Virus record (IMG/VR): IMGVR_UViG_3300042308_001934
Location: 1 to 40,638 of that record
Reading direction: 5' to 3' (one strand)
Length of the DNA: 40,638 bases
Source of the DNA: a virus
Part shown: piece by piece, positions 1-40,638 of the stretch
How positions within the stretch are numbered: position 1 is the first letter of the stretch
Layout of the letters: each line of letters begins with the position of its first letter
The notes under the pieces: generated by a model
Seen by the model: only the letters and a program-made list of their open reading frames with translations
Told to the model about the DNA's origin: nothing
Database searches by the model: none
Position numbers and translations under genes: made by a program

Positions 1-392
1 AGGCCAGCTGCGCCGAGAAGGAGGGCGAAAGGGGTCATGCCTGCGCCCGTGGGTCGGCGGCGCGGCGCATCTTGGCCAGCTTGTCGCGGCGCTTGCGACC
101 GAGTGGAAGCGATAGGGCGGCGGTCCAGCGGTCGCCAAACTTGGCGGCGGCGCGCTCATTGCTGATAGCCAGTTGCGTCGAAAGGCGGCGGGCCTCGGCC
201 ATGTCCCGCTCATCTTTGGCCCAGATCGCCTTAACCAAGCGAACCACAGTGGCGCGGTGTGCGTCCTTGTTCAGATCATTAAAAAGCCGGGCCTCATGCG
301 CCATGCCGAGCGCGTCATTAAGGCCGAGGCCCATCATGCGGGTCTCAGTGACAATCACGCCGGCATTGATTTGATTGATCGATGTCATTTTA
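1..392. repeat. 392-bp direct repeat, copy B
   Basis: This stretch is identical to 39323-39714. Identity stops at 392; three differing bases follow, then 15 more matching bases (to 410). The unit holds one complete 117-aa gene with its ribosome binding site and the first 14 codons of the next gene downstream on the minus strand. Base 1 is exactly where the two copies start to agree: base 39322 is g and base 40511, which precedes base 1 on the circle, is c. Confidence 0.97.
35..388 (-). CDS. Duplicated 117-aa hypothetical protein, copy B
   Basis: I do not recognise this family. The 117-aa product is helix-rich and charged, with a basic C-terminal third (LGRKRRDKLAKMRR) that suggests nucleic-acid or acidic-partner binding. 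ATG 388 is chosen because AGGAAG lies about 8 nt upstream; a longer reading from 445 would start inside a likely -10 box. The stop overlaps the next minus-strand ATG (ATGA), so that gene is probably coupled. An identical copy sits at 39357-39710, directly before an Aca2/YdiL-like regulator gene. Here the following gene is a 41-aa shortened relative of that regulator. The position suggests an accessory, perhaps anti-host-defence, protein; that is inference from context only. Confidence 0.8.
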   Translation of the reverse strand: MTSINQINAGVIVTETRMMGLGLNDALGMAHEARLFNDLNKDAHRATVVRLVKAIWAKDERDMAEARRLSTQLAISNERAAAKFGDRWTAALSLPLGRKRRDKLAKMRRAADPRAQA

Positions 393-440
393 GGTCTTCC
401 TACCCTTGGCCCGGGGCCAGTCCCCGTGCGTCGATGCGTA

Positions 441-468
441 AACATACAACACTGTTGTATGAGGTCAA
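441..468 (-). promoter_or_regulatory. Promoter with perfect dyad operator for the copy B gene
   Basis: On the minus strand TTGACC (468-463), a 16-bp spacer and TATGTT (446-441) form a sigma70-like promoter. A perfect 8-bp inverted repeat with a 3-bp centre, CATACAAC-act-GTTGTATG (443-461), fills the spacer and touches the -10. This is the usual position for a repressor site. Copy A of the gene lacks this dyad, so the two copies are probably controlled differently. The autoregulator could be an Aca-like protein (inference). Confidence 0.6.
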
Positions 469-492
469 CCCGGAAAACGTGTTTTTCAGATT

Positions 493-753
493 TTATTTTA
501 GGTGCTCCCCAGCCTCGATCTTAGCGGCCACTTTTTCAAGCGCGGCTATGAAGGCCGCCACTTTAAAGGCTTTTTGGGTTTGAGATCGAATTGGAAATAG
601 CTCGTCAAGGACCGGGTAAAGCCTTTTGATTTCGGATTCTATGAAGCCTAGGATCTTTTGGCGCTCTATCTCGGCGGCGCTGGAGACCGGGCGGTGCGCA
701 TAAATCTCGCGCAGCCTTTGGCTCGGTGGGGGGCTAGGGTGGGATCTTATCAT
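493..753 (-). CDS. Hypothetical 86-aa protein
   Basis: Unrecognised 86-aa protein. A proline-rich N-terminus (residues 5-12) is followed by a mostly helical, charged body without membrane segments. Its ATG overlaps the stop of the preceding gene (ATGA at 750-753), so the two are translationally coupled. The 104 bases after it hold the dyad promoter of the next gene. No function can be assigned. Confidence 0.65.
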   Translation of the reverse strand: MIRSHPSPPPSQRLREIYAHRPVSSAAEIERQKILGFIESEIKRLYPVLDELFPIRSQTQKAFKVAAFIAALEKVAAKIEAGEHLK

Positions 754-1073
754 TTCTGCCCCCCTGATCCCTGATGCGGCGGCTCACCCAGTTCCGCCCC
801 GTCGCGCGGCGCGTGGACATTGCCGGTGGGTCGCGCCTTGGCCGTGGCCGACCCACCCCTTGGCGGGGCCTTGGGGCCTCCATCCAGATCGGCGCTATAG
901 CCGCGCGCTATAAGCGGCTTTAGCAAGGTCGCCAGCCATGACTTTTTGGGCTGATCGGCTTGGGGTAGGCCGTCAAGCACGATGCGGGAGCAATAGGCCG
1001 CGATGAACATCAGCCCAGCCACGGTCAGAAAATTCTGCTCGCTGGCCGCGATCCATTTCAAAGTTTCAAGCAT
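750..1073 (-). CDS. Small predicted membrane protein
   Basis: A 107-aa protein with one hydrophobic segment near residues 16-33 (core LTVAGLMFIAAY) and a long, Pro/Gly-rich hydrophilic C-terminal tail, so probably an inner-membrane protein with a cytoplasmic or periplasmic tail. GGAG lies about 9 nt before the ATG. It is the first gene after the integrase on the minus strand and is coupled to the 86-aa gene that follows. I do not recognise the family. A superinfection-exclusion or other accessory role is possible from its place but is not shown by the sequence. Confidence 0.65.
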   Translation of the reverse strand: MLETLKWIAASEQNFLTVAGLMFIAAYCSRIVLDGLPQADQPKKSWLATLLKPLIARGYSADLDGGPKAPPRGGSATAKARPTGNVHAPRDGAELGEPPHQGSGGQK

Positions 1074-1248
1074 GGTTTTTCTCCGTTTTTTAGGTTTTAC
1101 AATCGCAAAAAAACATCAATGAATTCAATGATAGAGATTTTGCGGTTTAACACGTTAAGCCTTTGTTTTCACTCACTTTCAGTGCCCCCCTAGGGACTAC
1201 CATCGCGGGTTTGGGGCGCTGATTTCATTGGGGAATCAGCGCAAATTG
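1074..1248. other. Intergenic region after integrase; candidate attP zone
   Basis: These 175 bases are AT-rich at the left and hold a 9-bp perfect inverted repeat, GCGCTGATT / AATCAGCGC (1216-1224 and 1234-1242, 9-nt loop), just past the integrase stop. No U-tract follows, so it is a weak terminator candidate. Attachment sites commonly lie beside the integrase gene, and this is the only non-coding stretch next to it. I cannot identify a core sequence without the host. Confidence 0.35.
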
Positions 1249-2322
1249 TTAAACCTTGCTAAAGGGTTTAACAGTCCTTGTTCTGTTTTCGTCCAGGGCC
1301 TGCATGGCCATGGCGTCGTGGGCTAGTCTTTTTTGGTCGGCGGCGGCGGTATAGAGGGCGACTTCGGCTAATCCCTTGTGTCCGGTAATCGCCTTGATCT
1401 GGGCTGGGCTGCAGCCTGCCTCGGCTAGGCGGCGCGCGGCGGCTTTTCTTAGGCCATGGGCGCTGGAATGATCCGGCAGGCCTGCGGCCTTGGCGCTTGC
1501 GGCAAACCAGTTGCCAAAGCCAGCCGCTGTCATGGGCTTGCCCTCGCGGGTCTGGATAAAGGTCAGCTGGCCCGGTGCGACCTGGGCTAGGGCCTCGGCA
1601 AGGGCCGGGGCGATGGGCAGGGTCAGGCGGGTGCGGCCTAGGCTTTTGGACTGGGCCACGGCAATGGTCTGGCCGGTGACATGTTGGCGGCCCATGCCGA
1701 TCACGTCCGATCGGCGCTGGGCGGTATAGAGCAGGAGCCGGAGGGCCAGCCGCTCTCGGCTGCCGCTGGGCCAGTGGGCCTCGAATCTGGCAATGTCTTC
1801 CTCGGTCCAGCTGCGATAGCCGGTCGAGACGGTGCGGATCTTGCGGATGTCGCGCGCTGGATTGTCCGGGCGATAGCCATATTCGACCGCAAACTTCATC
1901 AAGATGCGCAGTTTTTTTAACAGGTCATTGGCCGCGCCGGGCCGGTCGGCATGGCGGTCGAGCAATTTGCGAATATGGCCCGGCTGTAGGCCCGCCACGG
2001 ACAGGTCGCCATACTCATCGCGGAATCGCTCGATCACATGGCGATAGGCCTTTTGGGTAATCGGCTGCAGGGCCTTAAAATAGGCGCTGGCATAATAGTC
2101 GATAATCAGGGCGCTAAAGCTGCCAGGGCGGGTGCGCTCGGCCCCTATGACCCGCACCAGCGGCGATCCGGCCAGCGCCGCCTGATAGGCCGTCATGAAT
2201 TCGCGTGAGCCCGGCAGGCCGGGCAGGGGCACGGGCACCATCCCCGCCTTGCGGAAATAGTGCCGCCGCCGCCCATGCCGATCGGTCAGGGCTTGGACGT
2301 ATTTAAGCCGCAGATTGGTCAA
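1249..2322 (-). CDS. int: Tyrosine integrase
   Basis: Site-specific tyrosine recombinase that would integrate and excise the phage. From the start chosen here the protein has 357 aa: an N-terminal arm-binding-type segment with LKYVQALTDRHGRRRHYFR, a core-binding helical domain (about 70-165), and a catalytic domain. The catalytic set is visible: Arg203 (TAQRRSD), a candidate Lys226, His289 and Arg292 in HGLR, His315 in TGHK and nucleophile Tyr324 in VALYT. The start is taken as TTG 2322 because AGGAAG lies 7 nt upstream and homologous integrases begin just before the LKYVQ segment; an ATG at 2433 would add 37 unlikely residues. It overlaps the upstream HTH gene by 20 bases, which fits an int-xis pair. 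Confidence 0.93.
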   Translation of the reverse strand: MTNLRLKYVQALTDRHGRRRHYFRKAGMVPVPLPGLPGSREFMTAYQAALAGSPLVRVIGAERTRPGSFSALIIDYYASAYFKALQPITQKAYRHVIERFRDEYGDLSVAGLQPGHIRKLLDRHADRPGAANDLLKKLRILMKFAVEYGYRPDNPARDIRKIRTVSTGYRSWTEEDIARFEAHWPSGSRERLALRLLLYTAQRRSDVIGMGRQHVTGQTIAVAQSKSLGRTRLTLPIAPALAEALAQVAPGQLTFIQTREGKPMTAAGFGNWFAASAKAAGLPDHSSAHGLRKAAARRLAEAGCSPAQIKAITGHKGLAEVALYTAAADQKRLAHDAMAMQALDENRTRTVKPFSKV

Positions 2323-2563
2323 GGCCGAGCTTCCTGTCCCATTCGGTGACCCCGCTATTGGGGGCGGCCTGATCTGGCAGGGCCTCAAAGGCCACGTCAA
2401 GGGCCCAGAGGTCCCAGACATTGCGCCGATCAATCGATTTGGGCGGGGGCATCAGGCCCCCAGCCACCAGCTGATCGAATTTCGAGACACTGATGCCGAT
2501 ATAATCTGCCGCCTCAGTGCGGTTTAGGCCCCGGCGCGGGCCGGTGCGGGGGCGGGCGGTCAT
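2303..2563 (-). CDS. Excisionase-like / AlpA-type HTH protein
   Basis: An 86-aa small DNA-binding protein. Residues 13-45 (GLNRTEAADYIGISVSKFDQLV) form a winged-helix/AlpA-MerR-type helix-turn-helix, as in excisionases and AlpA regulators. The PPPKSIDRRNVWDLWALDVAF segment after it matches the wing and third helix of this family. It lies directly upstream of, and overlaps, the integrase gene, so a directionality factor is the natural reading. Its ATG overlaps the stop of the 131-aa gene before it. A truncated near-copy of its first 35 codons is at 3139-2972. Confidence 0.75.
   Translation of the reverse strand: MTARPRTGPRRGLNRTEAADYIGISVSKFDQLVAGGLMPPPKSIDRRNVWDLWALDVAFEALPDQAAPNSGVTEWDRKLGLDQSAA
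2472..2563. repeat. Duplicated 5' part of the HTH gene (complete gene copy)
   Basis: These about 92 bases match 3048-3139 (offset 576) with only about five differences. They carry the ATGA junction, the start codon and the helix-turn-helix coding part. Similarity ends abruptly inside the HTH gene. The other copy belongs to the truncated gene. Confidence 0.9.
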
Positions 2564-2955
2564 GACGTCGCGGCCTCCGCCTTCCGGCCCAGCTTAATCA
2601 ATTTAAGCAGAACGCGCGAAAACTCGTAGTCTGACGACGCGCCGCCATATTTGTTAGTAAGAAACCCATCAACCAAGGCATGGTCTTGAGCCGATACATA
2701 ATCTAAGCGCTCTTTAAACTGCATTTCCCGCCCTAGCTGATAGGCTTTAAAAAAAGCGTATTTTTTCTTTTCTGCAGACGAAGACCAGTGAATGTCCCGC
2801 GCCAATCGGCTGGCTTCGTCGCTGTCTGGGTCTTTCAGGCTGTCGCGGTTGTTGATATGCGCCCGCCTCAGCCTTTCGTTTTCCTCGCGCAAGAACGAAA
2901 TTTCGCGCAGGATTTCAAGGAACACGGCGGTATCGTTTTGGTCTGTTGTTGTCAT
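2560..2955 (-). CDS. Hypothetical 131-aa protein in an inserted AT-rich segment
   Basis: Unrecognised 131-aa protein. Residues 12-33 (LEILREISFLREENERLRRA) look like a short coiled coil; the rest is charged and helical. AAGGAGA stands about 7 nt before ATG 2955, a strong ribosome binding site, so the in-frame reading further upstream (to 3066) is rejected. Some stretches are near 42% GC, below the neighbours. The gene lies between two copies of the HTH-gene 5' end, which suggests it arrived with, or was trapped by, a duplication. Its stop overlaps the start of the complete HTH gene. Confidence 0.75.
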   Translation of the reverse strand: MTTTDQNDTAVFLEILREISFLREENERLRRAHINNRDSLKDPDSDEASRLARDIHWSSSAEKKKYAFFKAYQLGREMQFKERLDYVSAQDHALVDGFLTNKYGGASSDYEFSRVLLKLIKLGRKAEAATS

Positions 2956-2971
2956 GACGTCTCCTTTTGCT

Positions 2972-3139
2972 TCAAAGAACCGGCCCTCGGGGCCGCAGCG
3001 GCGGCTGGCGGCCAACCGAGTCCAATTGGTAATCAGCGGCGACCAATTGATCGAATTTCGAGACACTGATGCCGATATAGTCTGCCGCCTCAGTGCGGTT
3101 CAGACCCCGGCGCGGGCCGGTGCGGGGGCGGGTGGTCAT
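2972..3139 (-). pseudogene. Truncated copy of the excisionase-like HTH gene
   Basis: The first 35 or so codons repeat the HTH gene at 2303-2563 almost exactly (RTGPRRGLNRTEAADYIGIS region). After VAA the reading diverges into about 20 unrelated residues and stops, giving 55 aa. The helix-turn-helix is kept but the wing segment is lost. It still starts in an ATGA overlap with the methyltransferase stop, so it is probably translated. It may be a decayed copy, or a short competitor for the same DNA site. Confidence 0.7.
3048..3139. repeat. Duplicated 5' part of the HTH gene (truncated gene copy)
   Basis: Partner of 2472-2563. Together the copies bracket the AT-rich 131-aa gene, making a 576-bp unit. 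Confidence 0.9.
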
Positions 3140-3777
3140 GCGGCATCCCCCCATTGATCGGCCATGGCCTCGGCAATGCCGGTGAAAAAGCGGCTGCGTT
3201 CTTTGGCGCGGTCGGCACCGGGGGCCATGCGGTGGACGCGGGCCATAGGCTGGGCATCATTGGCGAGACCCAGTTTGGCGCGCGCGGCGTCCAGGGTGGA
3301 ATAGGTCGGGATCAGTGCGGGCAGGCCGCGCAGCCATAGACAGGTGCGCTTGGTCTCCCAGTCGCCATATTCCCAAGGCTGGACGCTCTGGGCCGGGGCC
3401 TGATAGTTTTCGATCCGCGCCTTGGCGTGGCGGTGCATGACCGGGTTTTCGACCGCCACGCGCGGCACAGGCGCGTTCCAGAGCGTGGAAAACAGGGCAG
3501 CGCCCGCCTCTAGCTCATCCCACAACTGATCCTTGGTGCGGCCCGGCGGCGGCACGGACAGCCAGCGGACCCCGCTATTGCAGAGGCGCGTACAGGGCGG
3601 ATGGGCGACGATCAAGAGGTCCCATCCATCGTGTAGGATGTCGCGGCAGTCGCCGACATAATGGCGATTGCTGCCGTCCTCGGCAGGCAATAGGTCGCAC
3701 GACCAAGCCTCATGGCCCCGCGCGGCAAAGGCGCGGCGGACAATGCCGGAAAATTCACAGGCCACGAGGATCTTCAT
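3136..3777 (-). CDS. DNA cytosine (C5)-methyltransferase-like protein
   Basis: A 213-aa putative SAM-dependent methyltransferase. The N-terminus MKILVACEFSGIVRRAF is a motif I-type SAM-binding loop. AHPPCTRLCNSG (about residues 58-69) carries the Pro-Cys of motif IV, where the Cys is the nucleophile in C5-methyltransferases. AVENPVMH supplies a motif VI-like ENP. It is shorter than typical C5 enzymes (over 300 aa), with no clear target-recognition domain or motif X, so it may be a compact phage form with low specificity or one that acts on another substrate. No restriction endonuclease lies nearby, so a role in protecting or marking phage DNA is more likely than a restriction pair. Overlaps both neighbours by ATGA. 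Confidence 0.7.
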   Translation of the reverse strand: MKILVACEFSGIVRRAFAARGHEAWSCDLLPAEDGSNRHYVGDCRDILHDGWDLLIVAHPPCTRLCNSGVRWLSVPPPGRTKDQLWDELEAGAALFSTLWNAPVPRVAVENPVMHRHAKARIENYQAPAQSVQPWEYGDWETKRTCLWLRGLPALIPTYSTLDAARAKLGLANDAQPMARVHRMAPGADRAKERSRFFTGIAEAMADQWGDAA

Positions 3778-4142
3778 TCCTCGACCCTCACGACATCGGC
3801 TAAGTACGCGGTTTTATAATAAGCCAACTTTCGGGCATGTCTTAGCCAAACCTTGTCGTCAAATAGAGCTAAAACCTCGTAAACATCAATTGCATCGGTC
3901 CTCACCGTATCCCCAACCGCAAGCGGCTTGGGGGCCTTGATGACGTGGCCGCTAATGGGGTCCCCCTCACGGGCAAAAATATACGCACCAAAAACGGCGC
4001 CATGAACGATCTGTTTCTCGATGTTACCGCTATGTTTATAGTAATGCGTTCTAACCGCAGCCTCAATCAGCACCCGGTCGCCCGCTTCCAGCGCGTCCCA
4101 GTCAATCGGCTGGAGGTCTGGGAATTTGTGTTCGACGCTCAT
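3774..4142 (-). CDS. Hypothetical 122-aa protein
   Basis: Unrecognised 122-aa protein, beta-rich by eye (GDRVLIEAAVRTHYY, VGDTVRTDAIDVYEVLALFDD). The segment KPLAVGDTVR resembles small beta-barrel folds of unknown phage proteins, but no catalytic motif is visible. GC is lower than in the ligase or ParB genes. It is coupled by ATGA overlaps to the cupin-like gene before it and the methyltransferase after it. Confidence 0.65.
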   Translation of the reverse strand: MSVEHKFPDLQPIDWDALEAGDRVLIEAAVRTHYYKHSGNIEKQIVHGAVFGAYIFAREGDPISGHVIKAPKPLAVGDTVRTDAIDVYEVLALFDDKVWLRHARKLAYYKTAYLADVVRVEE

Positions 4143-4648
4143 GGCTCACCCCCATCCCGGTCCTGCTGTGCAAAATACCGGTCCCACCGGATCCAGATGC
4201 GGGGGGGCAGCCCGTCCCAATATGGCCTGCGCCAAAACCCCCAACTGCGCTCTGCCTTGCCGCGCCAGACCAGGGTGATCAGGGGCAGGCCTAGCCAGCG
4301 GGCTATGGGGCCGGGCTTGGGGCCAAGCACTTGGTGGATATGGGTGGCTGGCCGAAAGGTCACGCGCCAGGCGGGCACGGTCTGGGTGGTCAGGGTAACC
4401 AAATCTTGGTTCAATACCCGCTCTTCATAGGGGACCAGCGGAAAGGTCCAAAAGTCCCACGGATGGTCATGCGGATCGCGATCCTGATCGCCCTTGAAAA
4501 AGATGTGCAGGCGCAGCCGCCCGATCCAGATTCGGGTCAGATAGGGCGTATCCAGATCGCCGCCCCGGCCATAAATGGTCGAATAGCCCATAAAGGCATC
4601 GGCGGAGGATCGCTTGCCCGCATGGCGGACGGTGGGGGTGTCGGTCAC
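4139..4648 (-). CDS. Cupin-like hypothetical protein
   Basis: A 169-aa protein in which DPHDHPWDFWTF (about residues 58-69) and the later HIHQV give a cupin-type pattern of metal-binding histidines, and strands such as LRLHIFFKG precede them. Similar HDHPW proteins occur in phages with no known reaction. The start is a GTG (4648) with a weak ribosome site; a 7-bp hairpin (GCGCGGC/GCCGCGC, 4660-4680) lies just upstream and could limit translation. The reaction and substrate cannot be named from the sequence. Confidence 0.6.
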   Translation of the reverse strand: MTDTPTVRHAGKRSSADAFMGYSTIYGRGGDLDTPYLTRIWIGRLRLHIFFKGDQDRDPHDHPWDFWTFPLVPYEERVLNQDLVTLTTQTVPAWRVTFRPATHIHQVLGPKPGPIARWLGLPLITLVWRGKAERSWGFWRRPYWDGLPPRIWIRWDRYFAQQDRDGGEP

Positions 4649-4697
4649 GATGTGTGCCAGCGCGGCTTATTAGGCCGCGCCGGTCCCTGGGGGGTGA

Positions 4698-5522
4698 TTA
4701 GTCCGTGGTGTGAAAGATCGGGCGGTCGGCGGCTTTCAGGCGCTCGATGACCCGTTCAATGGCCTGTTCCAGGGTGGTCTGGACCCGCATCAGGCTAAGG
4801 CCCAGCTTGAGCTGCGGCGGTTCGGCCTTGTCAAAATCCCAGCGCAGCTTGGCCTCGATCGTCACCGGCGCTTCGCCGACAAAGACCGGCAAGGTCAGGT
4901 TAAATTGAGTTGGGATCTTGGCCTGGCGCGGAGTGCCATTTGATCCCTCGCTAAACTCAAAATCGACCGCACTACTATTGGTGCGCGCGACCTGCTTAAA
5001 CTTGCTGGTGCGGACGTTTTCGAACGCCAGCACGGTTTCCAGAACCGTGGCGGCATCGGGGCTGGAGATATCGACGCGGTTTTCGTCGATCAGCCGGGCA
5101 AAGTCGGCCTGGGCCATCATGACGCCATCGGCGCGGGTCCATTTGGTCCAGGACTCGGACGAAGTCAGGAACAGTACGGCAACATGCTTGCAATGGGCGG
5201 GCATGCCGGGCGTCAAGCCGGTGGGGTCTTGCGCAAAATAGTCCAGGACGGCGGTGATCCTGGTCTCGCCGGCAAACAGAACCGTGTCATTGGTTTTATA
5301 GCGTTCCAGATAGTCCAGCATGGACTGGGTGGTGGATAGCTTGACGGTGCGGTCGATGTGATCGGGCAGGATGGGCGCGATCAGATTGGGCTCGGTGATA
5401 TCCTGAAGTTTTTCGTCCTGGCCTATGACAACAAATTCGCGGCCCGTCGCGCTATGGACGATGGTCTTGCGGGCGGCGCGTTCGGCCAGATCAAGCAGTT
5501 CGGGGGAAACGAGATTATCCAT
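4698..5522 (-). CDS. DUF2303 family protein
   Basis: A 274-aa protein that I recognise as DUF2303 (YfdQ-like), a phage early-region family of unknown function. Family-like features include the long central part with SESWTKWTRADG followed by QADFARLIDENRVDI, and a C-terminal beta-rich half ending in LRVQTTLEQAIERV-type helices. It is cytoplasmic, without signal or membrane segments. It follows the 105-aa gene by 2 nt on the minus strand, and such pairs often travel together in early operons next to recombination or replication genes. Confidence 0.75.
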   Translation of the reverse strand: MDNLVSPELLDLAERAARKTIVHSATGREFVVIGQDEKLQDITEPNLIAPILPDHIDRTVKLSTTQSMLDYLERYKTNDTVLFAGETRITAVLDYFAQDPTGLTPGMPAHCKHVAVLFLTSSESWTKWTRADGVMMAQADFARLIDENRVDISSPDAATVLETVLAFENVRTSKFKQVARTNSSAVDFEFSEGSNGTPRQAKIPTQFNLTLPVFVGEAPVTIEAKLRWDFDKAEPPQLKLGLSLMRVQTTLEQAIERVIERLKAADRPIFHTTD

Positions 5523-5524
5523 TT

Positions 5525-5842
5525 TTAGGCTTCCTTTTTGGCAGGTTTGGCATCCGCAAAGGCGCGGAACATGGTGGGATCCTCGCGCAGCAAATCGCCC
5601 TCGAGATTGGCGAAAAAGATCGCGGGATTGACATCATTGGTGGGGCAATCGGTCTTGACCTTGCCGCTAATGATCATGACGTTTGACCCCTTGCCTTGCG
5701 GCTTGACGGACAATTCGATCTTCAGCTTGCCGCCCTTGCCGGTGTCCATGACCGCCTGGGTCAGTTCGGCAAGAGCAAGGCTGGCTTGTTCAACAAGCGA
5801 TCCGCTATGAACGTCGCGGATAACGTCTGTAAAAAGGCGCAT
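5525..5842 (-). CDS. Hypothetical 105-aa protein, partner of DUF2303 gene
   Basis: A 105-aa protein with an N-terminal helix (LVEQASLALAELTQAVMDTG) and a beta-strand section (GKLKIELSVKPQGKGSNVMIISGKVK). AAGGAG lies 7 nt before ATG 5842, so this start is preferred to the ORF extending to 5932. It is only 2 nt from the DUF2303 gene, suggesting one translational unit and perhaps a complex. No function is recognised. Confidence 0.7.
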   Translation of the reverse strand: MRLFTDVIRDVHSGSLVEQASLALAELTQAVMDTGKGGKLKIELSVKPQGKGSNVMIISGKVKTDCPTNDVNPAIFFANLEGDLLREDPTMFRAFADAKPAKKEA

Positions 5843-5877
5843 GGGCGCTCCTTTGCTGGGGGTGTGAAGGGTTGATG

Positions 5878-7329
5878 TCAGCGTTTGCCCTGGACCAGTT
5901 CGGTCAGGAGCTGGATGGCGGGTACGCCGCACAGTTCGATGCGGGTTGCGGCTATGTCGGGATCACGAAGAGTCCAAGCCATGCCCTGATCAAAAATATA
6001 GATCTCTGTGTCGCGGCTGGGGATATGCAGGGATGGCCAGTCGGATACGGTGGGGCCGCGAACCTGCGGCTCTGCCCCGGCCAGCAGCAGGGCGTCGACG
6101 AGGTCGGACAGGGCGCGGGCCGTGGCGCTGGCGGCATACACTTCCGGGGTGATGTCGGGGCTCAGGCGGCTTAAGCGGGTATTGCCCCACGCGGCTTCAT
6201 CAAGCGGCTCAAGGGCAGGCTCTGGCTCAGGCTCTGGGCTGGGGGTCAGGGTACTGACACCAGTCAGGGTGCCGCTTAGGGCTACCCCCGCCTTCGTCCC
6301 CGCCTGCGCGGGGACAGGCTCCCGGACAGGCTCTAGGACAGGCTCAAGGACAGGCTCCGGCGCGGGCCGTTTGGGGGCGCGGAGGGTTTCTAGGGCCTCA
6401 TTGACGGTCATGAGGCCAAGGGCCAGATCGTCCTGGACGACCTCGTCGCACTGTAACAGCTGCAGGCGCAGCTGGACAAATCGCGGGGTCTTGCCGATCA
6501 GCCTGGCAATCTGGCTGGCGGTCTTGCCCATATTGGTCAGGCGGGCAAGGGCCTTGGCCTGATCGATCGGGTTTAGATCCTCGCGCACCATGTTTTCAAC
6601 CACGGCGGCGGCGAAATAGTCCCGCCTCAGAACATCCTCGGCACCCCGCCCCAGAACATCCTCAGCACCAAGGATCGCGGTCATGACCTGGCAGGGAATG
6701 CCGCGCTCGATCGGCCATATCTCCTCGGCAATCAAATGGCCAATGGCGCGCCAGCGGCGCTCACCACTGATTAGGACATAGCGGCCATCTGGCCCCTGAT
6801 AGCAGACAAGGTTCTGCAAAAGACCCATATCAGCAATACTCTCGGCCAAGGCGTCGATCGCCGCGGGCTCAAAATCCGTGCGCGGATTATGGCCGACTGC
6901 AGAGCCGGGGATCAGCTGGTCATGCGGTATCAGTTGCCAACCGGGCAGGCCCCCCGCCTCCGCGGGGGCAGGCCCCCGGGTAGGGTCTGGCTCAAGGCCT
7001 GGGTCTAGGGCGCGGTTTAGGGCGCCCAGATCGCTGCGCCCGGTCTCGGTCAGGTGCCAGTGCCGAGATTGCGCGCCCTGAAAGATCAGGTGCGCAGCCT
7101 GCAAGCGATCCAGGCTCTTGGCCATATTGGCCCGGTCGCGCCCGGTCTGTTTGGCGAGGTCTGTGGTGGTGGCTTCGTCGCGCGCGATCAGCCTAAGCAG
7201 GCTGGACTGGCCAGCGACCAGGGCCATGCGCTCAAGGCGCGCCTCTGGCGAGGCGGGAGTAGGGGGTAAGGCCCCCGCCTGCGCGGGGGCAGGCTCAAGG
7301 GCAGGCTCTGGCTGGGTCTGGGTCATCAT
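5878..7329 (-). CDS. ParB/Srx-domain protein with winged HTH and EP-rich linkers
   Basis: A 483-aa ParB-like DNA-binding protein. In order: an N-terminal EP-rich tail; a winged helix (about 30-100, LLRLIARDEATTTDLAKQTG); a second EP/PAEAG linker; a ParB/Srx-like domain (about 135-240) with NPRTDF and the nucleotide-binding GERRWRA box; an HTH (NMGKTASQIARLIGKTPRFV); a long EPVLEPVLEP-type linker; and a unique C-terminal 130 aa. Bacterial ParB proteins load on a parS-like site with CTP. No ParA is encoded here, so a gene-regulatory or DNA-organising role is more likely than partition. The 19-residue stretch around GAEDVLGRGAEDVLRRD contains an in-frame microduplication. The second ATG (7326) fits AGAGGG spacing better. 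Confidence 0.8.
   Translation of the reverse strand: MMTQTQPEPALEPAPAQAGALPPTPASPEARLERMALVAGQSSLLRLIARDEATTTDLAKQTGRDRANMAKSLDRLQAAHLIFQGAQSRHWHLTETGRSDLGALNRALDPGLEPDPTRGPAPAEAGGLPGWQLIPHDQLIPGSAVGHNPRTDFEPAAIDALAESIADMGLLQNLVCYQGPDGRYVLISGERRWRAIGHLIAEEIWPIERGIPCQVMTAILGAEDVLGRGAEDVLRRDYFAAAVVENMVREDLNPIDQAKALARLTNMGKTASQIARLIGKTPRFVQLRLQLLQCDEVVQDDLALGLMTVNEALETLRAPKRPAPEPVLEPVLEPVREPVPAQAGTKAGVALSGTLTGVSTLTPSPEPEPEPALEPLDEAAWGNTRLSRLSPDITPEVYAASATARALSDLVDALLLAGAEPQVRGPTVSDWPSLHIPSRDTEIYIFDQGMAWTLRDPDIAATRIELCGVPAIQLLTELVQGKR
6296..6315. repeat. REP-like GC palindrome inside the ParB-like gene, copy 1
   Basis: Perfect 8-bp arms GTCCCCGC / GCGGGGAC with loop ctgc. Read in frame it encodes the PAQAG motif in a linker. 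It is nearly the same element as at 6951-6968 and 7271-7290. Confidence 0.9.
6951..6968. repeat. REP-like GC palindrome inside the ParB-like gene, copy 2
   Basis: Arms CCCCCGC / GCGGGGG with loop ctcc. It encodes PAEAG in the linker between the winged helix and the ParB domain, in the same frame as the other two copies. Confidence 0.88.
7271..7290. repeat. REP-like GC palindrome inside the ParB-like gene, copy 3
   Basis: Perfect arms GCCCCCGC / GCGGGGGC with loop ctgc. It encodes PAQAG in the N-terminal tail. All three copies lie in linkers and none lies within a folded domain. Confidence 0.9.
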
Positions 7330-7344
7330 GGTCCCTCTGTTTGA

Positions 7345-7671
7345 TTAAAATCGGTCCAGAGCGGCGCGCAGGGTCTGGGCATCGAGGCCCCAGACGGCGG
7401 CGACCAGGCCGTGGGTGGATGTAAAGATGCCGACATTGCCGGTCTTTTGATTGGTCTTGATCTCCAGATCGTCTGCCGGACAGGTCAGGCGGCGCATGAT
7501 GGCCTCGGCCACCTTGGCAGGCGGCGGATTAAACAGATGCTGGCTGCGATACGCGCCCGGCGGCGCGGTGTCGGCAAAGACAAGAATCACTGTGCCGGGG
7601 GCCAGATCATTGGCCGCGACCGGGGCAAGGACAGGCTCAAGGGCAAGGTCAAGGCGGGGCCGCGCGCTCAT
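7345..7671 (-). CDS. Hypothetical 108-aa protein
   Basis: Unrecognised 108-aa protein. The start LDLALEPVLAPVAAND carries the same EP-type low-complexity DNA as the neighbouring ParB-like gene. The rest (GTVILVFADTAPPGAYR, then LEIKTNQKTGNVGIFTSTHG) looks like a small alpha/beta fold. ATG 7671 overlaps the stop of the upstream membrane-protein gene by ATGA, which fixes the start over a longer in-frame reading to 7851. Confidence 0.65.
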   Translation of the reverse strand: MSARPRLDLALEPVLAPVAANDLAPGTVILVFADTAPPGAYRSQHLFNPPPAKVAEAIMRRLTCPADDLEIKTNQKTGNVGIFTSTHGLVAAVWGLDAQTLRAALDRF

Positions 7672-7907
7672 GACCGGCCCTCCGGTGTGGCGGCGGCGAG
7701 GCGCTCGGCCATGCCGTCCCATCCGGCTTGATAGCTGTAAGACATCAAGCAGGCCAAGGCCCCGATCAGGGCCATGATCAAGCCGATCTGGAGGCCGATC
7801 TGCGCAACCCCGATCAGGGCGTGACGCAGGGCATAAAACTCGCCAAACCAAGCGCGCCTGCGCGGCGGCATGATGCGAAAAGCATAGCGGTGGGGAATGG
7901 GGGTCAT
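7668..7907 (-). CDS. Small single-pass membrane protein
   Basis: A 79-aa protein with a basic N-terminus (PPRRRAWFGEFYALRH) and one long hydrophobic segment at about residues 34-57 (core IGLQIGLIMALIGALACLM). AGAGGG stands 7 nt before ATG 7907, and the start overlaps the ligase stop. It is probably anchored in the inner membrane. Function unknown. Confidence 0.65.
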   Translation of the reverse strand: MTPIPHRYAFRIMPPRRRAWFGEFYALRHALIGVAQIGLQIGLIMALIGALACLMSYSYQAGWDGMAERLAAATPEGRS

Positions 7908-8788
7908 GCTAGGTCCCTCTTATCTCGAAAGCCCAAGAAAACCGGGTGGCGGGGCGCGGCTGTGTATTGGCCGGGCGAATAGGAGTATTTGACAATCCTG
8001 CCGATCAGGTTCAGGTCCGGCAGGGTCAGGCGGTCAAGATCTGAAAACCCGGTTCCAATATAGAATTCCTGCCCTTCAGAGTTTCTGCAGCAAAGCGCGC
8101 TTAGCCCCCCTTCGCGCGGGCGCATCACAACGCCAATGACGATGGCCTCGGCGTCCTGGGTGGGCTTTAGTTTAAGCAAATAGGCTTCGGTTTGTGTCGA
8201 CCGGCCAAACTTATAGGGCGCGTCATCGCGGCGTAGGATCAGGCCTTCATAGCCTTGGCTTAAAAAATCGGCATAGTGCGCAAGAAGTTCGTCTGCAGTT
8301 TTGACATCATGCTGCTCAATTGGGAAGATAGTACGGCGCGCAGACCAAGCGGGCCACGACGCTGTAGCGCTAACAAAATCCATGCGGCGAGCGCGGTAGG
8401 GTGACCCGTCCCAATCAAGTTTGTCAAAGACGTAAAAGGTCAGATCCGGAATGTCCCCGCCGCGGCTCATGACCGCCGCCGTAGTGCGGCGGAAGGTCTG
8501 GCCATCTTTGGCGGAGCCGACAATCAATTCGCCATCAAGGCCCTCAAATTCCGGCCTGCCAAATTGTTGCTGCACAAAGGCATTGGGGATGGGCTTTAGG
8601 CTGCGGCTCAGGACAACGCCGCCCCGCACCAAGGCCCTGACTCCATCCAGCTTGGGCTGGACAACAATCTGTACGCCCTTGGGCAGGTCCTTAAACAGGG
8701 CCCTAAGATTGGCCGGGGCCTTGGCGGCAAGCATGGGGCTGAACTGGTCGGTCATGCATTGCCCACCGTCTTGAAATATCTCACTCAT
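7904..8788 (-). CDS. ATP-dependent DNA ligase
   Basis: A 294-aa phage-type ATP-dependent DNA ligase that seals nicks during replication and recombination. Motif I is QPKLDGVR with the adenylated Lys46; EGLDGEL (82-88), FYVFDKLDWDG (motif III-like, 118-128), EGLILRR (motif IV, 181-187) and LLKLKP (motif V, 204-209) follow in the normal order. The C-terminal part, with IGRIVKYSYSPG and a final PRHPVFLGFRD, is an OB-fold domain. There is no extra zinc or BRCT domain, as in small phage enzymes. ATG 8788 overlaps the upstream stop; an ATG at 8755 is an alternative start. Confidence 0.92.
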   Translation of the reverse strand: MSEIFQDGGQCMTDQFSPMLAAKAPANLRALFKDLPKGVQIVVQPKLDGVRALVRGGVVLSRSLKPIPNAFVQQQFGRPEFEGLDGELIVGSAKDGQTFRRTTAAVMSRGGDIPDLTFYVFDKLDWDGSPYRARRMDFVSATASWPAWSARRTIFPIEQHDVKTADELLAHYADFLSQGYEGLILRRDDAPYKFGRSTQTEAYLLKLKPTQDAEAIVIGVVMRPREGGLSALCCRNSEGQEFYIGTGFSDLDRLTLPDLNLIGRIVKYSYSPGQYTAAPRHPVFLGFRDKRDLA

Positions 8789-9102
8789 GCCCAGACCCCC
8801 GCCTGAATGAGGCCAGCGGCCATGACGGCGGCGGCGAGGCCAATCCAGAACAGGCGCGGGGCCTGGGCGGCGATATAGTCAAGGCCCGGCCCGGCGAGAT
8901 CGAAATGCAGCATGGCGAGGGGCCGCGAACCGCGTTCGCGGTTCCAGCGCGCGGCGCTCTTGGCGCGGACCCGGGCATCGGCGGCAATCGTCAGGACGGT
9001 CAGGTTTTGAGCAATCGCGCGCGCATCCGCCGCCGCATAGGCGGTGGGGGCCGGGATGATCGGCAGGTGGACAATATTATCGGTCATGGGGGCAGGTCTC
9101 AT
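8785..9102 (-). CDS. First gene of the leftward operon, predicted membrane-anchored protein
   Basis: A 105-aa protein (100 aa from an alternative ATG at 9087). A hydrophilic part with several basic residues (DARVRAKSAARWNRERGSR) is followed by a C-terminal hydrophobic segment at about 84-104 (LFWIGLAAAVMAAGLIQAGV), so it is probably tail-anchored. It is the first gene behind the leftward promoter at 9127-9155, with a leader of only about 20-35 nt and no good Shine-Dalgarno site. It stands where lambda N stands, but I see no sign of an N-type arginine-rich peptide. Confidence 0.6.
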   Translation of the reverse strand: MRPAPMTDNIVHLPIIPAPTAYAAADARAIAQNLTVLTIAADARVRAKSAARWNRERGSRPLAMLHFDLAGPGLDYIAAQAPRLFWIGLAAAVMAAGLIQAGVWA

Positions 9103-9126
9103 GGAGTTTGCCGGAGTGGCCTCAAA

Positions 9127-9155
9127 ATTTATTACCGAGCGTTATAAAATGTCAA
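9127..9155 (-). promoter_or_regulatory. Leftward early promoter (PL analogue)
   Basis: On the minus strand a perfect TTGACA (9155-9150) is followed after exactly 17 bp by ATAAAT (9132-9127), giving a transcript start near 9120. A 15-bp repressor site lies in the spacer and a second one upstream of the -35, so the promoter should be silent in the lysogen. Confidence 0.8.
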
Positions 9156-9178
9156 CAGCAAAAATAACGGTGCGTAAT
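9131..9178. promoter_or_regulatory. Left operator pair (OL)
   Basis: Two inverted 15-bp sites: attaccgagcgttat (9131-9145) and ataacggtgcgtaat (9164-9178). Each differs from the right-operator consensus ATTACGCAGCGTTAT by one or two central bases, and the consensus itself is a near-perfect dyad. Site centres (9138 and 9171) are 33 bp apart, the same spacing as in the right operator. Confidence 0.82.
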
Positions 9179-9229
9179 AAATTCAATTTTTTGAATTCTC
9201 AGCCTCATAACCGGCTGGACATAAAAAGT

Positions 9230-9257
9230 TTGAATGCCCGGCGAGCGTGTGTATTAA
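9230..9257 (+). promoter_or_regulatory. Promoter of the lipoprotein moron
   Basis: TTGAAT (9230-9235), a 16-bp spacer and TATTAA (9252-9257) make a sigma70-like promoter pointing at the lipoprotein gene. No repressor site overlaps it, so it should be active in the lysogen. Confidence 0.5.
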
Positions 9258-9313
9258 TGCAATATGGATCAACTGCGCGCGGCCATGGCTGCGGCTAAGA
9301 TATGGTGTTGAAA

Positions 9314-9676
9314 ATGAAAAAATTTGCAGTCGCTGCAATAGTCTTGGTTACATTGACGATTGGTGGCTGCGCCACCGCGCCTGAAAACATCGCGCCAGCT
9401 TATGTCTCCAACATGCAGTATCAGTCCTGGACCTGCGACCAGATGGCCGCCGAATCGGGGCGACTGGCCTCGGCTCTGGTCGCGGCCTCGACACAGCAAA
9501 GTAAGGCCCGTTCCAATGATACGATTGGCGTGATCTTTCTTGGTCTGCCGGTCTCGTCGCTGTCGGGATCCAATGTTGCGCCTGAAATAGCGCGACTTAA
9601 GGGCGAGCAAGCGGCGATCCAACAGGCCCAGACCCTTAAAAACTGTGGGTCCGGCGCTGCCTCAGCGGCAAGATAG
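9314..9676 (+). CDS. Predicted lipoprotein (lysogenic-conversion type)
   Basis: A 120-aa protein with a signal peptide (MKKFAVAAIVLVTLTIGGC) ending in a lipobox, so Cys19 should be lipidated and the protein exported. The mature part carries YQSWTCDQMAAESGRL and EIARLKGEQAAIQQA, features I associate with a lipoprotein family widespread in alphaproteobacteria and their phages; function unknown. An ATG at 9302 would add four residues. It has its own promoter and a terminator, and lies between the left operator and the repressor gene, the classic place for a gene expressed from the prophage. Blocking of further infection at the envelope is plausible but unproven. Confidence 0.8.
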   Translation: MKKFAVAAIVLVTLTIGGCATAPENIAPAYVSNMQYQSWTCDQMAAESGRLASALVAASTQQSKARSNDTIGVIFLGLPVSSLSGSNVAPEIARLKGEQAAIQQAQTLKNCGSGAASAAR

Positions 9677-9719
9677 GGATCGAATCACCAAGGCATCTTA
9701 AGCGCTTTGATATTGGGCG

Positions 9720-9755
9720 GCCCGGAACATCATTAAACGTGTTCCGGGCTTTTTT
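9720..9755 (+). terminator. Rho-independent terminator
   Basis: Perfect 10-bp stem GCCCGGAACA / TGTTCCGGGC (9720-9729, 9740-9749), 10-nt loop, then six T. It ends the lipoprotein transcript just before the convergent repressor gene. Confidence 0.92.
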
Positions 9756-9767
9756 ATTGGTCGGGCA

Positions 9768-10130
9768 CTATGGCTTTGCCTCTTCGTCTGAAAGATTTTT
9801 AAGATTCTGCAAGATCACTGTGAAGCGACGAATATCGACTTCCTCGACCGTCCCTAACAGTTTGATCAGTTGATTGATTTCCGAGTTTCTCCGCGCCGTT
9901 ATCTTGTCGATTGGCAAAAGGTCCAGGACGCTCATTCCGAGTGTTTCGGCGCAGTTTTGTAAAAACTCCTGATTCCAGTTGTAGTTCCCTTTTTCAATTC
10001 TTTGAATCATTGGTTGCGACACGCCGAGCACTTCACCCATTTCCTCCTGAGTCATGCCGCGCGCTTCGCGGAGCCTTGCAATGTTCAGAGGCAGGGGTGG
10101 GTGTTTGAATTTTTTGGTTTTGCTGGCCAT
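9768..10130 (-). CDS. CI-like phage repressor (short HTH XRE type)
   Basis: A 120-aa XRE-family regulator. The HTH is at about residues 15-70: NIARLREARGMTQEEMGEVL followed by recognition helix VSQPMIQRIEKG. The remaining 45 residues are a helical tail. There is no LexA-type S24 peptidase domain, so induction by RecA-stimulated self-cleavage is not expected; an antirepressor or another signal would be needed. ATG 10130 is preferred; a GTG at 10145 gives five more residues but places GAGG right against it. The gene diverges from the Cro-like gene across paired operators and is less GC-rich than the structural genes. Confidence 0.8.
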   Translation of the reverse strand: MASKTKKFKHPPLPLNIARLREARGMTQEEMGEVLGVSQPMIQRIEKGNYNWNQEFLQNCAETLGMSVLDLLPIDKITARRNSEINQLIKLLGTVEEVDIRRFTVILQNLKNLSDEEAKP

Positions 10131-10164
10131 TTTGCTATTTTGCACCTCAAGTGCCCAAATTTAT

Positions 10165-10212
10165 AAAACGCTGCGTAATTTTCTGGTTGCTTAAAAAATT
10201 ACGCAGCGTTAT
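10165..10212. promoter_or_regulatory. Right operator pair (OR) with divergent promoters
   Basis: A 16-bp perfect inverted repeat (10167-10182 and 10195-10210) holds two oppositely oriented 15-bp sites: 10165-10179, and attacgcagcgttat at 10198-10212. Centres are 33 bp apart. Rightward, TTGCTT (10187-10192) and TATTTC (10210-10215) are spaced 17 bp, placing the start at about 10222, on the Cro-like ATG. Leftward, TATAAA (10165-10160) is a -10 candidate for the repressor, with a poor -35 as expected for a maintenance promoter. Confidence 0.8.
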
Positions 10213-10221
10213 TTCTTCATC

Positions 10222-10437
10222 ATGGTTATTCGATCATGGCGAAAAAAAGCAGGTGTCTCGGCAGCGCAACTGGCCGCGCTTGTTGGTGTGTCACAGCCGA
10301 TGATCTCGCTGTTAGAGACGGGCAGGCGCACCGCGAGTCCCAAGATGGCGCAGCGGATATCTGCCGTTACGGGCATACCCCCTGCTGAGATAATTTTTCA
10401 TTACCACACCATCCAACAGCCCGAGCCCGCCGCATGA
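10222..10437 (+). CDS. cro: Cro-like HTH regulator
   Basis: A 71-aa protein that is almost entirely one XRE-type HTH (residues 1-55: WRKKAGVSAAQLAALVGVSQPMISLLETGRR), with a short tail. It diverges from the CI-like gene and its recognition helix starts with the same VSQPMI, so both should read the same operators. No Shine-Dalgarno site precedes ATG 10222, and the inferred transcript start is about the same base, so the mRNA is probably leaderless. Confidence 0.78.
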   Translation: MVIRSWRKKAGVSAAQLAALVGVSQPMISLLETGRRTASPKMAQRISAVTGIPPAEIIFHYHTIQQPEPAA

Positions 10438-10537
10438 CTGGCCCGGCTTCAAATCTTTTCATTGCCCGACACATTCAGCGCTGCCTTGCGGACAGGGCGC
10501 ATCCGGGTTTCCAGCGCCGCAATGGCGTCAAGCGTGG

Positions 10538-10672
10538 TCGGGCGGGGAGTGCGGCCTGCAAGCCGTCCCTTGGAGTCACGTATGGAAGCCAAGTCCGCAC
10601 TCCTTCTCCCCGCCCGTCTGGGCGTTCACTCCCTCAACTGGGGCGCGCCGTCGCTGGTGCGCCCCGTTTTTT
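10538..10672 (+). ncRNA. Candidate structured RNA ending in an intrinsic terminator
   Basis: After the Cro-like stop no convincing gene is seen for about 435 bases. From about 10538 a long imperfect hairpin can form: CGGGCGGGGA...GTGCGG on the left pairs with CCGCAC...TCCCCGCCCG on the right (to about 10617). An inner CTTGG/CCAAG stem gives a rod with internal loops, loosely like 6S-type shapes. The terminator at 10640-10672 follows directly. It may be a small RNA or a structured 3' end of the cro transcript. Overlapping ORFs in this stretch read through the terminator and have poor composition. Confidence 0.4.
10640..10672 (+). terminator. Rho-independent terminator after the Cro-like gene
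   Basis: Seven-bp stem GGGGCGC / GCGCCCC (10640-10646, 10659-10665), 12-nt loop, then G and six T. It would separate the Cro-like gene from the rightward early operon, like lambda tR1. Confidence 0.85.
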
Positions 10673-10874
10673 GGGGCGGTCGCGCACAGGCAAACGGTTC
10701 AGGTCGGTCGGCCACCCCCGGCCTGATACCTGCCCCGCTGCAGATGGCTCCGTGAAGCGCGCCAAGGCTTCAAGGTAATGGCAGCGGGGCGGGTCCCTGA
10801 TGCCCGCCTCATAGTGTTTTCCTAACCCGCCGCCTCGGCTGCGAACATGAAAAAAATCAAGGGAGTATTTCCAG
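10673..10874. other. Leader before the CII-like gene
   Basis: About 200 bases without a convincing gene. A perfect 10-bp inverted repeat GCCCCGCTGC / GCAGCGGGGC (10732-10741 and 10781-10790, 39-nt loop) is the main structure. AGGGAG before 10875 is the ribosome site of the next gene. No clear -10/-35 pair stands out. Confidence 0.5.
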
Positions 10875-11306
10875 ATGATTACAGACACAAGGCTCTCGAT
10901 CCTGACCCGGACCCTGTTCGAAAGGGTCGGCAATCTTGAGGCGGTCAGTGCGATCACCGGCCTGAGTATGGGCCAATTATCCAAATGCCAGTCCCTGCCG
11001 GGTCCAGAGCGCGAGACCTCGGTCTTGTCGCTCAAGGCGATTATCCGGCTGGAGGAAATGCTTGGCGATCCGGTTATGACCGGGGCTCTGGCGGCCGATG
11101 TTCTGGCAGGGTCCAGTCGCGCGGAAAAATCGCTCCTGACCGAGGTATGCGAAATGGCCGAGGCGGCCAGCGACCTGCAAAGGGCGGTGCGGACCGCGCG
11201 CGACAAGCCCAGCCCAAATGAAAGGGCCGCTCTGGTCCGGCTATTGGATAAGGCCCAATCCGAACTGGACGATGTGCGCGCCAAATTGTCGGCTGTGGGG
11301 GGCTAG
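10875..11306 (+). CDS. CII-like regulator (phage CP76 type)
   Basis: A 143-aa protein that fits the phage CII/CP76 regulatory family. Its N-terminal half holds a helix-turn-helix (RVGNLEAVSAITGLSMGQLSKCQSLPGP, about residues 16-43) and a second helical part (LSLKAIIRLEEMLGDPVMT). The C-terminal half is an extended charged helix (ERAALVRLLDKAQSELDDVRAKL), suited to oligomerisation. In lambda-like phages such a protein activates lysogeny promoters; its place as the first gene after the cro terminator agrees. AGGGAG lies about 9 nt before the ATG. Confidence 0.7.
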   Translation: MITDTRLSILTRTLFERVGNLEAVSAITGLSMGQLSKCQSLPGPERETSVLSLKAIIRLEEMLGDPVMTGALAADVLAGSSRAEKSLLTEVCEMAEAASDLQRAVRTARDKPSPNERAALVRLLDKAQSELDDVRAKLSAVGG

Positions 11307-11311
11307 GGGCC

Positions 11312-11491
11312 ATGGCGCTGACCTTTGATCAGCTGGACGCCCAGGCCTGTCGCTGGCCGGTGGGATTGGATGAGGCCGCGGCGGCGCATCTGTTTTGCGG
11401 CGAGCCCTGTCAGTCTGGCAGTCCCTATTGCCCAGACCATCACCGCCTAGCGACGGAACCCTTGCGGAGGCTGGATCATGCAGACCGTTGA
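11312..11491 (+). CDS. GcrA-like C-terminal zinc peptide
   Basis: A 59-aa peptide. ACRWPVG, followed by FCGEPCQSGSPYCPDHHRLA, is the pattern of the C-terminal end of GcrA, the alphaproteobacterial cell-cycle regulator that binds RNA polymerase sigma70 and acts at methylated GANTC promoters. Cys13, Cys29, Cys33 and Cys40 plus two His could bind zinc. The N-terminal DNA-binding HTH of GcrA is absent. The role could be to bind or mimic the host factor's polymerase-interacting end, redirecting or blocking it (inference). It starts 5 nt after the CII-like gene and overlaps the next gene. Confidence 0.65.
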   Translation: MALTFDQLDAQACRWPVGLDEAAAAHLFCGEPCQSGSPYCPDHHRLATEPLRRLDHADR

Positions 11492-11678
11492 TATTCGCAT
11501 CCTGACCCCGGAAGACGAGATCAGCCTGACCAAGCGGGTGGGTCAGGATGGGGTGCTTTTGACGTTTGAAGGCCGGTGCAAGCAGACCAGCCTGACCGTG
11601 TCGCTCTCGGATGATCAGATCCAGCGCCTGCATGAGCGGATGCTGGATTTTAAGCGCAGGGGTCAGCGGCATGGATAA
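11478..11678 (+). CDS. Hypothetical 66-aa protein
   Basis: A 66-aa protein with an excellent ribosome site (GGAGG, 7 nt before the ATG), overlapping the end of the zinc-peptide gene and the start of the DnaA-like gene, so it is clearly part of the operon. The N-terminal part is beta-rich (VDIRILTPEDEISLTKRVGQ) and the end is a basic helix (RLHERMLDFKRRGQRHG). No family recognised. Confidence 0.65.
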   Translation: MQTVDIRILTPEDEISLTKRVGQDGVLLTFEGRCKQTSLTVSLSDDQIQRLHERMLDFKRRGQRHG

Positions 11679-12285
11679 GGCGCTCTTGAACATTATTGCC
11701 CAGGTTGCGGCGCGCCATCAGGTGCCGATCAAGGTCCTGATTGGGCCAAATCGCCTGCCCGAGGTCTGCCGGGTGCGGGGCGAGGCGATGGCGCAGGCCC
11801 GTATGGGCGGCGTTAAGATCGCCCAGATTGCCCAAGCCTTTGGCCGGGGCGAGGGGACAGTGTATTTGCTGCTTAAAAAACACCGCGATTATGTTGAGGC
11901 CACGACCGGGACCGCGCCGCCAAGGCCGCGCCATGGTCGGCAAAAGGGCGAGGTGCTGTCGCCAGAGGAAAAGGCCGAGATTGCGGCGGGTCGGCGGGCG
12001 GGTGTGTCCTATGCCAAGATTGCGCGGGCGCTGAATCGTCCGCTAAGAACCGTGGAAAATGCCGGGGCCGCGATCGTGAAGCGCGAATCTGCGCCCGGCG
12101 GCGGCAAGATCGAGCCCGCCATAGTGTTTAATCCCAAGACCGATGCGCGGTTTGTCGAGGCCGTGATGGCGGAAGGCGGCTATCCGGTTTTACGCTCCAC
12201 GACCCCGCCCAAAGACGATTGCACTGTGGCCCTCTATACCAAGGCCCTGATCGACCGCGCGCGCAGGCAGGCGGTGTTGCCGTGA
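11671..12285 (+). CDS. DnaA-domain-IV-like DNA-binding protein
   Basis: A 204-aa protein. The first 75 residues (IIAQVAARHQVPIKVLIGPN, then EVCRVRGEAMAQARM and AQIAQAFGRGEGTVYLLLKK) follow the pattern of DnaA domain IV, the HTH that reads DnaA boxes; the AFGRGEGTV box corresponds to the family's FGRDHSTV. A second HTH follows (EKAEIAAGRRAGVSYAKIARALNRPLRTVENA, about 103-135), then a basic C-terminal part. There is no AAA+ ATPase. Encoded just before the primase and helicase, it may recognise the phage origin or compete with host DnaA. AGGGG precedes ATG 11671. Confidence 0.65.
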   Translation: MDKALLNIIAQVAARHQVPIKVLIGPNRLPEVCRVRGEAMAQARMGGVKIAQIAQAFGRGEGTVYLLLKKHRDYVEATTGTAPPRPRHGRQKGEVLSPEEKAEIAAGRRAGVSYAKIARALNRPLRTVENAGAAIVKRESAPGGGKIEPAIVFNPKTDARFVEAVMAEGGYPVLRSTTPPKDDCTVALYTKALIDRARRQAVLP

Positions 12286-12998
12286 GCGGGCTGTTTGACG
12301 ATGTCCCGGAAACCGCCGTCGCAACGCCCTATCGCTTCACGTCGGGCGGGGCAGAGCGGCGCGATCGCGGCGGTATGGAGACGGACTATTATCCCACCCC
12401 GCCCTGGGCGACGCGGGCCTTGATGCGGATCTTGGCCCTCAATTCTGATTTTGGCCTCGGCAGTGTCTGGGAGCCCGCTTGCGGTGGCGGCCATATGGCC
12501 GAGGTCTTGGCCGAAAGCTTTCAATCGGTTCTGGCCACGGATCTGTATGATTATGGCTATGCGGGCCGGCAGGGCGATCTGATCGATTTTCTGTCGCCAG
12601 AGGCGGCAAGGCTGGGTCCGGTCGATTGGGTGATTACCAATCCGCCGTTTAAGCTGGCGGATGAGTTTATTCGGGTGGGGCTGGAGCGCGCGCGCGAGGG
12701 CGTGGCCGTCCTGTGCCGCCTGCAATTCCTAGAGGGCGTGAAACGCTCTGGCCTGCATTTTGACGGCAATGAGGTGGGGCAGGGGCTGAGCATTCTGGCC
12801 CCCTTTTGTGAGCGGGTGGCCATGGTCCGGGGCCGGTATGATCCGGCGGCCAGTACCAATATGGCCTATGCCTGGTTCATTTATTCGAAGGCCCCAGATC
12901 GGCGGCGGCGCTCGCCAGTGATCCTGCCGATCCTGCCCGGTGCGCGGGCGCAGTGCACCCAGCCGCATGACGCGATCAAGTTCGGAGCGGTGTCATGA
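12282..12998 (+). CDS. DNA N6-adenine-type methyltransferase
   Basis: A 238-aa SAM-dependent DNA methyltransferase. TDYYPTPPWATRALM precedes motif I (WEPACGGGHMAEVL), and the catalytic motif IV is TNPPF in DWVITNPPFKLADEF, typical of amino-methyltransferases that modify adenine (or N4-cytosine). No separate target-recognition domain is obvious. The start is GTG 12282, overlapping the previous stop as GTGA. With no endonuclease nearby it is an orphan enzyme; in an alphaproteobacterial phage, mimicking a host mark such as GANTC or protecting DNA are both possible. Confidence 0.82.
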   Translation: MSGLFDDVPETAVATPYRFTSGGAERRDRGGMETDYYPTPPWATRALMRILALNSDFGLGSVWEPACGGGHMAEVLAESFQSVLATDLYDYGYAGRQGDLIDFLSPEAARLGPVDWVITNPPFKLADEFIRVGLERAREGVAVLCRLQFLEGVKRSGLHFDGNEVGQGLSILAPFCERVAMVRGRYDPAASTNMAYAWFIYSKAPDRRRRSPVILPILPGARAQCTQPHDAIKFGAVS

Positions 12999-14191
12999 GC
13001 GCCGCCCCCGCCACAACAGACCTTAGGGCCCTATTCGACTCTGCGCGCGGTGTGGATATCGAGGCTGTGGCGGGGGTGCGGTTGTTCCGCGCCGGGCGGC
13101 GTTGGCGCGGGCCTTGTCCCTTGTGCGGGGCCAGTGCGGGCAAGAAGGCCGATGGGGCCTTTAGCGTCGATAAGGCGCTCGGCCTGTTCTGGTGTCATGC
13201 CTGTAATGAGCATGGTGACGTGATCTCGCTGGAGCGCGCCCTGCGCGGTGGCACGGCGCGTGAGGCGGCGGAGCGGTTAAGCGGCGGGTCTGTGGTGGCG
13301 TTTCGCCCGGCTGCGCCGCAAGCGCGCGCGACCAAGCCGGTCCAGGGCGGGACGCAGTTATCGGGGCGGCTGTGGGATCAGGCCTCGCCGCCGCCGCATC
13401 ATGATGGCCAAGGCGGGATGCATCCCTTGCGTCGGTATCTGCGCAGCCGGGGCCTGAGCGGGCCGTCTATGGATTCGGCCCTGATGCGATTGCGCTATCT
13501 GCCGCGCGCCTATTATGGGCCGGACCCGTTTGATGAGCCGATCTATCTGCCTGCCATGATTGCCCAGGTGGTGACCGAGGCGGGTCCGACGGGCGGGGTG
13601 CATCTGACCTATCTGGACCCCCTGCGCGGCTATGCCAAGACCCAGCTGAGGCCCGGCAAAAAGATGTTTGGGCCGCAAAATGATGCCGATGGCCGCCCCG
13701 GCGGGGTCTGGCTGGCGCGCCCGCGCGACGCGCGCGTCCTGGTGGTGGCGGAAGGCATTGAGACCGCCTTGGCGGCGGCAAGATTGCAGGGCCGGGCCTG
13801 TCACGTCTTGGCGGCGCTGAGCCTGAACCGCTTGCAGGGCGGGTGGCTTGCCGATCGATGGGGCCGCAAGAATCCCGACCTGGTCCAGGCCGATCCGGAT
13901 CAGCCCGCCGTGACCTGGGATGTGTCCGGGGCCGGGATCGATGAGGTCTTGATCGCCATTGACCGAGATATGAGCCCGATTGATGTGCCGGTGCGCGGGC
14001 CAACCGGGCGCACGGTCAAGCAATCGATCGACGGGGAAAAGCGCGCCGCGATCTGTGCCGGCCTAGCCGTGGCCGCATGGCGCGCCAGGCTGGGCGATGG
14101 CGTGACCGTGCGGGCCATAGCCCCGCCGCCGGGGCTGGATTTCAATGATGCCTTAAAACAAAAACTGACCCTGGGAGGGGTGGATGTCTGA
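12995..14191 (+). CDS. DNA primase (CHC2 zinc finger and Toprim)
   Basis: A 398-aa primase-type protein that would make RNA primers for phage replication. A zinc-binding CPLCGA...FWCHACNEHGD module (about residues 41-75) recognises DNA. The Toprim domain (about 245-365) has VVAEGIETALAAARL with the catalytic Glu, and LIAIDRDMS carrying the Asp pair. It overlaps the methyltransferase before it (ATGA) and the helicase after it by 8 nt, so the two replication proteins are made together. Confidence 0.9.
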   Translation: MSAAPATTDLRALFDSARGVDIEAVAGVRLFRAGRRWRGPCPLCGASAGKKADGAFSVDKALGLFWCHACNEHGDVISLERALRGGTAREAAERLSGGSVVAFRPAAPQARATKPVQGGTQLSGRLWDQASPPPHHDGQGGMHPLRRYLRSRGLSGPSMDSALMRLRYLPRAYYGPDPFDEPIYLPAMIAQVVTEAGPTGGVHLTYLDPLRGYAKTQLRPGKKMFGPQNDADGRPGGVWLARPRDARVLVVAEGIETALAAARLQGRACHVLAALSLNRLQGGWLADRWGRKNPDLVQADPDQPAVTWDVSGAGIDEVLIAIDRDMSPIDVPVRGPTGRTVKQSIDGEKRAAICAGLAVAAWRARLGDGVTVRAIAPPPGLDFNDALKQKLTLGGVDV

Positions 14192-15746
14192 GTATGGATT
14201 TGCGCCCGCGCCAGAAATTGGCGAGCTGGCGCGGTATGAGCTGAATGATTTTGGCAATGCCATGCGGTTTATTCGCCTTTGCGGCGGCCTGATCGATGAT
14301 GCGACCTATGAGATTGATAAGGCCCAGGCGCGGGTTCTGTATCTGCGCGGCAATGGCTGGATCGCTTTCAATGGGCGGCACTGGGACCTGGAGCATGGCG
14401 AGGCCATGGCCTATCGCATGGCCAGCCAGATGGCGCGGGGTCTAGTGGGGCAGATCAAGCACAAGATCGACAGTGGTGCCCAGACCGGCGGCAAGAGCGC
14501 GGTCGATGCCTATAAGTTCGCGACCGAGAGCGGCAATTCTGGCAAGATCAGTGCCACGCTGAAAATGGCCAGTAATTATCTGGATGTCGGGGTCGATGAT
14601 TTCGACCAAGACCCGATGAGCCTGAATGTCCTGAACGGCACCTTGCGGTTTGTGCGCGGCCCCGATGGTCTGGGGCGGGTGGTGTTTTTGGATCGCCATG
14701 ACCCCGCCGACCGCTTTACCCGGATCGCCAAAGCCCGCTGGAACCCAGAGGCGCGCGCGCCGGTGTTTGATGGCGTCCTTGCCTTTGCCCAGCCGGAAAT
14801 GGATATGCGGACCTATCTGCAGCGGGTGATGGGCTATTGCTCCACCGGGGATACGTCCGAACAAAAATTCTTTGTCTTTCAAGGCAAGGGCGGGGATGGA
14901 AAGTCGACCATTGTCGGGGCCGTGCGTGAGACGCTGGGCAGCTATGCCACCACGGTGGCGATAGAGACCTTTCTGGATACGGGCTTGCGGCGCGGCGGCG
15001 AGGCCAGCCCTGACATAGCCGCCCTGGCTGGCGATACCCGCCTTTTATCGTCCGGTGAGCCGCCGTCTGGGGCCAAGTTGGCGGCGGGGGCGATCAAGCA
15101 ATACACAGGCGGTGGCAAGATCAAGGCGCGCCAGCTGCGCGAGGCCTTGTTTGAGTTTGCCCCGGTCGGCAAGCCCCTGATCGAGTGTAATCGCAAGCCT
15201 TTGATCAATGACACCGATGACGGTATCTGGCGACGGCTCAAGATACTCTTATTCCGCAAACAGGTGCCGGAGGGTCAGAGGGATGGCCACCTGCCTGCCA
15301 AGCTCAAGGCTGAGGCCGATGGCATATTGGGCTGGCTGGTCGAGGGTGTGATCGGCTGGATGAATGAGGGCCTGATCGATCCGCAAGATGTGAAAGATGC
15401 GGTCGAGGACTATAGGCGCGGGGCCAATCCATTCGCGCAATGGATGCAGGATCGGCTCGAGATCGGGGCCGATTACAAGATCTCGGCCACCGAATTATTC
15501 GATGACTATAAGGCCTGGATGGATGCCGAGGGCCATGAAAAGCCCATGAGCCAAAAGGGCTTTGGCGCGGCCCTGGGCGATCAGCAAATCATTCTGGCGG
15601 GCAAGAATGCCCAGGGCAAGAAGATGCGCAAGGGCGCGCGCCTGAAGCCCAAGGGCGGCTCGGAAGGCTATGCGGCGGCGCGGGCAGGCGAGGGCGCTGT
15701 GTCCCCCGTTCTGGGCCATGATCAGGGGACAGACGAATGGGTCTAA
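14184..15746 (+). CDS. SF3/D5-type replicative helicase (P4-like)
   Basis: A 520-aa helicase of the phage/plasmid primase-P4 C-terminal family. A D5_N-type helical region (about 100-205) precedes the ATPase. Walker A is GKGGDGKS (about 233-240); the following segment LAGDTRLLSSGEP contains the Walker B-like strand, and LIECNRKPLINDTDDGIWRR is motif C with the arginine finger. The C-terminal 130 aa form a winged-helix-like tail with Lys-rich end. Such proteins unwind DNA at the origin; the iterons right after the gene are the natural site. Confidence 0.88.
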   Translation: MSEYGFAPAPEIGELARYELNDFGNAMRFIRLCGGLIDDATYEIDKAQARVLYLRGNGWIAFNGRHWDLEHGEAMAYRMASQMARGLVGQIKHKIDSGAQTGGKSAVDAYKFATESGNSGKISATLKMASNYLDVGVDDFDQDPMSLNVLNGTLRFVRGPDGLGRVVFLDRHDPADRFTRIAKARWNPEARAPVFDGVLAFAQPEMDMRTYLQRVMGYCSTGDTSEQKFFVFQGKGGDGKSTIVGAVRETLGSYATTVAIETFLDTGLRRGGEASPDIAALAGDTRLLSSGEPPSGAKLAAGAIKQYTGGGKIKARQLREALFEFAPVGKPLIECNRKPLINDTDDGIWRRLKILLFRKQVPEGQRDGHLPAKLKAEADGILGWLVEGVIGWMNEGLIDPQDVKDAVEDYRRGANPFAQWMQDRLEIGADYKISATELFDDYKAWMDAEGHEKPMSQKGFGAALGDQQIILAGKNAQGKKMRKGARLKPKGGSEGYAAARAGEGAVSPVLGHDQGTDEWV

Positions 15747-16029
15747 AACCACAGACCATAACAGACCATAGGGCGATGGTCTGTGGTCAAGGCGGGCCGG
15801 AGGGGCGGTTTTACGGACATTGTCTGTCTGTGGTGGCTCGCTTGGTCCGTTCGGTAAGGTGTTGATTGTGTTGCGATAACAGACCTTACAGACCATCCAG
15901 ACCTTGCGCCGGGGAAGTCTATATAGGCGCACGTCGCGCGCGGGGTCTATGCGGAATGCGTTATGGTCTGTGTGCGGTGGGTCTGGGTGTGAGGGTGTTT
16001 TTAATTCTAATCAGAAGGACTAAAAATAA
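15747..16029. other. Iteron-rich intergenic region, candidate replication origin
   Basis: No gene is seen. The core ACAGACC (or its complement GGTCTGT) recurs seven times: 15749-15760, 15760-15770, 15776-15787 (inverted), 15826-15834 (inverted, partial), 15878-15888, 15888-15896 and 15962-15972 (inverted). The fullest form is CCACAGACCAT. The first and third form an 11-bp perfect inverted repeat. The region directly follows the helicase gene. It must also hold the promoter or leader of the NusG-like gene. Confidence 0.6.
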
Positions 16030-16548
16030 ATGACTGAGCAATCAAACAATCAAGCTGGTGGCCCTCGCTGGTATGTTGTTCAGTCCAAGCCTCAAGCCGA
16101 GCAGATGGCGGCAGCCAATCTTCGCAATCAAGGCTTTGAGGTCTATCTGCCCTTGGCGCTAATGATGGATCGCAAGTCCAAGCAACCCGTCGGTCGGCCC
16201 TTGTTTCCGCGCTATCTGTTTGTCCGGCTTGACCTGACCGTGGATCAATGGCGGGCGATCTTCTCGACTAAGGGAGTCCAGTGTCTGTTCTGTTCAGGTG
16301 GCGGTCGTCCCATCGCAGCAGGCGAGGCCTGCATCGCTAACATCCGGGTGCGTGAGACCGATGGCATAATCAATATGGTCGAGGTCAAGCCTGCGAGGGT
16401 CTTCGTCCCTGGTGAGCGGGTCAGGATCGATGACGGCGAGTTAGAGGGTATCTTCTGCGAACATGTTGACGAAAAGCGCGTTTTGATATTGCTTAACATC
16501 CTAGGCCGCGAATCGCGCGCCATTACGCACTCGGCCAGGCTCTCCTGA
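16030..16548 (+). CDS. NusG/RfaH-like transcription antiterminator
   Basis: A 172-aa NusG paralogue. The NGN domain (about 12-110) starts RWYVVQSKPQAEQMAAANL and contains PLFPRYLFVRLDL, a signature of NusG/RfaH proteins that bind the beta' clamp helices of RNA polymerase. The C-terminal part (VKPARVFVPGERVRIDDGEL to the end) is a KOW domain. By length and wording it is nearer the specialised RfaH type than housekeeping NusG. AGAAGGA lies 8 nt before the ATG. It sits between the replication genes and the 22-kb late operon, where lambda has Q, so it probably makes polymerase processive through the late genes. Confidence 0.88.
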   Translation: MTEQSNNQAGGPRWYVVQSKPQAEQMAAANLRNQGFEVYLPLALMMDRKSKQPVGRPLFPRYLFVRLDLTVDQWRAIFSTKGVQCLFCSGGGRPIAAGEACIANIRVRETDGIINMVEVKPARVFVPGERVRIDDGELEGIFCEHVDEKRVLILLNILGRESRAITHSARLS

Positions 16549-16564
16549 CCTCGAGTGCGGTAGC
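16526..16564 (+). promoter_or_regulatory. Hairpin plus ops-core-like element after the NusG-like gene
   Basis: Arms CGCACTCG / CGAGTGCG (16526-16533, 16552-16559) form an 8-bp hairpin across the NusG-like stop codon. At 16557-16564 stands GCGGTAGC, exactly bases 2-9 of the E. coli ops element (GGCGGTAGCGTG), the part that forms the small hairpin contacted by RfaH. This is a candidate loading site for the phage antiterminator. Confidence 0.4.
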
Positions 16565-16714
16565 CATCCCAGTGTACCCCTACAATCCCATCGCCCCCCA
16601 CCCTAGCGGGTCCTTCCTGCAGCCCCCCACCCAATACGGTCGGGCAGAGGCCGGGGGTCCGTTAGTTTTGGTTACTTTTTATTTTTGAACCTTTTGAACT
16701 TTGTGAAGGTGCCT
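16565..16714. other. Leader of the late operon; terminator-like and possible cos region
   Basis: No gene. Runs of C and G (cccccc 16623-16628 with ggggg 16653-16657, inner ccc/ggg) can form a GC-rich hairpin followed by T-rich sequence (16664-16688), a weak terminator candidate. Because the terminase is lambda-type, the cohesive-end site is expected here too, just before the small subunit gene; I cannot point to the cut. Confidence 0.35.
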
Positions 16715-17350
16715 GTGTCCGAATATGTGATCAGTGCCGAGTTCGCGAGGCTGCACAATGTCGGTGCGCCCGCTGTTTCAAACTGGAAAAAGCGCGGGCT
16801 TTTGGTGTTCGTACAGGACCCGGCAAATCCGCGCCGCCAGCTGATCGATGTGGCCAAGTCGAACCTGTTGGTCGGCGGTATGGTTGATCCGAACAAGGGC
16901 AGGCCGACTGCGGCGTCTATGCGGGCGACGGCCTCGGCGGTGCCGCCTGCGAGCGCTGAGCCATTCTTGGCCGCCGCCCAGGATAGCGAATTACAGCGTG
17001 AGCGGTTGCGAGAGCTGCGGGCGCGAACCAGCCGCCGGGAAATGGAAAATGACAAGCTGGCCGGTGAGCTGGTTATTGTCTCCGAATTTGAGCGCCGGGC
17101 AAGCGATCTGGGTCGGCAGGCGCGGGAACGGATCCAGAGCGCCTTTCGGCTGGAGTCAGAGCGGCTTGCCGCCGAGACCGACCCGCGCACGGTCCAGGTC
17201 CTTTGTGCCGCCTTAATCGACCAGACGTTTGAATCCCTTGCCGACCAGATCGAGGCTGAGGCCCGCGCCGAGACCGAGATCGACCAGGCGCTTGCCGCCA
17301 TCAATGAGGCTGACCCCATGCTTGATTTGGACCAAGTCGCCGCCGCATGA
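16715..17350 (+). CDS. Terminase small subunit (Nu1-like)
   Basis: A 211-aa DNA-recognition subunit of the packaging motor. The N-terminal 50 residues (VISAEFARLHNVGAPAVSNW followed by KKRGLLVF and RRQLIDV) are a Nu1-type winged helix that binds the cos region. A Pro/Ala linker and a long coiled-coil-like helical part (RERLRELRARTSRREMENDK) follow, ending in an acidic tail for contact with the large subunit. GTG 16715 is chosen because GAAGG lies 5 nt upstream; in-frame TTG or GTG codons to 16685 are less well placed. Overlaps the large-subunit gene by 4 nt. Confidence 0.85.
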   Translation: MSEYVISAEFARLHNVGAPAVSNWKKRGLLVFVQDPANPRRQLIDVAKSNLLVGGMVDPNKGRPTAASMRATASAVPPASAEPFLAAAQDSELQRERLRELRARTSRREMENDKLAGELVIVSEFERRASDLGRQARERIQSAFRLESERLAAETDPRTVQVLCAALIDQTFESLADQIEAEARAETEIDQALAAINEADPMLDLDQVAAA

Positions 17351-19485
17351 GCCTAGCGGTTCTGGACCGGTATAATCCGGCCATTCAAAAACACCTTTTG
17401 GCCAATGCGGCCCGGATCAATCGATCCTTTGCCACGGGCCTGCGCCCGCCGGAAAAGCTATCGGTCTCGGACTGGGCCGGGCGCTATCGCAGGTTTTCGG
17501 ATGACAGCGCCTATCCCGGCCCCTGGCGTCATGCCACCGCGCCCTATCTGGTCGAGATTATGGACCGGCTGAGCCCGCATGATCCGGCTGAAACCATATC
17601 GATCCTGAAATGCGCCCAGTCCGGCGGCTCGGCCAGTGCTGAAAACTGGGTCGGCTATATTGCCGATATTGCCCCTGGCCCATTGATGTATGTCCAGGCC
17701 ACGATTACCGCGGCCAAGGACTGGTTAGCCGAAAAACTCTGGCCCATGGTCGAGGCCACGCCAAGGCTTAATCCCGACCTGACCGGCGCGATCATGGGGC
17801 GCAAGTCCCGCGACGGGGATGGCACCACGGCGCTGCGTGTGCGGTTTCGCAAGGGCTCTTGGCTCTTGATCGCCGGGGCCAATTCCGCCGCCACACTGCG
17901 CGCCCACTCGATCCGCTATGTGGTCGAGGATGATCTAGACCAGTTTCCAGACGATTTGGACAATCAAGGCAGTCCAGAGGGCATGGTCACGGCCCGCCAG
18001 CGGGTCTATGCCCGCCAAGGCCTGTCCAAGCGGCTTAAGATTTCGACCGGCACCATTAAGGGCGCATCCAAGATTGGCCGGGCCTATGAGGCGTCTGACC
18101 AAAGACGGCTCTATCTGCAAAGCCCCCATAGCGGCCAATGGTTCGATCCAGTGTTTTCGGACATAGTCTGGCCCAGTGACCAACCCACCAAGGCCTATAT
18201 GCTGGACCCGACCTGCGCTGGGCTGGTGATCGAGCATTATCAAAAACAAGACCTGTTACAGACCGCGCTCTGGATCCCGACGGCTGAAACCGAAACCCCT
18301 GACGGCGAGAAAATGCGCCCGCCGCGTACTATTCCAGACGATCAGATCACGCACTGGCGCACCCGGCCCATGGGCGGGCTGCAGCCGGGCTATCATATTA
18401 CCGGCATCATCAGTTCGTTTCTGACCTGGTCACAGCTGGCAACCGGCTTTGTCGCCGCCCAGGGCAATGTCAATGCGCTCAAGACCTGGACCAACCTGGA
18501 ACTTGGTGAGCTGTTTGAATACAAGGGCGATGCCCCGCCCGCCGAGTCCCTTGAAATCCTGCGCGAGCAAGACTGGGGCAGGGGGCAGGTGCCATGGGGG
18601 CCATGCGTCTTTACCATGGGCTGCGACATCCAGGGCGACGGGATCTATTATCTGACCAATGGCCATGGCCCGGAGTCCGAGACCTGGTGCCTAGATTTTG
18701 GCTTCCTGCCCGGCCCGACCGATGTCCCCGGCCAAGGCGCTTGGCTGAGACTGGATGAGCTGGTGCGGCGGGGCCTGACCCTGCCCGGCGGCAAGACTCT
18801 AGAGATTGATCAGGTCTGTGTTGATGCGGGTTATCACACCGAGTCGGCCAAGGCCTTTTGCAAGGGCCACCCTAATCGCATGCCGGTTTTTGGCAGGCCG
18901 GGCTGGTTTAGACCCCTGCTAGGGCGCGGTGAGGCCACCCAATACATTAGCCGCGGCCGCCGCGCTGGCCGGGCAACGGGCAAGGCCGATGACAAGGCTT
19001 TTCTGGTCGGCACCTTTGGCGCCAAGGCGACATTTTACGGCTATGTCCGCGCCAGCCTCAAGGCGGCAGAGGCCCGCGCCCGGGGAGAGACCCCCGGAGA
19101 GATCCGCGGGCGCTTACATTTTGGCCGCGAGGCCGATGCCAATCTGTTTGGTCAGCTGACCTCCGAAACCTGCGTGACCGAGACCACCCCGTCGGGCATC
19201 CCCGCCCGGGTCTGGAAGGTGATTTCGGGGCGGCAAAATCACTGGCTGGACTGCGCAATCTATAGCATGGCCGCAACCGAGGCCCTGCGCCTTGATGGCC
19301 TATCCCATGCCCGCTGGGGCCAGCTGCAGGCTGAACGCTGCGCGGCCCTCGATCCCGCCCAGGGCGACCTGGTCCAATTGATGCGCCAGCCCGCCGCCGC
19401 CGAGACCCCGCCCGCGCGCCCCGCGAATCCGGTTCGCGATACGTCCGAGCCCTGGATCAAGTTAGAAAATAAGGATTGGTTTTAA
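17347..19485 (+). CDS. Terminase large subunit (GpA family)
   Basis: A 712-aa packaging ATPase and nuclease of the lambda gpA family. The family start SVSDWAGRYRRFSDDSAYPGPW is clear; the ATPase follows, with a degenerate Walker A at ILKCAQSGGSASAENW and Walker B at RYVVEDDLDQFPDD. The C-terminal half (FTMGCDIQGDGIYY; DQVCVDAGYHTE; HWLDCAIYSMAATEAL) is an RNase H-like nuclease, with Asp residues placed to bind metal. It would cut concatemers at cos and drive DNA into proheads. Confidence 0.95.
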   Translation: MSLAVLDRYNPAIQKHLLANAARINRSFATGLRPPEKLSVSDWAGRYRRFSDDSAYPGPWRHATAPYLVEIMDRLSPHDPAETISILKCAQSGGSASAENWVGYIADIAPGPLMYVQATITAAKDWLAEKLWPMVEATPRLNPDLTGAIMGRKSRDGDGTTALRVRFRKGSWLLIAGANSAATLRAHSIRYVVEDDLDQFPDDLDNQGSPEGMVTARQRVYARQGLSKRLKISTGTIKGASKIGRAYEASDQRRLYLQSPHSGQWFDPVFSDIVWPSDQPTKAYMLDPTCAGLVIEHYQKQDLLQTALWIPTAETETPDGEKMRPPRTIPDDQITHWRTRPMGGLQPGYHITGIISSFLTWSQLATGFVAAQGNVNALKTWTNLELGELFEYKGDAPPAESLEILREQDWGRGQVPWGPCVFTMGCDIQGDGIYYLTNGHGPESETWCLDFGFLPGPTDVPGQGAWLRLDELVRRGLTLPGGKTLEIDQVCVDAGYHTESAKAFCKGHPNRMPVFGRPGWFRPLLGRGEATQYISRGRRAGRATGKADDKAFLVGTFGAKATFYGYVRASLKAAEARARGETPGEIRGRLHFGREADANLFGQLTSETCVTETTPSGIPARVWKVISGRQNHWLDCAIYSMAATEALRLDGLSHARWGQLQAERCAALDPAQGDLVQLMRQPAAAETPPARPANPVRDTSEPWIKLENKDWF

Positions 19486-19673
19486 TGGCCTCGGATTACG
19501 CCGCCAAGATCGCTGCTCTTGAAGACGCCCTAGCCGCTGGCGAATTGACCGTCGAGGCAAATGGCGAGCGCGTCACCTATCGCTCCGTGGCTGAGATCAA
19601 GGACGCAATCAACTATATGCGCGCCCAGATGACGCGCGCGCCACAGACCACCTTTGCGGTCTTCGACCGATGA
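19485..19673 (+). CDS. gpW-like head-completion protein
   Basis: A 62-aa protein placed between terminase and portal genes, as lambda W is. The pattern ALEDALAAGELTVEANGERVTYRSVAEIKDAINYM matches the small alpha/beta gpW fold with its central hairpin. It would join the portal vertex after packaging. ATG 19485 overlaps the terminase stop (TAATG); the next gene overlaps it in turn. Confidence 0.8.
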   Translation: MASDYAAKIAALEDALAAGELTVEANGERVTYRSVAEIKDAINYMRAQMTRAPQTTFAVFDR

Positions 19674-21220
19674 GTTTTATCGATTCCCTTGTTGGGTTCT
19701 TTGATCCCAAGGCGGGCTTTCAGCGCCGGTCCTATCGCAATGCCCTGGCCTTGGTGTCTAGCGCGGCCCAGACGCGGCGCTATGATGCGGCGAGGCTAGA
19801 TCGCCGCACCCAAAACTGGATGACCTCCGCCGCCAGCGCGGATATGGAAGTCTGGCGCGATCTGCCCCGGATGCGCGACCGCTGCCGCGATCTGGTCCGT
19901 AACAATCCTTACGCGCAGGCCGGAATCACCGCCCTTGTCGCCAATCTGGTTGGCGATGGGATAGAGGCCCGTGCCGAACATTCCGACGAGCGCCTAGCCG
20001 AGGCGGCGCAGAGGGCGTGGAACAACTGGGCCGATCATCCGGTCGATGGCCGTAACAATTTCTATAGCCTGCAATCGCAAGTGGTCCGGGCCACGGTCGA
20101 GGGCGGCAATGGGCTGCTGGTCTGGTCCAGCGATGGAAAGATGATCAATAATCGGGTGCGCGCCCTCGAGGGCGACTGGCTTGATCATACCCGCACCCAG
20201 GAACTGGCCAATGGCAACCGGGTGATTCATGGTATCGAGACCGACCCGAGCGGAAACAGGGTCTCCTATCATTTGTTACAGCGCCATCCGGGCGATGTTC
20301 TTGGCGGCATTGGTGGCACGATCAGCCTTGATGGTCAGCCGCCGAACACAGTCGGCCTTTATGGATCCAAGCCTGTACCGGCGGCAGATGTTGATCATGT
20401 CTATCGCTGTGACCGAATCGGCCAGTCGATGGGGGTGCCGTGGCTGGCCCAGGCCGTGTCGGCGCTCTACTATATCGGCGAGCTGAATGATGCGACCTTG
20501 CAGAAGAAGCGGGTCGAGGCGTGTCTGGCTCTTATTCGTCGCCCGTCTTTGGATGATGGCCTTTCCTCGATTGGCGAGAAAGAAACCCAGTCCAATGGTC
20601 AGGTCTGGGAGACCCTGCGCCCCGGCGGCATCTACACCGCCCGTCCCGGAGAAGAAATCAGCGTAGTTAATCCCTCAAGTTCGGGCGATGGTGATGTCTT
20701 TATTCGGCGGCAACTGGAAGCGGTCGCGGCCAGTCTTGGCGTTCCATATCATCTGCTGACCGGCGATGTTAGCCAGGCCAATTATTCTAGCCTGCGCGCG
20801 GCGACCGTCGCATTCTGGGCGCTTTTGGATGACTGGCTGGCCCATACGGTCGTGCCTCACGTCTGCGACCCGGCTTGGAAGCGGATCATGCAGCGCGAGG
20901 CGCTGGTTCAGAAAGAACCCAGGCTGGTCGAGGTCACAGCGTCCTGGACGCCGCCGCCACGCGCCTGGGTCGATCCAGAAAAAGACATCAATGCCGAGAT
21001 CAAGGCGATCCGTTCAGGCCTGACCACCATGTCCGAAAGTCTGTCCAGTCGAGGCCGCAACTGGCGCGACCAGATCAGTCAGATCGCCACATTCAACACC
21101 GCCGCCGATGCCGCTGACCTGGCGCTCGATACGGACCCACGCCGGATTGACGCCCGTGGCCAGATTCAGCCCCCGACCGGTTTCATTCGCCCGACCGCCA
21201 TTGGCGATACCAACCCCTAG
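19670..21220 (+). CDS. Portal protein (lambda gpB family)
   Basis: A 516-aa lambda-type portal that would form the dodecameric ring for DNA entry and exit. Hallmarks are MRDRCRDLVRNNPYAQAGI near residues 65-85, the central VYRCDRIGQSMGVPWLAQAV, and PYHLLTGDVSQANYSSLRAA at about 365-385. A closing IRSGLTTMSESLSSRGRNW is the usual C-terminal element. Length fits the family (about 500). Confidence 0.93.
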   Translation: MSFIDSLVGFFDPKAGFQRRSYRNALALVSSAAQTRRYDAARLDRRTQNWMTSAASADMEVWRDLPRMRDRCRDLVRNNPYAQAGITALVANLVGDGIEARAEHSDERLAEAAQRAWNNWADHPVDGRNNFYSLQSQVVRATVEGGNGLLVWSSDGKMINNRVRALEGDWLDHTRTQELANGNRVIHGIETDPSGNRVSYHLLQRHPGDVLGGIGGTISLDGQPPNTVGLYGSKPVPAADVDHVYRCDRIGQSMGVPWLAQAVSALYYIGELNDATLQKKRVEACLALIRRPSLDDGLSSIGEKETQSNGQVWETLRPGGIYTARPGEEISVVNPSSSGDGDVFIRRQLEAVAASLGVPYHLLTGDVSQANYSSLRAATVAFWALLDDWLAHTVVPHVCDPAWKRIMQREALVQKEPRLVEVTASWTPPPRAWVDPEKDINAEIKAIRSGLTTMSESLSSRGRNWRDQISQIATFNTAADAADLALDTDPRRIDARGQIQPPTGFIRPTAIGDTNP

Positions 21221-21230
21221 AGGTCTTAAA

Positions 21231-23249
21231 ATGCCAGACAAAAACCTGCCTAAGGGCTTTCAGCCTGGGGCCATAGCGCGCCGCGATCTGGGCATTGCCC
21301 CGGCCAGCTATAGCGCCAATGCCCACACGGTCGATGCCGTGTTTTCGACCGGCGCGCGCGTACTGCGATATTACGGTTTTGAGGAATTAGGGGTATCGCC
21401 GGACAATGTCGATCTGGGCCGGGTCAGGGCCGGTCAGGTCAAGCTTTTAGATAGCCATAATGCCAGCACGATCGAGTGCCTGCTCGGCTCGGTTACAGAT
21501 GTTCGGTTCGAATCCGGCGCGATTGTCGGAACGCTTGCCTTTGCCCAGACCGAAGAGGGTATGGCCGCCGAGGCCATGGTCGCGCGCGGCGAGCTCACCG
21601 GCCTGTCTATTGGTTATGCCATCAAGGCCATGGAAAAGGTTGGAGTCGAGGACAGCACGGATGTCTGGCGCGCCACCCGCTGGGAACTTTGCGAGGTCTC
21701 GTTTGTTACCGTCCCCGCCGATCCCTCGGCCCAGGTGCGCGGCCTGACCGTCGATCCCGAAGACCAAGACTCTGCCGCCCCTGAATCCGCCGCCGCTCCG
21801 GCCCCGGAACCAGACGCGATGGACCCCCTCAACCAAGTCTCTGCCGACGAGGGCGGCGAACCGGACCCAGTGTCCGAATCTGACCCCAAAAACCCACAAC
21901 CTAATCTTGAAACAGAGGAATCCCGGCTCATGCCTGTAAGAACAGAGGCCCCCGTGGCCGCCCCCGTTGCTCCGGCTTTGTCGGCCCTTGAGGCCCTCGA
22001 ACTGACCGGACAGGCCCGCAATCTTGGTGTAGGCACCGAGATTGAAGACCTTATCCGCGCCGATGCCAGCCTTAGCGCCGATCAGGTCCGTCACCAGATC
22101 GTCAGCCTCGCCGCCACGGCCCAGGCTGAACGCCAAGCCATTCCCGCCGGTAGTGCCGCCGTCATCACCCGCGACGGCTTTGAAACTGAAGGCGCGCGGG
22201 TGACCGATGCCCTGATCGCCCGCATGACCGGCAAGGGCCCTTCGGATAGGGGCCGCGAATTCATGGGCTACCGCGCAGTTGAGCTGCTCGCTATGCGAAT
22301 GGGGCTTGATCCGCGCCAAGGCGTGGTGGATCCGTCCGGAATTATCAGCCGGGCCATGCACACGACCAGCGACTTCCCGCTCCTGACCGAGGCTGCGGCC
22401 AATAAGGTTCTGCTCGAGGCTTACGGTATTGCCGCTCCGACTTATCGCAACTGGGCCAAGCAGATCGCTTTTAACGATTTCAAGGTCCACAGACTGATGC
22501 GGCTTGGCGATTTTCCGGCCTTGTCGCAACTGCCGGAGTCTGGCGATATTAGCGGCGGCACCCTGTCAGAAAATCGTGAAACCGTCACCCCGGTCACAAG
22601 CGGCGTTGTGGTGCCATTTTCTCGCCAGCTGCTGATGAATGACGATCTGGCGGCCTTTGGAAGCCTGGTCACCCAGGCGGGTTATGAGGCCGCCCGAACG
22701 GAAAATGCCATGGCCTATGCCTTGCTGGCCCTCAATTCGGGCGCTGGCCCCACCATGTCCGACACCGGGGCGCTGTATAACAATACGGTAGTCACGACGG
22801 CGGGTGGTCATGCGAATTTGGGCACCGCGGCGGCGATCAGTACCGATTCCTTGGGACTGGGCCGCGCAGCCATGCGCAAACAGCGGGGCATTGGCGGCGT
22901 CCAGATCCTGAATCTGGCCCCCTCCATCCTATTGGTTGGTCCTGATCGCGAGACCTTGGCCCAGCAGGTGGTGGCTCCGATTCAGGCCGTCCAGGCTGGC
23001 AATGTTCCGGTGTTTTCAGGTACCTTGCAGGTGATTGTCGATGCCAATATCACCGGCAATGCTTGGTATCTGTTTGCCGATCCTGCCTTCGCACCGGCCT
23101 TTGTCTATGGCTATGTCGCCGGGCAAAGCGGTCCCCAGATTGCTACAGGCGGCGTGTTTAATCAGGACGGTATCATGATGCGCGTTCTGCATGACTTTGG
23201 TTTCGGCGCGTCGGACTGGCGGCCAACCTATCGCAACGCTGGCGCTTAA
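21231..23249 (+). CDS. Fused prohead protease and major capsid protein
   Basis: One 673-aa reading frame holds both functions. Residues 1-190 are an HK97-type prohead protease: VKLLDSHNASTIECLLGSVT contains the catalytic His, and RGELTGLSIGYAI the catalytic Ser; EVSFVTVPADPSAQV closes the domain. An acidic Pro/Ala linker (about 190-233) leads to the HK97-fold capsid protein, whose scaffold-like delta region and core (SFDFPLLTEA-like motif TSDFPLLTEAANK, then DFPALSQLPESG) are clear. AGAGGTC lies 9 nt before ATG 21231. Fusion means cleavage or internal starting is needed to make free capsid subunits. Confidence 0.92.
   Translation: MPDKNLPKGFQPGAIARRDLGIAPASYSANAHTVDAVFSTGARVLRYYGFEELGVSPDNVDLGRVRAGQVKLLDSHNASTIECLLGSVTDVRFESGAIVGTLAFAQTEEGMAAEAMVARGELTGLSIGYAIKAMEKVGVEDSTDVWRATRWELCEVSFVTVPADPSAQVRGLTVDPEDQDSAAPESAAAPAPEPDAMDPLNQVSADEGGEPDPVSESDPKNPQPNLETEESRLMPVRTEAPVAAPVAPALSALEALELTGQARNLGVGTEIEDLIRADASLSADQVRHQIVSLAATAQAERQAIPAGSAAVITRDGFETEGARVTDALIARMTGKGPSDRGREFMGYRAVELLAMRMGLDPRQGVVDPSGIISRAMHTTSDFPLLTEAAANKVLLEAYGIAAPTYRNWAKQIAFNDFKVHRLMRLGDFPALSQLPESGDISGGTLSENRETVTPVTSGVVVPFSRQLLMNDDLAAFGSLVTQAGYEAARTENAMAYALLALNSGAGPTMSDTGALYNNTVVTTAGGHANLGTAAAISTDSLGLGRAAMRKQRGIGGVQILNLAPSILLVGPDRETLAQQVVAPIQAVQAGNVPVFSGTLQVIVDANITGNAWYLFADPAFAPAFVYGYVAGQSGPQIATGGVFNQDGIMMRVLHDFGFGASDWRPTYRNAGA
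21914..21932 (+). promoter_or_regulatory. Possible internal ribosome site for the capsid part
   Basis: AGAGGAA (21914-21920) lies 9 nt before an in-frame ATG at 21930 (Met234, MPVRTEAPVA), at the end of the acidic linker. Starting here would give a 440-aa capsid protein without the protease. Confidence 0.45.
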
Positions 23250-23269
23250 GCCTCTGGTTGAACCCTTCA

Positions 23270-23292
23270 TCCGGCGGTGAACAGCCGCCGGA
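23270..23292 (+). other. Hairpin between capsid and cement genes
   Basis: Perfect 8-bp stem TCCGGCGG / CCGCCGGA with a 7-nt loop and no U-tract. It may protect the 3' end of the capsid message or set relative output of the next gene. Confidence 0.6.
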
Positions 23293-23314
23293 CCAATCCA
23301 AAAAGGACTGTGAG

Positions 23315-23656
23315 ATGAAAAACTGGATTTCCGATGGAAATAATATTTCCATGATCGCCCCTGCTGCCACCGTCTCGGGTGTCGCGCAACAGCTATCAAG
23401 CGGCATTGTTGCCGTGCCAGCCTCGACCGTAGCCTCCGGGGCCTTGTGCTCGTTTTCAGTCAAGGGCGTCTTTAGCGGCCTGACCAAGACCACGGGCGAG
23501 GCCTGGACCGTAGGGCAGAAACTGTACTGGCTTGCGGCCAATAGCCGGTTCACGACCACGGCGGGGTCCAATGGCGCGGCGGTTGCCTTTGCCGTCACCG
23601 CCGCCGCCGCTGCGGACACTTCCGGCACTGTCTGCCTGGTCGGAGCCCTGACCTAA
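23315..23656 (+). CDS. Capsid cement/decoration protein (DUF2190 type)
   Basis: A 113-aa protein, Ala/Val/Thr-rich and beta-strand-rich, matching the DUF2190 capsid cement pattern (ISDGNNISMIAPAATVSGVA start; GVFSGLTKTTGEAWTVGQKLYW; final SGTVCLVGALT). Such proteins sit on the outside of the mature head and stabilise it. The start is ATG 23315 with AAAGGA about 9 nt upstream. Flanked by hairpins at 23270-23292 and 23666-23697. Confidence 0.78.
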   Translation: MKNWISDGNNISMIAPAATVSGVAQQLSSGIVAVPASTVASGALCSFSVKGVFSGLTKTTGEAWTVGQKLYWLAANSRFTTTAGSNGAAVAFAVTAAAAADTSGTVCLVGALT

Positions 23657-23665
23657 CGTCAAGAC

Positions 23666-23697
23666 GGCCACAATCGGCGCTCTGTCCGGTTGTGGCC
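23666..23697 (+). other. Strong hairpin after the cement gene
   Basis: Twelve-bp stem GGCCACAATCGG / CCGGTTGTGGCC with one G-T wobble and an 8-nt loop. Only two T follow, so it is more likely an attenuator or RNA-stability element than a full terminator; the tail genes lie beyond it. Confidence 0.6.
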
Positions 23698-23723
23698 TTC
23701 CGCCGCAGGAGTGTAAAACCCAG

Positions 23724-24071
23724 ATGACCCCGGCCCAGAGACTTGTTGCCGCAAAATATGCCAGCGCCTTGGCTGAGCCTGCGGTCTGGACTCCGTTCGG
23801 TACCAGCCTGGCCATAAGTGTGCGGATCTTCCGCAGCCAGCCCGAAGAGGCGATCAGCCTTGAGGGTTTTGGGGCCAAAACCATCGCCAGTACAATCATC
23901 CGGCTGCGTGTGGGGGATACGAGGGACCAGAACCGCCTGCCCAGGGCTGGCGACCGCTTTGTGATTTCAGACGGTATCACCACCCAGGCGCTTATCAGTT
24001 TTGGCAGCCCCCGATATTTTGATGCCAAACAATTGGAATGGCGGATCGAGGCGAGCCATGAGCAAGTTTAA
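23724..24071 (+). CDS. Head-tail joining protein
   Basis: A 115-aa protein in the position of lambda FII/gp head-tail adaptors: after the cement protein and before the tail genes. Beta-rich segments (LAISVRIFRSQPEEAISLEG, IIRLRVGDTRDQ) and RAGDRFVISDGITTQALIS suit a small beta-barrel adaptor. AGGAG is about 13 nt upstream. The call rests mainly on position and length. Confidence 0.55.
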   Translation: MTPAQRLVAAKYASALAEPAVWTPFGTSLAISVRIFRSQPEEAISLEGFGAKTIASTIIRLRVGDTRDQNRLPRAGDRFVISDGITTQALISFGSPRYFDAKQLEWRIEASHEQV

Positions 24072-24798
24072 CGTCAAGCTTTCGGTCGATGGCGCGCCAA
24101 ATGCCGATCTCGCCATGGCCTTTCAAGGTCGCCTGACCGAGGTCTTGGCCGCCGATCACGATCGTCTTGCCCTCGCCTATCAGGCCAGCGCCAAGCAGGT
24201 GGCCGATCGCTACAAAAAAGAACTGCGCGCCGACATTGTGGCGGGCGGCTTTTATCGGGCCGCCGCCCTGTCCAAGACCTGGCGGGTCAATGTCTTTCCC
24301 CTCAAACCACACCTGGAACCCGCGATTTTTATCAAGTCCAATGCCGATGTGATCTTGGATGCCTTCAGCTATGGAGCCCAGATTCAGGCAAGGGGCGGCA
24401 AATATCTTGCCATTCCCACTGGCCCGGCCAAGGCCATTGTCCGCCGCATGAATCAGGCGAGGAATCGGTCGCGTAATGCTTTTGGAAAATTCATGACCGA
24501 AGAAAGCCCGGTTGCTCGGGTCGCTGCGACCCTTGGGGTGCATCTGGTGCCCAGAATCGATTCTGCGTCAGGGCGCGGCGTTTTGATCGCAGACACTGCG
24601 ACCGGAGGCCTTAGCCTCACGCGAGGCGGACGCGAGGCCAAGCGCCAGAGCAAGCCGACCGCGCTTTTTGTTCTGGTCAAGGCCGCCAGCTTAAAAAAGC
24701 GCATCAAGGGTATGGGCTTGCTGGAAGACTTAAAGGGCCGATTTGCCAGTGATTTTGCCGCTGCTGTGGCGCGCAATCTGCAGGCGGGCAAGACGTGA
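24058..24798 (+). CDS. Phage tail-completion-type protein (DUF6441-like)
   Basis: A 246-aa protein, Lys/Arg/Ala-rich. LAYQASAKQVADRYKKELRAD is a helical start; KSNADVILDAFSYGAQIQAR and KYLAIPTGPAKAIVRR resemble a family often annotated as DUF6441 in alphaproteobacterial phages. It stands where lambda Z (tail completion, needed to finish tails) stands. It overlaps the gene before by 14 nt and the one after (GTGA), so expression is coupled. Confidence 0.55.
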   Translation: MSKFNVKLSVDGAPNADLAMAFQGRLTEVLAADHDRLALAYQASAKQVADRYKKELRADIVAGGFYRAAALSKTWRVNVFPLKPHLEPAIFIKSNADVILDAFSYGAQIQARGGKYLAIPTGPAKAIVRRMNQARNRSRNAFGKFMTEESPVARVAATLGVHLVPRIDSASGRGVLIADTATGGLSLTRGGREAKRQSKPTALFVLVKAASLKKRIKGMGLLEDLKGRFASDFAAAVARNLQAGKT

Positions 24799-25259
24799 CC
24801 ACAAAACGCGAACTGATCCTGCAGGCCCTGGTGGCTCGGCTGGCGACCGATTCCGGCTTTCCGCCAGCCGATCTGGATGTGCCCGAGCCTACGGGCTGGT
24901 CGCCCATGAGCGGGGCCAGTCAGGGCCTTAGCCAGACTCTCGCCGTCCAGGACGGGCCGGTCACGGTCACGCGCGATGCGGGCGGCGCGGATGACTACGA
25001 GCTCGAGCTTGAGGCCATGATCGCCTATGCGGTCGAGGGGCTGGATGTTGCCGCCCGCCGCGCCGCCCGCGATAGCGCTATCGAAAGGATTGTTGCCCTG
25101 ATCTCCGCCAACCGCTCGCTCGGACTGGGGGTCCAGACCTATGCCGAGATCAGCGGGGCCGAGCGCGATGATCGAACCTTGAGCCCGGGTGCGCCCCCGG
25201 TCGCCATGGCCCTGATTTCGGTGCTTGTCACCTTTATTGCCCCATCCCCCGCCGGTTAG
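24795..25259 (+). CDS. Tail terminator-like protein (gpU position)
   Basis: A 154-aa protein starting at GTG 24795 in a GTGA overlap. KRELILQALVARLATDSG is the family-like first helix; later strands (LELEAMIAYAVEG and PVAMALISVLVTFIAP) fit the alpha/beta fold of tail terminators. Position between the completion protein and the tail tube is that of lambda U, which caps the tube and sets where heads join. Confidence 0.6.
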   Translation: MTTKRELILQALVARLATDSGFPPADLDVPEPTGWSPMSGASQGLSQTLAVQDGPVTVTRDAGGADDYELELEAMIAYAVEGLDVAARRAARDSAIERIVALISANRSLGLGVQTYAEISGAERDDRTLSPGAPPVAMALISVLVTFIAPSPAG

Positions 25260-25283
25260 TCCGGCAAGATCAAGGATCAGCCA

Positions 25284-26261
25284 ATGACCACCTCCAACTA
25301 TCCAAGGGGCCGCCAGACCAAGATTCGGCTGGCCTATCAGAGCGCCTTTGCTACCCAGGCCACCAGCGGCTTTCAGGAGCTCAATACCTATACCCACGCC
25401 TTCGACACCAATCGCGCCCTGCAGGATGATGATGTGTTGGGCGCTGGCTTTTTTAACTTGGTCGATGCACGCGCCCCGGCTCCGGGCCTGGAAGAGGCCG
25501 AGGCCAGCCTGTCTGTGCCTTTTGACCTGGCGCAGTTGGGCTATTGGCTGAAAGCCGCCCTTGGCGCGCCCGTGACCACCGGCACCACCACCAAGACCCA
25601 TGTCTTTACCACGGGCGCGACGACCCTGCCGACCCTGACCCTGGAGCGGGAGCTGGCCGCTTCCCAGCTGGAGGCCCTGATTGGTGGCGTGGTCAAGACC
25701 GCCAAGTTTGACTTTTCCCCGGCTGCGGGATTTCGCCAGCTTGACCTGACCCTTGGCGGTCGCCAGGTGCTTGCGCCCTATACAAGCTCGATTGCAGGCA
25801 CCCCCACGGTCCAGACCTTGGCCAATCGGATTCCCGCCAGTATTGGCAGTATAAAACAGGGCGGCACTGTTCTGGGCCTTATAACCGATGGCAGTCTGAC
25901 CCTGACCAATGATTTCGAGATGGATCGTTATGTGGGCGACCGCCTGCGCTCGGCGGTTGGTCTTAACAGTATCGCTGCGGAACTGGCTTTCACGGCCCGC
26001 TATGACACCGATGCCTTGCGCAGCCTGGCCAATCTCAACGCCGCCACCGGAATTCCGAACTCTGTGGCGATCAGTATCGAATATGTGGTCTCGGCCAGTC
26101 TGAAACTGGTGCTGGATCTGCCTGCGGTCCGCTATGATCCCGTCTCGATTGCCGTCCAGAATGGTAATACCTTCACCCAGTCCTTTAAGGGTCGATGCGA
26201 GGCGACATCCTCGGCCCCCTTGATGACCGCCACCCTGACCAATGCCTTTGCCGGTTACTAG
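25284..26261 (+). CDS. Major tail tube protein
   Basis: A 325-aa, Thr/Ala-rich, beta-strand-rich protein that should polymerise into the tail tube. Typical features are the QTKIRLAYQSAFAT start, the repeated strand pairs, and GSLTLTNDFEMDRYVGDR in the second half. Length is within the range for two-domain tube proteins. It lies between the terminator and the chaperone genes, as in other siphoviruses. Confidence 0.8.
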   Translation: MTTSNYPRGRQTKIRLAYQSAFATQATSGFQELNTYTHAFDTNRALQDDDVLGAGFFNLVDARAPAPGLEEAEASLSVPFDLAQLGYWLKAALGAPVTTGTTTKTHVFTTGATTLPTLTLERELAASQLEALIGGVVKTAKFDFSPAAGFRQLDLTLGGRQVLAPYTSSIAGTPTVQTLANRIPASIGSIKQGGTVLGLITDGSLTLTNDFEMDRYVGDRLRSAVGLNSIAAELAFTARYDTDALRSLANLNAATGIPNSVAISIEYVVSASLKLVLDLPAVRYDPVSIAVQNGNTFTQSFKGRCEATSSAPLMTATLTNAFAGY

Positions 26262-26262
26262 C

Positions 26263-26850
26263 ATGCGGATTGATAAGAACCCGGCGGCTCCTGCGCCGCA
26301 TGAACTGATCGCCGGTGTGGTCTGGACACTGCGACCCATAACCGGGCCAATCAAGCTGGCGGTCGAGGCCAAGGTGCAACGGCGGATGGCGGCCCTGCGT
26401 GAGGGCCGGGGTGCGCTTGAGGCCATGGGCTTTGATGGTGACGATTTTGGAATCCTCAAGGATCCAGAAATACTCTTTGGACTGTCTATGTTTGAGGCCG
26501 CCTGCTGCTTTGCTCAGGCCCTGCTGGTCGAATGGACCGGGCTTGAGGATGAGGCCGGGCAGGCTCTGGCCCTTAACGAAGACAATATCCGAGCGGCCTT
26601 GAACTTTTCACCCGATGGCGGCGCGCCGGTCCTGTTGTCGCCCTTCATTGCCCTGATCGACGGACCCCGCTGGACGAGGCAAGCTGAGGGAAACGGCTCC
26701 GCGCCCTTGCCGAATGGGTCTTTGGTGGGGGCGCAGACCACTGTGCCGGATGCGCCCATGTCGGCGCAGGGTGCGCCACGGGCGGCCAAGACGAGGGCGG
26801 CGCGGCCTGTCCCCAGATCATCAACGAACCCCGCACGGCCCCCGGAATAG
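26263..26850 (+). CDS. Tail assembly chaperone, short form (G-like)
   Basis: A 195-aa protein read in the normal frame. Its N-terminal 140 residues are folded in style (PHELIAGVVWTLRPITGPIK; EILFGLSMFEAACCFAQALL), while the last 50 (from about residue 145) are low-complexity Pro/Ala/Arg and look like read-out after the frameshift point. In siphoviruses such chaperones coat the tape measure during tail assembly. The start ATG 26263 lies directly after the tail tube stop. Confidence 0.75.
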   Translation: MRIDKNPAAPAPHELIAGVVWTLRPITGPIKLAVEAKVQRRMAALREGRGALEAMGFDGDDFGILKDPEILFGLSMFEAACCFAQALLVEWTGLEDEAGQALALNEDNIRAALNFSPDGGAPVLLSPFIALIDGPRWTRQAEGNGSAPLPNGSLVGAQTTVPDAPMSAQGAPRAAKTRAARPVPRSSTNPARPPE

Positions 26851-27053
26851 CCGCGTGGCGCGCCTGCCAAAGACTGGGGGTCTGGACCCGCTCTGGCATG
26901 GATGGCAGCCTGATGGGTCTTAACCTGACCGAGGCCCTGGCGACGGCGGCGGCCTATGGGGCCGATCCCGATCACGACCTGATTGACGCCTTGAGCGAAA
27001 TAGAACTGGGTGCCCTGACCGGCGACCGCCGGCAGCGCCAAACCCCGAACTAA
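26263..27053 (+). CDS. Tail assembly chaperone, -1 frameshift form (GT-like)
   Basis: The long form joins 26263-26694 with 26694-27053 by a -1 shift, giving about 263 aa. The -1 frame is open from 26688 to the TAA at 27051-27053 and reads RLRALAEWVFGGGADHCAGC, then later AAWRACQRLGVWTRSGM and DHDLIDALSEIELGALTG, which look like real protein and like the T parts of known chaperones. The Cys-rich section (HCAGCAH...GCAT...AACP) could bind zinc. The T part recruits the tube protein to the chaperone-coated tape measure in lambda. Confidence 0.75.
26688..26694 (+). promoter_or_regulatory. -1 ribosomal slippery heptamer
   Basis: GGGAAAC lies in the zero frame as G GGA AAC, an exact X XXY YYZ slip site and one base from lambda G/GT's GGGAAAG. 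The -1 frame has a stop three bases earlier (26685), so the shift must occur at or after this site. Confidence 0.85.
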
Positions 27054-27082
27054 CCACCCCCCTAAAGACGAAAGGAGCGCCC

Positions 27083-29155
27083 ATGCCAGCTAATGGCGGT
27101 CAAGTGACCCTGCGCCTATCCGTCGCCGGACAGGAGGCGGTAAAGGCCTCTTTGCGCGAGTTGGGGCCGGAAGGGGCCAAGGCGATGCGCCAGATCGAGT
27201 TGGCCGGTCGCCAGGCCAGTACCAGCCTCAAGGTGATCGACAGCACGGCGCGCGAGGTTAAGGGCGGCATGGCCTCCATGGCCGAGTCCAGCGGCGCGTT
27301 AGGGCGTGTAATGGGCAATCTTGGGCCCATTGGCATTGCGGCGGCCGCTGGCATGGGGGCCTTGACCCTGGCCTTGGGCAAGACCCGCGAGGCCTTGGAT
27401 TTTGTTGACAATCTGGGCGACGCCGCCACCAAGCTTCGGGTCTCGGTCGAGAGTCTGCAAGAATGGCGCTATGCCGCGCAGGAAGCCAATCTTGAAGCCG
27501 CCGCCTTTGATACCAGCATTCAGGGCCTGCAATCGAGCGTGGGTAAATTCGTCTCTGGCATTGGCGGCGCGCGCGTGGCCAAGGCGTTTGAGGCTCTAGG
27601 AATCAGCCGCGAACAGGCGGCGAGTTTCAAATCGGTGTCGGACATGCTGCCGCTTCTGGCCGACCGGCTCAGAGCGGTTGGCTCGGAGGCGGAAAAGGTG
27701 GCGATTGCCGATAAGCTGGGAGTCCGCGAACTGCTTCCCCTGCTCGAACAGGGCTCGGATAAGATCGGTGAAATGACCACGCGCGCCCACGATCTGGGAA
27801 TTGTCCTCGATTCCAAGACCGTCCAAAGCATGGGTGATCTGCAGCGGAAAACAGAACTGGCCAGCCAGGCCATTGATGTCAATTTGAAACAAGCCTTTTT
27901 GAGTCTGGCCCCGCTGTTAGCGAGCACAACCAAGATGATCGCGGATATGTCGCGCGGGATTTCGGGCTTTCTGAGTCAGTTTACCGCCATTGAGAACCGC
28001 AGCCGCGCGCAGCTGGAATATCGCCGGTCTGGGATCATGGCCGAAAATAAGAACAACCGAATTCGGACTGCGATCAATGCGCCTGAACTGGCCCGGATTG
28101 ATCAGGCCATGTTAGAAATGGACATTGCCGCCAAGGCCAATGTCGGGACCGGCCAGCGCGGCCAGGCTGCGCGTTCAGCGGCGGCCCGGGCAACCACTCG
28201 CACGGCGGGGGCCTATAGCGGGGCGGGGGCCGATGGCCTTGGCGGCGGCGGCGGCGGCGGGCGGTCGCGCGGCTCTGGCGGGGCAGGGGCTTCCATGGCC
28301 AAAAAGCCCGCTTTGGCTTGGAATGCCGATACCTCAAGCCCGGCGACGGTTATTCCATCGACCATTGTCGATCTGACCGATTATCAGCTGAAGGCCGTCG
28401 ATTGGAAATCGGTCCTGGAGCCTGTCTCGACCGCTGTGCGCGATAACACGGTCGAGGGCTTTTCAGAGGCGAAGGACCAGTCCTATTCGGCGCTGCGCGA
28501 GGCGGTCAAGGGGGGGCTGGAGGCCGGTTTCGACGGCGGGGCCAGGGGGGCCTTAAAGTATTTTGTCGATCGTCTGCGCAACCAGGTGTTTGAAGGCCTG
28601 GTCGATTCCATCACCTCGGCCCTTTCCTCTCAAGTGTCTTCCCGCGCGGGCGGGTCTGGCCTGATGAATTCAGTGCTTTCGACTTTCGGCTTTGGCGGCG
28701 GCGGCGGTCAGGCGAGGTCCGGCTCGGGCGGTGCTCAAGGTGGCGGCCTGTTTTCGAGCGTGCTCAGCAGCATTTTTGGCGGCGGCGGCTTTCAGCCATC
28801 CATGACCACCCCGCCCTATATTCCCGCCCGCGCGGCGGGCGGCATGGCCTTTGGCACCACCCTGGTCGGCGAGCGCGGGCCAGAGCTGGTCAATTTCACC
28901 CAGCCGGGCATGGTGTTCAGCAATGACCGCTCGCGCAGGATGATGCAGGGGCTGGGTCAGGGCATCGGCGCTGGACCGGGCGGCTCTGGTCGCCAAGGCC
29001 AGGTCTTCAATATTGATAATCGCAAAATCATCAATGCCGCTGGGGCTGATCCGGCGGCCTTGAAAAGGGTCGAGGAAAGAATCGATCAGTTTCAAAGCGG
29101 CGAGCCCGAGCGCTGGCTGGCCTATCAAAATTCCTATAACCGGGCCAGCCGATGA
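27083..29155 (+). CDS. Tail tape measure protein
   Basis: A 690-aa tape measure. A helical N-terminus (LRELGPEGAKAMRQIELAGR) leads to a hydrophobic segment at about 76-100 (GPIGIAAAAGMGALTLALG), long helices, Gly-rich low-complexity stretches (about 385-405 and 530-575) and a conserved-type C-terminus (GTTLVGERGPELVNFTQPG) seen in many tape measures. Its length is consistent with a tail of roughly 100 nm by the usual per-residue rule. AAAGGAG precedes ATG 27083. Confidence 0.92.
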   Translation: MPANGGQVTLRLSVAGQEAVKASLRELGPEGAKAMRQIELAGRQASTSLKVIDSTAREVKGGMASMAESSGALGRVMGNLGPIGIAAAAGMGALTLALGKTREALDFVDNLGDAATKLRVSVESLQEWRYAAQEANLEAAAFDTSIQGLQSSVGKFVSGIGGARVAKAFEALGISREQAASFKSVSDMLPLLADRLRAVGSEAEKVAIADKLGVRELLPLLEQGSDKIGEMTTRAHDLGIVLDSKTVQSMGDLQRKTELASQAIDVNLKQAFLSLAPLLASTTKMIADMSRGISGFLSQFTAIENRSRAQLEYRRSGIMAENKNNRIRTAINAPELARIDQAMLEMDIAAKANVGTGQRGQAARSAAARATTRTAGAYSGAGADGLGGGGGGGRSRGSGGAGASMAKKPALAWNADTSSPATVIPSTIVDLTDYQLKAVDWKSVLEPVSTAVRDNTVEGFSEAKDQSYSALREAVKGGLEAGFDGGARGALKYFVDRLRNQVFEGLVDSITSALSSQVSSRAGGSGLMNSVLSTFGFGGGGGQARSGSGGAQGGGLFSSVLSSIFGGGGFQPSMTTPPYIPARAAGGMAFGTTLVGERGPELVNFTQPGMVFSNDRSRRMMQGLGQGIGAGPGGSGRQGQVFNIDNRKIINAAGADPAALKRVEERIDQFQSGEPERWLAYQNSYNRASR

Positions 29156-29841
29156 CCGTCCCCGCCTTTCCTAGGCCCTTTCCATCTGCGCTTTCGACGG
29201 GTGCAAAGTTTATCGAGGCCAATTTCATCCTGACCCGCCGCCAGGCTGTTGGTGTGCTCGAATCTGGCCGCGATGTCACGATTGATCGCGGTCGGCCGCA
29301 ATGGAAGGCCAGTTGGCAGACCCCCAAGCTGGCGCCGGGCGATCTGGGGATCTGGCGCGCCTGGGGCGATAGCCTGCAAAGCTCGGCCCGGACTTTTCTA
29401 GGCTTTGATCCGGCCCGCGAATTTCCCCTAGCCTATATGCCGCAAGGCCCCTCGGCCATGGTCCGGGCCGGAACCTCGACGGCATTCGATGGCACCTGTA
29501 GCTTGGCGGGGATTGGCACGTTTCGCAATGAGATCGCCCTGTCTGGCCTGCCGGTTGGACTTCCACTGGCGCTTGGCGACTATATCAGCGCCATTCAGAG
29601 CGGTAAATACAGCCTGCATCGGGTCAGCGAGGCCGTCACTGCCACCGCCCAAGGTGTGATCGGGTCTGTCTATATCGAGCCAGAGCTGCCAAACGGCTAT
29701 ACGGTGGCGGGCGCGATCCTCAATATCTACCGGCCTTGCGCCAAGTTCAAACTTATTGCCCCCCTGTCCATCCCGGTCGCGGGCTCTGGCGGTTATCGCC
29801 AAGGCGCGGCCCAGTTTGAAGCCCTTTCGGTAATGACCTGA
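29152..29841 (+). CDS. Minor tail protein (gpM position)
   Basis: A 229-aa protein between tape measure and the L-like gene. FPSALSTGAKFIEANFILTR and RGRPQWKASWQTPKL give a beta-rich start typical of distal-tail proteins; LPLALGDYISAIQSGKYSLHRVSE is a later signature-like segment. I cannot name the family; position suggests part of the tail-tip hub (lambda M-like). Overlaps the tape-measure gene by 4 nt. Confidence 0.55.
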   Translation: MTVPAFPRPFPSALSTGAKFIEANFILTRRQAVGVLESGRDVTIDRGRPQWKASWQTPKLAPGDLGIWRAWGDSLQSSARTFLGFDPAREFPLAYMPQGPSAMVRAGTSTAFDGTCSLAGIGTFRNEIALSGLPVGLPLALGDYISAIQSGKYSLHRVSEAVTATAQGVIGSVYIEPELPNGYTVAGAILNIYRPCAKFKLIAPLSIPVAGSGGYRQGAAQFEALSVMT

Positions 29842-30527
29842 TGCGCAATCTTTCAAACGCCCTCAAATCGGTCTTGGCCGGATCCAGCCTTGGAGTCCGC
29901 ACCATAGCCCGCCTTAACCTCGGCTCTGGCCTCTACTGTGTCTGCGATGGCGAGGAGAATCTGGTCTGGAATGGAGCAACCTATACCGCTCTGGGCGAGG
30001 CCCTGGTCCTCAATCCCGGAGCAATAACCACAGACGGGCGGGGTCAAGGCTCGAATATCAGCCTGTCTGGTACGGATCCTGTTTTGCTTAATACGTTTTT
30101 TAATGAGGTCTATCGCGGTCGCCCGGCTGAAATCGCTCTATTGTTTCTCGACCCCTCCACGGGACAGCCCTTTGAAGAGGTCTTGCTGTCGTCTGGCAAG
30201 ATGGATGTGGTCAACCATGACATCGGTGCGCAGAAGGTGGCCGAGCCAGACCGGCCCACGGTCTCGACCCTGAGTCTGACCCTGACAGCTGCGACCACAG
30301 AAATGGACCGGGCAGGGGTCCGCACCCGCTCGGATACGGATCAGAAGACCCACCGCGCTGGCGATGGTTTTTTTAAGGATGTGGCCACGGCTGGCCGGTC
30401 CCAGATCGCCTGGGGGCGCGACGGGGTCTCCTCGCCTATCAAGGCCGCCGCCAGTGTCGGGGCAGGTGGCACTAATTTCGCCGGCATAGATGTGTCAGGC
30501 CTTGATCGCTACGAGAATCTGAGATGA
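29841..30527 (+). CDS. Minor tail protein (gpL-like, DUF2163-like)
   Basis: A 228-aa tail-tip protein. TIARLNLGSGLYCVCDGEEN, LVWNGATYTALGEAL, and LEVEL-type strands followed by FNEVYRGRPAEIALLFLD resemble the N-terminal domain of DUF2163/gpL proteins. TDQKTHRAGDGFFKDVATAG near the end is also typical. In lambda, L carries an iron-sulphur cluster; no clear four-Cys set is seen here. Read together with the K-like and J-like genes that follow. Confidence 0.7.
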   Translation: MRNLSNALKSVLAGSSLGVRTIARLNLGSGLYCVCDGEENLVWNGATYTALGEALVLNPGAITTDGRGQGSNISLSGTDPVLLNTFFNEVYRGRPAEIALLFLDPSTGQPFEEVLLSSGKMDVVNHDIGAQKVAEPDRPTVSTLSLTLTAATTEMDRAGVRTRSDTDQKTHRAGDGFFKDVATAGRSQIAWGRDGVSSPIKAAASVGAGGTNFAGIDVSGLDRYENLR

Positions 30528-30949
30528 CCGCCAATAGATTTCAAGACTGGCCAGAGCGGCTGGAGCCGGTGCTTGAGGCCGCTGCGCACCGCGCCTTCGC
30601 CTATGGTGATTGGGACTGCTGCCTTTTTGTTGCCGATGCAGCCTTGGCCATGACCGGGCTCGATCCGGCGGCAGACTATCGCGGTCAGTATGCGGACTAT
30701 AAAACCGGTCTCAGGCGCCTGCGCAGCCTGAGCGGCAAGCGCAATCTGGCGGGCTGGGCTGATCTGTTCTTTCCCCGCATTGTTCCGGTTCTGGCCCATC
30801 GCGGCGACTGGGGCCTGGTCAAGCGGCCAACCGATGCCGATGGCAAGGTCCGGCCAGTCCTTGGCCTGATGGATGGCGATGTTTTACGCGTAGCCGGTGG
30901 CCTGGTCCTGCCCAGGACCGAGGTCCTCATCGCCTGGAGCATTGGCTGA
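30524..30949 (+). CDS. Tail-tip NlpC/P60-type protein (gpK-like, DUF6950 type)
   Basis: A 141-aa protein with FAYGDWDCCLFVADAALAMT at about residues 23-42, the Cys-containing signature of DUF6950/NlpC-P60-like tail proteins. The second part GDWGLVKRPTDADGKV contains no obvious catalytic His at the usual place, so peptidase activity is uncertain. In related phages the protein sits in the tail tip and may cut peptidoglycan on entry. Overlaps both neighbours. Confidence 0.75.
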   Translation: MTANRFQDWPERLEPVLEAAAHRAFAYGDWDCCLFVADAALAMTGLDPAADYRGQYADYKTGLRRLRSLSGKRNLAGWADLFFPRIVPVLAHRGDWGLVKRPTDADGKVRPVLGLMDGDVLRVAGGLVLPRTEVLIAWSIG

Positions 30950-33900
30950 TGCCCCAAATCGTAGTCGCTGCGGTTCAGTTCATAGTCGCCAAGGTGTTGG
31001 CCGCAGCGGTCATCAAGACCCTCGTTGTCAATCTGCTCGTAACCCTGGCCCTTAATGCCGTGTCCAAGGCCCTGTCGCCCAAGCCAAAATCAGGCTGGCG
31101 CGGGGATAGTCTGCAGGTCAGTCTGGATCCCAATCAGAACCGCCTGTGTCTGGTCGGCCAGACCGCGACGGCGGGCAGCCTGGTTACGTTTCAGACCTGG
31201 GGGAACAAGAACGAGTACATCATCCTGTTGTTTGCGATTGCCGATCATCCCTGCGAGGCCTTGGTCGGCCTTTGGAACAATGGCAAGCGCCTGACCCTGA
31301 ATGGCGATGGCTCGGTCCAGGAGTATTTTGCGGACAATCGTCATAATCTTTGGGTGACCTTTTATAATGGCGACTGGAACCAGGCCGCCGACAGCGAGCT
31401 GATCAGTGTCAGCGGCGGGCGCTGGACCGCCAATGAGCGCGGGCGCGGCGTCTGTTATGTTAAGATTAAGGCCCGATATAATGAAAAGGCGCACGGCGAT
31501 GGCTTGAGCGGCCTGTTTCAGTTTCTGTACGAGGTCAAGGGCGCGCGGCTCTATGATCGCCGCTTCGACAGTTCGGTCGGCGGCGCGGGTAGTCAGAGGG
31601 CCAATGATCAGGCCAGCTGGACCTGGACCGACAATGCGGCGGTTGTGCTGGAAAATGTCTTGCGCGGCATCGGTGCCCAGGACACCTCAAGCCCGGTGGC
31701 TACACGCCAACGCGATCTGATCTTCGGGCCTGGCCTTGGCGACATTGATCTGCCTTTTGCGGCAAACATCGCCGCCATGAATACATGTGATGAATTGGTC
31801 GGGCTCAAGGCGGGCGGTAGCGAAAAGCGTTACCGCGCCAGTGGAACCTTTAGTGTGGCCTCCACGCCAGGCCAGGTCGCCAGCGATGTTCTGGGCACCA
31901 TGGCGGGCAAGCTGACCACGGGGGCTGGCCGCTGGCGTATCCTGCCCGGCGCGGCCCAGTCGATCGCCAAATATATTACCGATGATGATGTCCGCATTGA
32001 TGTGGCCTCGAGCTATACGCAAGATCGGCCCCTGGATGAGACGGTGAATGCCGTATATGGCCGCTTTGCCGACCCTTCGGCCTATTATCAGCCCATCAGC
32101 CTGCCTGCGCGCCTGTCCAGCGCCGACGAGCTGACCGATTCAGGGCGAAAATCAACCAATTATGAATTGAGCTTTGTCACCTCCAGCACTCAAGGCCAGA
32201 GGGTTCAGGAAATACACCGCCGCCGGGGTCGCCGGATGCGGGCCGCTAAGATGGCTCTGGGGCCTGAGCATATGGATCTGGAGCCGGGCGACTGGGTCAG
32301 TTGGACCAGTGACCGCTATGGCTGGACCAAGGTTTTTGAGATCACGCCTGTCGATATCAAGACTGATGGCGATGACTTTTTGGCAGTCAGTCTGGCCCTG
32401 GGTGAAGTCGATTCCAGCCTCTATAGCTGGACCCCCGCCACGGACGAGCTTGATCCAGCTGTGCCAACCAATCTATCCAGCGCCCTGATCACCGGATCGG
32501 CGGTGACAGGCCTTGGCGTGGCCGCGACCGTGATTGCCCAGGGTCTCAATCAAATACCAGCTTTGGCCGTGAGCTATAATGCCATCACCGATCCGATTGC
32601 CACCAGCCTGCGCCTCGAATACCGGGTCCAAGGCCTGCCTGCGGCGGCGGCCCAGACCCTGGTTAAGGAGGTGTCTCTGCGCCCAACCGAGACCGTGGCC
32701 GGATCAACCGCCAGCCTGGTCCTGAGCGATGGTGTGATCGGCGGTTATACCTATCAGGTGCGCGGCGCAGTCCTGACCAGCCCAGAGCGCGACCTGAACT
32801 ATAGCGCCTGGGTCGCCACCCCCACCCCCACGGCGCTTTTGTCGGCTGGATTAATTGGCGGGCTGGGGCCTGATGATGTCCAGAACGCGCTTGTGGCGGC
32901 GGGAACGGGCAACCGGGTGATCCTGTCCGATCTGAACAAGGGTGTGGTCGGCTGGATTGCTGGGGCCTCGACTTTTGAAATGGGCGCGGCGCTGACAACG
33001 GGGGTCGTGAACGGCCTGCCAACCCTGATTCTTACCGCGACGGCGGCGAGCGCGGGCCAGTTGGCCTTGACCTATCCGGCTTATCGCTTTGCATGTCAGG
33101 CCGGAGAGCAGCTTTCGGTCGGCGCTATTTTGGGGCTAAGTTCCACGGCGACGGGTGCGGTCAATATCAACTGGTGGAACGCAAGCGGAAACTATATCGG
33201 CCAGACCTCGAACATTGGCAGCATAGCGGCGGCGGACGGATTCACAACGGTCAGGGGCATGGTTACTGTGCCAGCCGGAGCGGTGTCGGGCGATCTGGTG
33301 TTACAGGCGAATACCACGGCGGCGGGTTTCTTTAACATGTATGCTTCCCGCCCCATGGTGCAGGGCGTCCCAACCGGCCAGACGGTTCATCCTGGATACA
33401 TGTCCGGTCCGAATGCTGTTCCCGGGGCGGACGTCACCGCAGCCAATATCGCGGCGGCGATTACGGGCCAAGGCGCGCTGGCGACTTTGAACCAGGCGAC
33501 ATGGGCAACGCAGGTCACTGGGATCGGCAAGCCGGAGGATTATGCGACTCTTAGCCGGGTGTATCGGCAAGCAACGGCCCCGACCGCGCCGGGCCTGAAC
33601 GACATCTGGATCGTACTGGACGGCTTTGCCAATGCCATTGCTGTGAGGGCGTGGAACGGATCGGCGTGGATAACCGGGGGCGATCTGACCGCCGTCAATA
33701 TCGCCGCGGCGATTACCGGGCAGACTGCGCTGGCGACGGCTCCCGCCCCGTCCTATGCCGGCAATGCAGCGGCCTTGGCGGGCGGGGTGGCGGTCGGGCA
33801 GTTTTTCACCGACACCACCGATGGCAACAAGGTTAAGGCGGTTGTCCCGCCGGGCGGCTTGTCTGCAACGGTCAGTCCCGTCTTTTTGTTTGCTCAGGGC

Positions 33901-34155
33901 ACGGTTGGAACAATCACAAGCCCAAGCTGTACGGTCGCGCCAAGCGCTGGAGCAGGGACAGTAACCTATCAGTGGATCGCCGTTACAAACCCAGACAATA
34001 TTTTGATTAACAGTCCTACCAGCGCGACAACAGTTTTCTACAAGGTGCTGGCCGCTGGCCAATCTGCCGATGCTAAGTTTCAGTGCTTGGTTACGAATAC
34101 AAGCGGCCAGACGGCCTCGGTTGTTGTCAGGGTATCCTTAACTGAAATCAGCTAG
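30949..34155 (+). CDS. Central tail-tip/host-specificity protein (gpJ-like)
   Basis: A 1068-aa tip protein. The N-terminus has a hydrophobic stretch (residues 1-45, I/K-like: AVIKTLVVNLLVTLALNAV), then J-type hub domains (WNNGKRLTLNGDG; RQRDLIFGPG; DEPLDETVNAVYGRF-type) with HRRRGRRMRAAKMAL. From about 530 there are fibronectin-like repeats, and after 820 two near-copies of a unit, VTAANIAAAITGQGALAT and LTAVNIAAAITGQTALAT. An Ig-like domain ends the protein (about 985-1068). It probably determines binding to the host surface and opens the way for DNA. Confidence 0.88.
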   Translation: MPQIVVAAVQFIVAKVLAAAVIKTLVVNLLVTLALNAVSKALSPKPKSGWRGDSLQVSLDPNQNRLCLVGQTATAGSLVTFQTWGNKNEYIILLFAIADHPCEALVGLWNNGKRLTLNGDGSVQEYFADNRHNLWVTFYNGDWNQAADSELISVSGGRWTANERGRGVCYVKIKARYNEKAHGDGLSGLFQFLYEVKGARLYDRRFDSSVGGAGSQRANDQASWTWTDNAAVVLENVLRGIGAQDTSSPVATRQRDLIFGPGLGDIDLPFAANIAAMNTCDELVGLKAGGSEKRYRASGTFSVASTPGQVASDVLGTMAGKLTTGAGRWRILPGAAQSIAKYITDDDVRIDVASSYTQDRPLDETVNAVYGRFADPSAYYQPISLPARLSSADELTDSGRKSTNYELSFVTSSTQGQRVQEIHRRRGRRMRAAKMALGPEHMDLEPGDWVSWTSDRYGWTKVFEITPVDIKTDGDDFLAVSLALGEVDSSLYSWTPATDELDPAVPTNLSSALITGSAVTGLGVAATVIAQGLNQIPALAVSYNAITDPIATSLRLEYRVQGLPAAAAQTLVKEVSLRPTETVAGSTASLVLSDGVIGGYTYQVRGAVLTSPERDLNYSAWVATPTPTALLSAGLIGGLGPDDVQNALVAAGTGNRVILSDLNKGVVGWIAGASTFEMGAALTTGVVNGLPTLILTATAASAGQLALTYPAYRFACQAGEQLSVGAILGLSSTATGAVNINWWNASGNYIGQTSNIGSIAAADGFTTVRGMVTVPAGAVSGDLVLQANTTAAGFFNMYASRPMVQGVPTGQTVHPGYMSGPNAVPGADVTAANIAAAITGQGALATLNQATWATQVTGIGKPEDYATLSRVYRQATAPTAPGLNDIWIVLDGFANAIAVRAWNGSAWITGGDLTAVNIAAAITGQTALATAPAPSYAGNAAALAGGVAVGQFFTDTTDGNKVKAVVPPGGLSATVSPVFLFAQGTVGTITSPSCTVAPSAGAGTVTYQWIAVTNPDNILINSPTSATTVFYKVLAAGQSADAKFQCLVTNTSGQTASVVVRVSLTEIS

Positions 34156-34181
34156 GCCCAAAAAACAGAAAGCCCCTCCCC

Positions 34182-34580
34182 ATGACCCAAACGCCAATCC
34201 TAAACATCATTCCGGCCCCGCAGCTTGTGATTGACAATCTGCCAGCCCTCAGAGCGGCCATGATGTCGTATGTCATGATCCATGGCGCGGGCCTAGCCGT
34301 GGTCACGCGCCAAGCGCTGGAGCCGGTGATCCTTGATCCGGTCCCGCCGATCTGGGCGGTCAAGGGTTTTGAAATTCTGTATGCGGTACTTGATGACCTG
34401 CCCGGCGACGGCGATGTTCTTTGCGCCCAGGCGGCGGAACTGGTGGCGCGGCATGATCTGTACGGCGCGGGCGAGCGGGCCTATGCGGTCCACCATATCA
34501 TCAAGGCCCGGCGCGGCGATGCCGATGCCGACACCTCTGTAACCGCGCCAGAGCCGGACCCGGCCTATAAGGTTTCGTAA
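34182..34580 (+). CDS. Hypothetical 132-aa protein after gpJ
   Basis: A 132-aa protein, helical in the middle (ALRAAMMSYVMIHGAGLAVV) and acidic at the end. AGAAAG is upstream, so a start at 34182 is credible. It lies between the tip protein and small membrane-protein genes. No family recognised; a tail-fibre attachment role is possible only by position. Confidence 0.6.
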   Translation: MTQTPILNIIPAPQLVIDNLPALRAAMMSYVMIHGAGLAVVTRQALEPVILDPVPPIWAVKGFEILYAVLDDLPGDGDVLCAQAAELVARHDLYGAGERAYAVHHIIKARRGDADADTSVTAPEPDPAYKVS

Positions 34581-34636
34581 ACAGAGATTGCGGATTCAGT
34601 TTTTTACTGCTTCAGTCGACCCAAAGGAGTCAAAAC

Positions 34637-34876
34637 ATGTCCTTCCTAGCCTTTCGCGCCCAGGCCTATACATTGCTTGTGGTTTCAGCCTTGGCCGCCC
34701 TGCACAAGATTCATGCCAAGGCCTTTGCGGCCAATCCCGAGGCGGGCCGCGTCAGTGGCAAGTATCTTGACGATGCCCATGCCCTGCTGCAGCTGGCCGC
34801 GCGCCATGTTGACCGGGCAACCCCCCATATCAAGACCCCCGTGCTCGCCTCGGCGGGCGGACCCAAGCCGAAATAG
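34637..34876 (+). CDS. Hypothetical 79-aa protein
   Basis: A 79-aa protein with AAAGGAG 8 nt before the ATG. The N-terminal half (FRAQAYTLLVVSALAALHKI) is moderately hydrophobic but has charged ends, so it may be a weak membrane segment; the rest (YLDDAHALLQLAARHVDRA) is an amphipathic helix. Function unknown. Confidence 0.6.
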   Translation: MSFLAFRAQAYTLLVVSALAALHKIHAKAFAANPEAGRVSGKYLDDAHALLQLAARHVDRATPHIKTPVLASAGGPKPK

Positions 34877-34886
34877 GCGCGGCGTC

Positions 34887-35363
34887 TTGGCCTGGTATGC
34901 GCTTGGCATTTTTGCCGCCTTTACACTCGGACTGGCCGCCTTGTCCCAGCGTTTGAATCGAAATCGTTCAGACCTGCTCGGGGCGGCTATGGTGCTGGCC
35001 CTGACCTGGCCCCTGACCATGGTGGTCAGCCAGGTCTTCACCCCGCCGCAGTCCATGCTGCTGGGTCCCATACTTGATCTGGCCTTTGCCAGCGGGCTGG
35101 GCATAGCCATTCGTGCCAGATACGAAAACTGGAAAATGGCCTTGCTCGCAATTCTGTGCGTCCAGGCCTTCGCACATGTCTTCTACCATGCGGCCTCGTC
35201 CGCGCCCTGGGCGCTGCTTCCCTATCTGATCGAGCTGAATATCACCTATGGTCTGATGCTGGCGATTGTGGCCGCCGTGGGAGGGCGCGATGTTGTATTG
35301 TTTGCTGGTCGCTATGGGGGCCGCTCTGGCGGTTCTGAACATCGCCCGGCAGGCCTGGACTAG
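34887..35363 (+). CDS. Multi-pass membrane protein
   Basis: A 158-aa protein with four or five predicted membrane helices (YALGIFAAFTLGLAAL; AAMVLALTWPLTMVVSQVF; LLGPILDLAFASGLGIAI; MALLAILCVQAFAHVFY; YGLMLAIVAAVGG). The best in-frame start is TTG 34887, with only a weak ribosome site, so the start is uncertain. It lies upstream of the fibre gene; a role in lysis or exclusion cannot be chosen from the sequence. Confidence 0.5.
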   Translation: MAWYALGIFAAFTLGLAALSQRLNRNRSDLLGAAMVLALTWPLTMVVSQVFTPPQSMLLGPILDLAFASGLGIAIRARYENWKMALLAILCVQAFAHVFYHAASSAPWALLPYLIELNITYGLMLAIVAAVGGRDVVLFAGRYGGRSGGSEHRPAGLD

Positions 35364-35403
35364 GCGTCCACCGAAACGCGGCCTTTGTCGCCGCAACCAA
35401 TAA
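35290..35403 (+). CDS. Candidate 37-aa membrane peptide
   Basis: An ORF that begins inside the preceding membrane-protein gene in another frame. GGAGGG lies 4 nt before the ATG. The product has one hydrophobic stretch (LYCLLVAMGAALAVLNIA) and a strongly basic tail (RQAWTRRPPKRGLCRR), the make-up of small phage membrane peptides. It could be a chance ORF. Confidence 0.35.
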   Translation: MLYCLLVAMGAALAVLNIARQAWTRRPPKRGLCRRNQ

Positions 35404-35415
35404 TCGGGAAAAATC

Positions 35416-36846
35416 ATGCTTGATCTTGGATTTACCTTCCCGCGCCGCCGGGCGCGAGGCTCTGTGTCTGCGCCCATCTTTATCCTTGACCAACTTAGCG
35501 CACCCGCTGCTGCTGCCTATAGTCTGCGAAAACTGCGGGCGGCATACACGGGCAGCGCAGTCCGGGTGCGCCGGTCAAGCGACAATGCGGAACTGGATAT
35601 TGGGTTCGCAACGGCGGTCCAGACGCGCACGAACCTTGCGGCTATGCCGATTAACAATAATGGTGGGTCTACTGCGCCCGGCGTGACCATGACTGTCATG
35701 GGGACCGGAACCGAGTTTGGCCAGCCTTATGTCGATGTTCGCTGGCAAGGCACGGCATCTGTTGCTGATTTTCTGCAATTTACACATAGCGCAGTGGGTG
35801 CTTTTAATCCAGCGATTCACGCTCCTGTGACCCCCGGCCTTACTTATACAACATCAATAGGTTATAGGCTTGTTTCTGGCACTGCACCAAGCGGGGCTTT
35901 ATTTCTCCGTGGAAAGCAATGTAATAGTGCTGGCAGTTTTATTGGAGGCACTGGAGTTAGTTTAGGACCCGTGACTTCTACGTTGCAGCGCGGCGCGGCT
36001 ATTCAGGTAGCGGCAGCTAACGCCGCTTTTATTCAGCCTAACATTTACATGTCCGTCAATAATGGCGAGGTTGTTGATGCGACCATCCGCCACTACGCGG
36101 CCAATGTGGAACTCGGCACTGGCAACGCCCGCCCGCTCTTGCAGCGGGATGTTCCAGAGGTTGTCGCCGACGTCGGTGATTTCGACGCAGAGGCCGTGCT
36201 GGCGCATGTCGGTGGTGGCAACGGCTTCGTCCCCACTTGGTATGACCAGTCGGGCAATGGAAGAAATGCCACAAAGACCACAGCAGGATCGCAGCCGCGC
36301 ATTGTCAATAATGGTGCACTTGAAACTGCCAACGGCAAACCCGCTATCAGATTTAACGGGTCAAGTATGTATTTAGGTGGCATACCCCTTTCACTTTCCC
36401 AGTTTACTTTGATGTCTGTATTAAATGACGCAAGACAAGTAGCAACTATTTACTACCCTATTGGGACGGGCAGCACTTCCGCAGGAAGGGGAATGTTCAG
36501 CAGCTTTCCGGGATTATTTCCACCGGCAAACAACTCATTGGGATACACTACAGACGCGCAGCCGGGTGTGGTGCAGACAGGCTTCTTACCACCAATAGGA
36601 CAGTCTTATGTTGTAAGCTTAACCACAACTGCGACAGAATCAAACATTAGGGTAAACGGTGGCAATAGTGCAACAGGTGGAAAGATCACCCTGAGCGAAC
36701 TTTTTATTGGGCAACGCGGTGACGGTGCTTGGTATTACGATGGGCATGAATCAGAAACTATCGTACTCCCATCGGACCTCTCCACCACCGCCCGCCAAAT
36801 ACTTGAGCGCAATCCGGGCGCTTATTACAACGTCAATGTCGCCTAG
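35416..36846 (+). CDS. Tail fibre / receptor-binding protein with LamG-like fold
   Basis: A 476-aa protein. The start AAAAYSLRKLRAAYTGSAVR, VRRSSDNAELDIGF and VPTWYDQSGNGRNAT are hallmarks of phage proteins related to the ConA-like lectin part of alpha-L-arabinofuranosidase B, which bind sugars on the host surface. DIGF and FDAEAVLAHVGGGNGFVPTW are normally close together; here about 180 residues (about 65-245) separate them, encoded by DNA of about 47% GC, so an extra domain seems inserted. The 3' part (36360-36780) is also AT-richer. This is the likely recognition module, exchanged by transfer. Confidence 0.8.
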   Translation: MLDLGFTFPRRRARGSVSAPIFILDQLSAPAAAAYSLRKLRAAYTGSAVRVRRSSDNAELDIGFATAVQTRTNLAAMPINNNGGSTAPGVTMTVMGTGTEFGQPYVDVRWQGTASVADFLQFTHSAVGAFNPAIHAPVTPGLTYTTSIGYRLVSGTAPSGALFLRGKQCNSAGSFIGGTGVSLGPVTSTLQRGAAIQVAAANAAFIQPNIYMSVNNGEVVDATIRHYAANVELGTGNARPLLQRDVPEVVADVGDFDAEAVLAHVGGGNGFVPTWYDQSGNGRNATKTTAGSQPRIVNNGALETANGKPAIRFNGSSMYLGGIPLSLSQFTLMSVLNDARQVATIYYPIGTGSTSAGRGMFSSFPGLFPPANNSLGYTTDAQPGVVQTGFLPPIGQSYVVSLTTTATESNIRVNGGNSATGGKITLSELFIGQRGDGAWYYDGHESETIVLPSDLSTTARQILERNPGAYYNVNVA

Positions 36847-36858
36847 AAGGAACATCCC

Positions 36859-37188
36859 GTGAAATACTTTGTCACCACCCTCGCCGCCGCGCAGTCTCTG
36901 GCCCAGCCGCTGGAAATGGCCACCGGCATAAGCGCAATCAAGGCCCAGCAGGAGGGCTGCGAAGGCGTCACCGCCTTTTGGTGGCCCCTGATCATCCACC
37001 CCGATGGCCAGCAGGTCGCAATCTGCATCCCAGACGAGCAGGCCCTGCCAACCACGATCATCCAGGACGGCGAGCCGGTCGAGGTTCCCGCCGAAATCTA
37101 TCAGTCTGGCGAAATCGAGATCAAACCGGAAGACCTAATTGACGAACTGCCCGAAGGCTGGCAACCCGCCATGCCGTCCTTGGCCTGA
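36859..37188 (+). CDS. Hypothetical 109-aa protein after the fibre
   Basis: A 109-aa protein, GTG start 36859 with AAGGA about 8 nt upstream. Acidic C-terminal part (EIEIKPEDLIDELPEGW). Lying right after the fibre, it could be a fibre-assembly chaperone, but no motif shows this. Behind it, at 37189-37250, a short GC hairpin with seven T (ggtggccttttttt) may be a weak terminator. Confidence 0.55.
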   Translation: MKYFVTTLAAAQSLAQPLEMATGISAIKAQQEGCEGVTAFWWPLIIHPDGQQVAICIPDEQALPTTIIQDGEPVEVPAEIYQSGEIEIKPEDLIDELPEGWQPAMPSLA

Positions 37189-37256
37189 TCGCAATCCAAT
37201 CCAATCTAATCCAAGCCGCATCCGCCGCCGCCGGTGGCCTTTTTTTGGAGGGCGCA

Positions 37257-37541
37257 ATGCCTTATGATCCTAGCCGCAACCTGTTTGCCAATCAGATTGC
37301 CACCAATATGGCCAACCCCGGCGGCAGCCTTAAGCCTGTCGTGCCTTCGGCCTCGGTCGATCTGGATAAATACAGCCTGCTCTATGCCACCGCGCCGACC
37401 ACCATCACCTATATTCCGATGCTGAATGCCGACACCGGTGAAAACATCACGGAAACGGTCCCAGCGGGATGGATTTCTGTAGTCGTCGTGCGGCGGGTCA
37501 TTAGCAGCAGCGCGGCGAACGCCGTTTTCCAGATTCTTTAA
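37257..37541 (+). CDS. Hypothetical 94-aa protein
   Basis: A 94-aa protein, ATG 37257 with GGAGG 6 nt upstream. The first part (YDPSRNLFANQIATNMANPG) and beta-rich rest (TTITYIPMLNADTG; WISVVVVRRVISSS) suggest a small structural protein. Not recognised. Confidence 0.6.
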   Translation: MPYDPSRNLFANQIATNMANPGGSLKPVVPSASVDLDKYSLLYATAPTTITYIPMLNADTGENITETVPAGWISVVVVRRVISSSAANAVFQIL

Positions 37542-37546
37542 CGGCC

Positions 37547-37744
37547 ATGGCCGGGCCAGAACAGGGAGAGCGGCTCGCCGCAATTGAGGCGAGCCTGCAT
37601 GGCGAACTTGGCCTGATTGCTCGGGTTAAAAAGCTCGATGAACTGGTTGGCGGCGTCTATCGCCTGATGGGCTTTCTAGTCGGCGGGGCCACCATGGTCG
37701 GCTATATTCTGGGCCTGATCACCCAGTTCATTCTCAGCCGCTAA
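37547..37744 (+). CDS. XhlA-like small membrane protein (holin candidate)
   Basis: A 65-aa protein. An N-terminal helix/coiled coil (ERLAAIEASLHGELGLIARVKKLDE) is followed by one C-terminal membrane segment (LMGFLVGGATMVGYILGLI), the layout of XhlA-type haemolysin/holin-associated proteins. It is the first of four lysis-type genes. Confidence 0.65.
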   Translation: MAGPEQGERLAAIEASLHGELGLIARVKKLDELVGGVYRLMGFLVGGATMVGYILGLITQFILSR

Positions 37745-37765
37745 TCATCCAAAGCGAGGTATCCC

Positions 37766-38056
37766 ATGAATACCCAATCCCTGCTTGGCCTGGGCGGTTT
37801 TATGGTTGCGACCATTTCCGCAATCGTGGTGCCGCTGTTTATTGTCTTCTTCCGCATGGGCCGGTCTGCGGCGGATCTGGAGGCCCAGGGCAAGGAGATC
37901 GAGGCCCTCAAGACCCGGACCGAAAAACATGGCCATGATCTCGCCGGTATAGCCTCGCTGCGCGATCTGCTTGATGAGGTCCGGGCAGATGTGAAAATAC
38001 TTTTAACCAAGCCCGCGCGCGCCCAGGGCCAGCGCGACAAGGAGCCATCGACATGA
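37766..38056 (+). CDS. N-terminally anchored coiled-coil protein of the lysis module
   Basis: A 96-aa protein with one N-terminal membrane segment (about 8-30, GFMVATISAIVVPLFIVFF) and a charged coiled coil behind it (LEAQGKEIEALKTRTEKHG). This is the topology of an i-spanin or a holin accessory factor. No outer-membrane spanin lipoprotein is seen nearby. Its stop overlaps the endolysin start (ATGA). Confidence 0.6.
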   Translation: MNTQSLLGLGGFMVATISAIVVPLFIVFFRMGRSAADLEAQGKEIEALKTRTEKHGHDLAGIASLRDLLDEVRADVKILLTKPARAQGQRDKEPST

Positions 38057-38520
38057 CCTTTGACGAAGCTTTTGAAGTCCTGATCGGGCATGAGGGCGGC
38101 TATGTGAACGATCCGCGCGATCCGGGCGGGGAGACCAAATATGGGATTTCCAAGCGCGCCTATCCGGCGGTGGATATTCGCAATCTGACCCTGGACGGGG
38201 CCAAGGCGATCTATCGGCGGGACTATTGGGCACCGGTTGGATGCGACAACCTGCCAGCCGCCCTTCGATTCCACGTCTTTGACGCCGCCGTGAATTCGGG
38301 CCTTCGCCAAGCGGTCCAGTTTCTGCAAAGAGCGGTCGAGGTTCCCGCCGATGGCCGCTTAGGGCCAGTCACCCGCGCCGCCGTCATGGCCGCCGATCCT
38401 GCCAGCCTAGCCGCCCGATACAGCGCCGCGCGCCTGCAGTTCATGACCGAGCTTTCGACCTGGCCCACCTTTGGCAAGGGCTGGGCGCGGCGGATTGCCA
38501 GCAATCTCATGAGGGCCTAG
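38053..38520 (+). CDS. Endolysin, glycoside hydrolase family 108
   Basis: A 155-aa muramidase that would cut the peptidoglycan glycan chain at lysis. The family signature IGHEGGYVNDPRDPGGETKYGI at the N-terminus contains the catalytic Glu14. The C-terminal half (QFLQRAVEVPADGRLGPVTRAAV) is the PG_binding_3 domain that always accompanies GH108. No signal peptide, so a holin is needed for release. Length is typical (about 155-180). Confidence 0.93.
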   Translation: MTFDEAFEVLIGHEGGYVNDPRDPGGETKYGISKRAYPAVDIRNLTLDGAKAIYRRDYWAPVGCDNLPAALRFHVFDAAVNSGLRQAVQFLQRAVEVPADGRLGPVTRAAVMAADPASLAARYSAARLQFMTELSTWPTFGKGWARRIASNLMRA

Positions 38521-38523
38521 GCC

Positions 38524-38940
38524 ATGGACCTTACTTCCGTTCTAGGTGTTGTAGCGACGGTGATCGACCGCGCGTTTCCTGATCCTGCCCAGCGCGATGC
38601 CGCCAAGCTGAAACTGCTCGAGCTCCAGCAGTCGGGCGAGATGGCGCAGCTCGCCGCGGACACAGAGTTGGCCAAGGCCCAGGCCGCGATCAACCAGACC
38701 GAGGCGGCCAATCCAAACCTGTTTGTCAGCGGCTGGCGACCCTTTGTCGGCTGGGTCTGTGGGCTGGGCCTGGCCTATGCCTTCCTGATCAAGCCGATTG
38801 CCTCGCCCCTGATCCAGAAATGGTGCGGGGTGCCCATGGAGGCGCTGGATATCAGCACCCTCCTGACCCTGTTGTTTGGTATGCTTGGCCTTGGCGGGCT
38901 GCGCACGTTTGAAAAAATGAACGGCGTGGCGCGAAAATAG
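38524..38940 (+). CDS. Holin, 3-TM gene-transfer-agent type
   Basis: A 138-aa protein. A charged N-terminal half (PDPAQRDAAKLKLLELQQSG) is followed by NLFVSGWRPFVGWVCGLGLAYAF, the signature of the 'holin of 3TMs' (GTA release) family, and two hydrophobic segments (LIKPIASPLI; TLLTLLFGMLGLGGL). It would form the membrane hole for the endolysin. It starts 3 nt after the endolysin stop and ends the rightward transcription unit; no clear terminator lies in the 18 bases before the convergent gene. Confidence 0.88.
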   Translation: MDLTSVLGVVATVIDRAFPDPAQRDAAKLKLLELQQSGEMAQLAADTELAKAQAAINQTEAANPNLFVSGWRPFVGWVCGLGLAYAFLIKPIASPLIQKWCGVPMEALDISTLLTLLFGMLGLGGLRTFEKMNGVARK

Positions 38941-38958
38941 GGCCGCGCCGCGCCTGCT

Positions 38959-39360
38959 TTAGGGCTGGTGGGCCTCAATAGCGGCCGCCGTGGCGAGGCT
39001 AGAGCCGCGCGGAACCAGGCGCAGAGGCATGGCCGCGACCACCACCCGCGCAGCCATGGCCCGCCACGCGCCGACTGAGGGCCAGCCGAGGCCCTTGGCC
39101 TCATAGTCGTCGGTCGGATAGCCAAGCTCGATCTCGGCAGCGGGGTGGTGGCTGCGGGTCTGTTCGATCTGGGCTATGGCCTCGCGCGCGGCGCGCTCTT
39201 GTTTTTGGATCAGGGCCAGCAGCTCATCAAGGACAGCCGGGCGGCAATTATTGCGCCCGCTCGACCATGCGTGAATTGTATCAAGGCGAACCTGCAAAAA
39301 GTCACTGGCCTCTCTGTGCGAGAGGCCAGCTGCGCCGAGAAGGAGGGCGAAAGGGGTCAT
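38959..39360 (-). CDS. Aca2/YdiL-like HTH regulator
   Basis: A 133-aa regulator. The HTH is at about residues 5-45 (LLLGAAGLSHREASDFLQVR, then DTIHAWSSGRNNCRPAVLDE), and the C-terminal part has GLGWPSVGAWRAMAARVV at about 90-107, the placing of the GW...A.A.... segment in Aca2/YdiL-like proteins. Aca proteins autorepress operons carrying anti-CRISPR genes. Here the ATG overlaps the stop of the duplicated 117-aa gene (ATGA), giving an acr-aca-like layout. The family resemblance is partial and read by eye; it may be a related control protein with no anti-CRISPR link. Confidence 0.6.
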   Translation of the reverse strand: MTPFALLLGAAGLSHREASDFLQVRLDTIHAWSSGRNNCRPAVLDELLALIQKQERAAREAIAQIEQTRSHHPAAEIELGYPTDDYEAKGLGWPSVGAWRAMAARVVVAAMPLRLVPRGSSLATAAAIEAHQP

Positions 39361-39714
39361 GCCTGCGCCCGTGGGTCGGCGGCGCGGCGCATCTTGGCCA
39401 GCTTGTCGCGGCGCTTGCGACCGAGTGGAAGCGATAGGGCGGCGGTCCAGCGGTCGCCAAACTTGGCGGCGGCGCGCTCATTGCTGATAGCCAGTTGCGT
39501 CGAAAGGCGGCGGGCCTCGGCCATGTCCCGCTCATCTTTGGCCCAGATCGCCTTAACCAAGCGAACCACAGTGGCGCGGTGTGCGTCCTTGTTCAGATCA
39601 TTAAAAAGCCGGGCCTCATGCGCCATGCCGAGCGCGTCATTAAGGCCGAGGCCCATCATGCGGGTCTCAGTGACAATCACGCCGGCATTGATTTGATTGA
39701 TCGATGTCATTTTA
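39323..39714. repeat. 392-bp direct repeat, copy A
   Basis: Identical to bases 1-392. Separated from copy B by 797 bases on the circle (39715-40511), which hold the pentapeptide-repeat gene and the short regulator fragment; the repeat period is 1,189 bp. Confidence 0.97.
39357..39710 (-). CDS. Duplicated 117-aa hypothetical protein, copy A
   Basis: The protein is identical to that at 35-388. AGGAAG about 8 nt before ATG 39710 supports the start. This copy is preceded by a 14-codon ORF with its own ribosome site instead of the dyad promoter, and is followed by the complete Aca2/YdiL-like gene. The perfect identity over coding and non-coding bases points to a very recent duplication or ongoing conversion between the copies. 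Function unknown; an anti-defence role is inferred from the neighbour only. Confidence 0.8.
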   Translation of the reverse strand: MTSINQINAGVIVTETRMMGLGLNDALGMAHEARLFNDLNKDAHRATVVRLVKAIWAKDERDMAEARRLSTQLAISNERAAAKFGDRWTAALSLPLGRKRRDKLAKMRRAADPRAQA

Positions 39715-39756
39715 AAACTTCCTACCCTTGGCGTTGATTTTCGCGAAATATTCCAT
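39712..39756 (-). CDS. 14-codon ORF coupled to copy A gene
   Basis: ATG 39756 has AAAGGA 8 nt upstream (the same leader as the pentapeptide gene) and reads MEYFAKINAKGRKF before TAA at 39714-39712, one base from the next ATG. It may couple translation of the 117-aa protein, or be the leftover start of a gene whose body was replaced when the repeat arrived. Confidence 0.45.
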   Translation of the reverse strand: MEYFAKINAKGRKF

Positions 39757-39793
39757 CGTCTTATCCTTTCACAGATGGTATCCACTAAGGGGA
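39757..39793 (-). promoter_or_regulatory. Shared leader element, copy next to the 14-codon ORF
   Basis: About 37 bases upstream of ATG 39756 match those upstream of the pentapeptide gene ATG 40358 with two mismatches. The block contains TTAGTGGATACC and the ribosome site. Confidence 0.75.
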
Positions 39794-39819
39794 GGATCCC
39801 CGGTTACTAGAGTCTAATG

Positions 39820-39842
39820 GGAAGCCCCTGGCAGAGGCTTCC
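39820..39842. other. Hairpin downstream of the pentapeptide gene
   Basis: Arms GGAAGCC / GGCTTCC (39820-39826, 39836-39842) with a 9-nt loop, flanked by partial repeats (agagtct). It lies just past the pentapeptide stop on the minus strand; no U-tract. Confidence 0.5.
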
Positions 39843-39863
39843 GGTTAGAGTCTGGCGCTGTTC

Positions 39864-40358
39864 TTAGACGGGCAGAACAGCCCCGCAAAGGTTAGCGCCG
39901 CCAAGGTTAGCGCCGCCAAGGTCAGCCCCGCGAAGGTCAGCCCTGCAAAGGTTAGCGCCGCCAAGGTTAGCGCCGCCAAGGTCAGAGCCGCCAAGGTCAG
40001 CGCCGAAAAGGTCAGCCTTGCGAAGGTCCGCCCAGCTAAGGTCAGCCCCGCGAAGGTTAGCCCAGCGAAGGTTAGCGCCGTGAAGGTCAGCGCCGCAAAG
40101 GTCAGCGCCGCGAAGGTTAGTCCAGCTAAGGTCAGCGCCGCAAAGGTCAGCCATGCGAAGGTTAGCCCCGCGAAGGTAAGCGCCGCAAATATCAGCCTCG
40201 CTAAGGTCAGCGCCTTCAAGACTGGCATCGGCCTTGACGGCTTGCAGCACTAGCAGCCGCAACTTACACGATTGCGGCGCGTCCGGCTCGCAGTCAATTT
40301 CTGCGGCGTACAGAACTTCGCCCGTGTGTCTGTGTGTGATGTTGAATAGTTCGGTCAT
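39864..40358 (-). CDS. Pentapeptide-repeat protein
   Basis: A 164-aa protein. After a 45-aa non-repeat N-terminus (FNITHRHTGEVLYAAEID), about 23 tandem pentapeptides A(D/N)LxG/x fill residues 46-160 (ADLCGADLSWTNLRGADLCG and similar), which fold as a right-handed square beta-helix. Some such proteins (Qnr, MfpA) mimic DNA and bind gyrase; others have no known target. The underlying DNA is a 15-bp tandem repeat. AAAGGA is 8 nt before ATG 40358. The gene is bracketed by the 392-bp repeats, so it could be lost as a unit by recombination. Confidence 0.85.
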   Translation of the reverse strand: MTELFNITHRHTGEVLYAAEIDCEPDAPQSCKLRLLVLQAVKADASLEGADLSEADICGAYLRGANLRMADLCGADLSWTNLRGADLCGADLHGANLRWANLRGADLSWADLRKADLFGADLGGSDLGGANLGGANLCRADLRGADLGGANLGGANLCGAVLPV

Positions 40359-40420
40359 CGTCTTGTCCTTTCACAGACGGTATCCACTAAGGGGGGGGGC
40401 GGGATGGTATCCCCTAAGGG
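40359..40420 (-). promoter_or_regulatory. Leader of the pentapeptide gene with two repeated operator-like blocks
   Basis: Two blocks of the form CCCCTTAG(T/G)GGATACC lie near 40377-40392 and 40403-40418; a third stands at 39775-39792 before the 14-codon ORF. The middle base change makes one block contain the palindrome CCCCTTAGGGG. They may be binding sites of a regulator of this cassette. Confidence 0.5.
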
Positions 40421-40423
40421 GGG

Positions 40424-40549
40424 TCAGGCGTCCAGCTTGGCCCGCAGCCATGCAGTCGCGGCCTTGTTATTGTCGTAAAAGTGCGCCGCAGCCTCGTGGC
40501 CAAGAAGCGACAGGCCAGCTGCGCCGAGAAGGAGGGCGAAAGGGGTCAT
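40424..40549 (-). CDS. 41-aa shortened relative of the Aca2/YdiL-like regulator
   Basis: The first 14 residues (MTPFALLLGAAGLS) equal those of the regulator at 38959-39360 because they lie inside the repeat. After that it reads LLGHEAAAHFYDNNKAATAW and ends after nine more residues. The EA and AW positions align with EASDFLQVRLDTIHAW in the complete protein, so it may be a diverged, cut-down HTH. It overlaps the stop of the copy B gene on the circle (bases 35-38 equal 40546-40549). Translated but possibly non-functional. Confidence 0.5.
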   Translation of the reverse strand: MTPFALLLGAAGLSLLGHEAAAHFYDNNKAATAWLRAKLDA

Positions 40550-40638
40550 GCCTGCGCCCGTGGGTCGGCGGCGCGGCGCATCTTGGCCAGCTTGTCGCGG
40601 CGCTTGCGACCGAGTGGAAGCGATAGGGCGGCGGTCCA
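40512..40638. repeat. 127-bp terminal overlap of the circular contig
   Basis: Identical to bases 1-127. The length equals a common assembler k-mer, so these bases should be counted once. They include a cut-off copy (40546-40638, minus) of the 3' end of the 117-aa gene, which is the same gene as 35-388. Confidence 0.95.

Follow-up and report, generated by a model that had tools for sequence, protein, structure and literature searches.

What could a NusG/RfaH-like gene do in a phage when it occupies the slot of lambda Q and is followed directly by the core of the E. coli ops element? The question was raised by the virus record IMGVR_UViG_3300042308_001934, of which the whole stretch of 40,638 nt was analyzed (hereafter, the window). 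Its gene content is that of a temperate phage with a lambda-like arrangement; the host is most likely an alphaproteobacterium, and the phage is not a coliphage. Pfam and PHROGs assignments (Table 1) place the NusG-like gene between the replication and packaging genes, in agreement with the sequence-only reading, which had seen a NusG/RfaH-type protein in the place of Q. The same order of replication genes, NusG-like gene and terminase was found in phages with other packaging machinery, and three unrelated TerL families stand beside the cassette of gene and site across phages.

Table 1. Annotated and candidate features of the window; a slash marks the putative cos cut.
Feature	Position	Strand	Basis
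Integrase	1249-2433	-	Pfam and PHROGs
Repressor-like HTH	9768-10145	-	Pfam and PHROGs
Early operon: HTH (Cro-like, 10222), CII-like regulator (10875), primase, D5-type helicase	10222..15746	+	Pfam and PHROGs
RfaH-type NusG paralogue gene, 172 aa; NGN ~13-110, KOW ~125-168	16030..16548	+	PF02357, phrog_6386, TIGR01955 below cut-off
RNA hairpin over the stop codon, up to the ops octamer; possible pause hairpin	16526..16559	+	Fold energy
Candidate ops-like loading site TGCGGTAGCCAT; octamer GCGGTAGC at 16557-16564	16556..16567	+	Comparison with ops12
cosQ-like GGGTCCTTCC	16608..16617	+	Lambda right end has GGGTCCTTTCC
Putative cosN, cut TACG/GTCGGGC at 16638/16639	16635..16650	+	Start of contig L005, compared with the lambda cut
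Terminase small subunit (TerS), first gene of the late operon	16685..17350	+	phrog_57, E 1.1e-18
Terminase large subunit (TerL), GpA type	17347..19485	+	PF05876, PF20454, phrog_15
Remaining late operon: portal, capsid/protease, tape measure, J-like fibre, endolysin (38053), holin (38524)	19670..38940	+	PHROGs

Profile searches and fold prediction bore out the assignment of the protein to the NusG/RfaH type. It matched the NGN domain of Pfam family NusG (PF02357, E 4.3e-19, over the gathering score) and the PHROGs family phrog_6386, annotated as 'transcription antiterminator' (2.7e-21). The best NCBIfam model was TIGR01955 (RfaH) with 109 bits; since the equivalog cut-off of 144.5 was not reached, the protein is named RfaH-like rather than RfaH. 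The LoaP and UpxY models scored 31.7 and 59.1 bits, below their cut-offs of 125 and 100 bits, and no Q family was present among the Pfam, PHROGs or NCBIfam matches. The top PDB match was RfaH (6e-12). An AlphaFold2 model (pLDDT 83.8) was matched by Foldseek to RfaH (8phk, E 1.9e-9) and to the RfaH NGN domain (8pib, rmsd 2.0 A); its C-terminal KOW domain was modelled as a beta barrel (strands 130-167, with Foldseek matches along the chain), the orientation of the domains being uncertain. By sequence and predicted fold, the protein is thus nearest to RfaH and NusG.

At the level of single residues, RfaH K10, F56, T72, I93, F130 and R138 are kept in the window protein, and E48, H20 and R73 are replaced by R, N and K, respectively. 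Across the phage proteins, F56 and T72 are found in 11/11, and a lysine stands at the K10 position, where NusG has Y, in seven. Autoinhibition of E. coli RfaH, which confers its dependence on ops, involves an alpha-helical KOW domain, residues E48, I93 and F130, and an E48-R138 bridge; with R in place of E48 and the KOW modelled as a beta barrel, autoinhibition of this type is not evident here.

The octamer behind the gene, GCGGTAGC, starts 8 nt past the stop codon, i.e., on the ninth base, and comparison with the published ops12, GGCGGTAGCGTG (PMC5995543), verified the earlier statement that it is identical to positions 2-9. The 12-nt element is not matched in full, as TGCGGTAGCCAT differs from it at positions 1 and 10-12. 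All known contacts of RfaH (loop G4-A7, C3:G8, T6) fall inside the conserved octamer, and, at the sequence level, 10 of the 11 phages have the core needed for a C3:G8 hairpin that exposes G5 and T6. In E. coli ops, T11 is required for pausing, and its change strongly impairs RfaH action (PMC5995543). Position 11 of the phage sites is A, G or C (A or G in most) and not T, so pausing must differ from that at E. coli ops; we infer that an RNA hairpin may supply the pause in place of T11.

Gene and site were compared across relatives by alignment-based searches, which were required because scans with single proteins returned near copies only or nothing; no close homologue was found in GenBank phages. 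Searching by protein only yielded 11 distinct phage genes, ten of them with the site. The octamer lies within 200 nt after the stop codon on the sense strand in these ten and in 29 of 91 alphaproteobacterial homologues, where about 0.02 of 11 and 0.4 of 91 loci would be expected by chance in the same DNA, and it was absent upstream of the gene and in antisense at all 11 phage and 91 alphaproteobacterial loci. Formal P values overstate the significance of these counts because the rows are related, the phage set amounting to about seven independent lineages. In a 210-nt stretch that surrounds the stop codon and extends behind it, GCGGTAGC is the most widely shared 8-mer in phages and alphaproteobacteria alike, and in most phage homologues it starts 8 nt past the stop. 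The reverse search, a blind exact scan of 2.9 million viral contigs with the 16-nt GAGTGCGGTAGCCGTT, gave nine matches, four of which lie directly behind a NusG-like gene with the octamer 8 nt past the stop. The same four loci were recovered by protein alone and are therefore not an artefact of the DNA search.

The protein tree unites nine phage proteins, including that of the window, in one clade (SH-aLRT 89-92). The sequence-only reading had made its proposal depend on the element standing beside homologous NusG-like genes, and in this clade it does so in 9/9 cases: TGCGGTAGCC is found at the gene's stop down to ~35% protein identity in otherwise unrelated genomes; gene and site are inherited together. 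L006, the closest of the distinct relatives, encodes a protein 65% identical to that of the window, and its leader is far more conserved than the flanking coding DNA. L016 and L017, with ~40% identical proteins and unrelated DNA around them, carry TGCGGTAGCCGTT at the stop codon; these two and L138 have no surrounding DNA in common with the window and keep TGCGGTAGCC. Among the loci found by the protein-only scan, the site lies 8 nt behind the stop in L138; L141/L142 have GGCGGTAGC at 47 nt, and L143 is without it. The site was detected in two of six members of a sister phage group, in 0/13 of a third group located beside other genes, and in a single case (L154) among ~20 distinct, more distant phage NusG-like genes (L147-L176). 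As these distant genes mostly lack the site, the pairing is a property of one subset of the NusG-like genes of phages and not of all.

Some side observations concern the same loci. Between L006 4681-5500 and window 16030-16900, sharp divergence affects the NusG gene and, in TerS, the N-terminal part that binds DNA. The leader between these two genes and the flanks are 90-97% identical, a pattern of mosaic exchange to either side of the ops/cos leader. L158-L176 form a separate phage NusG-like group without the octamer, in which the next genes look ParB-like in translation. The sister phages L143 (after 638) and L150 (after 5483), which have no octamer, both carry TCGGGAAT(T)CCGTGC some 90 nt beyond the NusG-like stop; it may serve as cos or as a different loading site.

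Alphaproteobacterial RfaH-like genes, some of which lie in envelope/EPS loci, include 29 (L023, L047-L126) with their own ops-like site. These 29 resemble the phage cassette in combining gene, hairpin 5' of the site and octamer, and several sites match E. coli ops 2-12 fully. They differ in the distance of the site from the stop (43-145 nt) and in its consensus, TTCACCCGGACTGCGGTAGCRTGG, and the phage proteins form a clade of their own. A terminase was looked for near the alphaproteobacterial genes and not found.

The RNA hairpin preceding the window octamer has a predicted energy of -19.5 kcal/mol (z -2.8). A hairpin ending at the octamer was found in 10/10 phage sites (mean z -2.6, controls -0.45) and in most cellular sites (mean z -3.0, controls -0.27); its sequence varies across sites and the octamer is fixed. 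No Rfam family matched 16400-16800, which includes the leader, at E values up to 5, and a promoter scan between the NusG-like gene and TerS found none. The GC-rich, terminator-like hairpin described downstream of the octamer in the sequence-only reading did not hold up as a terminator: the fold of 16590-16690 is no better than that of shuffled sequences (z -0.23), and the region holds the lambda cosQ sequence GGGTCCTT. The cosQ-like GGGTCCTTCC is found near TerS in the window, L006, L016 and L138, and thus only in phages with a GpA-type terminase. A relative's contig, L005, begins exactly at 16639, at a position matching the lambda cosN cut, which we take to be TTACG/GGGCGG (left end from the literature; the right end was compared here). 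The window thus has both cos elements expected with a GpA terminase, cosQ GGGTCCT and cosN upstream of TerS, the cosN cut being placed from one contig end. Because of the cosQ sequence and the L005 start, the supposed terminator is better read as mainly, and probably, a cos site. Folding against shuffles revealed no significant terminator between the site and the late genes in the window; L016, L017, L137 and L138 do have terminator-like hairpins (z -2.9 to -5.9), at 30-60 nt beyond the site, that of L138 with a U5 tail (T tract).

Several other explanations of the locus were weighed. The octamer could be a chance match, and counts in the window alone would allow this: three copies are present, where shuffled sequences have 1.28 +/- 1.18 and reach that number in 15 cases out of 100. 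The two other copies (22267 on the minus strand, 31814 on the plus strand) lie in coding sequence, the former being missing from L006, and were set aside as sites. The earlier claim that the octamer is unlikely by chance therefore fails within the window and stands on the comparison with relatives, where the phage and alphaproteobacterial counts far exceed expectation, upstream and antisense copies are absent, and the reverse scan led back to NusG-like genes; chance is thereby refuted, its remaining probability being negligible. Alternatively, the leader might be a cos packaging site only, into which the octamer falls by chance, and the NusG-like protein might act elsewhere. The cosQ sequence and the cosN-like cut do lie 50-90 nt downstream of the octamer, and the leaders of the window and L006 are ~95% identical throughout, cos included, but L017, L127, L129, L131, L135 and L142, which lack cosQ and have other terminases, keep the octamer after the gene, as do bacterial genes without a nearby terminase. 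We regard this explanation as very improbable.

It is also conceivable, yet rather improbable, that hairpin and octamer form an RNA-level regulator of the gene itself, either an attenuator or an RNA site of the LoaP/put kind, instead of an ops-type DNA site. The upstream hairpin is as conserved as the octamer, and LoaP, a NusG paralogue, acts at RNA hairpins. Against this, the octamer is fixed while the hairpin sequence changes freely, it coincides exactly with the core that RfaH contacts in its complex with ops, and the protein scores 109 bits with RfaH against 32 with LoaP. Finally, the octamer may be a loading site for a factor that works mainly in the RfaH manner, opposing Rho and recruiting ribosomes in its own and neighbouring genes, and not as a late switch. 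RfaH in the cell works mostly through exclusion of NusG/Rho and activation of translation (PMC7819879), and the window has no clear terminator after the site; however, all annotated cases have the site 5' of the packaging/late operon, and strong terminator-like hairpins follow it in sister phages. This explanation appears unlikely, though it deserves consideration.

Taken as a whole, the comparisons make it likely that the phage RfaH-like factor loads at the ops-like site and enables RNA polymerase to traverse the late operon. If the factor works as RfaH does (PMC5995543, PMC7819879), polymerase coming from the early/replication operon would pause just after the gene, helped by the abutting RNA hairpin, and the exposed non-template strand would form a small ops DNA hairpin (C3:G8, loop GGTA). 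The newly made protein would bind this hairpin and the beta' clamp, displacing host NusG, and would stay on, so that polymerase could pass terminators and Rho and transcribe cos and the 22-kb late operon. As the site lies 3' of its own gene, late transcription would wait for the protein to build up. The loss of T11, the changes at R73, H20 and E48 and the lack of a significant terminator after the site in the window speak against such a switch. A broader proposal, about which we are evenly divided, is that these loci represent an undescribed class of late-gene switch, in which Q has given way, in phages whose packaging systems are unrelated, to a mobile cassette consisting of an RfaH-like factor, a pause hairpin, an ops-core site and a terminator. 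Loading would depend on the RNA hairpin rather than on the E. coli consensus pause, and the factor would work without fold-switching autoinhibition.

Compared with E. coli RfaH/ops, the phage pair has the same ingredients, a NusG paralogue with NGN and KOW domains and, at the head of a long operon, a leader site whose octamer includes every ops base read in the RfaH-ops structure. It differs in being phage-encoded, with the gene directly before its own site and phage late genes as the apparent target, in a protein below the RfaH equivalog cut-off that does not keep E48 and R73, and in the replacement of ops T11/G12, with an RNA hairpin abutting the site. With lambda Q (and the Q proteins of 21 and 82) it shares the slot between replication and late genes and, as inferred here, processive antitermination, whereas the protein has no Q family match and Q itself loads at a promoter-proximal qut site. 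LoaP, UpxY, TaA and ActX are likewise NusG paralogues whose genes lie within or close to the operons they target, but they are not phage late regulators, and the protein is far under the LoaP and UpxY cut-offs.

Phage NusG-type proteins are already in databases, namely phrog_6386 and the RfaH/NusG-annotated A0A6J5MAV8 and A0A6J5PZH6 of uncultured Caudovirales; in searchable sources, no ops site or late-switch role is attached to them. No published phage RfaH/ops late switch was found in a search that covered few subscription papers or preprints. Known examples of phage processive antitermination are lambda N and Q, HK022 put and Xp10 p7. That the gene-plus-site pair recurs in unrelated phages suggests that phage late genes can be turned on in a way not described before; if this is true, a phage-borne NusG paralogue with its own loading site would be a further antitermination route, and RfaH/ops would be more than a virulence device of enterobacteria, namely an old mobile module that phages have in common with alphaproteobacteria. 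How NusG paralogues are recruited when they are encoded inside their own operons has been stated as unknown, and rfaH-like genes on prophages have been mentioned only as a sign of transfer (PMC7593976); here, a candidate loading site of such a paralogue can be read from the sequence and tested with small parts.

Two further elements were observed in the early part of the window. Positions 10605-10679 (plus strand), after the Cro-like gene, match the alphaproteobacterial sRNA family suhB/mmgR (RF00519) with an Rfam score above gathering, and a strong terminator stands at the end of this copy. The non-coding stretch 15748-15972, 5' of the NusG-like gene, contains direct and inverted copies of ACAGACCATA that are kept in L006 and look like an iteron origin or operator.

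Follow-up and report, generated by a model that had tools for sequence, protein, structure and literature searches.

A probable anti-defence-type operon with an Aca2-like regulator in a temperate phage, and its relatives with exchanged cargo genes

Anti-defence proteins, anti-CRISPRs included, have no sequence in common and are therefore often found via their regulators. The question raised by the locus analysed here is whether a 117-aa ORF and the HTH gene that follows it, in a viral genome (IMG/VR record IMGVR_UViG_3300042308_001934; the whole stretch of 40,638 bp is called the window), make up an operon of this kind. A preliminary description, made from the sequence, had proposed an acr-aca-like pair, recently duplicated, located at the end of the genome next to lysis genes and provided with repeated operator-like leaders. 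The coordinates of the relevant features are collected in Table 1. The overlap between the 117-aa ORF and the HTH gene, both on the minus strand and sharing an ATGA, was found as described. The duplication is also real, and larger than claimed: the entire 117-aa gene recurs, identical, as copy B.

Table 1. Features of the operon and its surroundings in the window, and of the CRISPR-bearing genome G086 (last line)
Feature	Position	Strand	Remarks
Aca2/YdiL-like HTH regulator P0001, 133 aa	38959..39360	-	
117-aa cargo protein, copy A	39357..39710	-	stop overlaps regulator start (ATGA)
117-aa cargo protein, copy B	35..388	-	identical to A; carries native promoter and leader
Ribosome-binding region of copy B	386..405	-	GGGTAGGAAGACCTAAAATG; relatives similar: GG-AGACCT-ATG
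Leader RNA hairpin	408..430	-	GC-A-CGGGG-ACUGG-CCCCG-G-GC; just before ribosome-binding site
Core promoter	441..468	-	TTGACC-16-TATGTT; operator between and over both boxes
Putative operator, perfect palindrome	443..461	-	CATACAACA-N-TGTTGTATG; core TACA-N7-TGTA 445-459
Repeat R, copy A	39323..39732	.	407/410 identical to 1-410
Repeat R, copy B	1..410	.	
Leader before copy A	39754..39795	-	common to pentapeptide gene
Pentapeptide-repeat protein, 164 aa	39864..40358	-	between both R copies; own leader
Pentapeptide-gene leader	40356..40423	-	two CCCCTTAG-GGATACC elements
41-aa chimeric ORF	40424..40549	-	regulator's first 14 codons (MTPFALLLGAAGLS) and unrelated tail
Terminal direct repeat, exact, 127 bp	40512..40638 (= 1-127)	.	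assembly overlap of circular path
Integrase	1249-2433		
GH108 lysin/holin genes	38053-38940		
G086 Cas9 system and targeted prophage	C3:136519-143063 and C15:13015-55221		(L086-L090, L088-L093)

Taken alone, the regulator gave weak matches only (HTH_31, 0.001), and scored 13.8 bits against the Pfam family Aca2_YdiL (PF08965), under the gathering cut-off of 23.8 bits. Weak matches to PF08965 were found in 10 of 14 relatives, with a best E of 0.0012. When the PDB was searched with a profile of 14 members, the best chain was Aca2 7ezy (E=1.3e-6, over 1-114), and Aca2 was best again with a profile of 39 members (E 7.6e-5). An AlphaFold model of the regulator, obtained with 39 relatives, has a pLDDT of 93.5. 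Its top Foldseek matches, all over the full length, are SO3848 (2ox6), Aca2 (7ezy, 7vjq and 7b5j) and YdiL (1s4k), with TM values of 0.57-0.75; for the Aca2 structures these are 0.67-0.71, at 17-25% identity. Profile search and structure prediction, the checks that had been suggested, agree therefore in that the predicted fold is that of Aca2/YdiL over the full length, though below the PF08965 cut-off, and the likeness proposed earlier holds for the HTH and for the C-terminal part. Since the regulator is a full-length structural relative and yet scores below the Pfam cut-off, its clade is, as judged by sequence, a separate sister family of Aca2.

Members of this family resemble Aca2 (ZF40 and Oceanimonas types; PF08965) in length, in the succession of HTH, long helix and C-terminal alpha/beta part, in the location directly behind a small phage gene, and in the inverted repeat found within the core promoter. 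Unlike Aca2, they feature C-terminal motifs of their own (GWP-C-V-G-A and LVPRGST-ATAAA), and no known acr is found beside their genes. YdiL (1s4k) and SO3848 (2ox6) have the same fold, but neither is known to be encoded behind phage cargo genes (PMC9410906 for YdiL). Aca12 and other longer Aca families, compared by length alone, are similar in this respect (140 aa; PMC9765179). Published Aca families share little sequence with one another (PMC9765179).

About 45 relatives of the regulator were identified in phage or prophage contigs, at 39 viral loci and in six bacterial contigs, the latter mostly labelled as Rhodospirillales or Roseomonas MAGs; further relatives came from blind genome scans. 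Named hosts are mostly Alphaproteobacteria, the host range of the family having been sampled in only about 800 genomes. In most loci the HTH start overlaps the stop of the small ORF by 4 bases (-4), as in the window. The genes found upstream vary: 34 cargo proteins, 72-233 aa long, fall into 29 clusters, nearly all of them being unrelated to one another. A fixed regulator accompanied by exchanged cargo is the pattern behind the discovery of many Acrs. Neither known Acrs nor named functions emerged when the 34 proteins were compared to NCBIfam, PADLOC and PHROGs; part of the set, scanned also against Pfam and PDB, similarly included no known Acr, and none of the cargo proteins scanned matched a known anti-defence family. 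One cargo family, of about 111-121 aa and marked by the motif eA..iL.yDG..yEIR, recurs in four loci (L038, L042, L099 and L100), and one of its members comes from a genome that also has a type I-C CRISPR system. PDB searches carried out with this family, and with the cargo of the genome G086 described below, gave nothing convincing. The diverged regulators of L006 and L046 have a cargo family in common (36% identity); in L006, terminase genes are located nearby on the opposite strand.

The 117-aa protein of the window had no match among Acr, Pfam, PHROG, NCBIfam, PADLOC and PDB entries, and only two relatives, both near-identical, were found in IMG/VR or phage records. The changes that distinguish its gene from those of the close relatives L004 and L005 are mostly synonymous, which argues that the protein is real and conserved. 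It is basic (pI 11.1), and an AlphaFold model made from 3 near-identical sequences is all-helical but, at a pLDDT of 53, not good enough to look for similar folds. Being a small phage protein encoded beside an aca-like gene, it is a plausible, if unproven, candidate anti-CRISPR.

The palindrome located before copy B has 9-bp arms and occurs once in the window. Motifs fitting TACA-N7-TGTA numbered 23 in the 1.8 kb upstream of HTH genes and 0 in 187 kb elsewhere (Fisher 1e-13); the usual form is ATACAC-N5-GTGTAT, and an exact match is absent in 15 of 38 loci. Loci retrieved in the later blind genome scans also carry the motif. A TTGAC (-35) precedes it, in most cases with the same spacing, and the -10 box shares bases with the second half-site, so that the palindrome is conserved over a consensus promoter. 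The order TTGAC, palindrome between -35 and -10, hairpin and ribosome-binding site is common to most relatives. The palindrome of the window is the probable operator of the regulator. Inverted repeats in the core promoter are known for Aca families, and the promoter is repressed in reporter assays (PMC9410906).

The leader hairpin is similarly found once in the window, before copy B. By itself, the window leader folds with an unremarkable energy (z -0.31), and the hairpin is evident only through covariation across relatives. In 19 gap-free sequences, aligned by a script that centres on the stem and hence favours pairing, 92.9% of cells are paired versus 79.5 in shuffled sets; double changes, a safer sign, were found in 5 of the 7 pairs. 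The covariation score is 0.325 versus 0.117, and 0 of 500 shuffles reached 0.325. The loop is of the A-Y-U-G-G type. G-U pairs are frequent, which indicates that the element is RNA, and not a DNA palindrome. Aca2 is known to bind RNA, and in a 2024 paper is reported to repress translation via leader stem-loops; the family described here has a conserved hairpin ahead of the ribosome-binding site. The structure of an Aca2-RNA complex has been solved (PMC11239489). At L048 (2837-2989) just 152 bp separate operator and hairpin from the HTH gene, and contain no clear cargo ORF; the regulator may therefore stand alone there.

An operon of the family (L056) is located at the edge of a prophage integrated in contig C15 of genome G086. 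The prophage features a tRNA-Ser and 65-bp direct (att) repeats (13015-13079 and 55157-55221), and host genes such as SMC lie outside it. The same genome encodes a full-length Cas9 (ORF of 1048 aa) and Cas1, and has an array of 32 spacers, 30 nt each. Five of these match the resident prophage, at 30, 29, 28, 27 and 24 of 30 positions, the best score of shuffled spacers being 22; no match above 22 was found in C15 outside the prophage. In all five protospacers the fifth base of the 3' flank is C (CGGCCC, ACGCCT, CCGTCC, GGATCC, TCGCCA), which would fit a PAM of the N4C type, the orientation of the array being assumed from the repeat. Coexistence of an intact Cas9 system with a prophage that it targets is a familiar clue to an anti-CRISPR, and its simplest explanation would be a block of Cas9 by the prophage. 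Some genomes have self-targeting spacers but no Acr. The cargo gene of the G086 operon differs from the 117-aa gene, and the association concerns one genome; in G602, the second CRISPR-bearing host of the family (type I-C), none of the 8 visible spacers of a truncated array is self-targeting. As in acr-aca operons of self-targeted prophages, the G086 operon is found at a prophage edge, has the HTH gene as its last gene and resides in a prophage matched by a Cas9 array; unlike in those, its small gene does not correspond to any known Acr.

Of the acr-aca pair originally envisaged, the 'aca' half is well supported, by the full-length fold, the position as last gene of the operon, the ATGA coupling, the conserved operator and the interchangeable upstream cargo seen across the relatives; the 'acr' half is not, the 117-aa protein lacking similarity to known Acrs. 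For the latter half, the self-targeted prophage of G086, with its different cargo gene, provides the best indirect support. An autoregulated operon of anti-defence type, built like acr-aca operons and carried by a temperate phage, is the likely interpretation of the locus, and the regulators form an apparently new Aca2-like family that would control interchangeable cargo, probably of anti-defence function. Early on infection the strong promoter would fire, so that the small cargo protein, in this phage the one of 117 aa, is synthesized. The Aca2-like protein, product of the translationally coupled last gene, would then bind the palindromic operator between -35 and -10 and shut transcription; it probably also acts on the leader hairpin before the ribosome-binding site, and may stop translation. 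Retention of regulator and leader across phages and prophages, with exchange of the cargo, would be expected if the cargo counters host-specific defences, CRISPR plausibly among them. The locus could also be a general accessory (moron) locus, in which the repressor holds down early or lysogenic accessory genes, while the cargo serves diverse functions (superinfection exclusion, host takeover or metabolism, for instance) and is not mainly anti-defence. This would agree with the lack of cargo matching known anti-defence families, with the fact that only 3% of Aca2-like proteins are accompanied by known acr genes, and with the activity of YdiL relatives outside acr loci (PMC9410906). We regard it nonetheless as unlikely, because cargo turnover next to a fixed regulator and leader, small cargo and a self-targeted prophage are what anti-defence loci typically show. 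Gene order, coupling and autorepression by the HTH protein would be the same in a reverse-order toxin-antitoxin module, where, as in HigBA or MqsRA, the HTH antitoxin gene follows the toxin gene, and Aca2 resembles the antitoxin MqsA in structure (PMC9410906). Such modules should however feature few recurring known families, while neither a match to toxin families nor a recurring toxin was found among the 34 cargo proteins and their 29 clusters, and the full-length fold match is to Aca2/YdiL, not to antitoxins. In the absence of a recurring toxin, this highly improbable reading has been set aside.

The placement of the locus at the end of the genome turned out to be an artefact of the contig cut. 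Positions 1-127 and 40512-40638 of the window are identical, so the record probably closes as a 40,511-bp circle containing two copies of a unit of about 390 bp, named R. In the circle the operon is not at a genome end, but between the integrase and the holin/lysin genes. A further copy of the 3' end of the 117-aa gene is found at 40549-40638. The two direct R copies flank a pentapeptide segment of about 800 bp (39712-40511), which homologous recombination could thus delete, and the 41-aa ORF is a recombination junction within regulator codon 14/15. Copy A lost the native operator and hairpin, and is preceded by the pentapeptide leader instead. The close relatives L004 and L005 have a single R and no pentapeptide gene, hence the unit has not been simply duplicated. 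Repeated leaders do exist, as the preliminary description had it: GGTATCCMCTAAGGGG occurs 3 times without a mismatch, against an expectation of 0.42 matches when up to 3 mismatches are allowed. They belong, however, to the inserted pentapeptide segment. GGTATCCMCTAAGGGG was considered as operator of the regulator and rejected, as it is missing from the copy B promoter, while TACA-N7-TGTA is common to the relatives. The pentapeptide gene, which had been thought of as part of the same set, has its own leader, and nothing was found that ties it to the regulator; its CCCCTTAG-GGATACC leader had no exact match in IMG/VR. The encoded protein is possibly a DNA mimic. The duplication might alternatively reflect an assembly mixture, in which some molecules have a single R and the pentapeptide segment derives from a variant or excised circle. 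Both contig ends fall within the repeat and overlap by exactly 127 bp, which is an assembly word length, and the single R of the relatives points the same way. Against this, the contig spans one whole mid-contig R with both unique segments attached, which is most simply explained by a circle with two R, and we consider a mixture somewhat unlikely. It would concern the duplication only, and is compatible with any functional reading of the operon.

The regulator family, the operator TACA-N7-TGTA and the leader hairpin provide a new bait for anti-defence genes. Around 30 small candidate families accompany the regulator, most without named function, and one candidate, residing on a prophage that ought to be destroyed by the Cas9 of its own host, lends itself readily to a direct test. 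A broader proposal is that the regulators form an undescribed clade of the Aca2 superfamily, in phages largely of Alphaproteobacteria, which exerts control at two levels, through the promoter operator and through the RNA hairpin of the leader. The clade would then point to some 30 unknown protein families with anti-CRISPR or other anti-defence activity, inhibitors of alphaproteobacterial Cas9 among them. We advance this proposal tentatively, as having slightly less than an even chance of being right; if true, further cases could be retrieved with the composite leader as the sole bait. The hairpin also raises the question whether dual DNA/RNA control, known for Aca2, extends across the wider superfamily. 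As to the remaining gene content, the phage encodes a ParB-like protein (5878-7329, minus strand) and an ATP-dependent DNA ligase (7904-8788, minus strand).
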